The position numbers and the translations under genes were made by a program. Shown piece after piece: positions 1-64,000 of a DNA stretch of 64,000 bases. This stretch comes from Spirochaeta cellobiosiphila DSM 17781 (lineage in GTDB: Bacteria; Spirochaetota; Spirochaetia; DSM-17781). Every line of letters starts with the position of its first letter. Positions within the stretch are counted from its first letter, which is position 1. The notes beneath the pieces were generated by a model. That model made no database searches. It was not told where the DNA came from and saw nothing but the letters and a program-made list of their open reading frames with translations. Location: NCBI RefSeq assembly GCF_000426705.1, contig NZ_KE384554.1:354825-418824 (forward strand). The letters are read 5' to 3'.

Positions 1-372
1 ATCTTCCTTTCTTGCTTTGGCCCAGGCATTTTGAGCCAAAGCTGTGGCCTTCGTCAAATCCTTAACGAGCTGACTGGACAGACGTGTTTCCTTATTATAA
101 TCTTCTTCTCTTATACCAAGAAAGGATTTTTCAAAATCATTTAATGAAGATAAATCTTTATTCGCCTGAGCGATCAATTCTGCTATCTCTGGATTTGTTT
201 TATGTTGATGGGATAAACCAGATAGAAAAGCGGCCTGATCTGCCCTTCCTTCTACAGCCCCTTCTGGCATGTAAGTTTCCTGATCCCAACCTAGTATAGC
301 TCCAATATCTTCAATAATTCGTGACTCTTTGTCTAATTCTATTAACTTTTTAACCGCTTCCACAGAATTCAC
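1..372 (-). CDS. Carboxypeptidase Taq (M32 metallopeptidase), N-terminal part only
   Basis: The reading frame is open from a GTG at 370-372 to the window edge, giving 124 codons. The translation holds the M32 N-terminal signature: an acidic helical start, then ILGWDQETYMPEGA and GRADQAAFLSGL. The HExxH zinc site lies beyond the window. An AAGGAG ribosome site precedes the GTG, and the GTG overlaps the thrS stop by one base (TAGTG), so the two genes look translationally coupled in one operon. M32 enzymes are cytoplasmic zinc carboxypeptidases that trim peptides. Family assignment is good; the gene is cut by the window edge and not visibly broken. Confidence 0.85.
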   Translation of the reverse strand, partial: MNSVEAVKKLIELDKESRIIEDIGAILGWDQETYMPEGAVEGRADQAAFLSGLSHQHKTNPEIAELIAQANKDLSSLNDFEKSFLGIREEDYNKETRLSSQLVKDLTKATALAQNAWAKARKED

Positions 373-2126
373 TATATTAACTCCTTTGTATTGATCTTAC
401 CAAGAACCCAGTTCACACTTTCTTCTAAAGGCATCCCTTGATGCTGTTCACCAGTTCTAAGACGAACACTTACTTGATTCTCCGATTCCTCCCGTTCACC
501 AAGAATGAACATATAAGGAATTTTCTCATTTTGAGCCGCCCTAATTTTAGCATTCATCCTGTTATCAGAATCATCTAATTTCACACGGATACCTGCGGCC
601 TTTAATTGAGCTGTTACCTTCTGAGCATATTCGTTAAAGTTCTGAGCTACAGGAATCACCATGACCTGAGTAGGATTCAACCAAACAGGGAAAGCTCCTG
701 CATATTGTTCAATCAATATCCCAATAAATCGCTCTAATGATCCCAATACAGCTCTATGGAGCATAACAGGAGAATGTTTATTGTCATCTTCCCCAATATA
801 AGACGCATTTAGTCTATCATTAGATGGTAAGAGGTAATCCACTTGAATGGTACCGCACTGCCAATGGCGACCTAGAGCATCGACTAAGGTAAACTCTAAT
901 TTAGGACCATAGAAAGCACCTTCTCCCTCAGCAATCTCATATTCCAGGCCAGCCACTTTGCAAGCATTGGCTAATGCTCCTTCCGACCTATCCCAAGTGG
1001 CATCTTCACCAATTCTTTTTTCAGGTCGAGTACTGAACTTAACAATTATGTTGTCATCACCAAAGCCAAAGTCTTTATACATGCTCTTTAAAAGATCAAC
1101 AAAGAGAACTACTTCATCAGCTATTTGTTCTTCTGTACAGAAGATATGGGCATCATCCTGAACAAACCCTCTCACTCTCATAATACCATGAAGAGCTCCT
1201 GAAGCTTCATTACGTGTACAACTCCCAAACTCAGCCATACGAAGAGGTAAATCACGATAGCTTTTAATCCCCTGTTTAAAAATTTCTACATGTCCAGGGC
1301 AGTTCATAGGTTTAAGAGCAAATTCTCTCTTTTCGCTCTCTGTTATAAACATGTTTTCCTTATATTTTGCCCAGTGACCAGAACGTTCCCATAGAGATTT
1401 AGGCATAACAGAAGGGGTATGAACCTCAATATAATTCTGTTCAGATAATCGATTACGTACATAATTCTGAATAGTTAGATAAATGGACCAGCCCTTGTCA
1501 TGCCAAAAGATCTGACCTGGATTTTCATCAACCATATGGAAGAGATCTAATTCTTTACCCAACTTACGGTGATCCCGTTTTTTGAGTTCCTCTAATTTAT
1601 TAAGATAAAACCGAAGCTCTTTAGCATTATTCCAAACAGTCCCATAAATACGTTGTAACATAGGTCTAGTGGAGTCACCTCTCCAATAGGCCCCAGCTAT
1701 AGACATTAATTTAATAGCCCGTGGATCAATCTGACTGGAATTCTCCACATGAGGACCTTTGCAAAGGTCTACAAAATCACCACTATGGTAGAGACTGATC
1801 TCGGCATCTTCAGGTAAGTCATTAATAAGCTCAACCTTATAAGGTTGATCAGCAAATCGTTCTAAGGCAACTTCCCGTGAAATGACTTCTTTATCAAAAG
1901 AAGCTCCCTTATTGATAATATCCCGCATTCTGTTTTCAATATCTTCAAGATCTTCTTCCTTAAGCTTTCGAGGTAGATCAAAATCATAATAAAACCCATC
2001 ATCGATAGCAGGCCCAATAGCGATCTTGGCATCTGGAAATATTTGCAATACAGCCTCTGCCATTATATGAGCAGTTGAATGCCGCTTTCGGAATATTTTT
2101 TCTTCTTTAGTTAATTTTTCTGACAT
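372..2126 (-). CDS. thrS: Threonyl-tRNA synthetase lacking the N-terminal TGS domain
   Basis: Charges tRNA-Thr with threonine in the cytoplasm and, through its second domain, hydrolyses mischarged Ser-tRNA-Thr. The 584-residue protein begins almost directly at the editing domain (HSTAH, H16 and H20, plus CKGPH). The class II catalytic core has the zinc-ligand motif MNCPGH near residue 275 and HWQCGT near 419, and an anticodon-binding domain ends the protein. The usual bacterial enzyme is about 640 residues with a TGS domain in front; that domain is missing here, as I recall for Borrelia. The start is an ATG with a GGAGAG ribosome site. Upstream lies a T-box leader with a Thr specifier, so expression should rise when uncharged tRNA-Thr accumulates. 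Confidence 0.97.
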
Positions 2127-2146
2127 ATATCTCTCCTTTTGTAGAC

Positions 2147-2206
2147 AAAAAAAGCTTCCATGTACTCCGTCCTCTTAATTAAATAAGGACGAAGGGCACA
2201 GAAGCT
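2147..2206 (-). terminator. T-box-controlled intrinsic terminator before thrS
   Basis: On the minus strand a long stem (AGCTTCTGTGCC...CGTCC paired with GGACGGAG...GGAAGCT, with one two-base internal mismatch and some G-T pairs) is followed by a run of T residues just upstream of the thrS ribosome site. It is the alternative fold to the T-box antiterminator. Confidence 0.88.
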
Positions 2207-2437
2207 CTCCGCGGTTCCACCTTTATTCAGTCCTTCTCTGTACTATAACGAAGGATACTGCACTTCATTTACCTCTATCGTTTGGTTTACGTCCCAGCAT
2301 ACTAATCAAAGTGATTCTTTAACTTTCCGTGGGCAACTCAGGAGTGGTTTTCAATCAAGTTCCTTGAAAAGGATTACAGCCTATGTCCTTTACTCTCTAG
2401 CAAGAATTCTTTGACCTACTCTTCTCCTTCATAGTCT
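2147..2437 (-). promoter_or_regulatory. T-box riboswitch leader of thrS (Thr specifier ACC)
   Basis: Reading the minus strand, the leader has the hallmark T-box elements in order: a GGAGAAGAGTA purine-rich Stem I motif, AGAGAG, a GGCTGTAATCC apical region, then GAAAACCACTCCTGAG. There the in-register specifier codon ACC (2346-2348) reads threonine. Further on is the T-box sequence AGGTGGAACCGCGG, whose TGGAACC lies at 2213-2219 and can pair with a tRNA ending UCCA. A terminator hairpin follows. Uncharged tRNA-Thr would stabilise the antiterminator and allow thrS transcription. The specifier, T-box and terminator all agree with the downstream gene, so the call is strong even without a folding run. 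Confidence 0.93.
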
Positions 2438-2444
2438 TATTAGT

Positions 2445-2473
2445 AATATGAATGGTAAAGTCTTTATTGTCAA
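2445..2473 (-). promoter_or_regulatory. Promoter for the thrS T-box leader
   Basis: A consensus -35 TTGACA (2468-2473) is separated by 17 bases from CATATT (2445-2450) on the minus strand, directly upstream of the first T-box element. Position and spacing fit sigma-70. Confidence 0.7.
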
Positions 2474-2534
2474 GATTATGACTATGATTGGACAAGAGGA
2501 AGCACCATTTAGTTACAATAATTAAGGTTATAAA

Positions 2535-3341
2535 CTACTTGTAGAGTTTTTCAGGGCAAAGAAGCTCTACGGCCTTAATATGAAACATCTCGATAGAAGG
2601 ATCTGTAAAAAAAGCAGTCTCCCAGGGATTCTTATCAACAAATTCATATTGAATGGAACTAAAAGCAGGATTACTCGGGGATATTTTAAAAAGCTCACCA
2701 ATAATTATTGAATAATTCCATTCTATAGCTTTATCAAAGGTAAACTCTGGTCTGTGATCAATAGCAAAGGCCACATTTCTATCCCTATGAAGATTATGGG
2801 ATTTGAAAGACCCCTTCTGGCTTATAATGAAAATATCATCTTGTTTTGTAGAGAGGAACGCCATAACAGTAGTATGAGGTCTATCAGGAGCAGAGGTAAT
2901 AAGAACACCGAGCTTATTACGCTGAATAACAGGATCAGTATCTATGACAGGATCAATTGTACTTTCAGGAAGAGTAATACTACTTCTATTATCAACGGGA
3001 AATCGATAACCTTCCTTTCTATAGGAATCAACAACATTGTTAGAATAGAATAATTCATAATCTTCAAGTATTACTGAAATTCTTCTCTCTTCTACCTTTG
3101 TCACAATAGCTTTAACAGAACTTCGATAAACACGGAGATTGATATCGAATTCTTCTACACCAACACGGCTATCCAAATGAATGGTGATCTTTTGCCCCAC
3201 ACTATAGGGATTGGCTTTAGGAAAGATTATAACCATTCCCTCTTTGTTAAAAAGGATACCTCCAATCAAGGCTACAATCTTATTATCACAATACCCAGCA
3301 ATGATGGCATAGGATTGATTAGCGAAATAATCTTTTAACAA
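2535..3341 (-). CDS. Flavin split-barrel (pyridoxamine 5'-phosphate oxidase-like) protein with extra N-terminal domain
   Basis: 268 residues, soluble. The C-terminal part (about 140-268) begins NKLGVLITSAPDRPHTTVMAF and continues with a pattern typical of PNPOx-like FMN/F420 split barrels (strand pairs, HNLHRDRNVAFAID, then a YSIIIGE strand). The N-terminal half (about 10-115) is a separate beta-rich domain with SVGQKITIHLD and a YRKEGYRFPV stretch, faintly like a PilZ fold, but the second PilZ motif DxSxxG is not seen. The start is a TTG at 3341 with GGGAG ten bases upstream; no in-frame ATG fits better. It lies upstream of the thrS promoter. The substrate is unknown. Confidence 0.6.
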   Translation of the reverse strand: MLKDYFANQSYAIIAGYCDNKIVALIGGILFNKEGMVIIFPKANPYSVGQKITIHLDSRVGVEEFDINLRVYRSSVKAIVTKVEERRISVILEDYELFYSNNVVDSYRKEGYRFPVDNRSSITLPESTIDPVIDTDPVIQRNKLGVLITSAPDRPHTTVMAFLSTKQDDIFIISQKGSFKSHNLHRDRNVAFAIDHRPEFTFDKAIEWNYSIIIGELFKISPSNPAFSSIQYEFVDKNPWETAFFTDPSIEMFHIKAVELLCPEKLYK

Positions 3342-3443
3342 AGCATGACTCCCATAATGAATGATCTACCAAATTTAGTCATCTTTCCTAGACTAATCAA
3401 GTCTTCTTTTGAGCAGATGTAAAGGGGGTTATCATTTCGAAAA

Positions 3444-3519
3444 GGCTTTTCAACTTTTTTTACTAGTCCTTTCAATTTTTTTGAAAGGGCCTTTCAAAAT
3501 CTTTTACAAGCCCTTTCAA
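3444..3519. repeat. Four direct repeats of GNCYTTTCAA at an exact 22-bp period
   Basis: Copies begin at 3444 (GGCTTTTCAA), 3466 (GTCCTTTCAA), 3488 (GGCCTTTCAA) and 3510 (GCCCTTTCAA). The step is exactly 22 bp each time and the units are separated by T-tracts. Copies two and three also form a near-perfect palindrome (TTTTGAAAGG-G-CCTTTCAAAA, 3479-3499). The array is in the spacer between two divergent genes, about 100 bp from each start, so it could be a regulator array or curved promoter DNA. Confidence 0.85.
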
Positions 3520-3623
3520 ATTACAGAAGTCTCGTAAAAATTAGGAAAAGCCTTACCTTCCTCATTGCTTTACGACCATAGCTTTGGTATAACTTGTCCA
3601 GGTTAAGGAGAGGAAAGGTAATA

Positions 3624-4895
3624 ATGAAGGAAAAGCACACAGGAAAGGCAAAAACGAGCAACAGTAGAAAACAAGGGCCTCATCCTAAGAGATACCCAAA
3701 ACGAGTGAGCCTGGAAGCACCCAAAAAGGAAGCTCATCCTCATAGTAAAAATAATTCTCCTTGTCCGTATTTTAAGCAATGTGGAGGTTGTCAACTATTG
3801 GATAGACCCTATGAACAAAGCTTGGAATATAAGAATAAAAAAGTACGCCAACTATTAAGCCCCTTTGCTACTGTCCCGTCTATTATAGGGATGAAGCATC
3901 CCTGGAGCTATCGTAACAAAATGCACTCTACCTTTGCTTATGATAAAAGAAAGGGAACGATTAATGGCTTATACTCAGAAAAGAGTCATAAACTAGTCCC
4001 TATTGAAAGGTGCCTGATACAGGATGAACGAGGGGACAAGATTGTAAGTACTATTAAGGGTTTAATGAAATCCTTCAAAATGACAGCTTATAATGAACTA
4101 AATAGACAGGGTTTCCTCAGACATATACTAATAAAATCAGGTTTCGATAGTGGTGAAATGATGGTTGTACTTGTTGTCACGACCCTTCAATTCCCTGGAA
4201 AGAAAAACTTTATCAAAGTATTACGTGATAAACATCCTGAGATAACAACCATCATCCAAAATGTGAATGATGAGGATACAACAATGGTATTAGGTAAAAG
4301 GGATGTAGTACTCTTTGGAAAAGGCTATATTATAGATAAACTCTGTGGTATGACTTTTCAGATATCTGCTAAGTCATTTTATCAAATCAATCCTGTTCAA
4401 ACCAAAGTCCTTTATAATAAAGTTCTAGAATTAGCTCAACTTAAAAGTAATGAGACCATCTTAGATGCTTATTCAGGAATTGGAACTATTGGGCTCATAG
4501 CCAGTTCCCATGTCAAACAGGTTATTGGGGTTGAATTAAATGGGGATGCGGTAAAAGATGCCATAAGAAATGCAAAACGTAATAAAGTCAGTAATGCCTA
4601 CTTTTATGAAGGGGATGCCGGACAATTTATGGAAGCCCTGGCAGAAGAAGGCCATCCTTTGGATGTAGTGTTTATGGATCCTCCACGAAGTGGTTCTACT
4701 CCTATGTTTATTCAATCCTTAGGCAAGGCAAAACCGAGAAAAGTCGTTTATATATCCTGTAATCCAGAAACTTTAGCTCGAGATTTAGAATTATTGAAGG
4801 GAGAAGGTTATCAGACCAAAAAAGTACAACCAGTGGATATGTTTCCCTGGACTGATCATATTGAAGCGGTAACCTTGTTAGAATATCAAGGCTAA
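3624..4895 (+). CDS. 23S rRNA (uracil-5-)-methyltransferase, RlmD/RumA/TrmA family, with iron-sulfur cluster
   Basis: SAM-dependent RNA m5U methyltransferase. About 45 residues of Lys/Arg-rich low-complexity tail precede a cysteine motif, CPYFKQCGGCQ, that with a later Cys (RCLIQD) forms the [4Fe-4S] site of the RumA family. The Rossmann domain follows, with DAYSGIGTIGL (SAM), MDPPRSG and the catalytic-loop YISCNPETLARDL, where the Cys is the nucleophile. The ATG at 3624 is preferred because AGGAAAGG stands before it; the frame is open further up to a TTG at 3594. It ends base to base with the convergent SpoIIE-type gene. Whether the target is U747, U1939 or a tRNA cannot be told. Confidence 0.9.
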   Translation: MKEKHTGKAKTSNSRKQGPHPKRYPKRVSLEAPKKEAHPHSKNNSPCPYFKQCGGCQLLDRPYEQSLEYKNKKVRQLLSPFATVPSIIGMKHPWSYRNKMHSTFAYDKRKGTINGLYSEKSHKLVPIERCLIQDERGDKIVSTIKGLMKSFKMTAYNELNRQGFLRHILIKSGFDSGEMMVVLVVTTLQFPGKKNFIKVLRDKHPEITTIIQNVNDEDTTMVLGKRDVVLFGKGYIIDKLCGMTFQISAKSFYQINPVQTKVLYNKVLELAQLKSNETILDAYSGIGTIGLIASSHVKQVIGVELNGDAVKDAIRNAKRNKVSNAYFYEGDAGQFMEALAEEGHPLDVVFMDPPRSGSTPMFIQSLGKAKPRKVVYISCNPETLARDLELLKGEGYQTKKVQPVDMFPWTDHIEAVTLLEYQG

Positions 4896-7544
4896 TTAAT
4901 CTTGCCTTAGATTTTTACTAAGACATATACGGTATTGCCCCTTTTCTCCAGGATAATAAATAGCACTGTCCATTATAGTCTGGATAAGATGTAACCCATA
5001 TCCCGAATCCTGATAGGTCGTCACGTCAGGCTCAGGATAGTCTAACCAATTGAATTCGTCACCAATATAAGTCATACGAATAAAAAACCAATCCTCTTCT
5101 AATCCCATCTCCATTTGAATACCAAAGGATGTATCCTTAGGCTTAGAATGTTCCATAATATTGGCTACAGCTTCATTAATAGCCAGGATTATAGCTGCTT
5201 TATTGTCATCATTAATAAGGTCTTTTAGAATATCATCCAGGAATTCCTGGGAAAAATCACGGATATCTCTAATACTCTCAGAAGAGTAAGGGAAGCTTCG
5301 ATTCCAATACTCTGTATTATCTTCCCATAGAGGTTTGAAGGCAATACAGGTAACATCATCTTTGAACCCCTCATAAGCATAGCTAAAACTCAAGTCCTTT
5401 ACCAATTGGGCTATTTCTGTTGCTGATTTGTCTGCATGAGATCTGATGATATGGATAAGTCTTTCCTCTCCAAAAAGCTCACCTTCTGAATTAACAGCTT
5501 CTGATATACCATCTGAATAAAGAAAATACATATCCCCTTTTCTTAAAGGTAACCGAAATTGTTTATACTCCTGTCCAACGGTAAAGCCCATTGGCATATT
5601 GACCCCTTTGATAATCCAGCAGGATTGAGATTGACCACAATAATGAATAATAGAAGTATGACCGCAGTCGACAAAATCAAGAGAATGTCTTTTAGAATCA
5701 ATACGAACGTAGTAGAGGGTTAGAAATTTACCAATATCGATTAGTTCTTTAGATACATACAAATCAGTTTTGGAGACAATATCCTCTGGTTTAGGAATTC
5801 CACTATGAGCAATACTTAAGTCCAAGCGACTTCGATTGAAACTGTTTTTTGCAGCAGCACCTGTTAATGCAGCGGCTATGCCTTTACCCATAACATCTGC
5901 TAATACAAAATCAAGTATGTGGTCATTCATGCGGTAAAAATCAAAAAAATCACCATCCACAGATTGAGAGGGGATAGACATGACATCTAGATCCACCCCT
6001 TCCAGCTGACTATCTATCGTTGTTAGAAGAAGAGTTTGCTGTATACGAGCACTAACATCGGACTCATAAGAACGTGCTTCAGCCAGCCGAAGTGATATAC
6101 TTTTTTCTTCTGTTATATCTTCGATGATACCAGAATAACGGTAAACAGTATCTTCATCATCAGCAACAGGAAAAGCAGACATGCGAATCCATTTAATACG
6201 CCCCTTATCAAATAAGAGTCGGCACTCAATATCAAAAGACTCGCCCGCTAGAACGTCTTCCTTTAGTACGAAATTTAATTGCTCCTTATCTGCTGGATGA
6301 ATCCTCTCCTTCCATACATAAGGATCATGGTAAATACTTTTAGTAGGGATTTCCCAGATATTTTCAAAGGGAGGACTAATATAAATCATGGAAGAAAAGT
6401 CACGATTGGCCAAAAAGAAAACCTGTTTAATGGAACGGGCTAATTCACTGAATCGAATATCATTCATTTGAATAACATTCGCTGATCGTTTTCGTTCAAT
6501 GGCGGTCATAATAATCTGACCTATAACATTAATGAGGTTCATAGTTCTCTCAGACCACCCTTCTTCTCTTATCTGAGAAGAATCGAATCCAAAGAATCCA
6601 GTCACACGGTTAGAATAGAATAAGGGAGCCATCAACATACTATTGATATCATTTCCAGTAATCTGATCCAATTCCTTACGCAATTGTTTAGGAAAGTCAC
6701 TTGGCTTCACAGCAATAATCATTTGTCCGCTTTGAATCTGTTGTTCAATATAGGGAAAACTGGAAAGCTCAAAGCGGTCACCGGATTTTAAACCCAGAAC
6801 TGAGTTCTCCAAACTCCAATGATAAGTAAGAGCCAAATGATCTTTATGATCCTCATAAGTAAAAACGTAACATCGCTCTACTTTTTCATAGGAACCCACT
6901 GTCTCGAGAATAAGATCTATAGTCCAATCTAACTCTGAGGCTGGTAGATAGATAACAGAAGCACTGATTTCGGATATGATATTTTCAAACTCTATCTGTT
7001 GTTCTAGTTCTTTATTCTGCTCGACTTGCTTGACCTCAATTCGATTCAGTAATTTTTTAAGATGCTTTCGATTTAAATGAGTGTACAGGCCTAGAGTCCC
7101 CCCAACCAAAGTAATGAAGACATTGAATTTAATATCGCTTGTTTTTGGGCCTAGAAAGTAAAGAAGAATAAAGAAAATAATATTAATACAGAAATAAAAG
7201 AGAAAGACCTTTAGATGACTATAAATTGATATGGTTAATAACAGAAGTAACAATTCGATATGGTAGTAAGGAATATCCTGAAGAAGTTCTATTAGGTAAT
7301 TTGAGACAAATAAAACCAAAAGAGATAGAAAAAAAAGGGTATCTCTCTTTTTTCGATCTGTAATAAACAAAAAAGTAGAACCTAAACCTGTAAGCAATAT
7401 CAAACGGGCTATAATAATGCCAGTAAGTAAAGAGAAACTAGTAATTCCTGTTGATAGAAAAAGACTGGCAAACAACGAAAACCAGGCAAAAAACAGTACT
7501 ACAAAACCATAGACTTGGCTTGTTGCCCGACTGTAAATCTCCAT
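4896..7544 (-). CDS. Membrane sensor with GAF, PAS, SpoIIE (PP2C) phosphatase and C-terminal HATPase domains
   Basis: 882 residues. In order: about six hydrophobic membrane segments (1-160), a coiled linker, a GAF domain (about 185-350), a PAS domain ending in GIIEDITEE (about 365-490), a SpoIIE-type PP2C phosphatase (about 505-720, with SQSVDGDFFDFY, ADVMGKGIAAAL and YSDGISEAV), and a GHKL ATPase of the RsbW anti-sigma type (about 735-880, INEAVANIMEHS and DSGYGLHLI). It therefore holds both a phosphatase that would activate and a kinase that would inactivate a STAS antagonist, and a STAS gene lies four bases upstream. Likely role: a membrane input controlling a partner-switch. No sigma factor gene is in the window. 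Confidence 0.9.
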   Translation of the reverse strand: MEIYSRATSQVYGFVVLFFAWFSLFASLFLSTGITSFSLLTGIIIARLILLTGLGSTFLFITDRKKRDTLFFLSLLVLFVSNYLIELLQDIPYYHIELLLLLLTISIYSHLKVFLFYFCINIIFFILLYFLGPKTSDIKFNVFITLVGGTLGLYTHLNRKHLKKLLNRIEVKQVEQNKELEQQIEFENIISEISASVIYLPASELDWTIDLILETVGSYEKVERCYVFTYEDHKDHLALTYHWSLENSVLGLKSGDRFELSSFPYIEQQIQSGQMIIAVKPSDFPKQLRKELDQITGNDINSMLMAPLFYSNRVTGFFGFDSSQIREEGWSERTMNLINVIGQIIMTAIERKRSANVIQMNDIRFSELARSIKQVFFLANRDFSSMIYISPPFENIWEIPTKSIYHDPYVWKERIHPADKEQLNFVLKEDVLAGESFDIECRLLFDKGRIKWIRMSAFPVADDEDTVYRYSGIIEDITEEKSISLRLAEARSYESDVSARIQQTLLLTTIDSQLEGVDLDVMSIPSQSVDGDFFDFYRMNDHILDFVLADVMGKGIAAALTGAAAKNSFNRSRLDLSIAHSGIPKPEDIVSKTDLYVSKELIDIGKFLTLYYVRIDSKRHSLDFVDCGHTSIIHYCGQSQSCWIIKGVNMPMGFTVGQEYKQFRLPLRKGDMYFLYSDGISEAVNSEGELFGEERLIHIIRSHADKSATEIAQLVKDLSFSYAYEGFKDDVTCIAFKPLWEDNTEYWNRSFPYSSESIRDIRDFSQEFLDDILKDLINDDNKAAIILAINEAVANIMEHSKPKDTSFGIQMEMGLEEDWFFIRMTYIGDEFNWLDYPEPDVTTYQDSGYGLHLIQTIMDSAIYYPGEKGQYRICLSKNLRQD

Positions 7545-7547
7545 ACT

Positions 7548-7898
7548 CTATTTCTTGAGGGCTGCATTAATATCAGGATATGATTTTACGACATTTTCCA
7601 GTCGCACCATTTTAAATAACACAGCTACAGATTCTTGAACATTAGCTAGTTTTAGATGACCATTTTGTTTTTTTAAGCTTCTAACAGCATTTAATAAAGC
7701 ACCTAAACCTGAACTATCCACGAATTTAACTCGTGACATATCGAGGATAACCTCATTACTGGATAAAATAGTGGGAACAATATTGTTTATGAATTCACTA
7801 GTGTTGACAGTATCTAAATGATCGATTTCTAGTGTAATCACAGTATAGCCAGATTTTTCCTCAATGATCATATTATCATTATTGGAGATACTGGCCAT
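7548..7898 (-). CDS. STAS-domain anti-anti-sigma factor-like protein
   Basis: 116 residues, one STAS domain like SpoIIAA/RsbV. The conserved phosphorylation loop is visible as VKFVDSSGLGALL, with Ser63 the likely phosphorylated residue. It lies three bases before the start of the SpoIIE/HATPase protein, which has both activities needed to phosphorylate and dephosphorylate it. The gene follows sufT by 27 bases with no clear ribosome site or terminator between, so it may be read through from the suf operon. Its binding partner is probably the HATPase domain of its neighbour. Confidence 0.92.
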   Translation of the reverse strand: MASISNNDNMIIEEKSGYTVITLEIDHLDTVNTSEFINNIVPTILSSNEVILDMSRVKFVDSSGLGALLNAVRSLKKQNGHLKLANVQESVAVLFKMVRLENVVKSYPDINAALKK

Positions 7899-7925
7899 TA
7901 CTGCAAGAACTTTTATTTTAGAATT

Positions 7926-8240
7926 TTAGAACATCCCCATTGCCCATCTGACTTCTTCTGAAGCCATAGTAGCAGGATCCCACATGGGCCTAAAAGTCCA
8001 ATTAAAATCAACTTCCGTTATATAGGGATCCTCCAACAACCTTGTTGTTACTTCCTGTCCGATTTGCGGACCAAGAGGACAAGCAGGAGTAGTTAGTGTC
8101 ATTTCAATATACACCAGCCCATTTTCAGACATACTTGCTTCATAGACCAGACCCATATCAACAATAGAAAAACCAACTTCAGGATCAATGACAGGATGTA
8201 TGATCTCTAATATTTTTTCCTTTGTATATACTTTAGCCAT
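7926..8240 (-). CDS. sufT: SufT-like DUF59 (MIP18 family) iron-sulfur assembly factor
   Basis: 104 residues, a single DUF59 domain. It has the DPEVGFSIVDMGLVYE segment and a TTPACPLG motif with the conserved Cys. DUF59 proteins help deliver or mature Fe-S clusters. It closes the suf operon and overlaps the end of sufU by eight bases. Cytoplasmic. The link to Fe-S work rests on family and location; the exact client is not visible. Confidence 0.88.
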   Translation of the reverse strand: MAKVYTKEKILEIIHPVIDPEVGFSIVDMGLVYEASMSENGLVYIEMTLTTPACPLGPQIGQEVTTRLLEDPYITEVDFNWTFRPMWDPATMASEEVRWAMGMF

Positions 8241-8670
8241 TGCTCAATTCCTTTATCATATCAGTGGCTGTATTCCAAGGAAGAACAGCGCACTTTATTC
8301 TTACAGGGTAGTTTTTAACTCCCTCTAATGCTTCTAAATCACTAATCTCTTCAGGAAAATTAGGAGTCTCATTATCAAGAAGCATACCCTTGAATTGGGT
8401 AATGATACCTTCCACATCCTTAATAGATCGCCCTTCTAAGGAGCTGCACAATAAATTGGTACTAGCCATACAGATAGAACAGCCACTACCTTCAAACTTT
8501 GTTTCTGTAACAATACCATCCTCTACTTGAAAGTACAAAGTTATATCATCACCACATAGAGGATTGGCACCTTCCAGTTCCAAAGTAGCTGCTTCAATAG
8601 AACCTCTATGTTTCTTGCTTTTATAATTTTCTAGTATGATTTCCTTGTATAGATCATCTTCAAAACTCAT
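8233..8670 (-). CDS. sufU: SufU iron-sulfur cluster assembly protein (sulfur acceptor or scaffold)
   Basis: 145 residues, normal for SufU. The three conserved Cys and the Asp are visible: NPLCGDD (C39, D41), a Cys in GSGCSICMAS (C64), and a Cys near residue 126 (KCAVLPW). In Gram-positive systems SufU is a zinc protein that takes persulfide from SufS and passes it to SufB. The ATG overlaps the sufS stop (ATGA). Order sufS-sufU is the Firmicutes-style arrangement, without SufE or SufA in the window. Confidence 0.95.
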   Translation of the reverse strand: MSFEDDLYKEIILENYKSKKHRGSIEAATLELEGANPLCGDDITLYFQVEDGIVTETKFEGSGCSICMASTNLLCSSLEGRSIKDVEGIITQFKGMLLDNETPNFPEEISDLEALEGVKNYPVRIKCAVLPWNTATDMIKELSNG

Positions 8671-9893
8671 TTGAATACCTCCTTTACTTTCTGAAGGCCC
8701 TTAAACAATCTATCAACATCTTCTTTTGTATTATAGAAATAGAAGCTGGCTCTTGTTGTTCCAGGAACCCCCAATCGAATCATTAATGGCTGAGCACAAT
8801 GAAATCCTGTTCGCACAGCAATACCCTGATTATCCAAAATACTCCCTGTATCATGGGGATGAATATCACCTACATTGAAGCTAAAGACCCCCCCTCTGAA
8901 TGTGGTATCTTTTGGACCATACACGGTAATATCCGGATCCTGAGCCGCTAACTCAAGAGCATAATTTAATAAGGTCTTTTCGTGTGCCAGTACCTTATCC
9001 AGATCAATAGTATTAAGATACTCCAAAGCCTTTCCAAAAGCTAATACTCCGGCAATATTTGGTGTTCCTGCTTCAAACTTTTCAGGTGTGGGAAGATATT
9101 TTGCTTTGTCTTTTTTAACAGACTGAATCATATCTCCGCCGTAAAGAAAAGGTTTCATCTTATCAAGAAGATCTTTCTTACCATAGAGAACACCGACTCC
9201 TGTAGGCCCTAACATTTTGTGTGCACTAATAGCAAAAAAATCAGCATCCATTTCTATAAGATCAACTTTATGGTGACTCGCATACTGAGCGCCATCAACG
9301 ACCACAACAGCACCAACTTTATGTGCCGCTTCAATAACTTTCTTTATGGGAGGCATATAACCAGTTACATTGCTCATAGCAGTAATGGCCACAATTTTAG
9401 TCTTTTCATCGATGACTTTAGTTATAGAATCCTCATCTAAAGTAGCATCATCAAGTAAAGGAATAAAATCTAATGTTGCGCCCTTTCTCTGAGCCAATTC
9501 TTGCCAAGGGACAAGGTTAGAATGATGTTCCATCTCAGTAGCGACAATCTTATCACCTTTTTTTATAAACACATCGCCATAGCTGTAGGCAACCAGGTTC
9601 AAAGATTCAGAGGCATTTCTTGTAAAAATGATTTCCCTTTCGGATCGGGCATTTAAAAATTCAGCTACTTGTCTTCTAACATTTTCAAAATCCCATGTGG
9701 CTTTTTCACTAAACTCGTATACACCCCGCTTAATATTCGCCCCTAGATGCAGATAATAATCGGACTCAGCCTGGATAACTTGATTTGGCGTCAGACTAGT
9801 AGCCGCATTATCAAGATAGGAGAAGGGGTTCCCCCTCATCTCCTTATTTAATATAGGGAAGTCTTTTCTGTAAGTACTAAAGTCGTAACTCAT
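8667..9893 (-). CDS. sufS: Cysteine desulfurase SufS
   Basis: PLP enzyme that takes sulfur from cysteine to give a persulfide for cluster assembly. About 408 residues. Key features are the PLP lysine in SAHKMLGPTG (Lys226) and the catalytic Cys in TGFHCAQPL with the group II spacing, plus TEMEHHSNLVPW near residue 120. The ATG at 9893 is preferred because GGAGG stands before it; an upstream in-frame TTG would add five residues. It begins two bases after the sufD stop. Confidence 0.96.
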   Translation of the reverse strand: MSYDFSTYRKDFPILNKEMRGNPFSYLDNAATSLTPNQVIQAESDYYLHLGANIKRGVYEFSEKATWDFENVRRQVAEFLNARSEREIIFTRNASESLNLVAYSYGDVFIKKGDKIVATEMEHHSNLVPWQELAQRKGATLDFIPLLDDATLDEDSITKVIDEKTKIVAITAMSNVTGYMPPIKKVIEAAHKVGAVVVVDGAQYASHHKVDLIEMDADFFAISAHKMLGPTGVGVLYGKKDLLDKMKPFLYGGDMIQSVKKDKAKYLPTPEKFEAGTPNIAGVLAFGKALEYLNTIDLDKVLAHEKTLLNYALELAAQDPDITVYGPKDTTFRGGVFSFNVGDIHPHDTGSILDNQGIAVRTGFHCAQPLMIRLGVPGTTRASFYFYNTKEDVDRLFKGLQKVKEVFK

Positions 9894-9895
9894 GA

Positions 9896-11194
9896 TTATT
9901 CCTCCCAATTATAGACATTTTTATTGAGGTTTAATCCCGTCTTTTTCTCAGTCAAGTTATAGAGATAAGATTTGATCTCCGGATGATCATTTAGTAAGCT
10001 CATTTTATCGAGAATATCTCTGTAGAATGATCGTACTAGTAGTTCTTCAGCAGCCTTTTGGGTTAACCCTCTCGCCATGAGAAAGTACAATTCCTCTGGT
10101 TCTGTAGAAGATACAGTAGCACCGTGTGAACATTTAACATCATTTTCGATAATCTCCAATTGAGGAATAGCGTGGGTAAAGCAATCCTCTCCCAAAAGAA
10201 GGTTTTTATTTTCTTCATACCCTTCTGATCCTGAGGACCCTTTAGGGATTTTAATATTACCAGCAAAGATACTAGTAGCACTATCATATAGAACACAACG
10301 AAAGCTTGTATCTGAAATAGTCTCAGGAGCATGATGTTCTACGCTTAACTTTTCTCCTTGAACTTGCTTTCCCTGCGCAGTACTTATTCCATACATGTGG
10401 AATTCTGCTTTCCGTCCTTGAAGAGTATAATGTCCATCTACAAAAGACTGTTTAGCTCCCTGTGTAAAGAGGTAAGAACTAAACTTTGACTTAGTCTGCA
10501 TATAATAGGAATCAAACATATAGAATTGGCTATTGTCATCCGTTTCCTGATTAGTTAAAACTTCCCACTCAGCATTGTCCTCGATAACTCCTGTTGAATA
10601 AGGAATGATTACATTTTTACTATCTTCTTTAGCAATAAACTCAATAAGAATCTGTCCCTTGCTTCCTTTCTTTGCCCATAGATGAATCTGAGGTATCGCT
10701 ACAATTTTATCGCTTTGAGTGCTGAACTGAAACCTTAAGACATCACCTGAACTAAAATTTTCATCAGCAACGATGAATAAACCGTTTTGACTAAAGGCTT
10801 TGTTAAGAGATAATAACTTATTTTCCTTAACATCATTAGCTCTAGGCTTGTCTTTCGCCGCTCTTAATTTCGACAATTCTGTGTATCGTGTAATATATGT
10901 TTCATACTCTTTGAAGCCATCTCCTGATAGTTCACTTAGAGAGTAAACACTTACTCCAGAAGGAATTCCATCATACCCGATTTGGCAATCTTCTAGAGCT
11001 TTATCCAATAACACAGGGCTCAAGCGAACTCGACGCCATGCTTCATCAGGTTTACCAGGCATAGCTAATTCTACAAAAGATGTAGCAGATTTTTTGCGCC
11101 AGTTACTCCTTTCTGTTGATTCATTAAAGGAATCAATCATGTCAGCAGCACTTTGGTAATCTATTTTACCGATCTTTTCAAAAGTTGTTGTCAT
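9896..11194 (-). CDS. sufD: SufD, component of the SufBCD cluster scaffold
   Basis: 432 residues, SufD/SufB family with a beta-helix core ending in the family pattern CSHGATVSS followed by LTQKAAEELLVRSF. With SufB and SufC it builds Fe-S clusters. Position between sufB and sufS, four bases after sufB, supports SufD over a second SufB. The family C-terminal His of CSHGA is present. Confidence 0.94.
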   Translation of the reverse strand: MTTTFEKIGKIDYQSAADMIDSFNESTERSNWRKKSATSFVELAMPGKPDEAWRRVRLSPVLLDKALEDCQIGYDGIPSGVSVYSLSELSGDGFKEYETYITRYTELSKLRAAKDKPRANDVKENKLLSLNKAFSQNGLFIVADENFSSGDVLRFQFSTQSDKIVAIPQIHLWAKKGSKGQILIEFIAKEDSKNVIIPYSTGVIEDNAEWEVLTNQETDDNSQFYMFDSYYMQTKSKFSSYLFTQGAKQSFVDGHYTLQGRKAEFHMYGISTAQGKQVQGEKLSVEHHAPETISDTSFRCVLYDSATSIFAGNIKIPKGSSGSEGYEENKNLLLGEDCFTHAIPQLEIIENDVKCSHGATVSSTEPEELYFLMARGLTQKAAEELLVRSFYRDILDKMSLLNDHPEIKSYLYNLTEKKTGLNLNKNVYNWEE

Positions 11195-11198
11195 ATAT

Positions 11199-12626
11199 CT
11201 AACCTATTGATCCTTCCATCTCAAGCTGAATGAGTCTGTTCAATTCTACTGCATATTCCATGGGAAGCTCTTTAGTAAACTCCTCAAGGAAACCATTTAC
11301 GACCATCATCATGGCATCATTTTCCGGTATTCCCCTACTCATTAGGTAGAAAATAGCTTCATCTGAGACCTTTCCGACGGTTGCTTCATGAGCAATGTTT
11401 ACATCCTTACGTTCTCTCACCTCGATAGTGGGGTACGTATCAGATTCGGAATAATCATCAAGAAGTAGAGCATCACATTCAACATCACTCTTAATATGAC
11501 TTGCCCCTTTCTTAACTTCTATCTTACCTCTATAGGAAGCTCTTCCTCCATCCTGAGATATTGACTTACTTGTTATGGAGGAGGTTGTGTGGGGAGCCAT
11601 ATGGATCATCTTACCACCAGCATCCTGACGTTGACCTTTGGAAGCATATCCAATAGACATAATACGTCCGGAAGCACCTGGTTCTTCTAAAAGAACACTT
11701 GGATATTTCATAGTGGTTTTTGACCCAATGTTACCATCCATCCATTCAACAGTTGCATTTTTTTTGGCAGAAGCTCTTTGAGTAACTAAGTTATACACAT
11801 TGGTTGACCAGTTCTGAATGGTTGTATAACGAAGGTAGGCATCTTCCATAGCGAATAATTCTATAACACCAGTGTGAAAACTGTCCTTTGTATAGGTAGG
11901 GGCTGTACATCCTTCGATATAGTGAACACTGGCTCCTTTATCAGCAATGATCATTGTCCGTTCAAATTGTCCCATCGCTTCTGCATTAATTCGGAAGTAT
12001 GCCTGTAAGGGAATGTCAACTTTTACACCTTCAGGTACATAGATAAAGCTTCCACCTGACCAGGCTGCAGAATTTAATGCAGCGAACTTATTATCATCAG
12101 GGGGAACAATGGTAGCAAAATACTTGCGGAAAAGGTCCTCATGCTTTTTTAGAGCCGAATCAATATCAAGGAAAATAACTCCCTTCTTCTCAAGATCTTC
12201 TTGAATACTATGATAGACTACTTCTGATTCAAACTGTGCACTTACTCCTGCTAAGAACTTACGTTCTGCTTCAGGAATCCCTAATCTGTCAAAGGTATCT
12301 TTAATATCTTCTGGAACGTCGTCCCAATTGTTATATTGTTTATCAGAAGCAGAAGCATAAAGGTACAAATCGGCATAATTGATACCTTCAAAGATACTAC
12401 TATCAATCCATGTGGGATCAGGCATAGCATTAAATTTGGCTAAAGCGCCTAATCGAAAGTCAAGCATCCATTTGGGTTCATCTTTTTTTGTACTGATGGC
12501 GCGTATAACATCTTCGCTTAACCCTTTATTTGTATCTAGCAAATACTTTGATGAATCAGTTTTCCAACCATAGAGTTCATCAAAATTCTTATTTATATCA
12601 GCAACTTGGTTATCTGTTTGTGACAT
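11199..12626 (-). CDS. sufB: SufB, Fe-S cluster scaffold
   Basis: 475 residues, as expected for SufB. It shows the family segments WSGGSFIYVPEGVKVDIPLQ, YIEGCTAP, the core pattern MIHMAPHTTSSITSKSIS and HEATVGKVSDEAIFYLMSRG. SufB receives sulfur and assembles the cluster together with SufC (ATPase) and SufD. The start is an ATG with a TAGGAG ribosome site ten bases after sufC ends. Confidence 0.97.
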   Translation of the reverse strand: MSQTDNQVADINKNFDELYGWKTDSSKYLLDTNKGLSEDVIRAISTKKDEPKWMLDFRLGALAKFNAMPDPTWIDSSIFEGINYADLYLYASASDKQYNNWDDVPEDIKDTFDRLGIPEAERKFLAGVSAQFESEVVYHSIQEDLEKKGVIFLDIDSALKKHEDLFRKYFATIVPPDDNKFAALNSAAWSGGSFIYVPEGVKVDIPLQAYFRINAEAMGQFERTMIIADKGASVHYIEGCTAPTYTKDSFHTGVIELFAMEDAYLRYTTIQNWSTNVYNLVTQRASAKKNATVEWMDGNIGSKTTMKYPSVLLEEPGASGRIMSIGYASKGQRQDAGGKMIHMAPHTTSSITSKSISQDGGRASYRGKIEVKKGASHIKSDVECDALLLDDYSESDTYPTIEVRERKDVNIAHEATVGKVSDEAIFYLMSRGIPENDAMMMVVNGFLEEFTKELPMEYAVELNRLIQLEMEGSIG

Positions 12627-12636
12627 GGTATTTCTC

Positions 12637-13404
12637 CTAATTATCAGATCCGATAACAGCTTCGAACCCTTGTTCGATGATGTTCTTGCTTAACTCTGGA
12701 CCGCCGGATTTTACAATCTTTCCGTTTTTCATGATATGAACCTTGTCAGGAGTTATAAAGTCAAGAACCTTGTTATAGTGAGTAATAATAAGGTAACTTC
12801 TATCAGAACCGGATTGAGCTTTTATGTTTTCAAACACTAGCTTAAGAGCATCAATATCCAATCCAGAATCTGTTTCATCTAGAATGGCCAACTTAGGATT
12901 GAGAAGATTCATCTGAACCATTTCGGTTCTCTTCTTCTCACCACCGGAAAAACCATCATTTAGAGAACGGCTTAAGAATTCCCTTGGAATATTAAGCTGA
13001 GTCATTACTTCATCCAATTCATTTTTGAAAGTTCTAAAGGGGACTTCCTCACCTCGTGTGGCTTCAACAGCACTTTTTAGAAAAGTACCTAAAGGAAGCC
13101 CCTGAATCGTATCGGGATATTGGAAAGCCAAAAACAATCCTTCTCTCGCCCGTTCATCAACTTCCATATCTAATAAATCTTTTCCATTAAAAGTAACGTC
13201 TCCCCCTATCACTTCATGACTGGGATGTCCCATTAAAACATTACTTAATGTACTTTTACCGGAACCATTAATACCCATTAGTACATGGATTTCACCGGAT
13301 TTTATAGTTAAATCAACCCCTTTAAGGATTTCCTTCTTTGCTTCAGTATGGGATTCTTCGACCTGACTCCGTAGGCCTTTAACGTCCAAAATAGTCTCTG
13401 ACAC
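12637..13404 (-). CDS. sufC: SufC, ATPase of the SufBCD complex
   Basis: 255-residue ABC-type ATPase without membrane segments. Walker A GINGSGKST, the signature FSGGEKKR typical of SufC, and Walker B LAILDETDSGLD are present. It drives the SufBCD scaffold. The start is a GTG at 13404 with AAGGAG upstream, overlapping the end region of the Rrf2 gene by sequence use of its ribosome site: the Rrf2 stop codon lies within AAGGAGTAA. Confidence 0.97.
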   Translation of the reverse strand: MSETILDVKGLRSQVEESHTEAKKEILKGVDLTIKSGEIHVLMGINGSGKSTLSNVLMGHPSHEVIGGDVTFNGKDLLDMEVDERAREGLFLAFQYPDTIQGLPLGTFLKSAVEATRGEEVPFRTFKNELDEVMTQLNIPREFLSRSLNDGFSGGEKKRTEMVQMNLLNPKLAILDETDSGLDIDALKLVFENIKAQSGSDRSYLIITHYNKVLDFITPDKVHIMKNGKIVKSGGPELSKNIIEQGFEAVIGSDN

Positions 13405-13407
13405 ACT

Positions 13408-13836
13408 TTACTCCTTACAAATTGCGTTTGTTGAAGTATTGGCCTCGGCCAATAACTCAGCTACAGGTATTTGACCCAATAACTGTTCGATTCGATTGCC
13501 CAACCTTTGGATGGGTAACATGACGTCACAGTTTTCATATAGCAAACAGCTGTCCGAATGTATGCAATTATGAAAACCATTTTCCCCTAATACAGCGGAA
13601 TTTAAGTCCAAGTAAGACAGGCAATTTAAATCCTGCTCTAGATAATATCCACCTTTAGGACCTTGTATTGAACTGATAATCCCAGCTCTTACGAGACTCT
13701 GCAGGACTTTGGCAATATGTTCTAAAGGCAAATTAAATTTCTCTGCAATCTCCCTTGAACTTGTTGGCCCTTCTTGTTCCTTGATATAATTCAAGGTAAT
13801 AAGAGCATAACTAATTCTTTTATGGATCTTTAGCAT
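13408..13836 (-). CDS. Rrf2-family transcriptional regulator, IscR-like cysteine set
   Basis: 142 residues. A winged-helix DNA-binding region (about 1-65, SREIAEKFNLPLEHIAKVLQ) is followed by three cysteines at 91, 97 and 103 (CX5CX5C), the same spacing as the [2Fe-2S] ligands of IscR. It is the first gene of the suf operon and most likely senses Fe-S status and controls suf transcription. The exact operator is not identified. The name SufR could apply by role, but the family is not the cyanobacterial SufR. Confidence 0.9.
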   Translation of the reverse strand: MLKIHKRISYALITLNYIKEQEGPTSSREIAEKFNLPLEHIAKVLQSLVRAGIISSIQGPKGGYYLEQDLNCLSYLDLNSAVLGENGFHNCIHSDSCLLYENCDVMLPIQRLGNRIEQLLGQIPVAELLAEANTSTNAICKE

Positions 13837-13862
13837 TCACCTTACCTTATCTTTTTCATAAT

Positions 13863-13891
13863 ATACTAATCACAAGTAAAGAAAAGGTCAA
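13863..13891 (-). promoter_or_regulatory. Promoter of the suf operon
   Basis: TTGACC (13886-13891), 17 bases, TAGTAT (13863-13868) on the minus strand, about 27 bases before the Rrf2 gene start. The start ATG is preceded by GGTAAGGTGA. Any Rrf2 operator would be expected across this promoter, but I cannot define one. Confidence 0.65.
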
Positions 13892-13959
13892 TTAATACGA
13901 CATTATTTGTCTTATTAAATTATACATTGATTCCTAGTATCAATGACAAGCCCCTATTG

Positions 13960-13981
13960 GATAGATAGACAAATATCTATC
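13960..13981 (+). promoter_or_regulatory. Perfect inverted repeat upstream of the dtxR-type gene, candidate operator
   Basis: GATAGATA-GACAAA-TATCTATC, two perfect 8-base arms with a 6-base spacer, ends 32 bases before the regulator start. This is the -35 region if transcription starts near the ATG. Inverted repeats of about this size are normal for DtxR/MntR dimers, but the sequence is not the classical DtxR box. Confidence 0.6.
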
Positions 13982-14013
13982 TTCGATAAATATTTAAGTT
14001 ATGCTAATATGTA

Positions 14014-14457
14014 ATGATGAAAAGTACTTTAAAACTTTCTCCAAGTCTTGAAGACTATCTGGAAGCAATATTGGCCTTAGAGACTAAATACAGAGTTGCC
14101 CGTGTAAAGGATATAGCAGAAGCTCTATCAGTACAGATGCCTTCTGTCACAGGAGCTTTAAAAACGTTAAAAAAGAAAGAACTTGTGAATTATGAAAAGA
14201 ATTCCTTTATCAGTTTAACCGAAGAAGGCTTAAACATAGCTAAATCGGTCAAAAAGCGACATGTAGTTCTTACTAATTTTCTTCATAAAGTTCTATGCTA
14301 TCCCGAAGAGGAGGCTTCAGATATTGCTTGTAAGATGGAACATACCATAGATCCGGAGATAGCCGATCGTTTTGATCAATTAAATACTTACTTAGACAGG
14401 GAAGTGTTTAGTGCTTCCCATTTTAATTTTGACAAGTGGAAGGAACAGATTATCTGA
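14014..14457 (+). CDS. DtxR/MntR-family metal-dependent repressor
   Basis: 147 residues: winged helix (about 1-70, ARVKDIAEALSVQMPSVTGALK) and the metal-binding dimerisation domain (75-145). Ligand positions resemble DtxR: SLEDYLE near residue 14, His83, and C106-x-x-E109-H110 in ACKMEH, equal to DtxR C102, E105 and H106. Cys at that place suggests iron; MntR has Glu. The third SH3-like domain is absent. No ribosome site precedes the ATG. The stop overlaps the pyrK start (TGATG). It is divergent from the suf operon, so it may control iron-related genes here. Confidence 0.88.
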   Translation: MMKSTLKLSPSLEDYLEAILALETKYRVARVKDIAEALSVQMPSVTGALKTLKKKELVNYEKNSFISLTEEGLNIAKSVKKRHVVLTNFLHKVLCYPEEEASDIACKMEHTIDPEIADRFDQLNTYLDREVFSASHFNFDKWKEQII

Positions 14458-15212
14458 TGGAGATCTTTAAAACAACCATAACAAGTCAGAGAAAAATCTC
14501 TCGTGACTACTATGAAATGAATTTTTATTGGCCTGAGGTTTATAAACAGCCTCAGCCAGGTCAATATTTCACTATTCGAGTGGAGGATGGCATATCTCCC
14601 TTATTAAGAAGACCCTTTGCTTTTAGTGGGTATAATAAAACAGATCGAGAAGCCTCTTTTATTTACCAAACCAGAGGGTTATCAACTCAACTACTTACAG
14701 AAAAACAAGAGGGTGATTTCATTGATATCATGGCCCCATTGGGGAATCATTTTGTTGATACGGACAAACCTATTTTTAGCTTAGCTGGTGGAATTGGAAC
14801 CGGCCCCATGGTTTACTGGTCTAACTATCTAGCTTCAAAGGGCAAAAAAAGTACTCTTATACTGGGAGTTCGGACCAAGGAACTTATTCCTCAACTTAAT
14901 CTTGACCCGCTTGTTCAACTAGAAATATGTACAGATGATGGTTCTCAAGGCTTCCATGGGACGACAATTGATAGATTAAAAACATTGGTCAATCAAGATT
15001 CCGGTCTCTATGGTTGTGGACCTGCAGGTATGTTAAAAGCAATGAGCCAACTAAATAATTTCAATCATGAAGTATGGGTCAGTATGGAAGAATATATGGC
15101 CTGTGCGGTCGGAGCCTGTATGGGTTGCGTTGTTGATCTACAATCTGGAGAAAAAGCCAGGGTATGTGTTGAAGGTCCGATAATGGAAGGAAAAACAATA
15201 AAATGGACATAA
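14457..15212 (+). CDS. pyrK: Dihydroorotate dehydrogenase B, electron-transfer subunit PyrK
   Basis: 251 residues with FAD/NAD(P)-binding ferredoxin-reductase fold: RRPFAFSGYN for FAD, GGIGTGPMVYW for nucleotide and GCGPAGML near the end. The C-terminal [2Fe-2S] ligands follow (CAVGACMGC and a later CVEGP). It passes electrons from dihydroorotate oxidation to NAD. The ATG at 14457 lies in the dtxR stop (TGATG), which explains translation without its own ribosome site. Next to pyrD, which overlaps by ten bases. Confidence 0.95.
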   Translation: MEIFKTTITSQRKISRDYYEMNFYWPEVYKQPQPGQYFTIRVEDGISPLLRRPFAFSGYNKTDREASFIYQTRGLSTQLLTEKQEGDFIDIMAPLGNHFVDTDKPIFSLAGGIGTGPMVYWSNYLASKGKKSTLILGVRTKELIPQLNLDPLVQLEICTDDGSQGFHGTTIDRLKTLVNQDSGLYGCGPAGMLKAMSQLNNFNHEVWVSMEEYMACAVGACMGCVVDLQSGEKARVCVEGPIMEGKTIKWT

Positions 15213-16111
15213 CAGTACGGATTGGGAATAAAACTCTTAAAAATCCAGTAGGTGTAGCCTCTGGAACCTTTGGGTATGGACAGGAATACGCACCCTTCTT
15301 GGATATCAATAATCTGGGAGCAATATATACAAAAGCAATCACACCAGAAGTACGGGAAGGGAACCCTACCCCTCGTATAGTAGAGACTCCAGGAGGAATG
15401 CTGAATGCCATTGGCTTAGCCAATGTAGGATTAGATAACTTTATTAGCCAGAAGTTACCTTTTTTGAAGAAATATCAGGGTGCTACCATCGTAAATGTGG
15501 CAGGAAGATCAGAAGAAGATTACTGTCAGGTAGTAGAAAGGCTGAATGGGTTTGAAGAGGTATGGGGATATGAAATTAACATCTCCTGTCCTAATGTGAA
15601 ATGTGGAGGAATAAGCTTCGGAACAGATCCTGTATTAGTAGAAAGTCTGGTTGGACAACTCCGTAAGCGTACTCAAAAACCCCTAATCATAAAACTCACT
15701 CCTAATGTTACAGATATAACAATAACAGCAAAAGCAGCTGTTTCTGGTGGAGCAGACGCACTGAGTTGTATTAATACCTTAAAGGGTATGCTTATTGATA
15801 CAAAATCAAAAAAGCCTGTTTTATCTAATGTTACAGGAGGTTTATCGGGACCAGCCATACTACCTGTAGGCATAGCACTTACCTACCAAGTGGCTAAAGC
15901 CGTTGATATTCCTATTGTAGGCTTAGGAGGAATTATGACAGCTAATGATGCTATTCAATATTTGTTGGCTGGAGCCAGTGCAGTTCAAATCGGAACGGCT
16001 AACTTTGTAGATCCCACTATTACAGAACAGGTGTTAGAAGGAATTATTAATTATATGAAACAGGAGAAACTAGAAAAAATCGAAGATTTCCACCAGTTTC
16101 TCCTTGCTTAA
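15203..16111 (+). CDS. pyrD: Dihydroorotate dehydrogenase B, catalytic subunit
   Basis: 302 residues, class 1B. It forms orotate from dihydroorotate using FMN, step four of pyrimidine synthesis. The pattern ISCPNVKCGG carries the catalytic Cys, and the C-terminal phosphate loop VGLGGIMTANDA is present. Located directly after pyrK, as in other class 1B enzymes. No other pyr gene is in the window. Confidence 0.96.
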   Translation: MDITVRIGNKTLKNPVGVASGTFGYGQEYAPFLDINNLGAIYTKAITPEVREGNPTPRIVETPGGMLNAIGLANVGLDNFISQKLPFLKKYQGATIVNVAGRSEEDYCQVVERLNGFEEVWGYEINISCPNVKCGGISFGTDPVLVESLVGQLRKRTQKPLIIKLTPNVTDITITAKAAVSGGADALSCINTLKGMLIDTKSKKPVLSNVTGGLSGPAILPVGIALTYQVAKAVDIPIVGLGGIMTANDAIQYLLAGASAVQIGTANFVDPTITEQVLEGIINYMKQEKLEKIEDFHQFLLA

Positions 16112-16118
16112 TTCCTAT

Positions 16119-18341
16119 CTATTCTAAGAGGTCAACTATACTTGCCGCCTTTACAAAAAGTACGGGTGGCAATTTTTCATATTTCTCCAACTCTTTTGTG
16201 AAATACATTTTATCTAATGAAAACATTTTGGCTAAACCACCAGCTTTCTGGCCTGGCATCCCCATAAGAATCAGATTGGCATCAGAAGAATGAACTTCTA
16301 GGGTTGTCTGAAATGACTCATCACTTTCAGGAAGGATAAGCACTTCCCCTTTTAAACGTGCACCATCCAATAAAGTCGTCATTTCCTGTCTTGCTTTTTC
16401 CTCTAGCTCTCCATGGAACAACTTACGGATGACCCTTATATGCCGTCGATGACCATGCTCTGATTCACTTATTATATAGGAAAGAAGAGCCATAAGATTA
16501 CCGTTTTCTTTACCTTTCCACCATACATCAATACGATCTTCTGCGGCATCTGCAATTTTCCCTGGTTTCATTAATAGGACGTTCTTGCCCAAATGCACAA
16601 GTTTTTCAATAATTGCCGTAAAATTCAGACGAGAATCTACTGGCAATATTACTGTATTCATGGATAAGCCCCCAGGAATTGCGGCCTGTGATACTGAAAT
16701 AATGGAACGACTGTAATCATCACCATCCACATCCAGGATCTGAGCACCTTTGGGCATAGTGAAATACATTTCATCATCCTTTGCAGCTTTAAGAACATTG
16801 ACCAAACTCATCCCTTTGAATCGAGAAATTTGTTCAGACATTATAAGAGCTTGCTCTGATTCTTCACTTCTATCGGAAAAACAAAAGATTCCCACAATAG
16901 GACGCCAGTTCTTAGTCCCCTGAATGATACGTCCAATTCGGGTATTCCCCCAATTGATGATACGGAAAAGTAATCCCCACCAGACTCCTTCTAATTTATT
17001 GTTCGATTTAAATCTAAGAAGAAGAAGGAATATCAATAACTGACTGGCAAAGACTAATGCACCAACTATAATATTAAACATGGCTATGACCATCATACAG
17101 ACTAAGAATCCGTATAAGCTAATAGACCAATGACCTTTATTAGTTGGTCTAAAAGAAGGGTTACCACTTATTCTTTCGAAGAAAGCAGCTAAATTAACCC
17201 ATCCATAGACAACAAGGAAACAAATACCTACTACGGTTGAAATGGTACCTACATCACCAGACCATATTATGGGGATAACAATGGCCAAGGTTAAGACAGT
17301 AGCCCATCTAGGTTCCTTTCCATTTGGAGTAAAATCCCTTGCTAGAAAATTCAGGAACTTGGGAAGTATATTATCATTGGCCAAAGCCTGTGAAGTTCTA
17401 GGTGCTGTCATAAAATAACTAAGAGCACTAGAACCGGTTGCAAATAGAATTCCCATTAGTAATATTACAGGAATAAAAGGCACACCTCTAAATAGGTCAA
17501 CGACGTCAGGTACATTTTCTCCAACACCTATCAAACGATGCTGCTCCACTAAGCTAAAGACAACAACAACAGCTAAATATATTAAAGTGGTAATTCCAAT
17601 AGCAGTAAAAGTACCCTTACCTAAACTTTTCCTAGGGTCCTTTAAAGAGCCACTCATGCCGACACCAGCATCTATACCTGTTACAGCTGGGAAAAACATG
17701 GTAAAGGCAGCCCAAAAGCCTAATCCTCCCATAACTCCTCGCCAGTTGACTGTATCTGTAAATATGGGATTTCCTTGGACTCCAACAGGATTAATCAAAG
17801 GACTGATCATAATAGCCCCGACTGAGACAGATAAAATAAGGAATATAACCATTTGGATTTTTACAATAAAATCAGCGCCGGCAATGGCCGCGATAAAGGA
17901 TATCAATGCTATTATTGTGGCTATCACTTGCTTCTGTTCTAAAATTGTTAGTCCCATCTGATCTACGTATTGAGCTACGAAAGGTAACTTACTTATGATG
18001 GGCTGTAAAGGTGTTGCAAAACCTATACAATAAAAACCAATAGAAACAGACTGAGCTAAAAATAATTGTATACCAATAGATCCACCAAAAGCCTTGCCAA
18101 GTGAACGTTTAGCAATCGCATACATTCCTCCTGGTCCAACATTTTGTAAATTAGTCGTACAATCACTTATTGAGAAAGCTGTGGCCAAAGTGGCTGTATT
18201 ACTCAATACAATAATAGCGATCATTTCTATGATTCCCATTCTACCAACCAGGTTAGGCAAAATCAGGAAAAGTACTGCTCCTAGGATAGCCTCAAAGGAA
18301 GGGACAAATACTCCCGAGAAGGTTCCAAATTTTTTCATCAT
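16119..18341 (-). CDS. SLC12-like (cation-chloride cotransporter family) APC-superfamily transporter
   Basis: 740 residues. About twelve membrane segments cover residues 10-435, with the APC-fold start GAVLFLILPNLVGRMG and VGPGGMYAIAKRSLG. A cytoplasmic C-terminal half begins KNWRPIVGIFCF, which is the SLC12 pattern, and later has NTVILPVD and MYFTKELEKYEKLPPVLFV. Human-type members move Na, K and Cl together. Substrates here are not known. The start is an ATG after GGAGGAATG; the gene is convergent with pyrD (7-base gap) and divergent from the YehS gene. Confidence 0.8.
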   Translation of the reverse strand: MMKKFGTFSGVFVPSFEAILGAVLFLILPNLVGRMGIIEMIAIIVLSNTATLATAFSISDCTTNLQNVGPGGMYAIAKRSLGKAFGGSIGIQLFLAQSVSIGFYCIGFATPLQPIISKLPFVAQYVDQMGLTILEQKQVIATIIALISFIAAIAGADFIVKIQMVIFLILSVSVGAIMISPLINPVGVQGNPIFTDTVNWRGVMGGLGFWAAFTMFFPAVTGIDAGVGMSGSLKDPRKSLGKGTFTAIGITTLIYLAVVVVFSLVEQHRLIGVGENVPDVVDLFRGVPFIPVILLMGILFATGSSALSYFMTAPRTSQALANDNILPKFLNFLARDFTPNGKEPRWATVLTLAIVIPIIWSGDVGTISTVVGICFLVVYGWVNLAAFFERISGNPSFRPTNKGHWSISLYGFLVCMMVIAMFNIIVGALVFASQLLIFLLLLRFKSNNKLEGVWWGLLFRIINWGNTRIGRIIQGTKNWRPIVGIFCFSDRSEESEQALIMSEQISRFKGMSLVNVLKAAKDDEMYFTMPKGAQILDVDGDDYSRSIISVSQAAIPGGLSMNTVILPVDSRLNFTAIIEKLVHLGKNVLLMKPGKIADAAEDRIDVWWKGKENGNLMALLSYIISESEHGHRRHIRVIRKLFHGELEEKARQEMTTLLDGARLKGEVLILPESDESFQTTLEVHSSDANLILMGMPGQKAGGLAKMFSLDKMYFTKELEKYEKLPPVLFVKAASIVDLLE

Positions 18342-18552
18342 TCCTCCACTTGATCAAGATAGAGGAATTTGAAATCCTTTGCAACGAAAAAACACCCCTT
18401 CCTTATCTATATCTATTTGCTGCCAGTCTTTGCTTTTTTGAAGTAGCAGAACAAGAATTTAATAATTGGCCCCAAATATCAACTAATTCAATTAACTCTT
18501 TCTATACTCATAATAATATATATTTTATATTGTTATTATTTAGGAGAGTAAC
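18342..18552. other. Divergent AT-rich spacer, no gene supported
   Basis: This 211-base stretch lies between the SLC12-like gene and the YehS gene. It contains the YehS ribosome site (TTAGGAGAGTAAC). An open frame of about 68 codons across it has no ribosome site and a composition unlike its neighbours. I see no operator I can support. Confidence 0.5.
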
Positions 18553-19011
18553 ATGATTAACAACGATGTCTTGCGCAGACTGAGGTATGCATTAGACTAT
18601 AATGACATCAAACTTGTCCAAATATGTCAGCTGTCTGGTGTAAAAATCGAAACAGAGAACATTAAAAATTATACAGCTAAAGAAACAGATTCAAACTTTG
18701 TAGAATGTCCAACCTCAGTTCTGGAAGCTTTTTTGGATGGTCTGATTGTTGAGAAAAGAGGACCTAGTGATAACAAGAATAAGAATGCATCTAATTTTTT
18801 TAATAATAATGTCATTCTTCGAAAGCTAAAGATAGCTTTTGAATATAAGGATGAGGATATTTTAAGGATTTTTAAAAACAAAGACTTTATTCTTTCAAAA
18901 AGTGAATTATCAGCTTTCTTCCGTAAAAAAGGTCACCGTAACTACAAGGAATGTGGAGACCAAGTTCTACGTAATTTTTTAAATGGACTTGTTTTAGAAA
19001 TAAGGAAATAA
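18553..19011 (+). CDS. YehS/DUF1456 family protein, two tandem repeats
   Basis: 152 residues made of two copies of the DUF1456 domain. The first begins NNDVLRRLRYALDYND and ends SSxLEAFLDGL-like; the second is NNNVILRKLKIAFEYKDEDI, ending NYKECGDQVLRNFLNGL. It closely follows the E. coli YehS pattern. No enzymatic motif; the function of the family is unknown, probably cytoplasmic. It has its own ribosome site AGGAG and a terminator hairpin directly behind it that also ends secF. Confidence 0.9.
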   Translation: MINNDVLRRLRYALDYNDIKLVQICQLSGVKIETENIKNYTAKETDSNFVECPTSVLEAFLDGLIVEKRGPSDNKNKNASNFFNNNVILRKLKIAFEYKDEDILRIFKNKDFILSKSELSAFFRKKGHRNYKECGDQVLRNFLNGLVLEIRK

Positions 19012-19046
19012 AAAAAAGGAGCTAACCCCTATGGTTTAGCTCCTTT
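19008..19046 (-). terminator. Bidirectional hairpin terminator between secF and yehS
   Basis: AAAGGAGCTAACC (19015-19027) pairs with GGTTTAGCTCCTTT (19033-19046) with one bulge. A long A run on the plus strand (19008-19017) gives the U-tail for transcripts of secF on the minus strand. The plus-strand tail is weaker (CTCTCATTT). Confidence 0.85.
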
Positions 19047-19064
19047 CTCTCATTTATATAATTA

Positions 19065-19958
19065 TCAGGATTTTTCTACGTTCTTTTCCCCAATTAATTT
19101 TGTTAATCCCATGAATACAGGACTAGCAATAAAGATTGAAGAATAAGTACCCACAACTATTCCAATTACTAAAGCCAATGCAAAGTTCTGAATATCACCA
19201 GAGGTGAAGAAATAGATAGCTAAAACAGCAATCAAAGTCGTCAATGATGTAATAATAGTTCTACTCAAAGATTGAGTAATACTAGTATTAACAATTGTTG
19301 GAAGATCGCTATCTTTCATAATACTTCTATTCTCTCTGATTCTATCAAAAACGACAATTGTATCGTTCAAAGAATAACCAATAATCGTAAGTATTGCCGC
19401 GATTGTTGCTGTTGATACTTCCATACCTGTAGCACCAATAAATCCAATCATGATGATTAAGTCATGAAGTGTAGCAACAACAGCAGAAACAGCATAAGCT
19501 AATTTAAACCTAAACCAGATATAGATAAGAATTATAGAAAGGGTTAACACAATTAACCAAACTGTATTGGTTGTCAAACCTTGACTAAATCTAGGTCCAA
19601 CATATTCTGAACCACGAATGGTAATTGAAGAAGCTCCAAATACTGAGCTTAATTCTTCACCAATCTTGGCCTTTGCCATTTCCTGAAAATTCTCTTCACC
19701 AGTGTCTTTAACACGGATCTGGAACTCATTGACCCCACCCATAGTTTGAACTTGAAGTCCTTCAAAACCACTTAGTGCAGATCTTAACTCCTCGATATTC
19801 ACATCATCCTTGTCAATGACAAGTCTTTGAGTCAAACCAGCTTCAAAGTCAATACCAAGATTGAAACCACCCTTAGCGATTGTTGTACCAATACCACTGA
19901 ATATGAGCACAAAGGAAAGTGATATCATAATCCATCTGATTTTTGTAAATTGAATCAT
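19065..19958 (-). CDS. secF: Protein translocase subunit SecF
   Basis: 297 residues, six membrane segments with a large periplasmic loop after the first. It has the SecF pattern FNLGIDFEAGL and the C-terminal RND-type segment DTIVVFDRIREN. SecDF uses proton motive force to finish export through SecYEG. The ATG at 19958 overlaps the secD stop (ATGA) and a GGAGG lies upstream, so it is preferred to a longer in-frame start. Confidence 0.97.
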   Translation of the reverse strand: MIQFTKIRWIMISLSFVLIFSGIGTTIAKGGFNLGIDFEAGLTQRLVIDKDDVNIEELRSALSGFEGLQVQTMGGVNEFQIRVKDTGEENFQEMAKAKIGEELSSVFGASSITIRGSEYVGPRFSQGLTTNTVWLIVLTLSIILIYIWFRFKLAYAVSAVVATLHDLIIMIGFIGATGMEVSTATIAAILTIIGYSLNDTIVVFDRIRENRSIMKDSDLPTIVNTSITQSLSRTIITSLTTLIAVLAIYFFTSGDIQNFALALVIGIVVGTYSSIFIASPVFMGLTKLIGEKNVEKS

Positions 19959-21703
19959 TTCACCTTCCTCCAAGTTATACTAAGCTTGTTCATGTTTAGT
20001 GTTTCCAATCCAAAATCGAATATCAGTCTGGACACGAATAAGGCTGTAAACATGGAACTAATGATACCCACTGCTAATGTAAGGGCAAAACCTTGAATAG
20101 GTCCTGATCCTAGATAGGATAAGAAGACAGCAGCTATAAAAGTTGTAATATTTGAGTCCATAATCGTCCAGAAAGCTTTTTTGAATCCAGCTTCTACACT
20201 GGCAGATGCTGATTTACCTAATAGATATTCTTCCTTGATTCTCTCAAAGATAATTACATTAGCATCGACAGCCATACCAACTGTAAGAATAATACCAGCT
20301 ATACCAGTAAGGGTTAGGGTTGAACCGAAGGTACTTAAAATAGCTACCATAAACACGAGATTAAGAAGCAAAGCAATATCTGCTACTAAACCAGCACCTT
20401 TGTAATAGATAAACATGAAAACAATAACAAGGACAAATCCCAAAGCTATTGCTTTGACCCCTGAGTGAATAGCATCAGCACCCAAAGAGGCCCCTACAGT
20501 CTCATAATTTTCTATGACAAGACTTACTGGTAAAGACGCAGTTTTCAAGATAATTTCTAGATCACTAGCCTCAGAGGCATTAAACCCGGAAACCTGCACA
20601 GATCCACCAGCAATAGCTTCTGTAATATTGGCTCGTGATTTAACTTTATCATCCATAACAATAGCCATAGATTTACCTGTATTCTCACTGGTTAAAGTGT
20701 AAAATAGCTCGGCCCCTTCAGGATCCAACTGAAAATTAACTGTTGGCTGAGAGGTTATAGCATTGGAACCAATTTGTACATTTGTGATATGAGAACCGTC
20801 AAGTTTATACTTATCTTCTGAATGAAGTACTATCCTACCTGAGAAAACATCCATACCATAATCATCTTTATCATACATATTAAGAACGGTAGTATTAATG
20901 GGTAATAAACCTTCTGGGAGGTCTAATTGTCCTTCTGTATCAAAAGAATCACCAGGATGTGTGGCTATATATTGTTGTAATGTAGCCGTGGCTTCAGAAT
21001 CTACGATTTGAAATCGTAAAGAACCTGAATCATTTATGAAAGATTCAACAATTGAAGGATCTGGTTCTCCAGGAATATCAATAAATATACGTTCACCACC
21101 AGCTTCTCTTCGTATTTGAGGTTCTGTTAGGCCGAATTTATCAATACGGTTATTAAGGATCTCCAGAGCACCGTTCATAGCGTCTTCTCTTTGTTCATTA
21201 GTCAAAGTTTTTTTGCCTAAAGTTTTGGCTAACTTATCCATATCTGCTTTAAGTACGACACTCATACCACCAGACAAGTCCAAACCTAATTTAAGAATCT
21301 TATTTTTTTGAGACTTTAAGTTAAGGGCATAGTCTCTATAATGTCTTTCCAGTACAGTGATGATCTCATCTTTATTCTGAAAACCTTTAAAGACAGCTTC
21401 AACGGTCCAGGTCTTTGGATATTCTTGATCAGCTAGTTTATAATTATCTTTAGCTGCTTTTATCAGGAAGTCCAAATCACTACTAAGGAGAGTATCAGGA
21501 GCGTTTTTATTTTTTTTCAGCAAATCACTGAGTGTTTTTTGACTCATACCTTGTGCATAAGTTCTGATCTGATCAATTGAGCTTCCTGCTAGTGTCTGCT
21601 CATCTTCACCTGTAAAAGCATACCATTTAACCGTTGGATAGAGAAACCAAACAGCAAAAGCTATAACAAGTAAAGTGATCAAGAATCTGTTTCTTTTGTT
21701 CAT
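19955..21703 (-). CDS. secD: Protein translocase subunit SecD
   Basis: 582 residues: one N-terminal membrane segment, a large periplasmic part with the D1 motif LGLDLSGGMSVVL, then five C-terminal segments with DANVIIFERIKEE. It partners with SecF, which follows in the same operon with a 4-base overlap. yajC is upstream, the usual order yajC-secD-secF. Confidence 0.97.
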   Translation of the reverse strand: MNKRNRFLITLLVIAFAVWFLYPTVKWYAFTGEDEQTLAGSSIDQIRTYAQGMSQKTLSDLLKKNKNAPDTLLSSDLDFLIKAAKDNYKLADQEYPKTWTVEAVFKGFQNKDEIITVLERHYRDYALNLKSQKNKILKLGLDLSGGMSVVLKADMDKLAKTLGKKTLTNEQREDAMNGALEILNNRIDKFGLTEPQIRREAGGERIFIDIPGEPDPSIVESFINDSGSLRFQIVDSEATATLQQYIATHPGDSFDTEGQLDLPEGLLPINTTVLNMYDKDDYGMDVFSGRIVLHSEDKYKLDGSHITNVQIGSNAITSQPTVNFQLDPEGAELFYTLTSENTGKSMAIVMDDKVKSRANITEAIAGGSVQVSGFNASEASDLEIILKTASLPVSLVIENYETVGASLGADAIHSGVKAIALGFVLVIVFMFIYYKGAGLVADIALLLNLVFMVAILSTFGSTLTLTGIAGIILTVGMAVDANVIIFERIKEEYLLGKSASASVEAGFKKAFWTIMDSNITTFIAAVFLSYLGSGPIQGFALTLAVGIISSMFTALFVSRLIFDFGLETLNMNKLSITWRKVK

Positions 21704-21723
21704 TCTCTTGTTCTCCAGAATAC

Positions 21724-22068
21724 TTATTTTTTATCTTTTTTCTTTTCTACTGGTTTAGGGGCATCTTTTACTTCGACATCAGATATAGCACCCTTAGTGA
21801 ACTCTAATTTAGTATTGTCATCTACAGTAACAAGAACAGAATCTTCTTTTACCGTGTGAACGATTCCTTTGATCCCACCAATAGAAGTGACTTTGTCCCC
21901 TTTCTTAATAGCAGCAATCATCTTCTTAGTCTCTTTCTGCTTTTTGTTTTGAGGTCTAATGATCAGAAAATAAAAAACTAAGAATACAAGACCAAATGTG
22001 ATCAATGTCCCCATCATCTCTGGACCAGGAGTCCCGGATGTCTGGAGTAATAGTTGGTTTAAAAACAT
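21724..22068 (-). CDS. yajC: YajC, SecDF accessory protein
   Basis: 114 residues with one membrane segment (about residues 17-37) and the family core FLIIRPQNKKQKETKKM, KKGDKVTSIGGIKG. The C-terminal tail is Lys-rich. The ATG at 22068 is chosen over an upstream TTG. It leads the secDF operon. Confidence 0.95.
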   Translation of the reverse strand: MFLNQLLLQTSGTPGPEMMGTLITFGLVFLVFYFLIIRPQNKKQKETKKMIAAIKKGDKVTSIGGIKGIVHTVKEDSVLVTVDDNTKLEFTKGAISDVEVKDAPKPVEKKKDKK

Positions 22069-22106
22069 AATAGTTACCAATCCTTAAGATTTTGCAAGTT
22101 TGAAAA

Positions 22107-22135
22107 AAAGTATCATGAATGCTATAGGCCGTCAA
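22107..22135 (-). promoter_or_regulatory. Promoter for yajC-secD-secF
   Basis: TTGACG (22130-22135), 17 bases, TACTTT (22107-22112) on the minus strand, 39 bases before the yajC ATG. An inverted repeat CAAGTTT/AAACTTG lies across the same region. Confidence 0.55.
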
Positions 22136-22149
22136 GGAAACTTGAAAGC

Positions 22150-22443
22150 TTAAACAATGATCGTCTTATTAATTCCCTCAGGAACAGAAAAAACTCCAAA
22201 TACTTTTTTTAAAACTTCAGTATTAGGATATTTTTTTGGACTTTTACTATTGTAATAATCAAGAATCTTCTGCATGTCTTCCTGGTTGTTGTCCATGAGC
22301 GCTTTGCTAAATGCTATTTTATATAACCCTTTATCCAGAAGATCCTCTATATTGGAATTCTTGAATCGGTTCTTGGAGTTCTTATCCATGACTGCCGATC
22401 CCTCTGAGTAACCAATTGTAAAAGGAAAATCAACACCTTTCAT
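22150..22443 (-). CDS. Small hypothetical protein
   Basis: 97 residues, no signal peptide or membrane segment. A basic, Asn/Lys-rich middle (SKNRFKNSNIEDLLDKGLYKIAF) and a Lys-rich stretch SKSPKKYPNTE are visible. A strong ribosome site AGGAGGAC precedes the ATG, so I accept it as a real gene. It lies between the groL terminator and the secDF promoter, so it is probably its own unit. I do not recognise the family. Confidence 0.6.
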   Translation of the reverse strand: MKGVDFPFTIGYSEGSAVMDKNSKNRFKNSNIEDLLDKGLYKIAFSKALMDNNQEDMQKILDYYNSKSPKKYPNTEVLKKVFGVFSVPEGINKTIIV

Positions 22444-22453
22444 ATGTCCTCCT

Positions 22454-22484
22454 ATAAAAAAAAGCCGGTATAAAACCGGCTTTT
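22454..22484 (-). terminator. groL terminator
   Basis: AAAAGCCGGT (22460-22469) and ACCGGCTTTT (22475-22484) form a ten-base stem. On the minus strand it is followed by a run of eight T residues. Confidence 0.9.
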
Positions 22485-22510
22485 AAACTTTTCCGGGCTT
22501 GTCGGCCAGA

Positions 22511-24274
<1,764 letters not shown>

Positions 24275-24333
24275 CTATAAGATAAAAACTAATAACCTTG
24301 ACTAGGGACTAAAATAATGAGAAAAGTATATTT

Positions 24334-25938
24334 ATGACACAAGTAAAAGAATCCCAACTACTGATAGATCTTCGCTTTCTACCGGGTAATTATAAAAACA
24401 TTGAATATCTGGGTAAGTTTATACAGTATATAGAATCATCAGAGTACTCTGGATCTTTTTATTGGTTGTTTACAGGGTTATCACTATTAGAATTAAAATC
24501 TACTATGGATAATAAGGACTTTTCCACTCTATATAAGCGTATTATCGATTCCCCCTTTTACCTTGCAGGTTATTCAGGGAGTAATCTATCTTATTTATCA
24601 AAAGAAGAGAGAATTATTGAAACCCAGAGAGGTATTGAAGTCTGTGAAGCACTGCAAATGCCTGCTATTAAAGGTTTGATTCTTGAAACACATAAAAATT
24701 ACAACACAAAAGAGTGGAATGTTAAAACCCCTATCTATTTCTTAAATTCTCAAGAGAGTAAAGAAGCAGTGGGAACTATAGAGATTAATAAAAAATACTA
24801 TTATCATGTGCACATTGATCCTAATGATATAAGCAAGGTCCTAGATAAGAAGAGATGGTCAAGATCTACAATATTTTATTGTTTATCACCACGGGATATA
24901 TCTCTAACAGATGATTTACCAAGTTTTAACCTCCTTCCCTCTTCAAACTTAGTACCCTTATCCTCAAAAACTTTAAAAAAGGGAGTTCCCTCCTTAAGCC
25001 CAGCCAGCAAAGCTCCCTATTTCCAACCATATGAAGACAGCCTACAGAATGGGGGCGATTCAAAATTAGTCAACATACATAAAGGATTAAGAAAATATTA
25101 CTTCCCAAAACAAAACCCGCATAAAATACCTGAGGGTATGGTGGGAGGAATACCTGATAGAGATTTGTCTTTCAACATGCAAGGGAGTACACAATTCCAA
25201 TTAGCAACTGAGTTTGTCCATTTTGTTGATGGAAGATTATCAAAAGTAAGCTTTCCTCCTACGAGCTATACAAGTTTAGGTCCAATTAGCTCATATATTA
25301 AAACAGAACAGGGAGTCCAAAATTTTCATACAAGAAGTAGTTTTTCTATAACAGGGGATAATTATTGGGGGATGAGAGAAGTCCTTGATTTAGAAACAAA
25401 CACCTCCAAGGCAAAGCTTATTATTGAGTATTTATCTTTTGTAGAATTTCCTCATTTATTCATCAGCTACACAGTAAGTTACCCGCCCAGCTTCAAAGGG
25501 CGAATAGATACCTTAGCGCCTATTGAGTTACCACTCATTCCTTTGAACAGATTTGTTCCTGTCATAGCTCAAACGGGAGATACTACTGGGATAGGTGGTA
25601 AAGAAAAAATTGATCCGGTAAAGGGATCGATTCTTTGGGGCAATGCCTTTAATTTTAATTCAGGCCAACAACATATATCATTAATCTTCCCGAACTTAGG
25701 AGGACAAAACATTGTCCCCATCACTTTGGGCACAACACGAATTAGTGGCAAGAAATACTTAACAGCCTTTCCTGGAGGAAGCACAACAACTATTAGTGGA
25801 TCAAATATTGAAGGCTGGGAAGAACATCTTAGTTTCTACATTAAATGGGAACGCCATTTACAACCAGATAGTTATAAGATACCAGAAACGGTCAAAAAAG
25901 AAATCATACCTCCCTATTCCCGCCAAAAAGCCTATTAA
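24334..25938 (+). CDS. Hypothetical protein of unknown family, two-domain
   Basis: 534 residues, no signal peptide or clear membrane segment. The first about 180 residues are mixed alpha/beta, with SSEYSGSFYWLFTGLS and CEALQMPAIKGLILETHKNYN reminiscent of a hydrolase-like barrel. A Pro/Ser-rich linker (about 195-235) follows, then a beta-rich C-terminal half (RSSFSITGDNYWGMREVLDL). I do not recognise the family and see no catalytic motif I trust. Its stop overlaps the birA stop in a convergent arrangement. The start is an ATG with only a weak GAGAAAAG upstream. Confidence 0.6.
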   Translation: MTQVKESQLLIDLRFLPGNYKNIEYLGKFIQYIESSEYSGSFYWLFTGLSLLELKSTMDNKDFSTLYKRIIDSPFYLAGYSGSNLSYLSKEERIIETQRGIEVCEALQMPAIKGLILETHKNYNTKEWNVKTPIYFLNSQESKEAVGTIEINKKYYYHVHIDPNDISKVLDKKRWSRSTIFYCLSPRDISLTDDLPSFNLLPSSNLVPLSSKTLKKGVPSLSPASKAPYFQPYEDSLQNGGDSKLVNIHKGLRKYYFPKQNPHKIPEGMVGGIPDRDLSFNMQGSTQFQLATEFVHFVDGRLSKVSFPPTSYTSLGPISSYIKTEQGVQNFHTRSSFSITGDNYWGMREVLDLETNTSKAKLIIEYLSFVEFPHLFISYTVSYPPSFKGRIDTLAPIELPLIPLNRFVPVIAQTGDTTGIGGKEKIDPVKGSILWGNAFNFNSGQQHISLIFPNLGGQNIVPITLGTTRISGKKYLTAFPGGSTTTISGSNIEGWEEHLSFYIKWERHLQPDSYKIPETVKKEIIPPYSRQKAY

Positions 25939-26669
25939 CGATGAAAGGATATTTCACCTGAGTAATAAACCTTCTCCCTTCCTGAGCATTCCAGTACTAA
26001 TCCACCATCAGGATTTACACCTCTGATAATACCTTCTGTTGAGCGAGTTGAGACTCCTGCTGTAAAAGTAACTTGGTGATTGAGACCCCATAGGGATTCG
26101 GCAAATTTCTTAATATCGAAATCATAGTGATCTTTTTGATAGAACAGGTAATCTTCTAATATATTGTGCGTATTACGCTCTAATCCATCAATAAGCTTTA
26201 GACTAGTAGATTTATTCTCCAAAGAACTAGGCCAGGAGGTTTGGTTAACATTAAGACCAATGCCTATGATATAACGATTCTTATACTTTTGACATAGGAT
26301 GCCGGATATCTTTCGATTCTCATACAAAATATCATTGGGCCATTTAATATACAGTTCTTTCCTAACGATATTCTGAAGGACTGCTTTTAGGTTAAAAGCG
26401 ACCCATAAAGGGATTAATTGGGAAGATAATACTAACTGTGATTCAGATATAGTTTGTGTAAACAATAGGTTCATCCCCTCCCTGCTATCCCAAACACGTC
26501 CACTACCACGACCAACACCATTTGATTGATAAGCTGTTACAAGACAAAAATCTGAATTATCACCAGAGCCTATGAGTATACGGGCATCATCCATAGTCGA
26601 ACCAGTATTATCTATATACCAGACATCATCAAAAAGTTGCCTATATCCCAAATCGGAAAAATTAGCCAT
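25935..26669 (-). CDS. birA: Biotin--[acetyl-CoA-carboxylase] ligase, without DNA-binding domain
   Basis: 244 residues. Attaches biotin to the carrier protein of carboxylases. The GSTMDDA start, the biotinyl-AMP loop GRGSGRVWDS, KWPNDILYENRKISGIL and GIGLNVN are visible. The short form lacks the N-terminal repressor helix-turn-helix of E. coli BirA. Its 5' end is divergent from zwf. Confidence 0.92.
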   Translation of the reverse strand: MANFSDLGYRQLFDDVWYIDNTGSTMDDARILIGSGDNSDFCLVTAYQSNGVGRGSGRVWDSREGMNLLFTQTISESQLVLSSQLIPLWVAFNLKAVLQNIVRKELYIKWPNDILYENRKISGILCQKYKNRYIIGIGLNVNQTSWPSSLENKSTSLKLIDGLERNTHNILEDYLFYQKDHYDFDIKKFAESLWGLNHQVTFTAGVSTRSTEGIIRGVNPDGGLVLECSGREKVYYSGEISFHR

Positions 26670-26814
26670 ATTACAAACCTAGAGGTCTTTTATTTCGATG
26701 TGTGATTCAGGATAATACCTAATAAATCACATTACGATAGGCATATTTTATATGCATTGTATCTTTTTTTTGCAATACTAATGGCCCTTTAGCTAAGTTA
26801 CTTAGAGATTTTAA

Positions 26815-26843
26815 TTGATTTTTTATTCAGCTATTCATATTGT
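26815..26843 (+). promoter_or_regulatory. zwf promoter, placed for a leaderless transcript
   Basis: TTGATT (26815-26820), 17 bases, TATTGT (26838-26843), then only six bases to the zwf ATG at 26850. Normal start-site spacing puts the first base on the A of the ATG, and no ribosome site exists there. Upstream there is also a small palindrome GCATAT-TTT-ATATGC. Confidence 0.6.
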
Positions 26844-26849
26844 TAATTT

Positions 26850-28337
26850 ATGAATAATAATCCACTTTTATCAGGTTTAGAATTTACAAAGGAAACAGGA
26901 TCCTTTTCTTTGGTAATCTTTGGAGTAACAGGAGACCTAACAAGAAGGAAACTAATACCTGCCTTATTTAATCTTTTTATTGAGGGAAGAATCAATCAAT
27001 TTAAGATAATAGGCTTCGCCAGAAGAACCTGGACAGATGAAACTTTCAGAGATGAAGGTAGAAAAATGCTATCTGGCGGCAAATTTGACTCCATATCTTC
27101 TGATAAAAAGGAAGCTTTCCTAAGCCGTTTAGAATATATTTCCAGTAATTTTGAAGATCCCAAAGGATATAAGGAATTGCTTAACAAAATAAACGGTTTT
27201 GGAGGGACTCTCTACTATTTATCAACACCACCGACTTCCTACGAAGCGATTATAGAAAACTTGGGAAAGAATGGCTTAGCCAATCCTGACACAGCTTATG
27301 CGCGTATCATTATAGAAAAACCTTTTGGCAGGGATCTGGCCACAGCCAAAAAGCTAAATACCCATTTGAGCACTTATTTTGAAGAAAAACAAATATATAG
27401 AATAGACCATTACCTAGGGAAGGAAACGGTTCAGAACTTACTGATCTTCCGATTTGGGAATAGTATATTTGAACCATTATGGAACAATAAACACATTGAC
27501 CATATTCAAATAACAGTATCCGAAGGAATCGGTGTGGGGACAAGGGCTAATTACTTTGAAAAATCAGGAATATTGAGGGATATGGTTCAAAACCACATCT
27601 TTCAATTATTAACATTGATTGCCATGGAACCACCAGCAGATCTTAACCCCGACTCTATTCGTGATGAAAAGGTCAAAGTGCTACGTTCACTAAAGCCAAT
27701 AACATCAAAAGAAGTTGGTCAGTACACACGAAGAGCGCAATATAATAGAGGTATTGTAGAGGGAGAAGAAGTCAAATCTTATAAGGAAGAAGAAGGTGTA
27801 GACCCAAAGTCATTAACGGAAACATATGTGGCCCTTAAGGTGTTTATAGAAAACTGGCGCTGGGCGGGTGTTCCTATCTACATAAGAACAGGAAAAAGAC
27901 TATCTCGTAAATTAACAGAAATATCCATACACTTTAAAAATCCTCCTCACCAAATATTCCCCAACAGCCATCCCTCTCTCAATGCGAACACTCTGATACT
28001 TCACATTCAACCGGAAGAGGGAATCACATTCAATATCAATGCAAAGATTCCAGGCCTATCAACTTCTATGAGAAGAGTAAATATGGATTTTGCTTATGGT
28101 AATGCATTTGGTGAACAAACTCCTGAAGCATATCAAAGACTATTGCTAGATGCCATAACCGGTGATCCAAGCCTTTATACAAGAAGGGATGAAATAGAAA
28201 CCTCCTGGTCTTACATTACACGAATCATCAATGGCTGGATTAATGAAAATCCACCTATGTATAGTTACAGGTCAGGTAGTGCCGGACCGGAAGAAAGCAA
28301 TGACCTAATGGAAAAAGGTAAATGGAGAAGACTATGA
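26850..28337 (+). CDS. zwf: Glucose-6-phosphate 1-dehydrogenase
   Basis: 495 residues, standard length. First step of the oxidative pentose phosphate pathway, making NADPH. The nucleotide fold starts GVTGDLTRRKLIPAL and the active-site segment RIDHYLGKETVQN is present. No Shine-Dalgarno sequence precedes the ATG and the promoter lies so close that the mRNA may be leaderless. The stop overlaps the next gene (ATGA). Confidence 0.97.
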   Translation: MNNNPLLSGLEFTKETGSFSLVIFGVTGDLTRRKLIPALFNLFIEGRINQFKIIGFARRTWTDETFRDEGRKMLSGGKFDSISSDKKEAFLSRLEYISSNFEDPKGYKELLNKINGFGGTLYYLSTPPTSYEAIIENLGKNGLANPDTAYARIIIEKPFGRDLATAKKLNTHLSTYFEEKQIYRIDHYLGKETVQNLLIFRFGNSIFEPLWNNKHIDHIQITVSEGIGVGTRANYFEKSGILRDMVQNHIFQLLTLIAMEPPADLNPDSIRDEKVKVLRSLKPITSKEVGQYTRRAQYNRGIVEGEEVKSYKEEEGVDPKSLTETYVALKVFIENWRWAGVPIYIRTGKRLSRKLTEISIHFKNPPHQIFPNSHPSLNANTLILHIQPEEGITFNINAKIPGLSTSMRRVNMDFAYGNAFGEQTPEAYQRLLLDAITGDPSLYTRRDEIETSWSYITRIINGWINENPPMYSYRSGSAGPEESNDLMEKGKWRRL

Positions 28338-29320
28338 ATCTAATACCTAATGCTTCTTTTGTTGAAAAAGAACTGAATAAAATACAGAGAGAACAAGCCC
28401 CTAATGACTCAAGAAATAGTCTATTCAATATTGTTATTTTCTCAAAACATGGAACAATTAGCAGATCAGAAGAGGCCTTGTCATCTTTATTAGGTAAACG
28501 TCCCGCACGTATTATACATATTTATCTGGGCACTCCAGGAAAAACAAGAACCGAAATAAGTGCCCATTGTATTGAAGATTTTGAACATAGAGGTGTTTGT
28601 TTTCAGGAAGTATCCATTTATTCCGGCACGGACAAGACAGGAGAAGATCCAGGAGCATGGACGCCTTTATTGATAAGGGATATACCTACCTTTTTATGGT
28701 GGGATGATGGATTCAAACATTTTCCTGAATTATTGACTCAATCTGAAAACTTTGCAGATAAACTAATCATAGACTCACAGATGGCTGATCTTGCCTTACT
28801 TGGAGAAATATCAGGCAAAATTGAAGAATACAATCTTTGCTTAACAGATATAAGCTGGCAATATCTAATTCCCTTCATACGATTAACAGCAAGACTGTTC
28901 AACCCAGAAGATGATCTTGATAATCTATATCATATAAAATCAATAAATCTTCAAGGATTTTCTCAAAGCCAGGTATATCTCTTTTTAGGCTGGATGGGGT
29001 CAAAGCTTAATTGGACCTTTCTTCAAAATAATGAGAATGATATTCAAGTGGAAGTTGGTAATAAAAAGCTTATATTAACATGGACTAAAGGTAGTAATAA
29101 GCAAATCGACTTTTGTACTACGACAGAGTATACCTATTCCATTATCTCTGATGATAAAAAAGAACTTGTTAATCTGATTAGGGGTAATAAATCTTCTTAT
29201 CAAGTTAGCAACCCCTCCATTTCTATAGGATCTATTATCTTACAAGAAGTGGATAAGATGTATTCAGACAGAATCTATAATGAATCCCTAGAATGGCTAA
29301 AATTGAATAATAATATCTAA
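28334..29320 (+). CDS. OpcA-like glucose-6-phosphate dehydrogenase assembly protein
   Basis: 328 residues, soluble. It begins with GKRPARIIHIYLG and has PLLIRDIPTFLWWDDG, typical of the OpcA/G6PD assembly protein family known from cyanobacteria and actinobacteria. The family works as a regulator or assembly factor of Zwf, and the gene overlaps zwf by four bases (GGAGAAGACTATGA). The start is the ATG at 28334. Confidence 0.88.
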   Translation: MNLIPNASFVEKELNKIQREQAPNDSRNSLFNIVIFSKHGTISRSEEALSSLLGKRPARIIHIYLGTPGKTRTEISAHCIEDFEHRGVCFQEVSIYSGTDKTGEDPGAWTPLLIRDIPTFLWWDDGFKHFPELLTQSENFADKLIIDSQMADLALLGEISGKIEEYNLCLTDISWQYLIPFIRLTARLFNPEDDLDNLYHIKSINLQGFSQSQVYLFLGWMGSKLNWTFLQNNENDIQVEVGNKKLILTWTKGSNKQIDFCTTTEYTYSIISDDKKELVNLIRGNKSSYQVSNPSISIGSIILQEVDKMYSDRIYNESLEWLKLNNNI

Positions 29321-29325
29321 GCGAT

Positions 29326-29348
29326 ACCCCCTGTCCAACGATGGGGGT
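29326..29348 (+). terminator. Weak hairpin after zwf-opcA
   Basis: ACCCCC (29326-29331) pairs with GGGGGT (29343-29348), loop of eleven bases, then TATTGT. Stem is GC-rich but the T-tail is poor. Confidence 0.4.
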
Positions 29349-29394
29349 TATTGTACAAAAGAGAACCCTTAATTGGCATTAATTATGACCTTTT

Positions 29395-31287
29395 ATGAAA
29401 GTTATTTTTGGTCTATACTCCTCAGTCATGAGTAGGAAATGGAACGATCGTGATTTGGAATTACTTGCTCCTGCCGGAACATTTGAAATCTTCAAATCTG
29501 TAATTACTTCAAAATGTGATGCTGTCTATCTAGGTGGCCAACACTTGAACATGCGTATGATTAGGAAAGGATATAACCTTACTAATCAGGAATTAAAAGA
29601 TGCTATTAACATAGCTAATGATCATAACAAAAAAATTTATATTACATTAAATAGTCTTATAGACCCTGAAGAAGTAAATGAGGCACTTGATTACCTCGAT
29701 TATCTAGACACGATTAAGCCTCATGGTTTAATCATTCAAGATTTAGGGCTTCTTCAACTTATACAGGAAAGACAAATAACAATACCTCTACACAGTTCAG
29801 TTATGATGAATGTTCATAACTTAACCATGGTAGATTTCTTATCCAGAAGGGGAATATCTAAAGTCGTTTTATCAAGAGAAATGACTCTTGATGAAGTCAG
29901 ATATATTCATTGTAATAGTGATGTTGAACTAGAATACTTTACCCATGGAGACATGTGTGTTGCCCATGGAGCCCAGTGTTTGTATAGCTCTTTTGTTTTT
30001 GGAATGTCTTCTAATCGGGGACGATGTTTGAAACCGTGTCGATGGCCATATCAAATAAAAGGAGTGACAGAGGCCCCTCCTTATCCTTTGGCTGTTAAAG
30101 ATATGAATATGTATCAACATTTGGGAGATATGATACTGGCAGGGGTAACGTCCTTCAAAATAGAAGGAAGGATGAGGGAAAAAGATTTTATTGTAAGTTT
30201 AGTCAATAAATATGGAGACGCATTAGATCAATTCCTTGAGGATCCTTTATATAGAAGAGTAGATAATCTTGACGAGTTCAAGAAAAGAGACTTTTCTACG
30301 GGATACGCCTATGGAAAACCAGGAATATCAAATATTAATACCCTAGGTGAAGGATCTGGAAAGTTTTACTCAACAGGTAAAATGTTTAGTACACCTACAG
30401 CTGAAAAAGAAATAGATTTAAACGTGGATAATTTTGCTGCATATTCAATTTTTAATATTAAGCGACAGGACTACCATTTAAATGTTAAGGTTAATTCCAT
30501 TGACCAAGCTGTAGTTGCATCAAAAGCGGGAGCTGATCGAGTTATATTAACCCTCGAACCTTTAGCACCCGCACAATTACCTTCTATCAATGACATAGAA
30601 AACTTAGCCAACAGGATAGGAGATAAAACAGATTTATACCTAGCCCTGCCTCGAATGACTAAAGATAAAGATGATCTTCTTTTTAAAAACTATTTTGCTA
30701 AAAATATTTCTGTAAAAGGTATTTACATTAATCATGTAGGATGTTTGGAATATTTAGATAACCAACAATATGATCTAGCAGGTGATACTGGTCTTAATAC
30801 CTATAACCACTTATCTCTTAAATACTTGAAAAGTTGTGGTGTTAGCCTTGCCAATCTATCTATAGAAATGCCCTTTTCTAGCTTTCATACTTTAGCAAAA
30901 ATAAATATCTATAACCCGGATTATGCAACACCTGAGATTATGATACATGGTAGACCCACTATGATGTATATGGAACATGATATAAGTTCAACGGAAGCAG
31001 ATGACATAGAACTAGTCACAGAAGCAGAATCATTACATGTAAAGAAGGATATTTGGAACCGCTATCATATGTTATCTGCCAAAGATTATACCCTACTCCC
31101 CAGAATATCGGAATTGCTACAATCAGGATACAGAGAGTTTCGTTTAGAATTACAAGATTATGATATCAGTGAAACATCTCAACTGTTATACCAGATACAG
31201 GACCTAATTCAAAATCAAAAGAATATGAAACAGATATTGATGTCTATTTCACAAAAGAGAGGACTTACCTATGGCGCTCAGCGATAG
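29395..31287 (+). CDS. U32-family protein with two tandem barrel domains
   Basis: 630 residues. The first barrel (about 15-290) opens ELLAPAGTFEIF and carries the cluster cysteines C188, C195, C211 and C215 (GDMCVAHGAQC, RCLKPC). The second half (about 360-600) is another U32-like barrel: NVKVNSIDQAVVASKAGADR, TGLNTYNHLSLKYLKS and MIHGRPTMMYMEHD, but without the Cys normally near that end. Families: UbiU/UbiV (oxygen-independent hydroxylation), RlhA/TrhP (RNA hydroxylation). In an operon with UbiD, UbiA and UbiX homologues, a quinone-related role is possible; an RNA role is not excluded. The ATG at 29395 has no ribosome site; the ATG at 29428 would also keep the domain. Confidence 0.75.
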   Translation: MKVIFGLYSSVMSRKWNDRDLELLAPAGTFEIFKSVITSKCDAVYLGGQHLNMRMIRKGYNLTNQELKDAINIANDHNKKIYITLNSLIDPEEVNEALDYLDYLDTIKPHGLIIQDLGLLQLIQERQITIPLHSSVMMNVHNLTMVDFLSRRGISKVVLSREMTLDEVRYIHCNSDVELEYFTHGDMCVAHGAQCLYSSFVFGMSSNRGRCLKPCRWPYQIKGVTEAPPYPLAVKDMNMYQHLGDMILAGVTSFKIEGRMREKDFIVSLVNKYGDALDQFLEDPLYRRVDNLDEFKKRDFSTGYAYGKPGISNINTLGEGSGKFYSTGKMFSTPTAEKEIDLNVDNFAAYSIFNIKRQDYHLNVKVNSIDQAVVASKAGADRVILTLEPLAPAQLPSINDIENLANRIGDKTDLYLALPRMTKDKDDLLFKNYFAKNISVKGIYINHVGCLEYLDNQQYDLAGDTGLNTYNHLSLKYLKSCGVSLANLSIEMPFSSFHTLAKINIYNPDYATPEIMIHGRPTMMYMEHDISSTEADDIELVTEAESLHVKKDIWNRYHMLSAKDYTLLPRISELLQSGYREFRLELQDYDISETSQLLYQIQDLIQNQKNMKQILMSISQKRGLTYGAQR

Positions 31288-32512
31288 ATCAAATACTTAC
31301 CTGGGACCAGAAGGAATACTGGGCAAAAAAAATGAGTATCTATTACCCTGTTCCTTTCATTTTTATAAGAACCCTCCCCAACTAGTAAAAGGTAAAGGGA
31401 CAAGACTATGGGATCATAATGATAAGGAGTATATTGACTTTTTTGGTGGTGTTTCTGTTATGTCCTGCGGACATTGTAATGATGATATTAATGAAGAGGT
31501 TATAAACCAAATCCAACAGTTACAACATACAACATCCATATATTTAACAGAACCAGTTGTTAATCTGGCAGAAGAATTAAGCCATGTTCTTCCTGGGAGC
31601 ATCAAACGAAGTTTTTTCTGTAATTCTGGGTCAGAAGCCAATGATGGGGCCATGACTTTGGCTCGTATGTATACAGGAAAAGAAGCTTTTGTCGCACTTA
31701 AAGGTAGTTTACATGGAAGAACCTATCTCACTTCAGGAATCACAGAAATACCAATGTGGCGAACAGATCCTTTTTTGAATCATTTACCAATGTATTTTGT
31801 TGAGAATAGGAAGGAATTAGAAGAAGTACTAGAAGAACATTCTCAATCTATTGCTGGATTCATTTTTGAGCCTATACAAGGTAATGGGGGAATTAAAACA
31901 CTAGAGCATTCTTTTATTTCTGAATTAATTCCCTTACTACACAAGCATAAAGTTCTTGCCATTGCTGATGAAATCCAAACTGGTTTTGGAAGAACAGGTT
32001 ATATGTTTGCATCAGAACATTATGGAATAATTCCAGATATAATCACTGGAGCCAAAGCATTGGGTAACGGATTTCCTATTGGTTTTTTTGCAACAACAGA
32101 TGGGATAGGTCATTGTTTTACAAAACCATCTGCTTCAACATTAGGGGGAAACCCCGTATCAGCGACTGCTGGATTAGCCGTTTTAAAATACATCAAAAAA
32201 GAGAACTTAACCAATAAGGCTAAAGAATTAGGTCAATATTTAAAAGCTCGATTAACAACACTGGCATCAGAATATCAATGGATTAAAGAAGTAAGAGGTT
32301 TTGGCTTAATGTTAGGAGTAGAAATTCAACATGAACAAGCCCCGGAAGTGACTGATTTAATCCTGGAATCAATGAAAGACAAAGGATTTCTTATTGGTAA
32401 AAATGGTTTAAACAGAAATGTTTTAGCCTTTCAACCACCTTTAGTTATAACAAAGAAAGAAATAGATATGATGCTTACCTCACTTAATGAAACATTCAAG
32501 GAGATCCTATGA
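31271..32512 (+). CDS. Class III aminotransferase (AGXT2/4-aminobutyrate-like)
   Basis: 413 residues, PLP-dependent. The lysine motif is GAKALGNGFPIG, with DEIQTGFGRTGYMFASEHYG and CNSGSEANDGAM upstream. It is not ArgD, which has its own copy at 42632. Its amino donor or acceptor is not known. Overlaps the U32 gene by 17 bases and the following binding-protein gene by four (ATGA), so it is locked into this operon. Confidence 0.9.
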   Translation: MALSDRSNTYLGPEGILGKKNEYLLPCSFHFYKNPPQLVKGKGTRLWDHNDKEYIDFFGGVSVMSCGHCNDDINEEVINQIQQLQHTTSIYLTEPVVNLAEELSHVLPGSIKRSFFCNSGSEANDGAMTLARMYTGKEAFVALKGSLHGRTYLTSGITEIPMWRTDPFLNHLPMYFVENRKELEEVLEEHSQSIAGFIFEPIQGNGGIKTLEHSFISELIPLLHKHKVLAIADEIQTGFGRTGYMFASEHYGIIPDIITGAKALGNGFPIGFFATTDGIGHCFTKPSASTLGGNPVSATAGLAVLKYIKKENLTNKAKELGQYLKARLTTLASEYQWIKEVRGFGLMLGVEIQHEQAPEVTDLILESMKDKGFLIGKNGLNRNVLAFQPPLVITKKEIDMMLTSLNETFKEIL

Positions 32513-33372
32513 AAAGATACCTAACATTAATCCTGATTACTATTTGTATTATTCCAGTACTCTTCGGTTCTGGTCAAAAACAGGAAAAGGACAAAGATAC
32601 ATATAAAGTTAGAATAGGTGTAATGCCAGATGCAGGGAATTTACCATTATTACTCATGGACCATGTTGAAATAGTACCTTTTATGAGTGCCAAAGAAAGG
32701 GATGTAGCTCTTATGGCTGGACAAATAGACGGAATATCTGGTGATTTAGTAGGTCTATTACAGTTTTGGAAAAATGGAAACAACCTAAAAGTACTAACCA
32801 CCACCACAAGTCGATTTATGATTGTTGCAGCAAAAGGATATAGCTCAAGTATTACGACCCCTGATATTGGTATCTCTGAGAACACTGTCATAGAATTTAT
32901 GGTGGATGCCTTATGGCCTGATGGGAGTTTTAATAAACTAGGAATACCTCAAGTCCCTGTCAGAATGGAAATGCTCAAAAATAACAAACTTCCCTTAGCC
33001 TGTTTAACAGAAGGGATGGCATGGCCATTGCTTGAAGAAGGATACACCATAATTAAAGATCAACAAAATACGGACTTAACACCGGCAGTACTAGCCTTAA
33101 GCCCAGCATATTTATCAAAGAATGAAAAAGTCGTATCAATATTAAAGGACGAATGGAATAATGCAGTTAATGAGATTAACACGAATCCAGATCAATATCG
33201 TCACACTTTAATTGAGCAAGTACGTTTGCCAGCGTCTTCCAATTATCCTATGCCTCAATACAAAACAATTACTCTACCTAATAAGAAAACCTTTGATCTC
33301 GTTAAATCCTGGATGATTGACAAATATGGTAATGATATAGACGTTACTTACAATGAAGTGGTAATAAAATAA
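32509..33372 (+). CDS. Periplasmic substrate-binding protein of an ABC importer (NMT1/SsuA-like)
   Basis: 287 residues with a signal peptide (MKRYLTLILITICIIPVLFG, no lipobox Cys). The mature part is a type II binding fold: VRIGVMPDAGNLPLLL, then MAGQIDGISGDLVGLL and TTTTSRFMIVAA. Works with the ATPase at 36283 and permease at 37019. Ribosome site AAGGAG. The ligand is unknown; small aromatic or thiamine-like molecules are common in this group, and the neighbours suggest a quinone precursor. Confidence 0.8.
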   Translation: MKRYLTLILITICIIPVLFGSGQKQEKDKDTYKVRIGVMPDAGNLPLLLMDHVEIVPFMSAKERDVALMAGQIDGISGDLVGLLQFWKNGNNLKVLTTTTSRFMIVAAKGYSSSITTPDIGISENTVIEFMVDALWPDGSFNKLGIPQVPVRMEMLKNNKLPLACLTEGMAWPLLEEGYTIIKDQQNTDLTPAVLALSPAYLSKNEKVVSILKDEWNNAVNEINTNPDQYRHTLIEQVRLPASSNYPMPQYKTITLPNKKTFDLVKSWMIDKYGNDIDVTYNEVVIK

Positions 33373-33374
33373 TT

Positions 33375-34823
33375 ATGGCCTACAAAAACCTACAATCTTT
33401 TATTGATGAATTGGATAAAAGAGGTGAACTCAAAAGAATCAAAAAAGAAGTGAGTCCTCACCTTGAAATAACAGAAATTGTTGACAGGGTCAGTAAAAAG
33501 TATGGCCCCGCCCTACTCTTTGAGAACGTAAAAGGATCTGACTATCCTGTTTTGATCAATGCCTTTGGTACTTATGAAAGAATGGCTTTAGCTCTTGGTA
33601 GTGAGTCCATTGATACAAAAGCGAAGGAATTGGAAGATTTGATCGATTGGGGATTCTCTCAAATGGTCAAATTAGATATTGGAAGTTTCTTTCCAAAAGC
33701 AAAATGGGCTCGTTTATTCTTTCCCAGTAAGGTGTTAAAAGCTCCTTGTCAGCAAATCATCAATCACAATCCTGATTTGAACCAACTACCTGTTCTTACT
33801 TGTTGGCCAGGAGATGGAGGCCCGTTCTTTACTCTTCCCCTCGTTATTACAAAAGATCCGGAGACAGGATCTCAAAATATGGGAATGTATCGTATGCAAG
33901 TGTATGATAGTACAACAACTGGCATGCATTGGCATCTTCATAAGGATGGAGCCCACTATTATCAAAAATACAAGAAGAAAGGGGACGTAATGCCTGTATC
34001 TGTTGTATTAGGAGACGATCCAGCTGTTACCTATTCAGCGACAGCTCCCCTTCCTGAGGGTATTTCAGAACTTTTTTTTGCAGGATATCTGAGGGGTAAA
34101 CCAGTAGAAACAGTTAAATGCATTACCAATGACCTTTTAGTTCCTGCGAATGCGGAATTCGTACTGGAAGGCTATGTAGATCCAAACGAACCATTAAAGA
34201 CTGAAGGGCCCTTTGGTGATCATACTGGATATTATTCCTTACAAGATCAATATCCAGTTTTTCATGTTACTTGTATTACTCATAGAAAAAACCCTGTATT
34301 TCCCGCCACTGTAGTAGGACAACCTCCAATGGAAGATTGTTATATGGCCAAAGCTACAGAAAGACTTTTTCTTCCATTACTGAAGAAGATGTTACCAGAA
34401 ATAGTCGATATGAACCTACCATTAGAAGGTGTTTTTCATAACTGTGCTATCCTGTCCATTCGCAAAAGGTATGCTGGACATGTGCATAAAGTGTTATACG
34501 CCCTCTGGGGTCTAGGTCAAATGATGTACACCAAAATGATTATCATTGTAGACCATGATGTTGATGTTCAAGATCTTAGCAAAGTTATGTGGAAAGTATT
34601 TAACAATATAGACGGATCTAGAGATCTTATTTTATCAGAAGGACCATTGGATGCCCTTGATCATGCTTCTCCTAGATCCAGATTTGGAACAAGGATAGGA
34701 ATTGATGCCACGAAGAAAGGCCCTTTAGATAATCACCACAGACCTTGGCCTGATGACATTGTTATGTCGGAAGAGGTAAAAAACAAAATTGATTCAATTT
34801 GGAAGGAATTAGAACTTGATTAG
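33375..34823 (+). CDS. UbiD-family decarboxylase (MqnL-like)
   Basis: 482 residues. Prenylated-FMN-dependent decarboxylase of aromatic acids. Seen: GMYRMQVYD and GMHWHLHKDGA, EGPFGDHTGYY, and the C-terminal RYAGHVHKVLYALWG. Pairs with the UbiX-like flavin prenyltransferase two genes downstream and the UbiA-like prenyltransferase. In futalosine menaquinone synthesis this role is MqnL; in ubiquinone synthesis it is UbiD. Confidence 0.93.
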   Translation: MAYKNLQSFIDELDKRGELKRIKKEVSPHLEITEIVDRVSKKYGPALLFENVKGSDYPVLINAFGTYERMALALGSESIDTKAKELEDLIDWGFSQMVKLDIGSFFPKAKWARLFFPSKVLKAPCQQIINHNPDLNQLPVLTCWPGDGGPFFTLPLVITKDPETGSQNMGMYRMQVYDSTTTGMHWHLHKDGAHYYQKYKKKGDVMPVSVVLGDDPAVTYSATAPLPEGISELFFAGYLRGKPVETVKCITNDLLVPANAEFVLEGYVDPNEPLKTEGPFGDHTGYYSLQDQYPVFHVTCITHRKNPVFPATVVGQPPMEDCYMAKATERLFLPLLKKMLPEIVDMNLPLEGVFHNCAILSIRKRYAGHVHKVLYALWGLGQMMYTKMIIIVDHDVDVQDLSKVMWKVFNNIDGSRDLILSEGPLDALDHASPRSRFGTRIGIDATKKGPLDNHHRPWPDDIVMSEEVKNKIDSIWKELELD

Positions 34824-35697
34824 ACAATCTCTAAGAGGAATGAAAAACATAGGCTCTGCTGTCATGATAGAACATACTCTTTTTTCTCTCCCTCTAGCCA
34901 TTTCAGCTTTTTTATTAGAAACAGCAGGTCATCCACCAATAGCTAAAGTTATTTGGATATTGCTCGCTGTCTTTGGGGCACGCAATGCCGCCAATGCTCT
35001 CAATCGTCTCATCGACAGACATATTGATGAAGAAAATCCCCGTACAGCCACAAGGGATCTCCCAACTGGAAAAGTAAAACCTTACCAATTATGGATATTC
35101 ACAATCCTATGCCTAATGATTTTCTTATTGGCAGCCTATAAATTAAATCCCCTATGCCTAATTCTAGTGCCAGTAGCGTTTATCTTAATATTTGGATATT
35201 CTTACACGAAACGTTTCACTTTTCTTTGTCATTATTGGTTGGGAGTTACTACTTCTGTAGCTGTCATGGGTAGTTTTTTGGCTATATCAGGATCTTTTGC
35301 CTGGGAATACTTCCCTCTTACCATAGGTGCTGCCCTATGGGTTGCGGGGTTTGATATTATTTATGCTACTCAGGATATTGAACATGACAGGACAGTAGGA
35401 CTTCATTCTATTCCCTCACGATTTGGAAAAAATGGAGCTTTGTACATTGCCGGCCTGTCTCATATGGTGACAATTCTTGCCTTTATTCTTAACGGATATC
35501 TATATCAATTACATGAACTATATTATATAGGAGTAACAATCTCCGGAATAATTCTAGTAATGGAACATGTTATAGCATGGAAAGGCAATGTTAAATGGAT
35601 ACCTCTAGCTAGCTATCACCTAAATCAATTGCTTTCCCCCTTATTTATGATTTTCACTATTCTTGATATTTATCTATTGGGAAATCTGAATGGTTGA
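34816..35697 (+). CDS. UbiA-family prenyltransferase (MqnP-like)
   Basis: 293 residues, about eight membrane segments. The two Asp-rich motifs are visible: NALNRLIDRHID and YATQDIEHDR. IEHTLFSLPLAISAFLLE is the typical MqnP/UbiA start. It would attach a polyprenyl tail to an aromatic acid at the membrane. The TTG at 34816 overlaps the ubiD stop with GGAAGG upstream; an ATG at 34840 is an alternative. Confidence 0.92.
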   Translation: MIRQSLRGMKNIGSAVMIEHTLFSLPLAISAFLLETAGHPPIAKVIWILLAVFGARNAANALNRLIDRHIDEENPRTATRDLPTGKVKPYQLWIFTILCLMIFLLAAYKLNPLCLILVPVAFILIFGYSYTKRFTFLCHYWLGVTTSVAVMGSFLAISGSFAWEYFPLTIGAALWVAGFDIIYATQDIEHDRTVGLHSIPSRFGKNGALYIAGLSHMVTILAFILNGYLYQLHELYYIGVTISGIILVMEHVIAWKGNVKWIPLASYHLNQLLSPLFMIFTILDIYLLGNLNG

Positions 35698-36289
35698 GAG
35701 CAAACCCTTTATTATAGCTATAACGGGAGCATCAGGGTCCCTCTATGGGATTAGAATGATCCAGGAATTGATCAAACATAATCGAACTGTATACACACTA
35801 ATCACAGACTCAGCTAAACAAGTTATTCCCTTTGAAACGGGAAAATCCTGGGAGCAATGGTACAGTGAATTCAATCAGAATAATGAATATGTCCAGGATA
35901 TCCCGCTGAACAATATCTATCACAAGATTGCAAGCGGGTCCTATTCCACAGAGGCAATGATTATTTCTCCCTGTAGTATGGGAACATTAGGTCGTATTGC
36001 CTCAGGAATATCTTCCAATCTATTAGAAAGAGCTGCAGATGTTACCCTTAAAGAGAAAAGATCTCTTATTCTTATGGCAAGAGAAACACCTTTGAATCGA
36101 ATTCATATACAAAATATGTTAACTATCAATGAAGCAGGAGGGATTATATTCCCACCAACTCCGGCGTTTTATGCAAAACCACAAACCATTGAGGAGCTAG
36201 TCCAGGCCACGGTTTGCAGAGTCTTACAACTTGCCGGACTAGAAATAAATAACCCCTATAGCTGGCAACCCGATGAGAGAGAATGGTAG
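35690..36289 (+). CDS. UbiX-family flavin prenyltransferase (MqnM-like)
   Basis: 199 residues, normal length. The FMN motif IAITGASGSLYGIRMI and the segment ISPCSMGTLGRIASGIS are visible, with EKRSLILMARETPLNRIHIQNM for the phosphate. It makes prenylated FMN, cofactor of the UbiD-family protein upstream. Overlaps the UbiA gene by eight bases. Confidence 0.94.
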   Translation: MVESKPFIIAITGASGSLYGIRMIQELIKHNRTVYTLITDSAKQVIPFETGKSWEQWYSEFNQNNEYVQDIPLNNIYHKIASGSYSTEAMIISPCSMGTLGRIASGISSNLLERAADVTLKEKRSLILMARETPLNRIHIQNMLTINEAGGIIFPPTPAFYAKPQTIEELVQATVCRVLQLAGLEINNPYSWQPDEREW

Positions 36290-37026
36290 AACTACAAGAC
36301 TTATCCCTCACCTATAACAAAGGAAAAACAAAAATATTCCACGCTCTGAATTACCAATTTAAGGCCAACAAGATTCATATCCTCATTGGACGATCAGGAT
36401 GTGGAAAATCAAGTTTGCTCTATTTATTGGCAGGTTTAAAACGGCCACAAGAGGGACAGATAAAAATAGAAGGTCAAGAGGCTCAGGCAGGTCGAAAAGA
36501 TATAAGTATCATATTACAAGAATTTGGATTATTTCCTTGGAAGACAGCCTATGATAACCTGCTCTTGGGACTAAAACTAAGAGGAATTAAAAAAGAAGTA
36601 TGCCAGGACAAGATCAATAAAATATTGAAGCTTTTAAATCTATCAGGCAGGGAAAATTCCTATCCTCACCAATTGTCTGGAGGTGAACAACAACGCCTAG
36701 CTATAGGAAGAGCTGTTATTTTAGACCCTACACTCTTACTTTTAGACGAACCGTTTTCGTCTTTAGACGCTATGATCAGAGAATCTATGCAAGACTTACT
36801 CCTCATTCTACAAAACCAAATGAATAGACCCACTATCATCATGGTAACACATAGCATTGAAGAGGCTGTATTTTTAGCTGACTATATTCATATTATGGAT
36901 AACGAGGGTCAGCTTCACTCCCTACCTAATCATCCAGAAGGAAAGGACTACAGACTAAAAGAGCAATACTTCAATCAATGTGTCAGAATCAGAGAAGAGC
37001 TGGAAAGGAGAAGTATGAATGTTTAG
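36283..37026 (+). CDS. ABC importer ATPase (SsuB/TauB/ThiZ type)
   Basis: 247 residues. Walker A GRSGCGKSS, signature LSGGEQQRLAIGRA, Walker B LLLDEPFSSLD, and the H-loop THSIEEA. Energises import with the permease next door and the binding protein at 32509. Placement inside the ubiD-A-X genes is the odd point: the transporter genes are split, with the binding protein before and ATPase and permease after. Confidence 0.95.
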   Translation: MVELQDLSLTYNKGKTKIFHALNYQFKANKIHILIGRSGCGKSSLLYLLAGLKRPQEGQIKIEGQEAQAGRKDISIILQEFGLFPWKTAYDNLLLGLKLRGIKKEVCQDKINKILKLLNLSGRENSYPHQLSGGEQQRLAIGRAVILDPTLLLLDEPFSSLDAMIRESMQDLLLILQNQMNRPTIIMVTHSIEEAVFLADYIHIMDNEGQLHSLPNHPEGKDYRLKEQYFNQCVRIREELERRSMNV

Positions 37027-37765
37027 GAAATTAGCCTCTCTCTTTATCTTACTCCTACTCTGGTTCGGTGTTAGTTATAACCTTAGTTTAAATTTCTTCC
37101 CCTCTCCTATAGACGTTCTGCATATACTGGTAAATCCCAAAATATTTTATACCATAGTCACAAATGTTTTTATCTCTTTAGGAAGGGTTGTAACCGCCTT
37201 GATATGTGCTTTCACACCAGCCATGGTATTGTCCATATTAACAAGTCGAAGCACTAAATTAAGCCAATTATTCAATCCAATAATATATATGTTATTTCCT
37301 GTACCGAAGATTGCCTTACTACCGATTATTCTGTTATTTCTTGGATTGGGGAACTTATCAAAAATATTTTTAGTCGCACTTATTGTGTTTTTTCAATTCT
37401 ACATAACCATATCAGATGGTATTCGCCATATTGACAAAAAGTATTTTGAGTCCTTTTCTAGTTTAGGAGGTTCCACAGTACAAAGTATAATTCATATCAT
37501 CCTACCAGCTTCTCTCCCAAGGGTTTTCTCAACACTTCGCCTAACAATGGGAACAAGTATAGCTGTATTATTTATGACAGAAACCTATGCCTCCAGAAGT
37601 GGCATAGGCTGGTATATAATGGATGCCTGGTCCCGCTTTTCTTATATAGAAATGTATGCAGGAATAGTATTTTTAGGTTTAACAGGGTTCCTACTTGTAG
37701 AACTTATTAACGTAGGGGAATACTTTTGTTGTCCATGGTTACGCAACAATAATTCCTCCGCCTAA
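37019..37765 (+). CDS. ABC importer permease (SsuC/TauC type)
   Basis: 248 residues, six membrane segments. The coupling loop FESFSSLGGSTVQSIIHIILPASLPRV carries the EAA-type motif that meets the ATPase. Last gene of the eight-gene operon, with ribosome site GGAAAGGAG. Its end overlaps the end of convergent mnmA by 27 bases. Confidence 0.93.
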   Translation: MFRKLASLFILLLLWFGVSYNLSLNFFPSPIDVLHILVNPKIFYTIVTNVFISLGRVVTALICAFTPAMVLSILTSRSTKLSQLFNPIIYMLFPVPKIALLPIILLFLGLGNLSKIFLVALIVFFQFYITISDGIRHIDKKYFESFSSLGGSTVQSIIHIILPASLPRVFSTLRLTMGTSIAVLFMTETYASRSGIGWYIMDAWSRFSYIEMYAGIVFLGLTGFLLVELINVGEYFCCPWLRNNNSSA

Positions 37766-38812
37766 TAAATATTCACCATCATAGAAAACAGCTGACTGTC
37801 CGGGTGTAACAGAGGCAGGTTTTTCAAGAATGACATGATACGTATCGTCACCTACTTTCTCAACAGAACAGGGCACATCTTTGCTTTGATAACGGATTTT
37901 GACAGACCCACTAAAGCTTTCCTTTTCATCATGGAAGAACCAGTTAGTATCATTAATGGTGAACTCTCTTTTACCTAATTCTTCCTGACGTCCAACGATA
38001 ATATGATTCGACTTAGCTCTGATCTCTGTAACATACCAGGGTCCATTACCTAAACCAAGGCCCTTACGTTGACCTATTGTGTAGTGGATATATCCTTTAT
38101 GCTGTCCCAATGCATTGCCATTTGTGTCCATGATAATTCCAGGAACGCTTAAATCGTCTCTTCCTGTATATTCTGTTAGAAAATCCGAGTACTCACCACC
38201 ATCAAGAAAACAAGCATCTTGACTTTCTCTTGCAGAAGCAGATGGCATTTTTTCCTCTCTAGCAATACTTACCACTTCCGCTTTTGTCATATCCCCCAAA
38301 GGAAAAACCATCTTTTCTAATATTTTCTTTGGAATACGATAAAGCATATATGTTTGATCCTTTAAGGTATCCTTTGCTCTTTTAAGAAAATAACCATCTT
38401 CCGTCTTTTCCGTTTTAACATAATGCCCAGTAGCAAAATACAAATCATCCCCTTCAGATAATCTCCCTTCTTCTCTTAGCCTCTCTTTTAATGTTTCATA
38501 AAAAAGACTAAACCGAATACGTTCATTACAACGCACACAAGGATTTGGTGTCTGTCCCATCAAATAAGTATTTGAAAAATCATCAACAACTTTAACTTTA
38601 AATTGAGGTGATAAATCTAATTTATAATAGGGAATATCATTAATTTTACACAAGTATCTTGCTCTGTTTAGTGTTTCCACTGTGCAGCAACGGGAATCTT
38701 TCCATATATAATGACTGGCACCAACTATTTGTGACCAATCTTTTTTGAGTAGTTGTAAGGCAACACTAGAATCAACCCCACCGCTTAAAGCGACAGCTAG
38801 AACCTTAGCCAT
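37739..38812 (-). CDS. mnmA: tRNA-specific 2-thiouridylase MnmA
   Basis: 357 residues. Adds sulfur to U34 of tRNA-Lys, -Glu and -Gln. P-loop ALSGGVDSSVALQLL, the Cys pair PCVRCNERIRF, the second catalytic Cys in SQDACFLDGG and HYTIGQRKGLGL are visible. The start is an ATG at 38812 preceded by GGAG. Sulfur may come from the SufS or another desulfurase. Convergent with the ABC operon. Confidence 0.96.
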   Translation of the reverse strand: MAKVLAVALSGGVDSSVALQLLKKDWSQIVGASHYIWKDSRCCTVETLNRARYLCKINDIPYYKLDLSPQFKVKVVDDFSNTYLMGQTPNPCVRCNERIRFSLFYETLKERLREEGRLSEGDDLYFATGHYVKTEKTEDGYFLKRAKDTLKDQTYMLYRIPKKILEKMVFPLGDMTKAEVVSIAREEKMPSASARESQDACFLDGGEYSDFLTEYTGRDDLSVPGIIMDTNGNALGQHKGYIHYTIGQRKGLGLGNGPWYVTEIRAKSNHIIVGRQEELGKREFTINDTNWFFHDEKESFSGSVKIRYQSKDVPCSVEKVGDDTYHVILEKPASVTPGQSAVFYDGEYLLGGGIIVA

Positions 38813-38875
38813 TGAGAACTCCTTATATTGACAATCAATTTGCTAAGGTAATCATTTTACTAAGAAAGGTAAAGA

Positions 38876-40207
38876 TTAGGTCAATTCTTTCTGCAGTATT
38901 TTATTCTCTTCCAAGCACACTTTAATATGACTTGCCGGTTTCTCAAACTGATATTCTGCACCTTCCATATAAATAACAGTCCCTGTTTCAATACTACCAG
39001 ATACTGTCAAAATTGATTCAGGATTAAGCAATTGTGCAGATAGTTCGTTCATTTCTTCTATCAAAGCATTTTGGTCATTTTGAAGATTCGATATGGTTTC
39101 ATCTGTATCCTGTGTTTTATCAAGAATAACTTGATTTTTCTCCAGCTGTTCCTGTACATGTTTCATACGACGCTCAATAACAAAATCCATTCCCAAATAC
39201 AAGGTTGATCGAGGACTACCAGGATGTCCGATATCATGGGCTTCAACATTATTCTTAGCTTTAATTAAAGAACTAAGGAGAACACTATCATTTGACATGT
39301 GAATACTGCCCTGACAATATAGTTCACTGTTCATAACATTGCGCTTTATATAGATATCACCTTTAACTTCAATATGACAATTTTCAATGTAATCACAATA
39401 TAGATCACCACCAACACGTACAATGGCTTTTTGCCGGCCTATTATGCCACCATGAACTTGAAGATTTTTTTTACAAAGGACCTCAGTAGCATCCAGAGTT
39501 CCACTAGTCTGGATATTTCCACCAGATATAACTTTAAAACCATCCTGTATGACCCCATTTATGTGTACATCCCCAGGAAATACTATATGACCTGTACGAT
39601 AATCCACCCCGTTTTGAATGTCCAAAACTTCTTCCACCCAAAATTTCTCATGATTATTGATATAACGCCCATTAATTTTACTTTTTACGTATCCAGCTTT
39701 AAAATAGGTATTCTCACCAGGAATCAAAGGAACAACGGACTTCTTTTCATAATTAACTACATTACCAAAGACATCCATTCCATTTTCACCGGATTTTCGT
39801 TTGATAAGAACAGCTAAGACTTCCCCCTTCTTAACAACTCTAAAGCTATGAACGTCACGGTAATCAACAGAACCTTTAACTTTAGAAGTATCCATGGGAT
39901 CAACGAAAAACCTTTTTTCTATCTTAAAATAGGCGGGGATTTCTTTATGAGGAGCTTTGCCAACAGCTATTAGCACGTTTTTTAGTATTTTCTTATGTTC
40001 TGTGATTTCAAGTAATACTTTATCGATAATATCCCAGTTAATACCTTCATTAATACCTTGGCTTGCTAAAAAGCTTTTTATATAATCCTTTGACAAATCC
40101 ATTCCCGATCCAAGAGCGGGGATGAAATCCATATAAGCCTCTAAACCATCTTCACGTACCTGCAATGAGACTGAGCCATTTCTATTTTGAACAGATTCTA
40201 CTGACAT
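38876..40207 (-). CDS. DUF342/FapA family protein
   Basis: 443 residues. An N-terminal region is followed by the beta-helix DUF342 domain: the HINGVIQDGFKVISGGNIQTSGTL stretch and repeats such as GGIIGRQKAIVRVGGDLYCDYIENC. A coiled-coil segment (about 345-395, HVQEQLEKNQVILDKTQDTDE) ends the protein with a short beta tail. FapA-like proteins are common in spirochaetes and firmicutes; their function is unknown. Divergent from argR. Confidence 0.85.
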   Translation of the reverse strand: MSVESVQNRNGSVSLQVREDGLEAYMDFIPALGSGMDLSKDYIKSFLASQGINEGINWDIIDKVLLEITEHKKILKNVLIAVGKAPHKEIPAYFKIEKRFFVDPMDTSKVKGSVDYRDVHSFRVVKKGEVLAVLIKRKSGENGMDVFGNVVNYEKKSVVPLIPGENTYFKAGYVKSKINGRYINNHEKFWVEEVLDIQNGVDYRTGHIVFPGDVHINGVIQDGFKVISGGNIQTSGTLDATEVLCKKNLQVHGGIIGRQKAIVRVGGDLYCDYIENCHIEVKGDIYIKRNVMNSELYCQGSIHMSNDSVLLSSLIKAKNNVEAHDIGHPGSPRSTLYLGMDFVIERRMKHVQEQLEKNQVILDKTQDTDETISNLQNDQNALIEEMNELSAQLLNPESILTVSGSIETGTVIYMEGAEYQFEKPASHIKVCLEENKILQKELT

Positions 40208-40275
40208 TGGTTATACCTTACTTTAAGTATCGGATAAAGATTGGAATAAAAGAATTAATATTTTTTGAATAAGTC

Positions 40276-40304
40276 TTGATAAAACTTTAAAAAAAACGTA
40301 ATTT
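40276..40304 (+). promoter_or_regulatory. Candidate argR operon promoter
   Basis: TTGATA (40276-40281), 17 bases, TAATTT (40299-40304), ending 37 bases before the argR GTG. The ARG box lies between it and the gene. Confidence 0.5.
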
Positions 40305-40317
40305 TATTCCCTATTTA

Positions 40318-40331
40318 CGAATAATTATGCA
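40318..40331 (+). promoter_or_regulatory. ARG box-like operator before argR
   Basis: CGAATAATTATGCA differs at two of fourteen places from the ideal palindrome TGAATAATTATTCA bound by ArgR. It lies directly before the argR start and behind the promoter, so ArgR would repress its own operon. Only one clear copy was found. Confidence 0.65.
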
Positions 40332-40341
40332 AGGATGAAAA

Positions 40342-40812
40342 GTGAAGGGACGATCAGCACGGTTAAGAATTATTAAAAAAATTATTGAGAACCACCGAAT
40401 ACCAAGCCAGGAAGATCTACTCGGTTTTCTTAAAAAAGAAGGTGTTCAAGTTACTCAAGCCACTCTTAGCCGCGATTTGAAACTACTAAAAGTGGGCAAA
40501 GTATCTGATGGAAAAAGCGGATATTACTATACATTGCCTGGCGAAGACAACATTCGAGAAACGGAAAAGGATTATATAAAGGATTTCCAAAGAGGATTTA
40601 TAGGAATTGAGTTCAGCACAAATATAGCTGTAATTCGTACCTATCCAGGGCACGCTAATTCAGTAGCCCTTGCATTGGACAACTTTAATCTTGATGAAAA
40701 AATAGGAACCATCGCCGGTGATGATACGATTATGATCATAATACGAGAAGGGTTCACTCAAGATGATTTTCTGGACAGTCTCAAAAGTAAAATACCCGAA
40801 TTGGAGCTATAA
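40342..40812 (+). CDS. argR: Arginine repressor ArgR
   Basis: 156 residues, normal length. N-terminal winged helix (PSQEDLLGFLKKEGVQVTQATLSRDL) and the C-terminal arginine-binding and oligomerisation domain (PGHANSVALALD, GTIAGDDTIMII). GTG start with AAGGA upstream. First gene of argR-C-B-D-G, so repressor and targets are transcribed together under the ARG box. Confidence 0.95.
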   Translation: MKGRSARLRIIKKIIENHRIPSQEDLLGFLKKEGVQVTQATLSRDLKLLKVGKVSDGKSGYYYTLPGEDNIRETEKDYIKDFQRGFIGIEFSTNIAVIRTYPGHANSVALALDNFNLDEKIGTIAGDDTIMIIIREGFTQDDFLDSLKSKIPELEL

Positions 40813-40815
40813 ATA

Positions 40816-41847
40816 ATGAAAGCAGCTGTTTTAGGAGCCACAGGATATACTGGACAATTATTATTAAAATTACTCAACAATCACGAAAAAATTGATCAGA
40901 TAATGCCAGTGACAACAAGTCAAGTAGGACAATCTATAAGTAAGAGTCTACCAAGATTAGGTAACTCATTAAACAGGAAAACTCAGTTGACAAAGGGATG
41001 CTTCATTAGTAGAGAAGAGGCCCTTAAGGAATCACCTGATGTAGTATTTGCGGCACTTCCCCATCTAAAAAGTGCTCCATTTGCGGAACCTTTTTTAGAT
41101 AAAAGTGTACTTATAGATTTATCAGCTGATTATCGTTTAAAAGATCCTGAAGTCTTTGCCATCGCCTATGGTCAAAGACCTCCTGTTGAAACTAGACTAA
41201 AAGACTCAGTTTATGGTTTGTGTGAATGGAATAGGCAAGATATAAAAAAAAGCAATATTATTGCTGTACCCGGTTGTTATCCTACAGCAACCCTACTCCC
41301 CCTCCTTCCTTTTGCTAACAAAGGCTTAATCAAGGGAAGTATAATTGTTAATGCCTTATCTGGCATAAGTGGAGCCGGTAAAAAACTGGCAGAAAACTAT
41401 CTATATGTTGAAAGAGACGAAAACTGTGGTCCCTATGCGCCTGGAAAGGTGCACCGTCATAGCTATGAAATCGAACATTATATTCATGGAGAAGGCTCCT
41501 CAGAAGAAGTCTATTTTACTCCCAATTTGGTACCAATGGTTAAAGGAATGACTGTAACATCTACATTTTATGCACCAGACCTAAGTGAGACAGGAGCAAT
41601 GGATCTTTTACAGGAATTTTACTCAGATCAGCCATGCATTGGTCTTAGAGAAGACTTACCTCAATCAGCGGATGTTGCAGGATCTAATAGATGTGATATT
41701 GCCATAAGAAAATCGGGAAATCAAATTTTCCTATTCAGTGCCATTGATAATCTTATGAAAGGTGCTAGTGGTAGTGCTATCCAGAACTTCAATATTCGAT
41801 TCGGCTGGGATGATTCTTTAGGCCTTCCTTTATCAGCTGAGGTATAA
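40816..41847 (+). CDS. argC: N-acetyl-gamma-glutamyl-phosphate reductase
   Basis: 343 residues. Third step of arginine synthesis. NADP fold GATGYTGQLLLKLL, and the catalytic Cys in AVPGCYPTA. Ribosome site GGAG upstream. Three bases separate it from argR and two from argB. Confidence 0.97.
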   Translation: MKAAVLGATGYTGQLLLKLLNNHEKIDQIMPVTTSQVGQSISKSLPRLGNSLNRKTQLTKGCFISREEALKESPDVVFAALPHLKSAPFAEPFLDKSVLIDLSADYRLKDPEVFAIAYGQRPPVETRLKDSVYGLCEWNRQDIKKSNIIAVPGCYPTATLLPLLPFANKGLIKGSIIVNALSGISGAGKKLAENYLYVERDENCGPYAPGKVHRHSYEIEHYIHGEGSSEEVYFTPNLVPMVKGMTVTSTFYAPDLSETGAMDLLQEFYSDQPCIGLREDLPQSADVAGSNRCDIAIRKSGNQIFLFSAIDNLMKGASGSAIQNFNIRFGWDDSLGLPLSAEV

Positions 41848-41849
41848 AG

Positions 41850-42620
41850 ATGACAGAAACTATAGTTATCAAAATGGGCGGCCAAGCTGTATCTAACCAA
41901 AACCAGTTAGAGCAATGTTTAAAAGAAATCTCCCTGATATCAGGAACCTACAAAATAATTCTCGTTCATGGCGGAGGTCATGAAATTAGTTCCTTTTCCA
42001 AAAAACTCGGAATTGAACCCTATTTTAAAGAGGGGATACGAATGACAAGTAAAGAGGAAATGACCCTTGTAGATATGGTGTTAGGAGGTAGTTTTAACAA
42101 ACTATTAGTGAGAAAGGCTCAACTAAATCATCTTAAAGCTGTGGGAATTTCCGGGAGCGACGGGCCTATCTTTCAAGGACATGCTTTAGGCTCCGGCAAT
42201 TATACAGGAAGAATTGATCACGTAGATATCTCTCTCATCAAACATCTACTATCAGGGGGATATTTCCCTATATTGGCACCACCTTCTATTGATGAAGAGG
42301 GAAACCCTCTCAATATAAACGCTGATGAAGCCGCTTTAGCTTTAGCTACAGCTATTAAAGCTTCTCACCTGCTCTTTATTTCTGATATTCCGGGAATATT
42401 AAATGATGGTGTTTTGATTCCTTCCATGACTCCCATGGCTATAAATACCGCCATTAAAGACAAAATCATCATAGGGGGAATGATCCCCAAGGTTCAATCA
42501 GCCATTAAGGGCTTGGAAGAGGGAATAGGCCAGGTAGTCATTGGCCAATATACACATGAGAATAGTCTACTCAACCTCATTGAAGGCTCTGAGGGGACTC
42601 AAATACATCTTGAGCATTAG
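41850..42620 (+). CDS. argB: N-acetylglutamate kinase
   Basis: 256 residues. Second step of arginine synthesis. The amino acid kinase pattern VIKMGGQAV, the substrate loop VHGGGHEISSF and INADEAALALA are visible. Located between argC and argD. Confidence 0.95.
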   Translation: MTETIVIKMGGQAVSNQNQLEQCLKEISLISGTYKIILVHGGGHEISSFSKKLGIEPYFKEGIRMTSKEEMTLVDMVLGGSFNKLLVRKAQLNHLKAVGISGSDGPIFQGHALGSGNYTGRIDHVDISLIKHLLSGGYFPILAPPSIDEEGNPLNINADEAALALATAIKASHLLFISDIPGILNDGVLIPSMTPMAINTAIKDKIIIGGMIPKVQSAIKGLEEGIGQVVIGQYTHENSLLNLIEGSEGTQIHLEH

Positions 42621-42631
42621 GAGGTTACAGG

Positions 42632-43849
42632 ATGCAAAAATCATACATAACGTCAAAAACTTCCTTACCTAAAAGCTTTGGAGATTCATTCCTGGAATTA
42701 GAAAAAGGCAAGGGAGTGTTTCTCTGGGACAAGGGAGGTAAAAAGTACCTCGACTTTGGTTCGGGGATTGCAGTGAATTCCTTAGGGTATTCCAATAAAG
42801 GGATATTAAGTGCGATCCGGCGGCAATCAAAGAAAATAATTCATACATCCAATCTCTATACCTCAGAACCGACCACTCGTTTAGCCAAAGAACTAACATC
42901 ACTGGGTGAATTTGATGCCGTACATTTGGGCAATAGTGGAACAGAAGCAAACGAAGCCGCTATAAAGTTTGCCCGACTTTATTCCTTAAGCAAGAAAGGA
43001 AAAGGTCACACTAAACTACTTAGCTTTGAAGGGGCTTTTCATGGGAGAACCTTAGGGGCCCTAACCCTAACACCTACTCCTAAGTACAAAGATCCCTTTG
43101 GACCATTATTACCTGATTGTTATACTATAGCCCCCAACGATATAGAGTTACTTAAAAATACTTTGGATGATAGCTTTGCTGGGATCATTATTGAACCATT
43201 ACAAGGAGAAGGAGGATTAAATAGTTTTGATCCTGCCTTCATACAGGTCCTTAATGAGCTATGCAAATCTTTGGATATAATCTTAATCGCTGATGAGGTT
43301 CAAACAGGACTAGGAAGAACGGGTTCCATGTTTGCCTCTGAATTAGTAGGTTTAAAGCCAGATATTATTACCTTAGCCAAGCCTTTAGGGGGTGGCTTAC
43401 CCTTATCAGCGACCTTAATACCTCAAAAAATCAATGACTTGCTAAAGCCTGGTCATCATGGTTCTACCTTTGGTGGAGGTCCCTTGACTTCCGCAGTAGC
43501 ACTAGAGGTTATGAAAGTCGTTAATGACAAAACATTCCTGAAAGGGGTAACAGATAAAGGAGATTATCTAGTCCAACAATTAGACCTTCTCAAACAAGAC
43601 TATTCTTGTCTGGGACAAACTAAAGGAATGGGCCTACTAAGAGGAATAGAACTAGATGAGACTAAAGCTGGATTTACCATTGCCGAATTAATTGGTGAAG
43701 CCAGAAATCAGGGATTGTTAATCTTAAGATGCGGATCTAATGTCATCAGGCTAGCACCCCCTTTAGTCATTACAGTAAAAGAAATTGATCAAGCATTAGC
43801 CTTATTAAGAACATCCTTAAACAACCTAACAAACGGAGGATTAACATAG
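42632..43849 (+). CDS. argD: Acetylornithine aminotransferase
   Basis: 405 residues, PLP class III. Lysine motif LAKPLGGGLPLSATL, DEVQTGLGRTGSMFAS and GNSGTEANEAAIKFAR are visible. Ribosome site AGGAGG. Last base of its stop is the first base of the argG GTG. Confidence 0.96.
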   Translation: MQKSYITSKTSLPKSFGDSFLELEKGKGVFLWDKGGKKYLDFGSGIAVNSLGYSNKGILSAIRRQSKKIIHTSNLYTSEPTTRLAKELTSLGEFDAVHLGNSGTEANEAAIKFARLYSLSKKGKGHTKLLSFEGAFHGRTLGALTLTPTPKYKDPFGPLLPDCYTIAPNDIELLKNTLDDSFAGIIIEPLQGEGGLNSFDPAFIQVLNELCKSLDIILIADEVQTGLGRTGSMFASELVGLKPDIITLAKPLGGGLPLSATLIPQKINDLLKPGHHGSTFGGGPLTSAVALEVMKVVNDKTFLKGVTDKGDYLVQQLDLLKQDYSCLGQTKGMGLLRGIELDETKAGFTIAELIGEARNQGLLILRCGSNVIRLAPPLVITVKEIDQALALLRTSLNNLTNGGLT

Positions 43850-45120
43850 TGGACAACAAAATAAAGAAAATCGCACTAGCTTATTCGGGAGGATTAGATA
43901 CTTCCATCATTATCCCATGGTTAAAAGAACAACACCCAGGAGCAGAGGTTATTGCCATCTGTACCAACGTTGGCCAAGGTGAAGATTGGGATGCAGTCGA
44001 AAAGAAAGCCATCGCTTCCGGTGCTTCTAAAATATATATAGAAGATATTCAGGAAGATTTCGCCAAGGACTTTCTCTTTCCCATGATTCGAAGCGGAGCC
44101 TTATACCAAGGAAAGTATTTCTTAGGAACTTCCATTGCACGACCACTTCAGGCCAAAAGACAAGTAGAAATTGCCCTTGCAGAAGGAGCGGATGCTTTAT
44201 GTCATGGTTGTACTGGTAAAGGAAATGACCAAGTCAGATTTGAGCTTACTTACAAAGCCCTGGCCCCCCAATTAAAAGTAATAGCACCATGGCGTGTTTG
44301 GAATATTACGTCCAGAGAGCAAGCCATTGACTATGCCAAGGCCAACAATATTCCTATCGGAGATATTAGCAAGAAGAATATCTACTCTAGAGATTGGAAC
44401 ATTTGGCACATCAGTCATGAAGGGGGAGACCTTGAAAACCCTTGGAATAGACCAACAGACCCCATGTTCAAGTTATCTGTTTCCCCTAAAGAAGCTCCTG
44501 ATAAAGAAACAGAAATCACTATTGATTTTGAAAAAGGATTTCCTGTAGGAATTGACGGACAAAAAATGACTCCGATTGAAGTCCTTCTTAAGCTTAACAA
44601 ACTTGGTGGAGAAAACGGAATTGGTCGTGATGACATCGTAGAAGATCGAATTGTAGGAATGAAAAGCCGTGGTGTTTATGAAACTCCAGCCGGCACTATC
44701 CTCTATAAAGCCATAAAAGAATTAGAAATGCTTACTATGGACTTCGATACCCTAAGCTACAAGAACTCTTTGAGTCAGAAATATGCCGACCTTGTCTATG
44801 CTGGTAAATGGTATACACCGTTAAGAGAATCCATTGATGCTTTCATGCAACAAGCTACAAAGTACACAACAGGTTCTGTTAGGGTGGTACTCTATAAAGG
44901 AAACGTTATTATAGCAGGAAGAAAGTCTAAGTACAGCCTGTACTTGGAAGATCTAGCATCCTTCGGGGAAAGCTCATATGACCATAAAGATGCTGATGGC
45001 TTTATCAATCTGTTTGGTTTATCAACAGGTGTTGCGGCAATGGTCCGCAAAGGGGTGGAAGCCGGAGAAGGTCAATCTGCCGAAATTTTAGGAACAGCTG
45101 CTTCCTATCACGCCGAATAA
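43849..45120 (+). CDS. argG: Argininosuccinate synthase
   Basis: 423 residues. Joins citrulline and aspartate using ATP. PP-loop LAYSGGLDTSIIIPWL, KGNDQVRFE and GRKSKYSLYLEDLASF are present. GTG start overlapping the argD stop (TAGTG). No argJ, argA, argE, argF or argH is in this operon or elsewhere in the window. Confidence 0.97.
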   Translation: MDNKIKKIALAYSGGLDTSIIIPWLKEQHPGAEVIAICTNVGQGEDWDAVEKKAIASGASKIYIEDIQEDFAKDFLFPMIRSGALYQGKYFLGTSIARPLQAKRQVEIALAEGADALCHGCTGKGNDQVRFELTYKALAPQLKVIAPWRVWNITSREQAIDYAKANNIPIGDISKKNIYSRDWNIWHISHEGGDLENPWNRPTDPMFKLSVSPKEAPDKETEITIDFEKGFPVGIDGQKMTPIEVLLKLNKLGGENGIGRDDIVEDRIVGMKSRGVYETPAGTILYKAIKELEMLTMDFDTLSYKNSLSQKYADLVYAGKWYTPLRESIDAFMQQATKYTTGSVRVVLYKGNVIIAGRKSKYSLYLEDLASFGESSYDHKDADGFINLFGLSTGVAAMVRKGVEAGEGQSAEILGTAASYHAE

Positions 45121-45129
45121 ATTAATATT

Positions 45130-45156
45130 GGACAGACCGTTTCAAATGGTCTGTCC
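45130..45156 (+). terminator. Hairpin after argG
   Basis: GGACAGACC (45130-45138) and GGTCTGTCC (45148-45156) form a perfect nine-base stem with a nine-base loop. The tail TCATCTTT is weakly T-rich. Confidence 0.7.
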
Positions 45157-45178
45157 TCATCTTTAGGACCTCAAATCA

Positions 45179-45799
45179 ATGAAATACATTATCTGGGATT
45201 GGAACGGTACCATATTGGATGATCTTCAACTTTGTATCGATATAACCAATGGAATGCTTGAAGAGCATGGCCTTCCCGCTTTTAAGAATACAGATGACTA
45301 CAGACAAGTATTCACCTTCCCTATTCGAAATTATTATACCAAAATAGGTTTTGATTTTGATAAAGTTCCCTTTGAGACGATAGCAGAACAATTTATTAAT
45401 CTCTATCAACCTCAAAGTTTGAATTGCCCTTTAACTAAAGATGTCACTAAAATCATGGAAACCCTAAGAATCAGGGGATACAAGCAAATTATATTATCTG
45501 CCTCATCCCAAGAGCGATTAGATGCACAAGTGCATCACTTTGGTGTAAACAGATATGTAGAAGAGATATTAGGACTTAACAACATATGGGCAGCCTCTAA
45601 GATTGAACTAGCACAACATTGGATTAAGAATCACAAAACAGATGAAATAGTTGTCATTGGTGACACACTACATGATTGGGAATTAGCACAGACCATACAA
45701 GCAGATTGCCTCTTATTTACAAAAGGTCATCAAATACATAAATCATCCTCAGATTATATACTTTTCAATTCAATGGAAGATCTACTTGATTATCTATAA
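45179..45799 (+). CDS. HAD-superfamily phosphatase (phosphoglycolate phosphatase-like)
   Basis: 206 residues. Motif I WDWNGTILDD (unusual Asn in place of the usual Gly/Asp between the two acidic residues), motif II LSASSQERL and motif IV VIGDTLHDWELA are visible. Cytoplasmic; substrate unknown. ATG 58 bases after argG, behind the hairpin, so it is probably a separate unit. Confidence 0.85.
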   Translation: MKYIIWDWNGTILDDLQLCIDITNGMLEEHGLPAFKNTDDYRQVFTFPIRNYYTKIGFDFDKVPFETIAEQFINLYQPQSLNCPLTKDVTKIMETLRIRGYKQIILSASSQERLDAQVHHFGVNRYVEEILGLNNIWAASKIELAQHWIKNHKTDEIVVIGDTLHDWELAQTIQADCLLFTKGHQIHKSSSDYILFNSMEDLLDYL

Positions 45800-45850
45800 C
45801 ATTTTGCGTTTTTGATAAATATTAGTATTTTTATATACATAGGAGACTAT

Positions 45851-46180
45851 ATGGAAGCTTTAAAAGACAAACAACAGTTCACAGATATGGTTAATTCTGA
45901 TGATAAAGTATCGATAGCGATATTCAGAGGAGAATGGTGTGGAGATTGCCATTTTATAGATCCTTTTATTGATGAAGTGGCAAAAGAATATGCAGACACG
46001 ATTCAAACCTTCAATGTTGACATAGAAGAATTCAATGATATTGCCGGTCAATATGAAATCATGGGCATCCCTAGCTTTGTAGCCTTTAAAGGTGGGAAAG
46101 AAGTCAACCGTTTCGTCAATAGAGATCGTAAGACCAGAGAAGAAATCACTAACTTTTTTCAAGAATCTTTACTTCGCTAG
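45851..46180 (+). CDS. Thioredoxin-like protein
   Basis: 109 residues from the ATG at 45851, chosen because TAGGAGACT stands before it. The redox motif is WCGDC, followed by the cis-Pro loop GIPSFVAFKGGKEV. The motif CGDC differs from the classic CGPC, so a specialised partner is likely. No signal peptide, thus cytoplasmic. Confidence 0.88.
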   Translation: MEALKDKQQFTDMVNSDDKVSIAIFRGEWCGDCHFIDPFIDEVAKEYADTIQTFNVDIEEFNDIAGQYEIMGIPSFVAFKGGKEVNRFVNRDRKTREEITNFFQESLLR

Positions 46181-46233
46181 ACATTACCAGTTCCATTGTT
46201 TATAGTCTTCTTATGCAAATTAAGGAGAGGTAA

Positions 46234-47820
46234 ATGGCAATGGAATTTAAAAACCTCGATCAATTAGCTTCCTTTCAAAAACTAAGAAAGGAAGTTAAAC
46301 CTGAAGATCTTAAAAAGGTTTTAACAGCAGATCGTGTAAAAGCATTTTCTGCAAATATTGGTGATCATCTTATCTATAACTATGCAGCTAAACAAATTAG
46401 CGCTGAAGCAATTGACATCTTACAAGAACTAAGCAATGAACAAGATTTAATTAACAAGTACAAAGCAATTCTTGATGGTGAATACATGAACACAGGTGAG
46501 AATCGAAGAGTACTTCACCATTTAACAAGAGGCCAGCAAGGTGAAGCTGTTGTTCATGAAGGCAAAGATTTACATAAGTTCTATACTGGTGAACAGAAAA
46601 AGATCTATGAGTTTGCAGCCCAAATACACTCTGGACAAATTACGTCTTCAACAGGCAAAAAATTTGATACTGTTGTTCAAATCGGAATAGGTGGATCTGA
46701 TTTAGGACCTAGAGCTATGTATTTGGCATTGGAGAATTATGTTCGTACTAATACAGGCATTAAAATGCAAGCCCATTTCATTAGTAATGTTGATCCTGAT
46801 GATGCCAACAGTATCCTGAAGAAAATTAATTTTGAAACAACATTATTTATTCTCGTTTCTAAGAGCGGGACGACTCAAGAAACTCTTGCAAATGAAAGCT
46901 TTGTTAAAGAAAGCATGCTAAAAGCAGGTATCCCTCAATTAGATCCAAAGGGTCATATGATTGCTGTAACTTCAGAAACAAGCCCTCTCGCTGGTAATCC
47001 TGATTATTTGGCATCCTTTTATATAGATGATTTCATTGGAGGACGATATAGTTCTACTAGTGCTGTTGGTGGTGCTGTTCTGGCTTTAGCATTTGGACAA
47101 TCTGTAGTGGAAGAGTTCCTTCAAGGAGCAGCTCAAGTTGATAAATTATCTTTAGAGAAAGATGTACGGAAGAACCCTGCCCTTCTCGATGCTCTAATAG
47201 GAGTTGTTGAAAGGAACATTTTTGGTTACCCCACAACTGCTATTCTACCCTACAGCCAAGCCCTCAGCAGATTCCCTGCTCACCTTCAACAGGCTGATAT
47301 GGAATCTAATGGGAAGACAGTAAACCGTAGGGGTGAAGCGGTCTCCTACCAAACAGGACCAGTCATCTTTGGAGAACCAGGAACTAATGGACAACACAGT
47401 TTTTACCAGTTGTTACACCAGGGGACTGATATTGTACCTTTACAATTTATAGGATTTATAGATTCACAGGATGCCTTTGACCTAGAGATAGAAGGCTCAA
47501 CCAGTCAGGCCAAATTAAAAGCAAATCTTGCTGCTCAGATTATTGCTTTTGCCAAAGGTAAAGACGACAGTAATAAGAACAAAAACTTCGCAGGTCAAAG
47601 ACCTAGTTCTTTGATCTATGGAAAACAATTAACCCCGACAGCATTGGGAGCCCTGTTGGCTCACTTTGAAAACAAAATTCTCTTCCAGGGCTTAACTTGG
47701 AATATAAATTCCTTCGATCAAGAGGGTGTACAACTAGGAAAGCTATTAGCCAAACAAGTACTGGCTAAAGGTGATATGGATGAAGCTCTTAAAAGCTTCT
47801 CTGATCTATTACAAATCTAG
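46234..47820 (+). CDS. pgi: Glucose-6-phosphate isomerase
   Basis: 528 residues, the long bacterial form. Interconverts glucose-6-phosphate and fructose-6-phosphate. Patterns IGIGGSDLGPRAMYL, VSKSGTTQETLA and GQRPSSLIYGKQ are present, with the end segment NINSFDQEGVQLGK. Ribosome site AAGGAGAGG. It shares its substrate with zwf, which is 18 kb away. A strong terminator follows. Confidence 0.97.
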   Translation: MAMEFKNLDQLASFQKLRKEVKPEDLKKVLTADRVKAFSANIGDHLIYNYAAKQISAEAIDILQELSNEQDLINKYKAILDGEYMNTGENRRVLHHLTRGQQGEAVVHEGKDLHKFYTGEQKKIYEFAAQIHSGQITSSTGKKFDTVVQIGIGGSDLGPRAMYLALENYVRTNTGIKMQAHFISNVDPDDANSILKKINFETTLFILVSKSGTTQETLANESFVKESMLKAGIPQLDPKGHMIAVTSETSPLAGNPDYLASFYIDDFIGGRYSSTSAVGGAVLALAFGQSVVEEFLQGAAQVDKLSLEKDVRKNPALLDALIGVVERNIFGYPTTAILPYSQALSRFPAHLQQADMESNGKTVNRRGEAVSYQTGPVIFGEPGTNGQHSFYQLLHQGTDIVPLQFIGFIDSQDAFDLEIEGSTSQAKLKANLAAQIIAFAKGKDDSNKNKNFAGQRPSSLIYGKQLTPTALGALLAHFENKILFQGLTWNINSFDQEGVQLGKLLAKQVLAKGDMDEALKSFSDLLQI

Positions 47821-47826
47821 ATAAAA

Positions 47827-47856
47827 AAACCGGCTGGTTTCAGCCGGTTTTTGTTT
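47827..47856 (+). terminator. pgi terminator
   Basis: AAACCGGCTG (47827-47836) and CAGCCGGTTT (47841-47850) form a ten-base stem with a four-base loop, followed by TTGTTT. Confidence 0.9.
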
Positions 47857-47872
47857 AACAAGATGAAGGGCT

Positions 47873-48415
47873 ATGCATAAAGAGATAGAACGTAAAGCAT
47901 GGGTTAGAGATTGGAATCAGACCCTTGAGCTATTGAATAGAAACTTTAACTTTGTCAAAGAATATCATAAAAAAGATCAATATTTTCTCATGGAAGGTTA
48001 TACAAGAGAATCAAAGAAGAAGTTTAGAATACGCCAGGATGGTAACGAGTATTGGGTTACCTACAAGTTTAAATCTCTTCTGGAGACCCTTGAAGTCAAT
48101 GATGAAATCGAGTTCCAAATATCCGATGTCCAGTCCTATCAAAGAATGATGGAAGCCCTTGGCTTTAAAATATTCATCAATAAGGAAAAGAAAGGTTATC
48201 GTTTTCAAAGAGATCAGTGGATTCTAGAACTAAGTCACATTAGCGATCTAGGAGATTTTATTGAAATAGAATGTCTCCTGACAGACCCCTCACCAGAACA
48301 GATTAAGGAAGCAGATATACAAATACTGTCTTTGTTTGATCAATTGAAGATATCACATTCAGATATAGAAACTCGATACTACAATCAAATGCTATTAGCC
48401 AATAAAGAATTGTAA
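47873..48415 (+). CDS. CYTH-domain protein (class IV adenylate cyclase-like)
   Basis: 180 residues. It begins with the CYTH signature EIERKAWV (the ExExK pattern) and has KFRIRQDG, EVNDEIEFQI and ELSHISDLGDFIEIECLL further on. The family binds triphosphates with metal; members are adenylate cyclases, thiamine triphosphatases or polyphosphatases. Which one is not clear. Ribosome site AAGGGCT. It stands in a row with a HAD phosphatase and hisA. Confidence 0.85.
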   Translation: MHKEIERKAWVRDWNQTLELLNRNFNFVKEYHKKDQYFLMEGYTRESKKKFRIRQDGNEYWVTYKFKSLLETLEVNDEIEFQISDVQSYQRMMEALGFKIFINKEKKGYRFQRDQWILELSHISDLGDFIEIECLLTDPSPEQIKEADIQILSLFDQLKISHSDIETRYYNQMLLANKEL

Positions 48416-48420
48416 GGCCT

Positions 48421-49068
48421 ATGAAAACATATTTTAATCATACAGATAGTCGTTTCCTTGTTTTTGATATTGATATGACCCTGTACTATCATCCAGAGTT
48501 TTATGAATACCAACAAATGGTCCAATTACAAGAAGTGGCTAGCCGCTTATCAAAACCGCAAGAACTGTTAGTGAATCAAGTGAGGACTTACCAAAAAACA
48601 AACAAAAAGTCCTTAGGCAATAGCCTAAAAGAAATGTTTGATATTTCTATTGAACAGTCTGTTCAAATGAGATCTCAATTAATTGAACCGGAACGATATC
48701 TAAGAGAAGATAAACGTCTGATTCAAACACTAAATGAATTAATCAAATACTATGAAATGGCTGCTCTTACCAATAATCCTACAGATATTGGAAGACGTAT
48801 TCTCCAGGCTCTAGGGGTCAGTGACTTTTTTCCACAGCTAGTGGGGCTTAATTCAACAAATAAAAGCAAACCCCATCCTCTGCCTTTTGAAACAGTTATT
48901 GAGTTAACTGGCTTTAAACCGGAACAAACTATTAGTATTGGCGACCGCTACCATGTTGACTTGGAATACCCCATGACCCACAATTGGGCGGGAGCCATAC
49001 TATTAGAAAATAGGGATGATATCTATAATTTAGTTAATCTTCTCACAGGTGATGCAAATGAAAATTAG
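48421..49068 (+). CDS. HAD-superfamily hydrolase (pyrimidine nucleotidase-like)
   Basis: 215 residues. Motif I FDIDMTLYYHPEF, motif II ALTNNPTD, the Lys motif KSKPHPLPF and motif IV SIGDRYHVDLEYP. Related to HAD pyrimidine nucleotidases by the long cap start, but the substrate is unknown. Overlaps the next gene by eleven bases. Confidence 0.82.
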   Translation: MKTYFNHTDSRFLVFDIDMTLYYHPEFYEYQQMVQLQEVASRLSKPQELLVNQVRTYQKTNKKSLGNSLKEMFDISIEQSVQMRSQLIEPERYLREDKRLIQTLNELIKYYEMAALTNNPTDIGRRILQALGVSDFFPQLVGLNSTNKSKPHPLPFETVIELTGFKPEQTISIGDRYHVDLEYPMTHNWAGAILLENRDDIYNLVNLLTGDANEN

Positions 49069-49819
49069 ACCATGTATAGATCTTCATAATGGGCAGGTTA
49101 AACAAATCGTCGGCTCAACATTATCCTCTTCCCATGTGGAAGAAAATCATGTTAGTGCCTATTCCAGTGAATACTTCGCCGAACGATACCGTAATGATCA
49201 TCTTGATGGTGGACATATCATCATGCTTGGTCCCGGGAACGAAACTGCTGCTTTAACAGCTCTTAGAGCATTCCCTCAGGGGATGCAAATAGGAGGGGGA
49301 TTAACCCCTGATAACTGCACTCCCTACCTTGAGGCTGGAGCTTCTCATATCATCGTCACTAGTTATATCTTTACCGATGGCATAATACATTGGGATCGTC
49401 TCAAAGCCTTTGCCAAAAAAATATCAGCCAGACGCTTAGTTCTCGATCTAAGTTGCAAACAGGTAGGCGAAGAATTTTATGTGGCTACAAACCAATGGCA
49501 AAAGATAAGTCAGGTAAAACTGGATAGAGAATTAATAAAGCTCTTAAGTCCCTATTGCGATGAGTTCCTCATTCATGCGGCTGATGTAGAAGGTAAAAGA
49601 CAGGGTATACAAGAAAAAGTTGTCCGGCTTCTAGCCGAAGATCCCATCAAGCCCATTACCTATGCAGGCGGTATACGAGATGAAAATGATATTAACAACT
49701 TCTACCAATTGAGTCATGGTTCTCTAGATTTAACAGTAGGTAGTGCCTTAGATATTTTTGGTGGAACTCTTCCTTATTCCACTATCGTTAATCTATCCCA
49801 ATCTCATAATTTTGAATGA
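49058..49819 (+). CDS. HisA of the eukaryotic (HIS6) type
   Basis: 253 residues. Isomerase of histidine biosynthesis (ProFAR to PRFAR). It opens RPCIDLHNGQVKQIVGS, has LGPGNETAALTALRAFPQGMQ and ends with the HIS6-type GGIRDENDI and SALDIFGG. This form is longer and clearly different from the usual bacterial HisA, and it occurs in plants, fungi and some bacteria. ATG at 49058 is chosen for ribosome spacing; GTG 49049 and ATG 49052 are in frame. No other his gene is in the window. Confidence 0.85.
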   Translation: MKIRPCIDLHNGQVKQIVGSTLSSSHVEENHVSAYSSEYFAERYRNDHLDGGHIIMLGPGNETAALTALRAFPQGMQIGGGLTPDNCTPYLEAGASHIIVTSYIFTDGIIHWDRLKAFAKKISARRLVLDLSCKQVGEEFYVATNQWQKISQVKLDRELIKLLSPYCDEFLIHAADVEGKRQGIQEKVVRLLAEDPIKPITYAGGIRDENDINNFYQLSHGSLDLTVGSALDIFGGTLPYSTIVNLSQSHNFE

Positions 49820-51653
49820 TATCAACAGCCTCTTTTATAGAGGTCTTCGTTGTATCAATGGTGATTTGAGGATGCGCAGGAGCCTCAAAGCTGGATTTAA
49901 TACCAGTAAAATCCTTTATTTTTCCATCAATAGCTTTCTTATATAAACCCTTAGGATCTCTTTGTATACAGATCTCCAGGGGCGTATCCACAAATATCTC
50001 ACAAAACCTTCTAGGTCCAATAATCGCTCGAGCCTTGATTCTATCTTCTTCAAAGGGTGATATAAAAGAAGCTATAACAGTAATACCGGCATCATTAAAT
50101 AACCTGGCCACTTCAGCTATTCGCCTAATATTCTCATGCCGATCATCTATAGAAAATCCCAAATCCTTATTTAGCCCATGCCTAACATTATCACCATCCA
50201 GTACATATACTGGTTTCTGCTTTTGATAGAATTCTTTTTCCAAGGCAAAAGCAATGGTCGATTTACCAGACCCCGACAATCCTGTCAGCCAATAAGTTAA
50301 AGGTTGGTTATTCAGTAATAGACAACGTTCAGAGTGGCCAATAACGCCTGTATGTTTATAGATATTTTTACCATAAGTTAGAGAACGATTAATGATCATT
50401 CCTGCACCAATGGTAATGTTTGTATCAGGATCAATTAAAATGAGCCCCCCTGTAGATCTATTGCGACTATATTCATCAAAAGGAATCGGATTAAATAATT
50501 CCAGACATACCCTACCGATTTCATTTAATTGTAAGAACTCTACATCTTCCCTATGGAGGTTATCAGGATTAACACGATAATTAAGGCAGGTAATGAGCGC
50601 CTTCTCATAATGAGAACTATGTTTGATAAGATAGGTTTTATTTTTATCTGAAGGTTCATCTCCCATCCACACAAGTATCACTTCCAGTTTGTTGTCAACA
50701 TGAGGCAAATTATGACTATGAACAATCATGTCTCCTCTTGAAATATCTATCTCGTCCTCCAATGTTATGGTCACAGACATTCCCATAAAGGCCTCCGTTA
50801 ATTCACCATCCATGGTGACGATGCTTTTCACATGACTGGACTGTCCAGAGGGAAGTACTTTGATTCCATCTCCTTTTTTTACAGTTCCTGAGGCAATCCT
50901 ACCGGCAAAACCTCTAAAATTCAGATGTGGTCTATTAACCATTTGTACAGGAAAACGGAAATCAACTAGATTTCGTCCGGCACCTGTATAAACATTTTCT
51001 AAGAATGACATCAAGGATGGTCCTTCATACCATGGCATATGTACAGAAGAATGAACGATATTATCTCCCTTTAAAGCAGACAAAGGTATAAAGGTGATAT
51101 CATCGATTTCCAGTTTGCTGGCAAAATCTAAATACTCCTCCCTTATTTGATTGTAGCGATACTCACTATAATCAACTAAATCCATCTTATTGACAGCGAT
51201 AACGATATGGGGGATTCCTAATAATGAGGAAACAAAACTATGACGTTTGGATTGGGTCACCAATCCTTTACAGGCATCTATTAGTATAATAGCAAGATCA
51301 GCAGTTGATGCACCTGTTACCATGTTACGGGTATATTCTTCATGACCAGGGGTATCAGCAATAATAAATCGCCTCTTGGGTGTAGAAAAATACCGATAGG
51401 CAACATCGATAGTAATCCCCTGCTCTCTCTCAGCTTTGAGGCCATCAGTCAATAGGGCATAATCAACATAATCCCTTCCCCATTTAGAAGAATCTTCATT
51501 TACAGCTTGAAGATGATCGTCAAAAATATTCTTGGAATCATAAAGCAATCGACCTATCAAGGTAGACTTACCGTCATCAACAGAACCTGCTGTTGTTAAT
51601 CTTAAGATATCCGATTTAATGCTTTGTTCAATGATATAATGCACATCTCTCAT
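49788..51653 (-). CDS. cysNC: Bifunctional sulfate adenylyltransferase subunit 1 / adenylylsulfate kinase
   Basis: 621 residues, a fusion. The GTPase part is CysN (about 1-430: GSVDDGKSTLIGRLLYDSK, DTPGHEEYTRNM, NKMD). The kinase part is CysC (about 445-621: LTGLSGSGKSTIAFALE and DGDNVRHGLNKDLGFS). With CysD it makes APS from sulfate, then PAPS. The ATG overlaps the cysQ stop (ATGA). Its last 32 bases overlap the convergent hisA. Confidence 0.96.
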   Translation of the reverse strand: MRDVHYIIEQSIKSDILRLTTAGSVDDGKSTLIGRLLYDSKNIFDDHLQAVNEDSSKWGRDYVDYALLTDGLKAEREQGITIDVAYRYFSTPKRRFIIADTPGHEEYTRNMVTGASTADLAIILIDACKGLVTQSKRHSFVSSLLGIPHIVIAVNKMDLVDYSEYRYNQIREEYLDFASKLEIDDITFIPLSALKGDNIVHSSVHMPWYEGPSLMSFLENVYTGAGRNLVDFRFPVQMVNRPHLNFRGFAGRIASGTVKKGDGIKVLPSGQSSHVKSIVTMDGELTEAFMGMSVTITLEDEIDISRGDMIVHSHNLPHVDNKLEVILVWMGDEPSDKNKTYLIKHSSHYEKALITCLNYRVNPDNLHREDVEFLQLNEIGRVCLELFNPIPFDEYSRNRSTGGLILIDPDTNITIGAGMIINRSLTYGKNIYKHTGVIGHSERCLLLNNQPLTYWLTGLSGSGKSTIAFALEKEFYQKQKPVYVLDGDNVRHGLNKDLGFSIDDRHENIRRIAEVARLFNDAGITVIASFISPFEEDRIKARAIIGPRRFCEIFVDTPLEICIQRDPKGLYKKAIDGKIKDFTGIKSSFEAPAHPQITIDTTKTSIKEAVDIIQNYEIGID

Positions 51654-52429
51654 GCCCTACCCCTTCGACAAAGGAATCCATCTTCATTTTTTAAAGATTC
51701 TTTATTATAATCTAAGGGGGTTTGACTTATGCCATTATAGACAATCCCCTTAGCTCCCATAACAACCGAATGAGCTGCTGCTGTATCCCATTCCCAAGTT
51801 GGTCCAGAACGATAATAAATATCAGCACGACCTTCAGCCACAAGGCAAAACTTCAAACTGGATCCCATGCTGACAGCCTTGGTGACACCACAGGATTTGA
51901 AGAATTCATCCTCCAGGGAACTACTATGGGATTTAGACTTTACTGCAATAATATCTTCTCTATTCAAATATTCTTTAATAGGTAATTTTTGTGTTACAGA
52001 GCCTTTTATAACAATAGATTCATCTTCTATACCCCCATAATATAACCACTGTCGAGCAGGAGCATAAACAACACCCCAATAGGGTTTATTCTGATAGACA
52101 AAGGCAATATTGACAGTAAAATCCTGATCTCCCTTGATGAATTCCTTTGTTCCATCTAAGGGATCAACAAGCCAGAAACTATCCCAGTCTTTCCTTTGTT
52201 CATAAGTCAATACGTTTTTATCCTCTTCAGAGATAATGGGATACTGTTTATTGAGTTGCTTTATTCCACTCACAATGTATTGATGACTTGCTTTATCAGC
52301 TAGAGTTACAGGGCTATCATCTTTTTTATATTGAACCTCATTATTCTCTGAATGATAATATTGCATGATAAGCCGACCAGCTTCTTGAGCTATATTAATA
52401 ATAACTTGTTTATCCTTGTCACTTAACAT
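51650..52429 (-). CDS. cysQ: 3'(2'),5'-bisphosphate nucleotidase CysQ
   Basis: 259 residues, inositol phosphatase fold. Seen: ISEEDKN, DPLDGTKEFIKGD and WEWDTAAAHSVV, the metal-site motifs. It removes PAP, the by-product of PAPS use. Lies between cysD and cysNC in one operon, so PAPS production and PAP removal are linked. Confidence 0.94.
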   Translation of the reverse strand: MLSDKDKQVIINIAQEAGRLIMQYYHSENNEVQYKKDDSPVTLADKASHQYIVSGIKQLNKQYPIISEEDKNVLTYEQRKDWDSFWLVDPLDGTKEFIKGDQDFTVNIAFVYQNKPYWGVVYAPARQWLYYGGIEDESIVIKGSVTQKLPIKEYLNREDIIAVKSKSHSSSLEDEFFKSCGVTKAVSMGSSLKFCLVAEGRADIYYRSGPTWEWDTAAAHSVVMGAKGIVYNGISQTPLDYNKESLKNEDGFLCRRGRA

Positions 52430-53335
52430 TCAGAAATACCCTTCCCTTTTTTTTTGTTCCATGGAACTATCCTGATCATGATCGATGATTCTTGTTGTCC
52501 TTTCACTAAGGCGTACAGTCATAGTTTCTTCTATGATATCATCAATACTAACAGCATTAGAGGGGACCGCACCTGTACAAGGCCAACATCCTAAGGTTCT
52601 AAAACGGCTGTTGACAAGTTGTGGCTGTTCCTCTCCTTGTAAAGGAGTCTTACCTGCAACATAGGGAATAAGCTGATTATTTCGTTTTATCACAAGACGA
52701 GGTTGTCCAAAATACAAGTCCGATATGGGTATCTGCTCTAAACGTATATAGGTCCAAATATCAAGTTCAGTCCAGTTAGACAAGGGAAAGACTCTGATAG
52801 ATTCCCCAAAACCAATTTTACCATTATAGTTCTGCCACAACTCAGGTCTTTGACGCTTAGGATTCCATTGACCATTCCGATCTCTAAAGGAATAGATTCT
52901 CTCCTTAGCTCTGGACTTCTCTTCATCCCTTCGCGCTCCTCCAAAAGCAGCATCAAAACCACCTTCCTTCAAAGCGTCCAAAAGAGCTTTAGTTTTTAAA
53001 GCACCACAACAGGTTACTGTGCCTTCAGACCAGGGATTCATACCTTTATCCAGAGCAGGTGTATTACTATGGACAATGAGTTTGATATCCAGCTCTTTAG
53101 CTAATTGGTCGCGAAAGCTAATCATCTCATCGAATTTATAGGAAGTATCAATATGAAGAAGGGGAAAGGGTATTTTACCAGGATAGAAAGCCTTTCTGGC
53201 AAGATGTAACATAACCGAAGAATCTTTGCCTATAGAGTATAGCATAACAGGATTATCAAACTCTGAAGCAACTTCCCTGATAATATGTATCGATTGAGAC
53301 TCCAAACTCTTAATGGTCGACTGAACGTATGACAT
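52430..53335 (-). CDS. cysD: Sulfate adenylyltransferase subunit 2 CysD
   Basis: 301 residues, PP-loop ATPase: [19 protein letters not shown] and [20 protein letters not shown]. Forms the sulfurylase with CysN. Start ATG with AAAGGAAG. First gene of the cysD-Q-NC operon. cysH and the sulfite reductase genes are not in the window, so the product PAPS may be for reduction or for sulfation. Confidence 0.96.
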
Positions 53336-53431
53336 TCTTACTTCCTTTGTAGTCTTATGGAGGAAAAAATGTCAAACAGATGTTATATAATGATCATTAT
53401 CTCTTTAGGAATTAGTTAAATCCCATATTTA

Positions 53432-53824
53432 CTACCTCAACGATAGATCACCATATATTTTGAGAGCTCTACCATCTTTGTCAACTTGTAGCTCACGATC
53501 CGGGAAAAAATGGGGGAGCCGTTGTTCAATCTGTTGAACGACTTCATCCTCTATTTGTTTTCTAACCTCATTGCTAATGTTTTCAAGGGTAGATAGACTT
53601 ATCTCGACAACATAGCCACGACCATATTCGGAACCATAGCCTGCAGAAAAGGATACTCCAACATTAAACAAACCGTCTGCTGATTTATTGCTTGTTTGTC
53701 CTCTCTCAGCTCTATTAGGATGCAGGGAGAATCTTCCATGATATTTGTCTTCCAAATAGTCATCTATCTCATCAAACATAGATTTGAATTTATTGTCCCA
53801 TTCAACTAATTTTGGATGTCTCAT
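53432..53824 (-). CDS. Hypothetical protein conserved with the rsgA region
   Basis: 130 residues, soluble, no signal peptide. Acidic start (WDNKFKSMFDEIDDYLEDKY), a Gly-rich middle (SFSAGYGSEYGRGYVVEISL) and a helical end. It follows the lipoprotein gene by four bases in the same operon. I do not recognise the family. Confidence 0.6.
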   Translation of the reverse strand: MRHPKLVEWDNKFKSMFDEIDDYLEDKYHGRFSLHPNRAERGQTSNKSADGLFNVGVSFSAGYGSEYGRGYVVEISLSTLENISNEVRKQIEDEVVQQIEQRLPHFFPDRELQVDKDGRALKIYGDLSLR

Positions 53825-53828
53825 TTTA

Positions 53829-54443
53829 TTACCAGGTTGCCGTTACAGATATATCTTCTGTACTTAGGAGTATATCTTTTACTTTCATTTGAAAATGCAA
53901 ACTTCTATCATCATGATCCACATCGTTTGGAGTCAACTCTATAAAATCACTAGGAACATTTAATTGGAAATCAATAGTCCCATCGGAAAAGAAATTTTCT
54001 ATAACTTCATTAGCCATTTCCCCAAATTCTTCCGGATTTGACTTAGCAAAATTAATATCCAATCTATCAGGACTACCAGAACTAAACTCAATCCGATATT
54101 CGTCAGAACCGGTAAAGAGCTGATTAAGGCTATCCAAACTGTCAAAAGACAACTCAGCAGAGATATTTACATAGTTATCATCTTCAGACTTATCCCATTT
54201 GTTAAGGGTTAGCCCTTCAATACGATTCACAGTATCTTCAAAATCACCTTTACCAACAGGTATGGGATATACAGGATCATTAGGATCGATCCTTCCCATA
54301 TTCATGAATATCTTATCAACCTGATACGCAAGCTCCACTGTTCCTGTATTATCAGATTTCAAATTCACTACTGTCTTCAGGTTCAGACAACCAGACAACA
54401 ATAAGCTAGCCAGTAGGGATATAATAATTCCTTTATTCCTCAT
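53829..54443 (-). CDS. Predicted lipoprotein
   Basis: About 204 residues from the ATG at 54443. A signal sequence ends in the lipobox LLLSGC, so the protein should be anchored in a membrane by a lipidated Cys. The mature part is acidic, beta-like, with repeats of short strands (DNTGTVELAYQVDKIF). A GGAG ribosome site overlaps the end of the small membrane gene. Function unknown. Confidence 0.75.
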   Translation of the reverse strand: MRNKGIIISLLASLLLSGCLNLKTVVNLKSDNTGTVELAYQVDKIFMNMGRIDPNDPVYPIPVGKGDFEDTVNRIEGLTLNKWDKSEDDNYVNISAELSFDSLDSLNQLFTGSDEYRIEFSSGSPDRLDINFAKSNPEEFGEMANEVIENFFSDGTIDFQLNVPSDFIELTPNDVDHDDRSLHFQMKVKDILLSTEDISVTATW

Positions 54444-54612
54444 TATCTTTTTCTTCTCCAAAGTTCTCAAACATTTTCTTTACACCATAATTTTCTTTTT
54501 TAGATACAGGAGCTGAGCCTAAAAAAAAGAGTAAGGGCAGTATCACTAGTAAAGCGCCAATAACAATTTGTACCTGCCAGCTTGCCAGGACCTGAAAAAT
54601 CGTACCAATCAT
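54433..54612 (-). CDS. 59-residue single-pass membrane protein
   Basis: ATG 54612 to TAA 54433. One hydrophobic segment (residues about 16-32: IVIGALLVILPLLFFLG) is followed by a charged tail (APVSKKENYGVKKM). It fits exactly between rsgA (12 bases away) and the lipoprotein gene (11-base overlap), which supports it as a real gene despite the small size. Ribosome site is weak (GGGGCG). Possibly coupled to rsgA. Function unknown. Confidence 0.6.
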   Translation of the reverse strand: MIGTIFQVLASWQVQIVIGALLVILPLLFFLGSAPVSKKENYGVKKMFENFGEEKDNEE

Positions 54613-54624
54613 CGCCCCATGGTA

Positions 54625-55542
54625 TCACCACTTTTGGTGTTCTTTCAAGCTATCAAATATATTACAGTAACTCAGATATCTATCTTCCAATATAAGGCCA
54701 GATTCAACGGCCTTTTTAACAGCACATTTCGGTTCATGAGTATGTGTACAGGGCTGGAAACCACATTCACTGATATAAGGAATAAACTCTTCAAAATGAT
54801 GCACTAAATCATCACTTTCCAATTCGCTGACTTCTAATTCCCTGATACCTGGAGTATCAACAATACCAGCCTCATTTATTTGACTGACTTCTACTGCAAA
54901 ACAGGTGGTATGATTCCCTCTGTTATACTTCTCATTGAGTTGGCCAACCTGGAGTTTTAGTCCTGGTTCCAGAGCATTCAGAATACTAGACTTACCAACA
55001 CCGGATTGCCCTACAAAAGCTGTATACTTACCAAAAATAGCCTTTTCAAGAGTCTCCATCCCTGTACCCTGCTTAGCACTGCAATAATAAATAGGGATAC
55101 CAAGCTGTTCAAAATGATGTAGACGAATCTGCATGTTTTCATCAATATTCTGATCGATTTTATTCACAACAATAGCCATAGGAACATTACCCTGTTCTGC
55201 AGCTATAACCACCCGATCGATAAAACGAGGTCTGAAAGGAGGAGATTCAGGAGACGTTACACAGAGAACCTGATCTAGGTTAGCACAAATAGTCTGGGGG
55301 GCCCGCCGCTTTTTATTCCATCTGGCGAAAAAGTTCTTCCTTTCTTTTCTTGACAGTATCATCCCTTTTCCAGGATGATGTTCATCTAGCTCAAAATTAA
55401 CCAGGTCCCCTACAGCAAGAGGGTTATAGGCGCCTACAACGTCTTTTAATATCTTACCTTTGATACGGCATTCATATCTTTCCTCATGGCATTCAACAGT
55501 AAAAATATTATTAATACCTAATATAACCCGTCCTATCAACAC
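54625..55542 (-). CDS. rsgA: Ribosome small subunit-dependent GTPase RsgA
   Basis: 305 residues: OB fold, circularly permuted GTPase (NKID before GQSGVGKSSILNAL and DTPGIRELE) and a zinc site (CGFQPCTHTHEPKC). Helps finish 30S subunit maturation. GTG start overlapping the end of murI, with GGGGTGAGG as ribosome site. Confidence 0.94.
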   Translation of the reverse strand: MLIGRVILGINNIFTVECHEERYECRIKGKILKDVVGAYNPLAVGDLVNFELDEHHPGKGMILSRKERKNFFARWNKKRRAPQTICANLDQVLCVTSPESPPFRPRFIDRVVIAAEQGNVPMAIVVNKIDQNIDENMQIRLHHFEQLGIPIYYCSAKQGTGMETLEKAIFGKYTAFVGQSGVGKSSILNALEPGLKLQVGQLNEKYNRGNHTTCFAVEVSQINEAGIVDTPGIRELEVSELESDDLVHHFEEFIPYISECGFQPCTHTHEPKCAVKKAVESGLILEDRYLSYCNIFDSLKEHQKW

Positions 55543-56324
55543 AAGGCCTCACCCCAAGTTAGCTGAAATTCTTTCAGAAACCCATCATACTGATTATGAT
55601 CAACAGAAGAAGTTGTAATGAAAAAATCTTTATCTGTTTTTTTATTATTTAATTTACGTTCCTTGTTTAAAACACAATGCACTTGTTTTGTAACTCCTTC
55701 ACAACTATCAATAACCTTGACCGATGATCCAAGAGAATCACTTATCAGGTCTTTTACATGGAGAAAATGGGTACAACCTAATACTAATGTATCTATTCCA
55801 CTATTTGTAAAAGGTCTGAGAGATTCATAAACTACATTTTCTAATACTTTAACTTCATTGAGATAGCGCTGTTCAACAGCTTTAACAATATCACCAGCAC
55901 CAACCTTTATGACTTCCTTGTCAGAAGCAAAATCGACAATTAAGCGATCCACATAAGAGGCCTTTACTGTAGCCTTTGTAGCGAGAACACCGATTCGATT
56001 CTTGGATTGTTTAGCAGCTGGTTTAACAGCAGGAACAACACCAACGATGGGATAGGAAAAATGATCTCTTAACACTTTTAAAGAAGACACAGAGGCCGTG
56101 TTACAAGCAACAAGCAATAACTTGGGATTCCATTTTTGGGTAACATGAGTCACCAGATCGAGAACAACCTGATTTAATTCCTCTTCACTCTTATCCCCAT
56201 AGGGAAAATGGGCTGTATCAGCCACATAAATATAGTTTTCCAGGGGCAAAGACTTCCTGATATCTTTTAAATACGGCAGACCACCTACCCCTGAATCAAT
56301 AATCACAACAGGTTGATTCAACAT
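55536..56324 (-). CDS. murI: Glutamate racemase
   Basis: About 262 residues. Makes D-glutamate for peptidoglycan. It opens NQPVVIIDSGVGGLPYLK, and the two catalytic Cys are in VACNTASVSSLKVLRD and LGCTHFLHV. The ATG at 56324 matches the family start; a GTG at 56342 would add six residues. First gene of the murI-rsgA operon. Confidence 0.93.
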   Translation of the reverse strand: MLNQPVVIIDSGVGGLPYLKDIRKSLPLENYIYVADTAHFPYGDKSEEELNQVVLDLVTHVTQKWNPKLLLVACNTASVSSLKVLRDHFSYPIVGVVPAVKPAAKQSKNRIGVLATKATVKASYVDRLIVDFASDKEVIKVGAGDIVKAVEQRYLNEVKVLENVVYESLRPFTNSGIDTLVLGCTHFLHVKDLISDSLGSSVKVIDSCEGVTKQVHCVLNKERKLNNKKTDKDFFITTSSVDHNQYDGFLKEFQLTWGEALC

Positions 56325-56423
56325 TTTATCCAGATAGTACACATGAATCCCATATTATATAGAAAGGCAGTCTAATTCAATTCCTACTTGCGACTTTTAC
56401 AAGTATAGATTAGCTTTACAAAC

Positions 56424-56906
56424 ATGGATGACTTTAATAAACCCATCATCAATTATTTATCAGTGAGTGATAAAGTATTCAGGGATAAAGATTTTACAGA
56501 TAAAATATGGCATATGGTCAAGTTATCCCATTGTAAATTTTATAACTGCAACTTTGAACGTGCCAAATTAACTCTGTTTATGTCCCCCTTCTCTGAATTT
56601 GCAGATTGCCAATTCGATGGAGCTTTCATTCAGTATTCTGATTTTTCGGGAAGTGTCCTACAGAACTGTTCTCTTGTAGAATCAGATATTCTTCATTCTA
56701 ATTTTAATGGGATAGAAGGTAACAATCTTGATTTCTCAGATTCAGATCTGTACCTGAGTCGCTTTCGATCTTCCCAACTTCGGAACATAAAGTTTGTTGA
56801 CTGTAACTTAAAGCGAGTAGATTTTCAGGGATGTAGAAGACATGAAGTAACCTTCAAATACTCTAACTTTGAGGAAGCCTTTTTTGATAGTGAGTCCTCC
56901 CAATGA
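56424..56906 (+). CDS. Pentapeptide-repeat protein
   Basis: 160 residues built of A(D/N)LXX-like five-residue repeats, for example CKFYNCNFERAKLTLF, DCQFDGAFIQYSDFSGS, NCSLVESDILHSNFNGI and DLYLSRFRSSQLRNI. Such proteins form a right-handed quadrilateral helix; some mimic DNA (Qnr, MfpA). The role here is unknown. It overlaps the MBL gene by four bases. No ribosome site is seen. Confidence 0.88.
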   Translation: MDDFNKPIINYLSVSDKVFRDKDFTDKIWHMVKLSHCKFYNCNFERAKLTLFMSPFSEFADCQFDGAFIQYSDFSGSVLQNCSLVESDILHSNFNGIEGNNLDFSDSDLYLSRFRSSQLRNIKFVDCNLKRVDFQGCRRHEVTFKYSNFEEAFFDSESSQ

Positions 56907-57469
56907 AAATATTCCCCTACTTCAGTCCAGAAATGTTATCAAACTCCTATCTTATAGGTCCTGATAAGGGTGGAGAAGCTATCCTCATTGATCCTGGTCA
57001 ACTGGATACTAACCTTCTCATGATGATAGAAGATAATAACTTTTATATTAAAGGTGTCCTTATAACCAGATTCAGTCCTGCCCATACTCATGGATTAAGG
57101 ACATTACTAAGAGTCTATGATGCTCAGGTCTATGCCCATCGTAATGCTGTTTATGAAGGGAGTTATTATCCAGTTAAGGACCAGGAAGTACTTCCTTTTA
57201 ACAACTTTAATGTGCAATGCCAGTTTATCCCAGAACATTATTCTGACTCTGTTATGTATCATCTCAATGACTGGGTCTTTACAGGAGATGTCTTAAGTGC
57301 CGGGAATTTTGGGCACACAGAGAATCTTTTTAAGAACTCTAACCTAAAACTAGCCCTTACTCAGGGATTATTTAAAATGGAGCCTAAGACTCAACTTTTT
57401 CCCGGATTTGGACCTCCAACAACAGTAGAGGGAGAGACAAAATGGAATCTAGCCTCCCATAGTTCTTAA
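56903..57469 (+). CDS. MBL-fold protein with a degenerate metal site
   Basis: 188 residues, glyoxalase II-like fold by NSYLIGPDKGGEAILIDPG and FTGDVLSAG. The usual THxHxDH is ITRFSPAH: two His and the Asp are replaced. The second His motif is PEHYSDSV and the third GHG is GFG. Therefore it is probably not an active hydrolase of the usual kind. It forms a pair with the pentapeptide protein and its end overlaps convergent rluD. Confidence 0.8.
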   Translation: MKIFPYFSPEMLSNSYLIGPDKGGEAILIDPGQLDTNLLMMIEDNNFYIKGVLITRFSPAHTHGLRTLLRVYDAQVYAHRNAVYEGSYYPVKDQEVLPFNNFNVQCQFIPEHYSDSVMYHLNDWVFTGDVLSAGNFGHTENLFKNSNLKLALTQGLFKMEPKTQLFPGFGPPTTVEGETKWNLASHSS

Positions 57470-58372
57470 TTGATCTATCAAATTAAGCATGTGTAGAGGC
57501 AGGGAAGCCTCAAAGCTATGAACCTGGCCATCTATGGGTAGGCGTATCTCAAGATGAAAAGCATGTAAACAAAGACTGGCGTCCTTGTATATTTTATCCT
57601 TCCGGGCATAAAGAGGATCCCCTAATATAGGACAACCTAATTCCTTCATATGTACTCGTAACTGATGAGTACGTCCTGTAACGGGTGATAACTCTACAAG
57701 GGAATAATCCGACCATTCTTCTAAGACCTTCCATTTAGTTAAAGAATGCTTTCCCTTCGCGTCGTGCATTTCAAATATCTTACGGTTTACTTCGTCCCGC
57801 TTAATATACCCTTCGACCTGTCCTTCCTTTTGAGGCAAAAGACCTTTAATAATAGCTAGGTACTGTTTGTGGGTTTCCCTATTGCGGAATTGTTCTGCAA
57901 AATATTCTAGTGAGTCCTGTGATTTGGCCGTTATAATTACCCCAGAGGTATCCTTATCCAAACGATGAACAATCCCGGGTCTCAGATTGGCCTCTTCAAA
58001 GTTGTCCTCATGATTCTTCAAATGATAAAGCAATCCGTGAACAAGAGTCCCTGTATAATTCCCCTGAGCGGGATGAACAACCATTCCCTGAACCTTATTT
58101 AATACAAGGCAATCCTTGTCTTCATAGAGTATATCTAAAGGAATGGGTTCTGCCTTGATATCCAGGGATGGAGGGTCGGTTAAACACAAACGTATAAAGT
58201 CTTCATCTTTAACTGTTTTTGAAAGCTTGGCTAACTTCCCATTAATATAGACTTCCCTTGTCCGATTCTTAAGTTGGCTTCTTGTGAGATATCCTAAGAT
58301 ATCACTCATATATTTATCGACTCTGATGGGATAGTGATCATCCCATTCTACCTGATGTTCTTCTATTAACAT
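57449..58372 (-). CDS. RluD-family 23S rRNA pseudouridine synthase
   Basis: 307 residues. An S4-type RNA-binding start (DKYMSDILGYLTRSQLKNR) leads to the catalytic domain with HRLDKDTSGVIITAKS, where the Asp is catalytic, and GRTHQLRVHM. Which of RluC or RluD positions it modifies is not visible. ATG start behind AGG. Confidence 0.93.
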   Translation of the reverse strand: MLIEEHQVEWDDHYPIRVDKYMSDILGYLTRSQLKNRTREVYINGKLAKLSKTVKDEDFIRLCLTDPPSLDIKAEPIPLDILYEDKDCLVLNKVQGMVVHPAQGNYTGTLVHGLLYHLKNHEDNFEEANLRPGIVHRLDKDTSGVIITAKSQDSLEYFAEQFRNRETHKQYLAIIKGLLPQKEGQVEGYIKRDEVNRKIFEMHDAKGKHSLTKWKVLEEWSDYSLVELSPVTGRTHQLRVHMKELGCPILGDPLYARKDKIYKDASLCLHAFHLEIRLPIDGQVHSFEASLPLHMLNLIDQLRTMGG

Positions 58373-58374
58373 AA

Positions 58375-58734
58375 TTATCTGGACCTGTGTTTTTTTATTT
58401 TAAAGACGATCATATCAGCTATAGCGATTACAGCAGCAACTGAAACCCCTATATAAATTTTTGAGTAAGCTTCTTTCTCCGAGGATGACAAGCTCTGGTT
58501 CGCTACCCAGGGAACATAGGGGGCCCCATAGGCATCAGCATAGCTATTGTATCCCAGATTAATGAATAATAAGGCAAAAGGTATGGCCCCTAAGAAAATA
58601 GATTCAAAACGACGCATATCTAAAGCCCACCTGGGAAAATCATCCCGATCCCAGGTAACAGTATCCTCATCAGCAGCCATAAGGGGATTGAGTAATAACA
58701 GACCTGTTATGACCAGCGTTATAAGGCGTTTCAA
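58375..58734 (-). CDS. Small predicted membrane protein with signal peptide
   Basis: 119 residues. N-terminal signal (MKRLITLVITGLLLLNPLMA), one hydrophobic segment near 47-61 and a second near 95-111, and a basic end. TTG start overlapping the yggS stop (TTGA) with AGGG upstream, so it is translationally coupled. It lies between rluD (2-base gap) and yggS. Family not recognised. Confidence 0.6.
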   Translation of the reverse strand: MKRLITLVITGLLLLNPLMAADEDTVTWDRDDFPRWALDMRRFESIFLGAIPFALLFINLGYNSYADAYGAPYVPWVANQSLSSSEKEAYSKIYIGVSVAAVIAIADMIVFKIKKHRSR

Positions 58735-59420
58735 GCATATACCCTATGACCAAAGATTGCCGTTCCCACTCTCACTAAGGTCGAGCCTTCCTGTATAGCC
58801 CATTGGTAATCTCCGGACATTCCCATAGACAGAGTGTCCCAATCATATCCTTTAGCTATTCCCTTTTGATACATATCATATAGGGCAGCAAAGCTTCTTC
58901 TAATCGGAACTTCTTCCCCTACAAAAGGAGCCAGGGTCATTAAGCCTTTTAAATGAAGGGAGGACAGACCATTAACGTGCTCCACTAATTTCCACAGATT
59001 ATCTTCACCTTCCAGTCCGTTCTTACTGGCTTCACCTGAAGTATTCATTTCAATAAGGACATTCAATTGCAGTCCTAGGTCAGTTGCCTTCTTATCGAGG
59101 AGAGTAGCTGTTTTTATCTTATCCAGGCTTTGAATGGCTGAAAACAAACCAGGAACTTTAGAGGCTTTTTTAGATTGTAAATGACCAATCATATGTAGTT
59201 CTAAGTCCCCGGGTGGATTAGTAAATTTATCCAATGCTTCCTGGACTCTATTCTCACCAAAGAGTCTTTGACCTTCTTCATAAGCAGCCATAGCCGCTTC
59301 TAAGGGATGATTCTTACTCACAGCCATAAGGCGGACTTCATCAGAAGATCGTCCTGCTTTATGACATGCTTCTTTTAGTCCATTGCGGACAATATTCAAG
59401 TTGACTTTAACCTGTTCCAT
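58731..59420 (-). CDS. yggS: PLP homeostasis protein (YggS/PLPBP family)
   Basis: 229 residues, a single TIM barrel with the PLP lysine in LMAVSKNHPLEA. FGENRVQEALDKF and MIGHLQSKKASKV are typical, with GMSGDYQWAIQEGSTLVRVG at the end. Balances PLP supply in cells. The gene is divergent from pdxS across 105 bases. Confidence 0.94.
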   Translation of the reverse strand: MEQVKVNLNIVRNGLKEACHKAGRSSDEVRLMAVSKNHPLEAAMAAYEEGQRLFGENRVQEALDKFTNPPGDLELHMIGHLQSKKASKVPGLFSAIQSLDKIKTATLLDKKATDLGLQLNVLIEMNTSGEASKNGLEGEDNLWKLVEHVNGLSSLHLKGLMTLAPFVGEEVPIRRSFAALYDMYQKGIAKGYDWDTLSMGMSGDYQWAIQEGSTLVRVGTAIFGHRVYA

Positions 59421-59525
59421 TTCTTAATTTTAACATATGGTCACCCCCCAGGGAAGAGTGATAAGAGTCGAATCTTGACTTAATCAATCCGACTAATGTA
59501 TTGTGACCGAACAGGAGTCTTAAGT

Positions 59526-60431
59526 ATGAGTGAAAAACAATTTACTGATCGCCAAAAAGCGACATGGAGAAATAAGGTCGGATTAGCAGAAATGCTAAAA
59601 GGTGGAGTTATCATGGATGTTGTAACTCCCGAACATGCAAAGATTGCAGAGGAAGCAGGAGCTTGTGCAGTAATGGCATTAGAACGTGTTCCAGCAGACA
59701 TCAGAGCCGATGGCGGTGTTGCCAGAATGTCCGATCCTAAATTAATTAAGGAAATCCAGGAAGCAGTATCTATTCCTGTCATGGCTAAGTGCCGAATTGG
59801 TCACTTTGCTGAAGCACAGATATTGGAAGCTTTAGGTGTCGATTTTGTGGATGAAAGTGAAGTTTTAACTCCCGCAGATGATCAATTCCACGTATATAAA
59901 GATGATTTCAAAGTCCCCTTTGTCTGTGGTGCTAAGAACCTGGGAGAAGCCCTTCGACGTATTGGTGAAGGAGCTGCCATGATCAGAACCAAGGGGGAAC
60001 CTGGTACTGGTGATGTTATTGAAGCCGTAAGACATATGCGAACTATGGTAGATGAAATCAAGAGATTAACGACTTTACCTAAGCAACAATTGATGTCAGC
60101 AGCCAAGGATCTTCAGGCTCCTTATGACCTTGTCTGTGAAGTAGCAGAGACAGGGAAGCTACCTGTTCCTAACTTCTCAGCTGGTGGTATTGCCACTCCT
60201 GCTGATGCAGCGTTAATGATGCAATTAGGTGCAGAAGCCGTTTTCGTTGGTTCTGGTATATTCAAATCAGATAACCCAGCTCGAAGAGCAAAGGCAATTG
60301 TTGAAGCTGTTACCTATTACAATGATCCCAAAAAACTTGCTGAGATCTCTGAAGATCTTGGTGGACCTATGACTGGTATTAATTGTGATGATTTAAGTGA
60401 CAAAGAAAGAATGGCCGAAAGAGGTTGGTAA
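59526..60431 (+). CDS. pdxS: Pyridoxal 5'-phosphate synthase lyase subunit PdxS
   Basis: 301 residues from the ATG at 59526, the family start. Makes PLP from ribose-5-phosphate, glyceraldehyde-3-phosphate and ammonia from PdxT. Catalytic Lys in [11 protein letters not shown] and in [28 protein letters not shown] is diagnostic. Ribosome site AGGAG. Confidence 0.98.
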
Positions 60432-60432
60432 T

Positions 60433-61011
60433 ATGATCATTGGAGTATTATCACTCCAAGGGGGATATGCCAAACATGCTGAATCCATGATTGCCCTGGG
60501 AGCGGATACTAGATATGTCCGCTCAAGGGAGGAATTAGAACAAGTAGACGGTTTGATACTACCCGGAGGAGAAAGCACTACCATTGGTAAACTACTAGAT
60601 CGTTTTGAGATGCTTACTCCTTTAAAGGATAAGTTAGCTAATGGGTTTCCCGTGTATGGAACCTGTGCAGGTATGATCTTATTAGCGAAAGATATCAAAG
60701 GTTATAGTCAATTCAAACTTGATGCGCTTGACATCAGTGTAGAACGAAATGCCTATGGAAGACAGATCGAAAGTTTCGAAGCAGAGATCCCTTCTTCTTT
60801 TACAGATACTCCTGTGAGAGGTGTCTTTATTAGAGCACCTCGAATAACTAATATTGGAAAAGAAGTGGAAGTACTAGCTAGTTTTGAAGACGTTCCTGTT
60901 CTCGTACGAGAAGGCAATGTATTAGCTGGTAGTTTTCATCCAGAACTAACTGATGATAAGAGAATCCATCAATATTTTTTGGAGATGGTTAAGAATAGGG
61001 CTGATGTTTAA
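60433..61011 (+). CDS. pdxT: Pyridoxal 5'-phosphate synthase glutaminase subunit PdxT
   Basis: 192 residues. Catalytic Cys in YGTCAGMIL and His-Glu in SFHPELT. GGESTTIGKL shows the family. Starts one base after the pdxS stop and works as partner of PdxS. The stop is inside the terminator hairpin. Confidence 0.97.
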   Translation: MIIGVLSLQGGYAKHAESMIALGADTRYVRSREELEQVDGLILPGGESTTIGKLLDRFEMLTPLKDKLANGFPVYGTCAGMILLAKDIKGYSQFKLDALDISVERNAYGRQIESFEAEIPSSFTDTPVRGVFIRAPRITNIGKEVEVLASFEDVPVLVREGNVLAGSFHPELTDDKRIHQYFLEMVKNRADV

Positions 61012-61026
61012 ACATCAGCTTTTTTT
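61000..61026 (+). terminator. pdxST terminator
   Basis: GCTGATGTTT (61000-61009) with AAACATCAGC (61010-61019) and a seven-base T run. The pdxT stop codon TAA lies within the stem. Confidence 0.9.
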
Positions 61027-61120
61027 ATTAATGGAAAATATGTTGATTCTTCCTTGTAGATTAGATTTCTTATTCTCATGCCCGGACCTCTAGCCAATTC
61101 TCCGCCCCTACCCTATTGCT

Positions 61121-61736
61121 TTCATATATTATGAGAATCAATATGAAAAACCTAAGATTAATGACGTTCCTGAACTGGATGAGTATGAATCCTTCTCTAA
61201 CAGGGTAATAGAAAATGGTTCCAGATATGGTGTAATAATCAGTAAAGACAAGATATTTTACAACAATCTAAATCTTTGATTAGTATTGGATCAAGAAGAC
61301 CTGTACTTTGATTCCACAGGATATCTCAGTTATGACATTGGCGATAATACTGTACATTTTATTTTTGGTGGTGGCTATGTAACCGATGACATTCTATTCA
61401 CAAAGAAATCTACAGAGTTCGGCCGTAAGGATATTTTGGAAGAAATATGGGACACTGATAATAAGGAAGTAAATAGTGAGTATAGCTATGAAACCTTTAC
61501 AAAACCCACAAAAATAACGAATCTCAGTAGACTTTTATCTACCTTTAGATAACCTAGTACTGTTAAATGGCTTTTTTGATTTCGATCATCCTGAGTTGTA
61601 CATGGACAATGCCAGAATAATAAAGAAGGTATTGGTTGAAGATAATGTTCACTTTGAACAAATTGACTTTCCCAAAGAAGTAGATAACATCAAGTTAACC
61701 GTATTAGAAGTTTTTAGGGTACTTAGCATCGGTTGA
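61121..61736 (+). pseudogene. Broken hypothetical gene (one in-frame stop and one frameshift)
   Basis: Three pieces of one protein are visible. The first piece (61121-61276, ending YNNLNL) is open up to an in-frame TGA at 61277. The same frame continues (DQEDLYFDSTGYLSYDIGDN and so on) to a TAA at 61550. The third piece (VDFYLPLDNLVLLNGFFDF) runs in the next frame and ends at TGA 61736. No start codon or ribosome site was found. The intact protein would be about 200 residues, acidic, with no known motif. Read as a decayed gene. Confidence 0.7.
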
Positions 61737-61771
61737 TATCTTATTTGGTCTTTCCTTCAGAGATGATATGC

Positions 61772-62095
61772 TTATTCCAATTCCTCAGGTTTTGATAGTT
61801 CCTTAAGAAATAAAAATACTGGTAAGCCAAAGGAGACACCTACAGTAAATGTTCCCAAAATAGATATCCAGGAAAATTTAATCTTTCTTTTTTTATTTTC
61901 ATTCCCTATGAATATGACTAGAACAATGGCCGATATGATTACATCAACAGCAAAGAAACGACTTCCGTTAGTCTGAAAGATTTGAGATATTAATAATTCC
62001 AAATTAAATCCATTTTTAATAAAAAAGGAAACAAGAAAGAAATAGGGAACGACTAATCCGATGATTGCTAATGTAAAATAAATTCTTTTTTTCAT
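61772..62095 (-). CDS. DUF2834-family small membrane protein
   Basis: 107 residues, three hydrophobic segments (about 8-26, 48-62 and 75-95) and a charged end. It starts at an ATG with GGAGG. The pattern FAVDVIISAIVLVIFIG matches DUF2834 membrane proteins. Function unknown. In the accessory tail of the window. Confidence 0.7.
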   Translation of the reverse strand: MKKRIYFTLAIIGLVVPYFFLVSFFIKNGFNLELLISQIFQTNGSRFFAVDVIISAIVLVIFIGNENKKRKIKFSWISILGTFTVGVSFGLPVFLFLKELSKPEELE

Positions 62096-62334
62096 TTTTC
62101 CTCCGATGGATGGTCCAATTTCGTGATTCAGCTTAGTACAAACATACTACTCAATAATGGGCTTTCCCATTTATAATATGTTGGTTTCCCCCTTTTGCAA
62201 CTGATATTGAATCTTCATTGACTTTCATTATTTTTAGAAATAAATCGGACAAGCTAATAGAATATAACATTCTAGGTGTACCTGAAAGAAGTACCTGTTT
62301 ATACTTCCTTCAGGCTTACAATTATATTTCCTTT
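62096..62334. other. Non-coding gap with two inverted repeats
   Basis: No open frame with a ribosome site. It has TAGAAT-ATAAC-ATTCTA (62258-62274) and a longer hairpin, CCTGAAAGAAGTA (62281-62293) with TACTTCCTTCAGG (62302-62314), twelve pairs and one mismatch. The hairpin lies 20 bases behind the kinase stop but lacks a T run on the minus strand. Confidence 0.55.
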
Positions 62335-63321
62335 TTAAAATCCTATAAAATATGAATTCTTCCTATCAGTTAATTTTCTAATAAGATCATTCATCCAATC
62401 AGAATTATCCTCACAGACAGCTAGGTCAATAGATCTTTGTAGCTTTTTATAAGATATAAAATGATGCAATCTATAGAAATTGGGCATCTGTAGGAGTTCT
62501 TCCCTAGAGATATTATTTACGTTTCTATAGCCTTTAATAAACGATAGAAATCTTTCATCCTTTTCCTGGAGCTTTTTTCCATCATCAAATAAATCTCTTA
62601 ATGCATAAGCAATATCTGCGACATACCATGAATAAAGGGAATCATCAAAGTCGATCGTATATAGTCCTTTTTCGTTCCAGATCACATTATCTAACTCGAA
62701 ATCGTAATGGATAAGACCATAATTTTCCTTGTTCTTTCTTAAAGTCTTTAGCCAATTACTAAGATATTCATATTCCTTTAATTCTGCATAATCCATTGAT
62801 TGAGATTCATTTAAATATTCTTCAATTATATCCATATGCGAACTTCTATGGACTGCAATCTCTTTAGGCATTTCTTTGAATGCGTTGTGAAGCTTTCCGA
62901 GGGATTCCCCCCAAATAAGAAAGTCATTACTATCCATACTATCAATATCTTTATGCTCTCCGCATAGACGCTCAAATACACAGGTATGAAAAGTACCATA
63001 TTGAGTTTTCATGCTTTCAACATATTTATCATTGATGGAAAGAATAGGTCTTGAGATATGGATCTTTTTAGATTTTAAATACTGTAACAACGCAATCTCT
63101 GATTCAATGCTTTCTAATGAACGTTCTGAATCACTATTGAATCTGAGAACAAAGTGTTGTTCTTCCTTTTTAATATAGCATACAAAATTAGCGCTAGCAC
63201 GCCACATTTTAATCCAGTTTTCTTCATGTTTCCAATACTTTGCCAACTCTGCTGCCAATTCACAATCCCAATCTGAATTTACAGTAGAAAATACATCTCT
63301 CATTAGAGATAATTTCATCAT
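62335..63321 (-). CDS. Aminoglycoside phosphotransferase-like (APH/choline kinase) kinase
   Basis: 328 residues. The catalytic loop is LIHYDFELDNVIW (HxDxxxxN) and the metal-binding Asp in YTIDFDDSLYSWY, both typical of APH/CotS kinases. N-terminal lobe has SANFVCYIKKEEQHFVLRFN. It may phosphorylate a small alcohol or an antibiotic. Ribosome site AGGAGCGACTT. Substrate not known. Confidence 0.85.
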   Translation of the reverse strand: MMKLSLMRDVFSTVNSDWDCELAAELAKYWKHEENWIKMWRASANFVCYIKKEEQHFVLRFNSDSERSLESIESEIALLQYLKSKKIHISRPILSINDKYVESMKTQYGTFHTCVFERLCGEHKDIDSMDSNDFLIWGESLGKLHNAFKEMPKEIAVHRSSHMDIIEEYLNESQSMDYAELKEYEYLSNWLKTLRKNKENYGLIHYDFELDNVIWNEKGLYTIDFDDSLYSWYVADIAYALRDLFDDGKKLQEKDERFLSFIKGYRNVNNISREELLQMPNFYRLHHFISYKKLQRSIDLAVCEDNSDWMNDLIRKLTDRKNSYFIGF

Positions 63322-63586
63322 AAGTCGCTCCTATAATTTTGCGATGTTTTAGAGTTCTCTTGATTAAAGGAAAGACTTATAATATTTATTATACTATTCG
63401 TCTTTCCACCGTTTAACTATTCTTATGTAATTATTAGTAGTACTATTCATATATTTTCTGCCTCCTTATATTTTCCCAGCCAGGAATAGCCAGAAACCGA
63501 TTTGAATTTAATTTAGACCTGAGTATAACATGTCATGTTTTTGAGATATAAGAAGAATCGTAACAACCTAATAGTTTCTTTATCAT
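63322..63586. other. Non-coding gap, nothing recognised
   Basis: 265 bases, AT-rich, with a repeated ACTATTC word (three copies near 63396, 63418 and 63443) but no open frame, RNA gene or known site that I can support. Confidence 0.5.
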
Positions 63587-64000
63587 TCATGAACAAATAA
63601 TTTCATAGTCAATATATGATCCACTGAAACTCGTATCAGTATTATTTTCCCTTACACGAATCTTATTAAATCCGACACTTTCGTAATTCTTTTGAGCAGC
63701 TATTAGATCCCTATTTGTTGTGACCCTAATCTTCTTCACAGTATTTTCAAAGATTCTTGAAATAGCATTTTGAAGTTGTTGCTTTCCATATTTTAAGCCT
63801 TTGTATTCTGAAATAATACAGTTATGACCTAACTCCACATACTCTGGAATATTTCTTGGATCCCAACAAACAAAACCTATAGCCTTATCTTCTAAACAAG
63901 TGATAATACAACAGCTATCAGCTATTGTTAGGTTGTCATAAAAGAAGTCATCACATTCTTGCCAATTAGACAGAAAATGTTCCTTGTATCTAATATCAAA
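63587..64000 (-). CDS. GNAT acetyltransferase, C-terminal part, 5' end beyond the window
   Basis: The frame is open from 64000 to the stop at 63587, 137 residues. The pattern KAIGFVCWDPRN and GLKYGKQQLQNAIS, where acetyl-CoA binds, and TNRDLIAAQKNYESVGFNKI are typical of GNAT proteins. The gene starts outside the window. Substrate unknown. Confidence 0.82.
   Translation of the reverse strand, partial: FDIRYKEHFLSNWQECDDFFYDNLTIADSCCIITCLEDKAIGFVCWDPRNIPEYVELGHNCIISEYKGLKYGKQQLQNAISRIFENTVKKIRVTTNRDLIAAQKNYESVGFNKIRVRENNTDTSFSGSYIDYEIICS

Follow-up and report, generated by a model that had tools for sequence, protein, structure and literature searches.

The threonyl-tRNA synthetase gene (thrS) of Spirochaeta cellobiosiphila DSM 17781 is preceded by a standard transcriptional (class I) threonine T-box leader, i.e., a known riboswitch family in an unexpected host phylum. 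The element had been noticed in a preliminary description of a 64,000-nucleotide stretch of the genome (referred to as the window). Its occurrence at thrS proved to be real but not isolated, since T-boxes recur at thrS across the Spirochaetia.

The T-box leader and its predicted mode of action

The Rfam model RF00230 matches the minus strand of the window at 2441-2182 over its full length (model positions 1-219) with 106.6 bits (E 1.6e-22), exceeding the curated gathering score of 93 bits and supporting the T-box assignment of the preliminary description. Besides this match, no further Rfam family was found in the 64-kb window. Other synthetase genes, where additional T-boxes were to be looked for, were covered by a search of the whole genome at E <= 0.001, which yielded no second T-box. 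The leader and its target gene comprise the following features:

2445..2473, minus strand: promoter-like TTGACA-17 nt-CATATT (10/12 consensus positions)
2182..2441, minus strand: T-box riboswitch, RF00230, whole model (106.6 bits)
2336..2441, minus strand: Stem I with K-turn-like base, AGUA, distal AGAGA and GCUG (GNUG), from model alignment and sequence
2346..2348, minus strand: specifier codon ACC (Thr), pairing with the anticodon GGU of tRNA-Thr
2210..2223, minus strand: T-box sequence AAGGUGGAACCGCG, from model alignment
2185..2223, minus strand: antiterminator, helix A1 (AAGG/CCUU) and helix A2 (GCGGAG/CUUCGU) flanking the UGGAACC bulge
2148..2205, minus strand: intrinsic terminator with seven U at its end, from fold and sequence
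2133..2137, minus strand: ribosome-binding site AGGAG, 3' of the terminator
372..2126, minus strand: thrS, 584-aa ORF with ATG at 2126, encoding a mosaic threonyl-tRNA synthetase (ThrRS) without TGS domain

From 5' to 3', the parts follow each other as Stem I, specifier loop, Stem II, Stem III, T-box, antiterminator, terminator, ribosome-binding site and ATG; Stem I motifs, TGGAACC-containing T-box and terminator are thus in the order described before. The AGAGA and GCUG sequences of distal Stem I (AG bulge and GNUG, docking to the tRNA elbow) align with the model consensus. The threonine specifier was likewise recovered at the expected place (2348-2346, in the loop context GAA-A-ACC-A), and the ORF downstream scores 713.5 bits to the NCBIfam model TIGR00418 (thrS). 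Less can be said for the TTGACA promoter: the site exists (2473-2445), but a consensus promoter scan found one such site as compared to a mean of 3.2 in shuffled sequences, i.e., fewer than in the shuffles. Since the site count does not exceed the shuffled expectation, it is the position of TTGACA-17-CATATT, rather than its match to the consensus, that makes it a plausible promoter. Further 5' of the leader, a 268-aa ORF (2535-3341, minus strand) displays a weak, below-cut-off match of its C-terminal half to Pfam PNPOx_N (pyridoxamine phosphate oxidase).

Both alternative states of the leader were folded, as had been recommended. The terminator stem (-19.6 kcal/mol) is far more stable than its shuffles (mean -9.2 kcal/mol, z -4.5), none of 200 being as stable. 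The antiterminator by itself is no more stable than shuffled sequences (z -0.8), as expected of an element stabilised by tRNA. The antiterminator strand CUUCGUCCU forms part of the 5' arm of the terminator, and the two pairings are mutually exclusive.

The tRNA genes of the genome were located with RF00005 (44 genes) and ARAGORN. They include tRNA-Thr(GGU) and two genes for tRNA-Thr(UGU), all of which carry U73 and do not encode CCA; the discriminator base U predicted from TGGA is therefore present in both tRNA-Thr species. The UGGA at 2219-2216 (minus strand) is complementary to the UCCA 3' end of tRNA-Thr, with U73 of tRNA-Thr(GGU) forming a Watson-Crick pair with the A.

Uncharged tRNA-Thr(GGU) very probably stabilises the antiterminator, leading to transcription of thrS at threonine shortage. 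In this scheme, the ACC specifier of Stem I would read the anticodon of tRNA-Thr(GGU), and the U73-C-C-A end of the uncharged tRNA would pair with UGGA in the T-box bulge. This pairing would hold the antiterminator (A1 AAGG/CCUU) and allow RNA polymerase to go on into thrS. With charged tRNA, the CUUCGUCCU strand would refold as terminator hairpin, ending transcription before the ribosome-binding site. The sequence elements, their class-wide conservation, the U73 tRNAs and the mutually exclusive pairings were observed directly; we infer from them that the tRNA is bound and its charging sensed, and where transcription actually starts and stops. Autoregulation of thrS by its own product is established for Escherichia coli, and the leader might, by analogy for the same gene, be an operator bound by ThrRS with merely secondary likeness to a T-box. 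In view of the full T-box model match, the terminator, a UGGN sequence fitting the tRNA end and an enzyme without the N-terminal TGS domain, this is extremely improbable.

Distribution and output mode within the Spirochaetia

In 40 further Spirochaetia genomes, thrS is likewise preceded by a T-box. Among 41 relatives sampled at one or two per family, 21 contain a T-box, 19 of the 22 matches being linked to thrS; scanning the entire phylum revealed T-boxes in 53 of 295 genomes, all but one of them (52/53) belonging to the same class. These counts are lower bounds, since stricter filters were applied in the large scans and a degenerate T-box in genome G002 was recognised only by reading the sequence. 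This degenerate thrS T-box (L236, AGGGTGGAATCGCG) is accompanied by a terminator and was not matched by the Rfam model at a permissive threshold. When 26 thrS loci from T-box-negative relatives were scanned with Rfam at permissive settings, no T-box was recovered, and in the Treponema- and Borrelia-type spirochaetes examined thrS is present without one.

The specifier context GAA-N-ACC is found in 41/41 inspected thrS T-boxes of the class (source genome counted), ACC being kept although the thrS leaders compared share only about 65-78% identity. Antiterminator pairs are intact in 33 spirochaete thrS T-boxes (A1 4/4, A2 3/3). Leaders with a changed A1 include that of genome G274, where AAGG/CCUU is altered to GGGG/CCCC in a compensatory manner. 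Mapping T-box presence onto the tree of the ThrRS N-terminal half requires at least 12 changes. The simplest reading is that the thrS T-box is old in the class and was lost repeatedly, with repeated gain as a possible alternative. Other strong T-boxes (102-126 bits) occur in family f12 (L002, L003, L022, L103, L104, L105), upstream of sodium/solute symporter-like, AMP-dependent synthetase-like and tryptophanase/tyrosine phenol-lyase-like genes; UAC in their specifier loops suggests tyrosine as the predicted specificity.

The variable base of the UGGN sequence is associated with the presence of a terminator, as judged for the relatives from folds and sequence. All 31 spirochaete thrS leaders with UGGA or UGGG (wobble) possess a terminator, as compared to only two of ten with UGGU or UGGC, the other eight being devoid of it (Fisher p 4.7e-7, not corrected for kinship of the genomes). 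Leaders with UGGU or UGGC are scattered over about five distinct positions of the ThrRS tree, and the contrast is also apparent within a single family (UGGU without terminator in G188, UGGA with terminator in G219). The eight leaders without intact terminator are L119 (G185), L113 (G274), L109 (G304), L118 (G225), L122 (G277), L123 (G316), L124 (G188) and L125 (G306).

Pairing between the T-box and the ribosome-binding region amounts to -6 to -15 kcal/mol in leaders without terminator and to roughly -2 to -8 kcal/mol in those with one. In case of G185, G274 and G225, the ribosome-binding site GGUAC pairs with GUACC of the T-box, and this pairing becomes weaker once the variable base is replaced by A. 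In the five terminator-less leaders for which the tRNA was read, the variable base forms a U-U mismatch with U73 of tRNA-Thr. Leaders with UGGU or UGGC but no terminator are thus likely, from their sequences, to represent translational T-boxes tolerating a mismatch with U73. This reading stays short of proof, because the variable base matters little or not at all for the calculated T-box-RBS pairing in G277, G188 and G304, and because the terminator hairpin persists in G277, albeit with a broken U-run.

For the leader of S. cellobiosiphila itself, control of translation by hiding the ribosome-binding site, instead of control of termination, is very unlikely. Eight spirochaete thrS T-boxes do without a terminator, most of them with strong T-box-RBS complementarity, and provide a precedent; in the present leader, however, the ribosome-binding site is preceded by a strong terminator ending in seven U, and the T-box/RBS duplex reaches -5.3 kcal/mol as compared to -6 to -15 kcal/mol in the terminator-less set. 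With a terminator present and this duplex weak, it differs from translational (class II) T-boxes.

The tRNA-Thr(GGU) could be read in 38 spirochaete genomes including the source genome and carries U73 in 38/38, irrespective of whether the T-box base is A, G or U; UGGN and the discriminator base therefore do not covary strictly. One may speculate, with chances slightly short of even, that the threonine T-box was inherited by the Spirochaetia, being the only T-box in most genomes, and switched several times from transcriptional to translational output, whereby the UGGN base was matched to the ribosome-binding site and not to U73. In that case, the expression platform would determine a base taken to recognise the end of the tRNA, and a U-U mismatch would be tolerated.

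The mosaic ThrRS and the origin of the window

The ThrRS of S. cellobiosiphila lacks the N-terminal TGS domain and scores 677 bits against the enzyme from E. coli and 515 bits against that from Staphylococcus aureus. Its catalytic core (about residues 200-490) is of a second type shared with G188 and G026 and also found in Treponema-like, planctomycete and proteobacterial ThrRS. The ends surrounding this core are of the common spirochaete type, which in the N-terminal editing region is clearest in the source genome and G188. The N-terminal tree pairs G188 with its family-mate G219 at 99/98 support; this pair is rejected by the catalytic core (AU p 8.6e-4), and the N-terminal part in turn rejects a grouping of all second-type cores (p 2.5e-5). 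Similar conflicts exist within families f32 (p 2e-68) and f13 (p 5e-41). All these p-values serve as guides, because the groups were picked after viewing sliding identities. Mosaic ThrRS loci were noted at 372-2126 (minus strand) of the window and at L124, L126, L226, L228 and L241, with support from tree tests within three families.

Among the T-box leaders, that of G188 matches that of G219 best and vice versa, and the gene following thrS is conserved. The core between the conserved N-terminal editing and C-terminal anticodon-binding regions was therefore swapped in place, repeatedly, while the leader and both ends of the gene were retained. Descent of thrS and T-box as one cassette of single origin is ruled out, since parts of ThrRS differ in history.

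The genome (3.95 Mb, 29 contigs) is 96% complete with 2.3% estimated contamination. Among its products is FlaA of the spirochaete flagellar sheath (PF04620, 257 bits), which is absent from 14 control genomes and bears out the spirochaete host proposed from the sequence. Moreover, genome G001 of the same class carries its T-box at coordinates identical to those in the Spirochaetales genome JAFGDJ01, placing the window in the Spirochaetia. T-boxes are classically elements of Firmicutes, and with a draft assembly of 29 contigs and the above contamination estimate, the window could in principle be a Firmicute contaminant contig, or the thrS cassette a recent acquisition, in a spirochaete bin. However, thrS is located on a 747 kb contig and is followed by a carboxypeptidase gene, an order common to four other genomes of the class, which renders a foreign contig unlikely. 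Moreover, ThrRS is closer to the E. coli than to the S. aureus enzyme and devoid of TGS, in its N-terminal half it clusters with other Spirochaetia, and the T-box is found across the class. A foreign origin of the window is thus scarcely credible; contamination and recent acquisition from Firmicutes were both discarded on these grounds.

Comparison with known T-box systems

A survey from 2008 recorded no T-boxes in six spirochaete genomes (PMC2494555), and one from 2013 gave them as confined to Firmicutes, Actinobacteria, Chloroflexi, Deinococcus-Thermus and Geobacter (PMC3766115). Neither the TBDB paper in its main text nor a review from 2020 mentions spirochaetes (PMC7778990, PMC7583486). 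A literature search for T-boxes in Sphaerochaeta, Treponema or spirochetes at large retrieved no relevant paper. The preliminary description, which knew of no spirochaete case, agrees with the 2008 and 2013 surveys; undescribed here means absent from the article text consulted. T-box control by tRNA sensing is extended to a phylum given as lacking it in these surveys, for one gene conserved in many families, which bears on whether T-boxes arose in Firmicutes with later spread or have an older origin. Furthermore, related threonine T-boxes that either have or lack a terminator form a natural series in this class, open to direct tests of what the UGGN-discriminator contact does and of how output changes between transcription and translation.

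Few synthetase genes of Firmicutes are as consistently under T-box control as thrS (PMC2494555). Firmicute thrS leaders (e.g., B. subtilis thrS, RF00230) likewise contain a long Stem I, Stem III, T-box, antiterminator and terminator upstream of the same gene. The present leader differs in its spirochaete host, in a ThrRS without TGS that is nearer to proteobacterial ThrRS, and in being the single T-box of its genome, whereas Firmicutes have many per genome. The thrS T-box of Anaerolinea sp. (Chloroflexi, L131) also combines ACC and UGGA with thrS downstream; that genome, however, contains seven T-boxes, and its ThrRS has the other catalytic-core type. The Anaerolinea ThrRS is basal to the common spirochaete type, a position possibly relevant to where the spirochaete element came from. 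With the translational (class II) T-boxes of Actinobacteria, the leader of S. cellobiosiphila has the core for sensing the tRNA end in common, but differs in its long Stem I and in possessing a terminator; it is some of its spirochaete relatives without terminator that resemble the actinobacterial class II output mode.

Follow-up and report, generated by a model that had tools for sequence, protein, structure and literature searches.

An eight-gene operon of the anaerobic spirochaete Spirochaeta cellobiosiphila DSM 17781 joins genes of the UbiD, UbiA and UbiX families to those of an ABC importer, a U32 protein and an aminotransferase. We propose, with moderate confidence, that it forms a salvage route: prenylation and decarboxylation of a naphthoate-like acid taken up from outside would yield a demethylmenaquinone-like quinone through which the cell exports electrons. 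Uptake would be the task of the binding protein, ATPase and permease, and their substrate a soluble aromatic acid shed by other organisms; a dihydroxynaphthoate, for instance 1,4-dihydroxy-6-naphthoate, is the most likely candidate. UbiA would add a polyprenyl tail to the ring, UbiD would remove the carboxyl group using prenyl-FMN from UbiX, and the U32 protein and aminotransferase may modify the ring as an optional further step. The product would be demethylmenaquinone-like because no MenG was found. It would accept electrons from an Ndh2-type NADH dehydrogenase and hand them on to flavinylated extracellular proteins, whose genes lie elsewhere in the genome. We infer the imported compound, the reaction order, the product, the role in electron transfer and that of the U32/aminotransferase pair; the putative aromatic nature of the precursor is read from the enzyme families and the gene association.

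Organization of the operon

The operon lies within the window, that is, the whole stretch of 64,000 nucleotides that was analysed. All eight open reading frames are on the plus strand, as claimed in the preliminary description, which had also counted seven tight junctions out of eight. With eight genes there are only seven junctions, each of which is either an overlap or a gap of 2 nt (-17, -4, +2, -8, -8, -7 and -8 nt). Downstream, the permease gene and the convergent mnmA share 27 nt. On the upstream side, a gap of 74 nt separates opcA from the operon and contains a terminator-like hairpin on the plus strand (29328..29347; 8-pair stem with 5 G-C pairs, 5 T among the first 8 tail bases). This hairpin is weak evidence on its own, because such sites were no commoner than in shuffled sequences (5 observed in the 9 kb scanned, 5.9 expected). 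The operon was also considered as an extension of zwf-opcA, and this was rejected since the upstream neighbours vary among relatives. Pfam and NCBIfam models confirmed the families of seven of the eight proteins, and the exception, the binding protein, was assigned by its modelled fold; the core of UbiA, UbiD and UbiX with ABC importer genes, as first described, is thus upheld.

The UbiD-family decarboxylase (33375..34823) is of the futalosine-menaquinone (MqnL/SCO4490) type according to a tree and to the curated model TIGR03701 for futalosine-type decarboxylases, which it passed with 640.6 bits (cut-off 495.9). The UbiA-family prenyltransferase (34816..35697) is MqnP-like: it carries the motifs NxxxDxxxD and DxxxD, passed the cut-off of the TIGR01475 subfamily, and scored 284 bits with the MqnP model (MqnP_DT), below its cut-off of 430, versus 128 bits with the proteobacterial UbiA model. 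The UbiX-family flavin prenyltransferase (35690..36289) scored above the cut-offs of TIGR00421 and NF004685; UbiX makes the prFMN cofactor for UbiD. Trees were built from 79 UbiA and 81 UbiD sequences, including those of E. coli, that had enough length and coverage. In the UbiA tree, whose bootstrap had not settled, the window's sequence lay outside the clade formed by mqn-linked UbiA. Two importer-bearing UbiA sequences (L092, L093) adjoin that clade, so the UbiA type does not cleanly separate importer loci from mqn loci.

The substrate-binding protein (32509..33372) is predicted to be exported, its N-terminus having been judged by eye. It matched no Pfam or NCBIfam family, and a search of PDB sequences returned only two matches, with E values of 0.93 and 1. 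Its structure model folds as the SsuA/TauA/CmpA type (Z 25.6 with 3un6, 23.2 with SsuA and 22.3 with TauA), and its alignment comprised 39 of the 58 homologues found plus the window's own protein. The structural neighbours bind sulfonates, bicarbonate, nitrate, pyrimidines, thiamine and PQQ and also include the enzymes MqnD and MqnA; within this broad superfamily, sequence and fold gave no ligand prediction. The importer ATPase (36283..37026) was identified by Pfam and NCBIfam models and has a Walker A motif and LSGGE, and the permease (37019..37765) matched models of the SaoP/TauC/SsuC/NtrB kind, all below their cut-offs.

Pathway markers and recurrence across genomes

The window's genome (G000), which is 96% complete, gave no match to MqnA/MqnD (PF02621) at E≤0.001 or to MqnC at E≤1e-20, and its best MenD score was 59.7 bits, short of the cut-off of 244.2. 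MenG/UbiE methyltransferase had no match at E≤1e-20, a threshold that a more diverged enzyme could escape. By the markers PF02621, MqnC and MenD, the genome thus bears no signs of either known menaquinone route at the thresholds used, and the full mqn or men pathway elsewhere in the genome for which the preliminary description had allowed was therefore not found.

We extended the search to 49 chosen genomes: the window's own, 11 other spirochaetes with a close UbiD, 6 without a UbiD match, and 31 taken from the 80 fetched loci, picked partly for visible gene order and with two futalosine controls included. The classical Men route was judged by MenD and the futalosine route by PF02621 and MqnC. 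MqnC, PF02621 above 200 bits and MenD over its cut-off were all missing from 38 of the 43 UbiD-bearing genomes. PF02621 passed the Pfam cut-off in 14 of the 49 genomes, only three of them exceeding 200 bits; the other 11 matches (26-49 bits, in frames of 329-363 aa) are probably binding proteins of the same fold. Each of the three mqnC-positive genomes also contained another, weaker match to the MqnC model.

Comparison of gene order across spirochaetes, as suggested at the outset, revealed the identical eight-gene order in two others of one genus (L106, L108) and seven of the eight genes in operon order in L033, where no UbiX stands between UbiA and the ATPase. The gene order in these three loci recurs beyond chance. 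Loci in which UbiD/UbiA genes are accompanied by ABC genes or by a binding protein of the SsuA/TauA type recur across Spirochaetia and Bacillota, and many clostridia and some enterococci have a large part of the gene set, frequently including the U32/aminotransferase pair. A binding protein, or an ATPase and permease, was found in the UbiD locus of 40/40 mqnC-negative versus 0/3 mqnC-positive genomes, in a self-chosen sample in which the entry for the window's genome was assigned manually. Two of the 40 carry MenD. The mutual exclusion of importer and mqn genes is counted over just three mqn-positive genomes. The binding protein lacked an adjacent ATPase and permease in G130, G132 and G133, and G127 had an ATPase and permease with no binding-protein match; genes were called as longest ORFs, by which overlapping genes can be missed.

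The 80 fetched loci are the best 80 of 170 found, and 21 of them lacked mqn genes as well as an importer recognized by the automated criterion. Of these 21, some are short contigs and some keep a binding protein; a minority received a genome-wide check, and the genome-wide mqn search left out importer-less UbiD loci such as L047, L051, L057, L076, L101 and L102. In the UbiA tree, L047 and L051 lie inside the mqn-linked clade and L076 adjoins it. Among ten neighbours of importer-less loci, nothing quinone-related was detected except one weak polyprenyl synthase match. Partial gene sets occur as well. In the order of Clostridium drakei, 5 of 27 aminotransferase-positive genomes had no UbiD at E≤1e-150. 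L116 and L117 have an intact UbiA, beside which UbiD is missing or a 96-aa fragment; L119 has UbiA and the importer with no UbiD or UbiX nearby; L120 has only the U32 protein, aminotransferase and importer, near a contig end; and L118 lies on a contig of 3.6 kb. Brevibacillus laterosporus possesses futalosine genes, a U32-aminotransferase-UbiD-UbiA array near MqnC, and electron-transfer genes; the absence of an importer from that site is what would be expected if import takes the place of precursor synthesis.

The earlier proposal that the operon may import an aromatic precursor and turn it into a prenylated product, perhaps a quinone, gains partial support from the absence of PF02621, MqnC and MenD markers and, in the sample examined, from the importer genes beside UbiD in genomes without MqnC; the nature of the precursor and of the product remains our interpretation.

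The U32/aminotransferase pair, and the proposed electron-transfer role of the operon

The first gene encodes a long tandem U32 protein of 630 aa (29395..31287) with two stretches of Pfam PF01136; its start is perhaps 33 nt downstream, at 29428, where most aligned homologues begin. Its motif CX6CX15CX3C (C188, C195, C211 and C215) was invariant in 20 aligned sequences, namely the window's protein and 19 of the 23 homologues listed, and CX6CX15CX3/4C has been described as a recurrent U32 motif (PMC6747719). The protein passed none of the equivalog models (TrhP, 168.9 bits, cut-off 534; UbiU, 136.5, cut-off 440; UbiV, 70.5, cut-off 275) and had no match among PDB sequences. It is probably an Fe-S protein that belongs with the O2-independent hydroxylases. 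Two further U32 matches exist elsewhere in the genome, and a role as the housekeeping tRNA hydroxylase was rejected on this ground.

The second gene (31271..32512) encodes a class III PLP aminotransferase, which Pfam/NCBIfam models and sequence comparison place in a distinct subfamily. It did not reach the cut-off of the argD model (338.2 bits, cut-off 410.05), and we rejected its identification as the genome's ArgD, since a separate ArgD homologue with 36-38% identity to it, outside the operon, is encoded in the window's arginine gene cluster (42632..43849, plus strand). The protein, aligned with 13 of the 20 homologues found, contains the motif AKALGNG, the lysine of which we take to be the PLP-binding residue. 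The long U32 protein and the aminotransferase have an identical distribution, in 25/49 genomes of the chosen sample, and are thus a separable, strictly co-occurring pair within these genomes; Clostridium drakei, for example, has the pair and Clostridium tagluense lacks it. We infer that they constitute an optional ring-tailoring module of the imported-acid quinone route.

Contig C1 of the window's genome holds, together at 268-275 kb, genes for HepT, an Ndh2-like protein, a PplA-like FMN lipoprotein, ApbE, PF07456 (EetB-like) and NusG_II. The PplA model matched with 134 bits, below its cut-off of 325, and the Ndh2 and EetB identities are presumed from similarity. Within Spirochaetia, an Ndh2-like match was present in 11/12 genomes with the cassette versus 38/106 others (p=2.5e-4). 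Among the best 80 of the 170 loci, 24 had an Ndh2-like gene and 28 had at least two of five electron-transfer markers, where these labels, like the mqn labels of loci, were assigned by BLAST with a small set of marker genes taken from L062, L066 and L084. PF07456 was dropped as a marker since its presence in 46/49 genomes made it uninformative. The operon product probably serves flavin-based extracellular electron transfer. Spirochaetes also include 38 genomes that carry an Ndh2-like protein without the UbiD cassette.

Alternative readings and comparison with known systems

Further readings were considered. The U32 protein might hydroxylate a prenylated naphthoquinone without O2 and the aminotransferase then put an amino group in place of the new oxygen. 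The resulting aminated demethylmenaquinone, of low potential, would be dedicated to extracellular electron transfer and made from a naphthoate either imported or home-made; this compound would be the naphthoquinone counterpart of rhodoquinone, and we consider the reading unlikely. A complete de novo route, in which chorismate or prephenate is converted to the aromatic acid with the help of both proteins and the transporter cargo is auxiliary, is in our estimate quite unlikely. It agrees with the absence of known-route markers, with the exact co-occurrence of the pair in the 49 genomes, and with prephenate being both the oxygen source in anaerobic ubiquinone synthesis and linked to U32-made RNA modifications (PMC11574389). 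However, 16 of the 43 UbiD-bearing genomes, one of them only 64% complete, had neither the long U32/aminotransferase pair nor MqnC nor MenD over its cut-off, and B. laterosporus retains the pair despite its futalosine genes.

The remaining two readings concern the substrate. It is distinctly improbable that the ABC transporter takes up riboflavin or a pyrimidine/thiamine precursor, feeding FMN to UbiX and ApbE, and that no quinone precursor is imported. Pyrimidine and thiamine binders are among the structural neighbours of the binding protein, and riboflavin binders are also known in this superfamily, but in the window's genome the transporter genes sit with UbiD, UbiA and UbiX, away from the flavinylation genes on C1, and no such transporter was found beside UbiD in the three MqnC genomes. 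We regard it as very improbable that the three enzymes act on 4-hydroxybenzoate, whether imported or internal, and yield a benzoquinone or some other prenylated aromatic compound instead of a naphthoquinone. The same families act on 4-hydroxybenzoate in ubiquinone synthesis; however, judged by model scores, UbiD and UbiA are both closer to the futalosine type, and E. coli UbiA and UbiD fell far outside the rest of the trees, although the sequences had been gathered by their similarity to the window's UbiD.

If the salvage route is true, the operon names a candidate quinone-precursor importer, explains how clostridia and spirochaetes lacking the Men or futalosine route could possess a membrane quinone, and connects the sharing of quinones between species with extracellular electron transfer; the U32/aminotransferase pair could be the signature of a hitherto unseen quinone type. 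Ravcheev and Thiele (2016) predicted the import of quinone precursors, with transport genes that “remain to be annotated” (PMC4746308). A survey from 2026, which covered the known quinone pathways across 26,264 genomes, never mentions MqnP, MqnL or U32 in its main text (PMC13386864), and a search of one library of open-access literature found no description of such an operon. In Lactiplantibacillus plantarum, electron export needs exogenous quinone precursors, whose uptake and modification pathways are “yet to be identified” (PMC10746273). This resembles the proposed role of the operon in that electron export is fed by an exogenous precursor, but L. plantarum uses DHNA, and the available text names no importer, UbiD, U32 protein or aminotransferase for it (PMC10746273).

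The operon shares the binding-protein fold, with a related permease and ATPase, with SsuABC/TauABC; in contrast, its permease and ATPase do not pass the curated models. To our knowledge, an importer, U32 protein and aminotransferase are not part of the Listeria-type system (Ndh2, EetA/B, DmkA/B, FmnB and PplA). The window's genome resembles that system in having an Ndh2-like protein, polyprenyl synthase, ApbE, FMN lipoprotein, PF07456 and NusG_II, whereas the prenyltransferase is DmkA acting on DHNA there (PMC10746273) and UbiA, encoded with UbiD and UbiX, here. The operon's U32 protein has the U32 domain and four conserved cysteines in common with UbiU/UbiV and TrhP/RlhA, but it forms a long subfamily of its own, has an additional U32-like part and occurs only alongside the aminotransferase in the 49 genomes. 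In the late futalosine pathway (MqnP/MqnL/MqnM), 1,4-dihydroxy-6-naphthoate is proposed to be prenylated and decarboxylated in an unsettled order (PMC4746308). The same three enzyme families occur in the operon, and its UbiD passes the MqnL-type model; in contrast to that pathway, MqnA/D and MqnC were not found in the genome, the window's UbiA lies outside the mqn-linked clade, and the operon adds an importer, a U32 protein and an aminotransferase.

Architecture of the operon and its neighbourhood

Eight co-directional genes occupy 29395-37765 (forward strand) and encode, in order, a U32 protein, a class III aminotransferase, a predicted binding protein, UbiD, UbiA, UbiX, an ABC ATPase and a permease. 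Their seven junctions measure -17, -4, +2, -8, -8, -7 and -8 nt in our reading of the window, bearing out the operon proposed in the preliminary description. Pfam and NCBIfam confirmed the families of the U32 protein, aminotransferase, UbiD, UbiA, UbiX, ATPase and permease, and searches of both matched no family to the third gene. The predicted structure of its product (mean pLDDT 91.8) matched SsuA, TauA, CmpA, NrtA, PqqT and Thi5, plus the enzymes MqnD and MqnA; the modelled protein is thus assigned as a binding protein, within a superfamily so broad that its fold does not reveal which ligand it carries. UbiD passed the curated model of the SCO4490-type menaquinone decarboxylase (640.6 bits against a cut-off of 495.9) and retains GMYRMQ and EGPFGDH, and UbiA carries NxxxDxxxD and DxxxD, all of which we take to be active-site motifs.

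Assignment of the operon aminotransferase as ArgD was rejected, since an arginine cluster at 40342-45120 (forward strand) carries its own ArgD homologue, 36% identical by alignment, together with an ArgR-like gene (named by eye), a semialdehyde dehydrogenase (ArgC), an amino acid kinase (ArgB) and argininosuccinate synthase. A class II aminoacyl-tRNA synthetase gene (372-2126), whose product has a domain of the threonyl/alanyl type, is preceded by a T-box leader (2182-2441, reverse strand; Rfam RF00230, 106.6 bits), and 49788-53335 (reverse strand) holds probable sulfate assimilation genes: an EF-Tu-like/APS kinase fusion, an inositol monophosphatase family gene and a PAPS reductase.

Distribution of the loci and the U32/aminotransferase pair

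UbiD matches were found in 17 of the 118 Spirochaetia searched, 12 of them close (at least 63% identity), counting the window's genome. When gene order was compared across spirochaetes, the eight-gene order recurred identically in two genomes of one genus (loci L106 and L108). The best 80 of 170 relatives from a scan of named genomes came from Spirochaetales, Sphaerochaeta, Clostridium, Thermoanaerobacterium, Enterococcus, Amphibacillus and others. UbiA forms two adjacent reading pieces in Thermoanaerobacterium saccharolyticum (L077), and the aminotransferase is in two pieces at L037 and L063; these splits are either sequencing errors or gene decay.

Of 49 genomes, 25 had a long U32 protein (>300 bits), and exactly these 25 also had a close aminotransferase (at least 53% identity over the matched stretch), split or partial in two of them. 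Within the order of Clostridium drakei, 27 of 225 genomes had the aminotransferase (E<=1e-100), 36 had UbiD (E<=1e-150) and 22 had both (p=1e-16). UbiD lacked an aminotransferase match at these thresholds in 14, one of which (G135) has a partial gene, and the aminotransferase lacked UbiD in five, four with importer genes nearby (L116, L117, L119 and L120). The U32, aminotransferase, UbiA and importer genes are kept at L116 (G242) and L117 (G246), where UbiD is missing nearby or a 96-aa fragment, and at L119 (G318), where UbiD was not found nearby.

Four cysteines of the U32 protein, CX6CX15CX3C, were invariant across 20 aligned sequences; according to Pelosi et al. 2019 (PMC6747719), CX6CX15CX3/4C is a recurring motif of U32 families. 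In Foldseek, the lower-confidence model of the protein (pLDDT 80.3) matched the U32 structure 5d88 as well as double-barrel proteins, the latter at low TM-scores (0.21-0.27, normalised to query length), which suggests that it may have two barrels. Two further U32 matches lie elsewhere in the genome.

Importer genes and menaquinone pathway markers

The window's genome (3.95 Mb, 29 contigs, 96% complete) is placed in class Spirochaetia on the strength of its named relatives. A genome-wide check found no PF02621 (MqnA/MqnD) protein, no MqnC or MenG match at E<=1e-20, and no MenD over the cut-off, two distant matches scoring 59.7 and 55.2 bits against 244.2. By our script's rule, the best 80 of 170 loci had importer genes in 56, mqn genes in three, both in none and neither in 21. 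Among 43 UbiD-bearing genomes that we selected, MqnC was present in three and MenD over the cut-off in two others. In this selected sample, with its small mqnC-positive class (n=3), a binding protein, or an ATPase with a permease, stood at the UbiD locus in 40/40 mqnC-negative versus 0/3 mqnC-positive genomes (p=8e-5), and all three importer parts in 30/40 versus 0/3 (p=0.023).

A binding protein sits beside UbiD/UbiA without an adjacent ATPase or permease in Enterococcus asini (L045), Natronobacillus (L052) and Amphibacillus (L055), where it may serve a different function or work with the ATPase and permease of another transporter. Oceanirhabdus seepicola (L134) combines an importer/U32/aminotransferase cassette with a MenD/MenG cluster adjoining another Ndh2-like and a HepT-like gene, possibly two quinone sources within one cell. 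Clostridium folliculivorans and C. zeae had MenG over the cut-off, and genome profile searches found no MenD, MqnC or strong PF02621 match in them.

Profile searches of Brevibacillus laterosporus revealed two strong PF02621 proteins, MqnC and MenG. Its MenG-UbiA-UbiX-MqnA cluster has a UbiA that falls within the mqn-linked clade of our tree. A second site, where the importer is not present, holds U32, aminotransferase, UbiD and a second UbiA near MqnC, Ndh2-like, Gx, NusG_II and ApbE genes; this UbiA clusters with those of clostridial electron-transfer cassettes (support 93/93; bootstrap not settled). This layout suggests that the importer can be substituted by synthesis, and the U32/aminotransferase pair may then act downstream, modifying a quinone set aside for electron transfer. 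Since the importer-bearing UbiA of loci L092 and L093 adjoin the mqn-linked clade, the two sources cannot be told apart by UbiA type alone.

Association with extracellular electron transfer

The preliminary description proposed that the operon imports an aromatic precursor and yields a prenylated product, perhaps a quinone from scavenged material. This general purpose was well guessed. Added here are the link to electron transfer, the recognition of U32 and aminotransferase as a separable pair and the spread across Bacillota, all absent from that proposal, with substrate, reaction order and product putative.

An Ndh2-like gene lies within 24 of the 80 loci (best 80 of 170 relatives). In Clostridium drakei, genes labelled Ndh2, NusG_II, Gx, HepT and ApbE are followed by the importer, U32, aminotransferase, UbiD and UbiA. 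Ndh2-like matches (E<=1e-40) occurred in 49 of 118 Spirochaetia, comprising 11/12 cassette genomes (the one without a match is 64% complete) versus 38/106 others; therefore, in these Spirochaetia the cassette is nearly confined to Ndh2-like genomes, but not the converse. In the window's own genome, a polyprenyl synthase, an Ndh2-like dehydrogenase, a PplA-like FMN lipoprotein, ApbE, PF07456 (EetB-like) and NusG_II lie together at 268-275 kb of contig C1, a gene set that we take to be that of flavin-based extracellular electron transfer.
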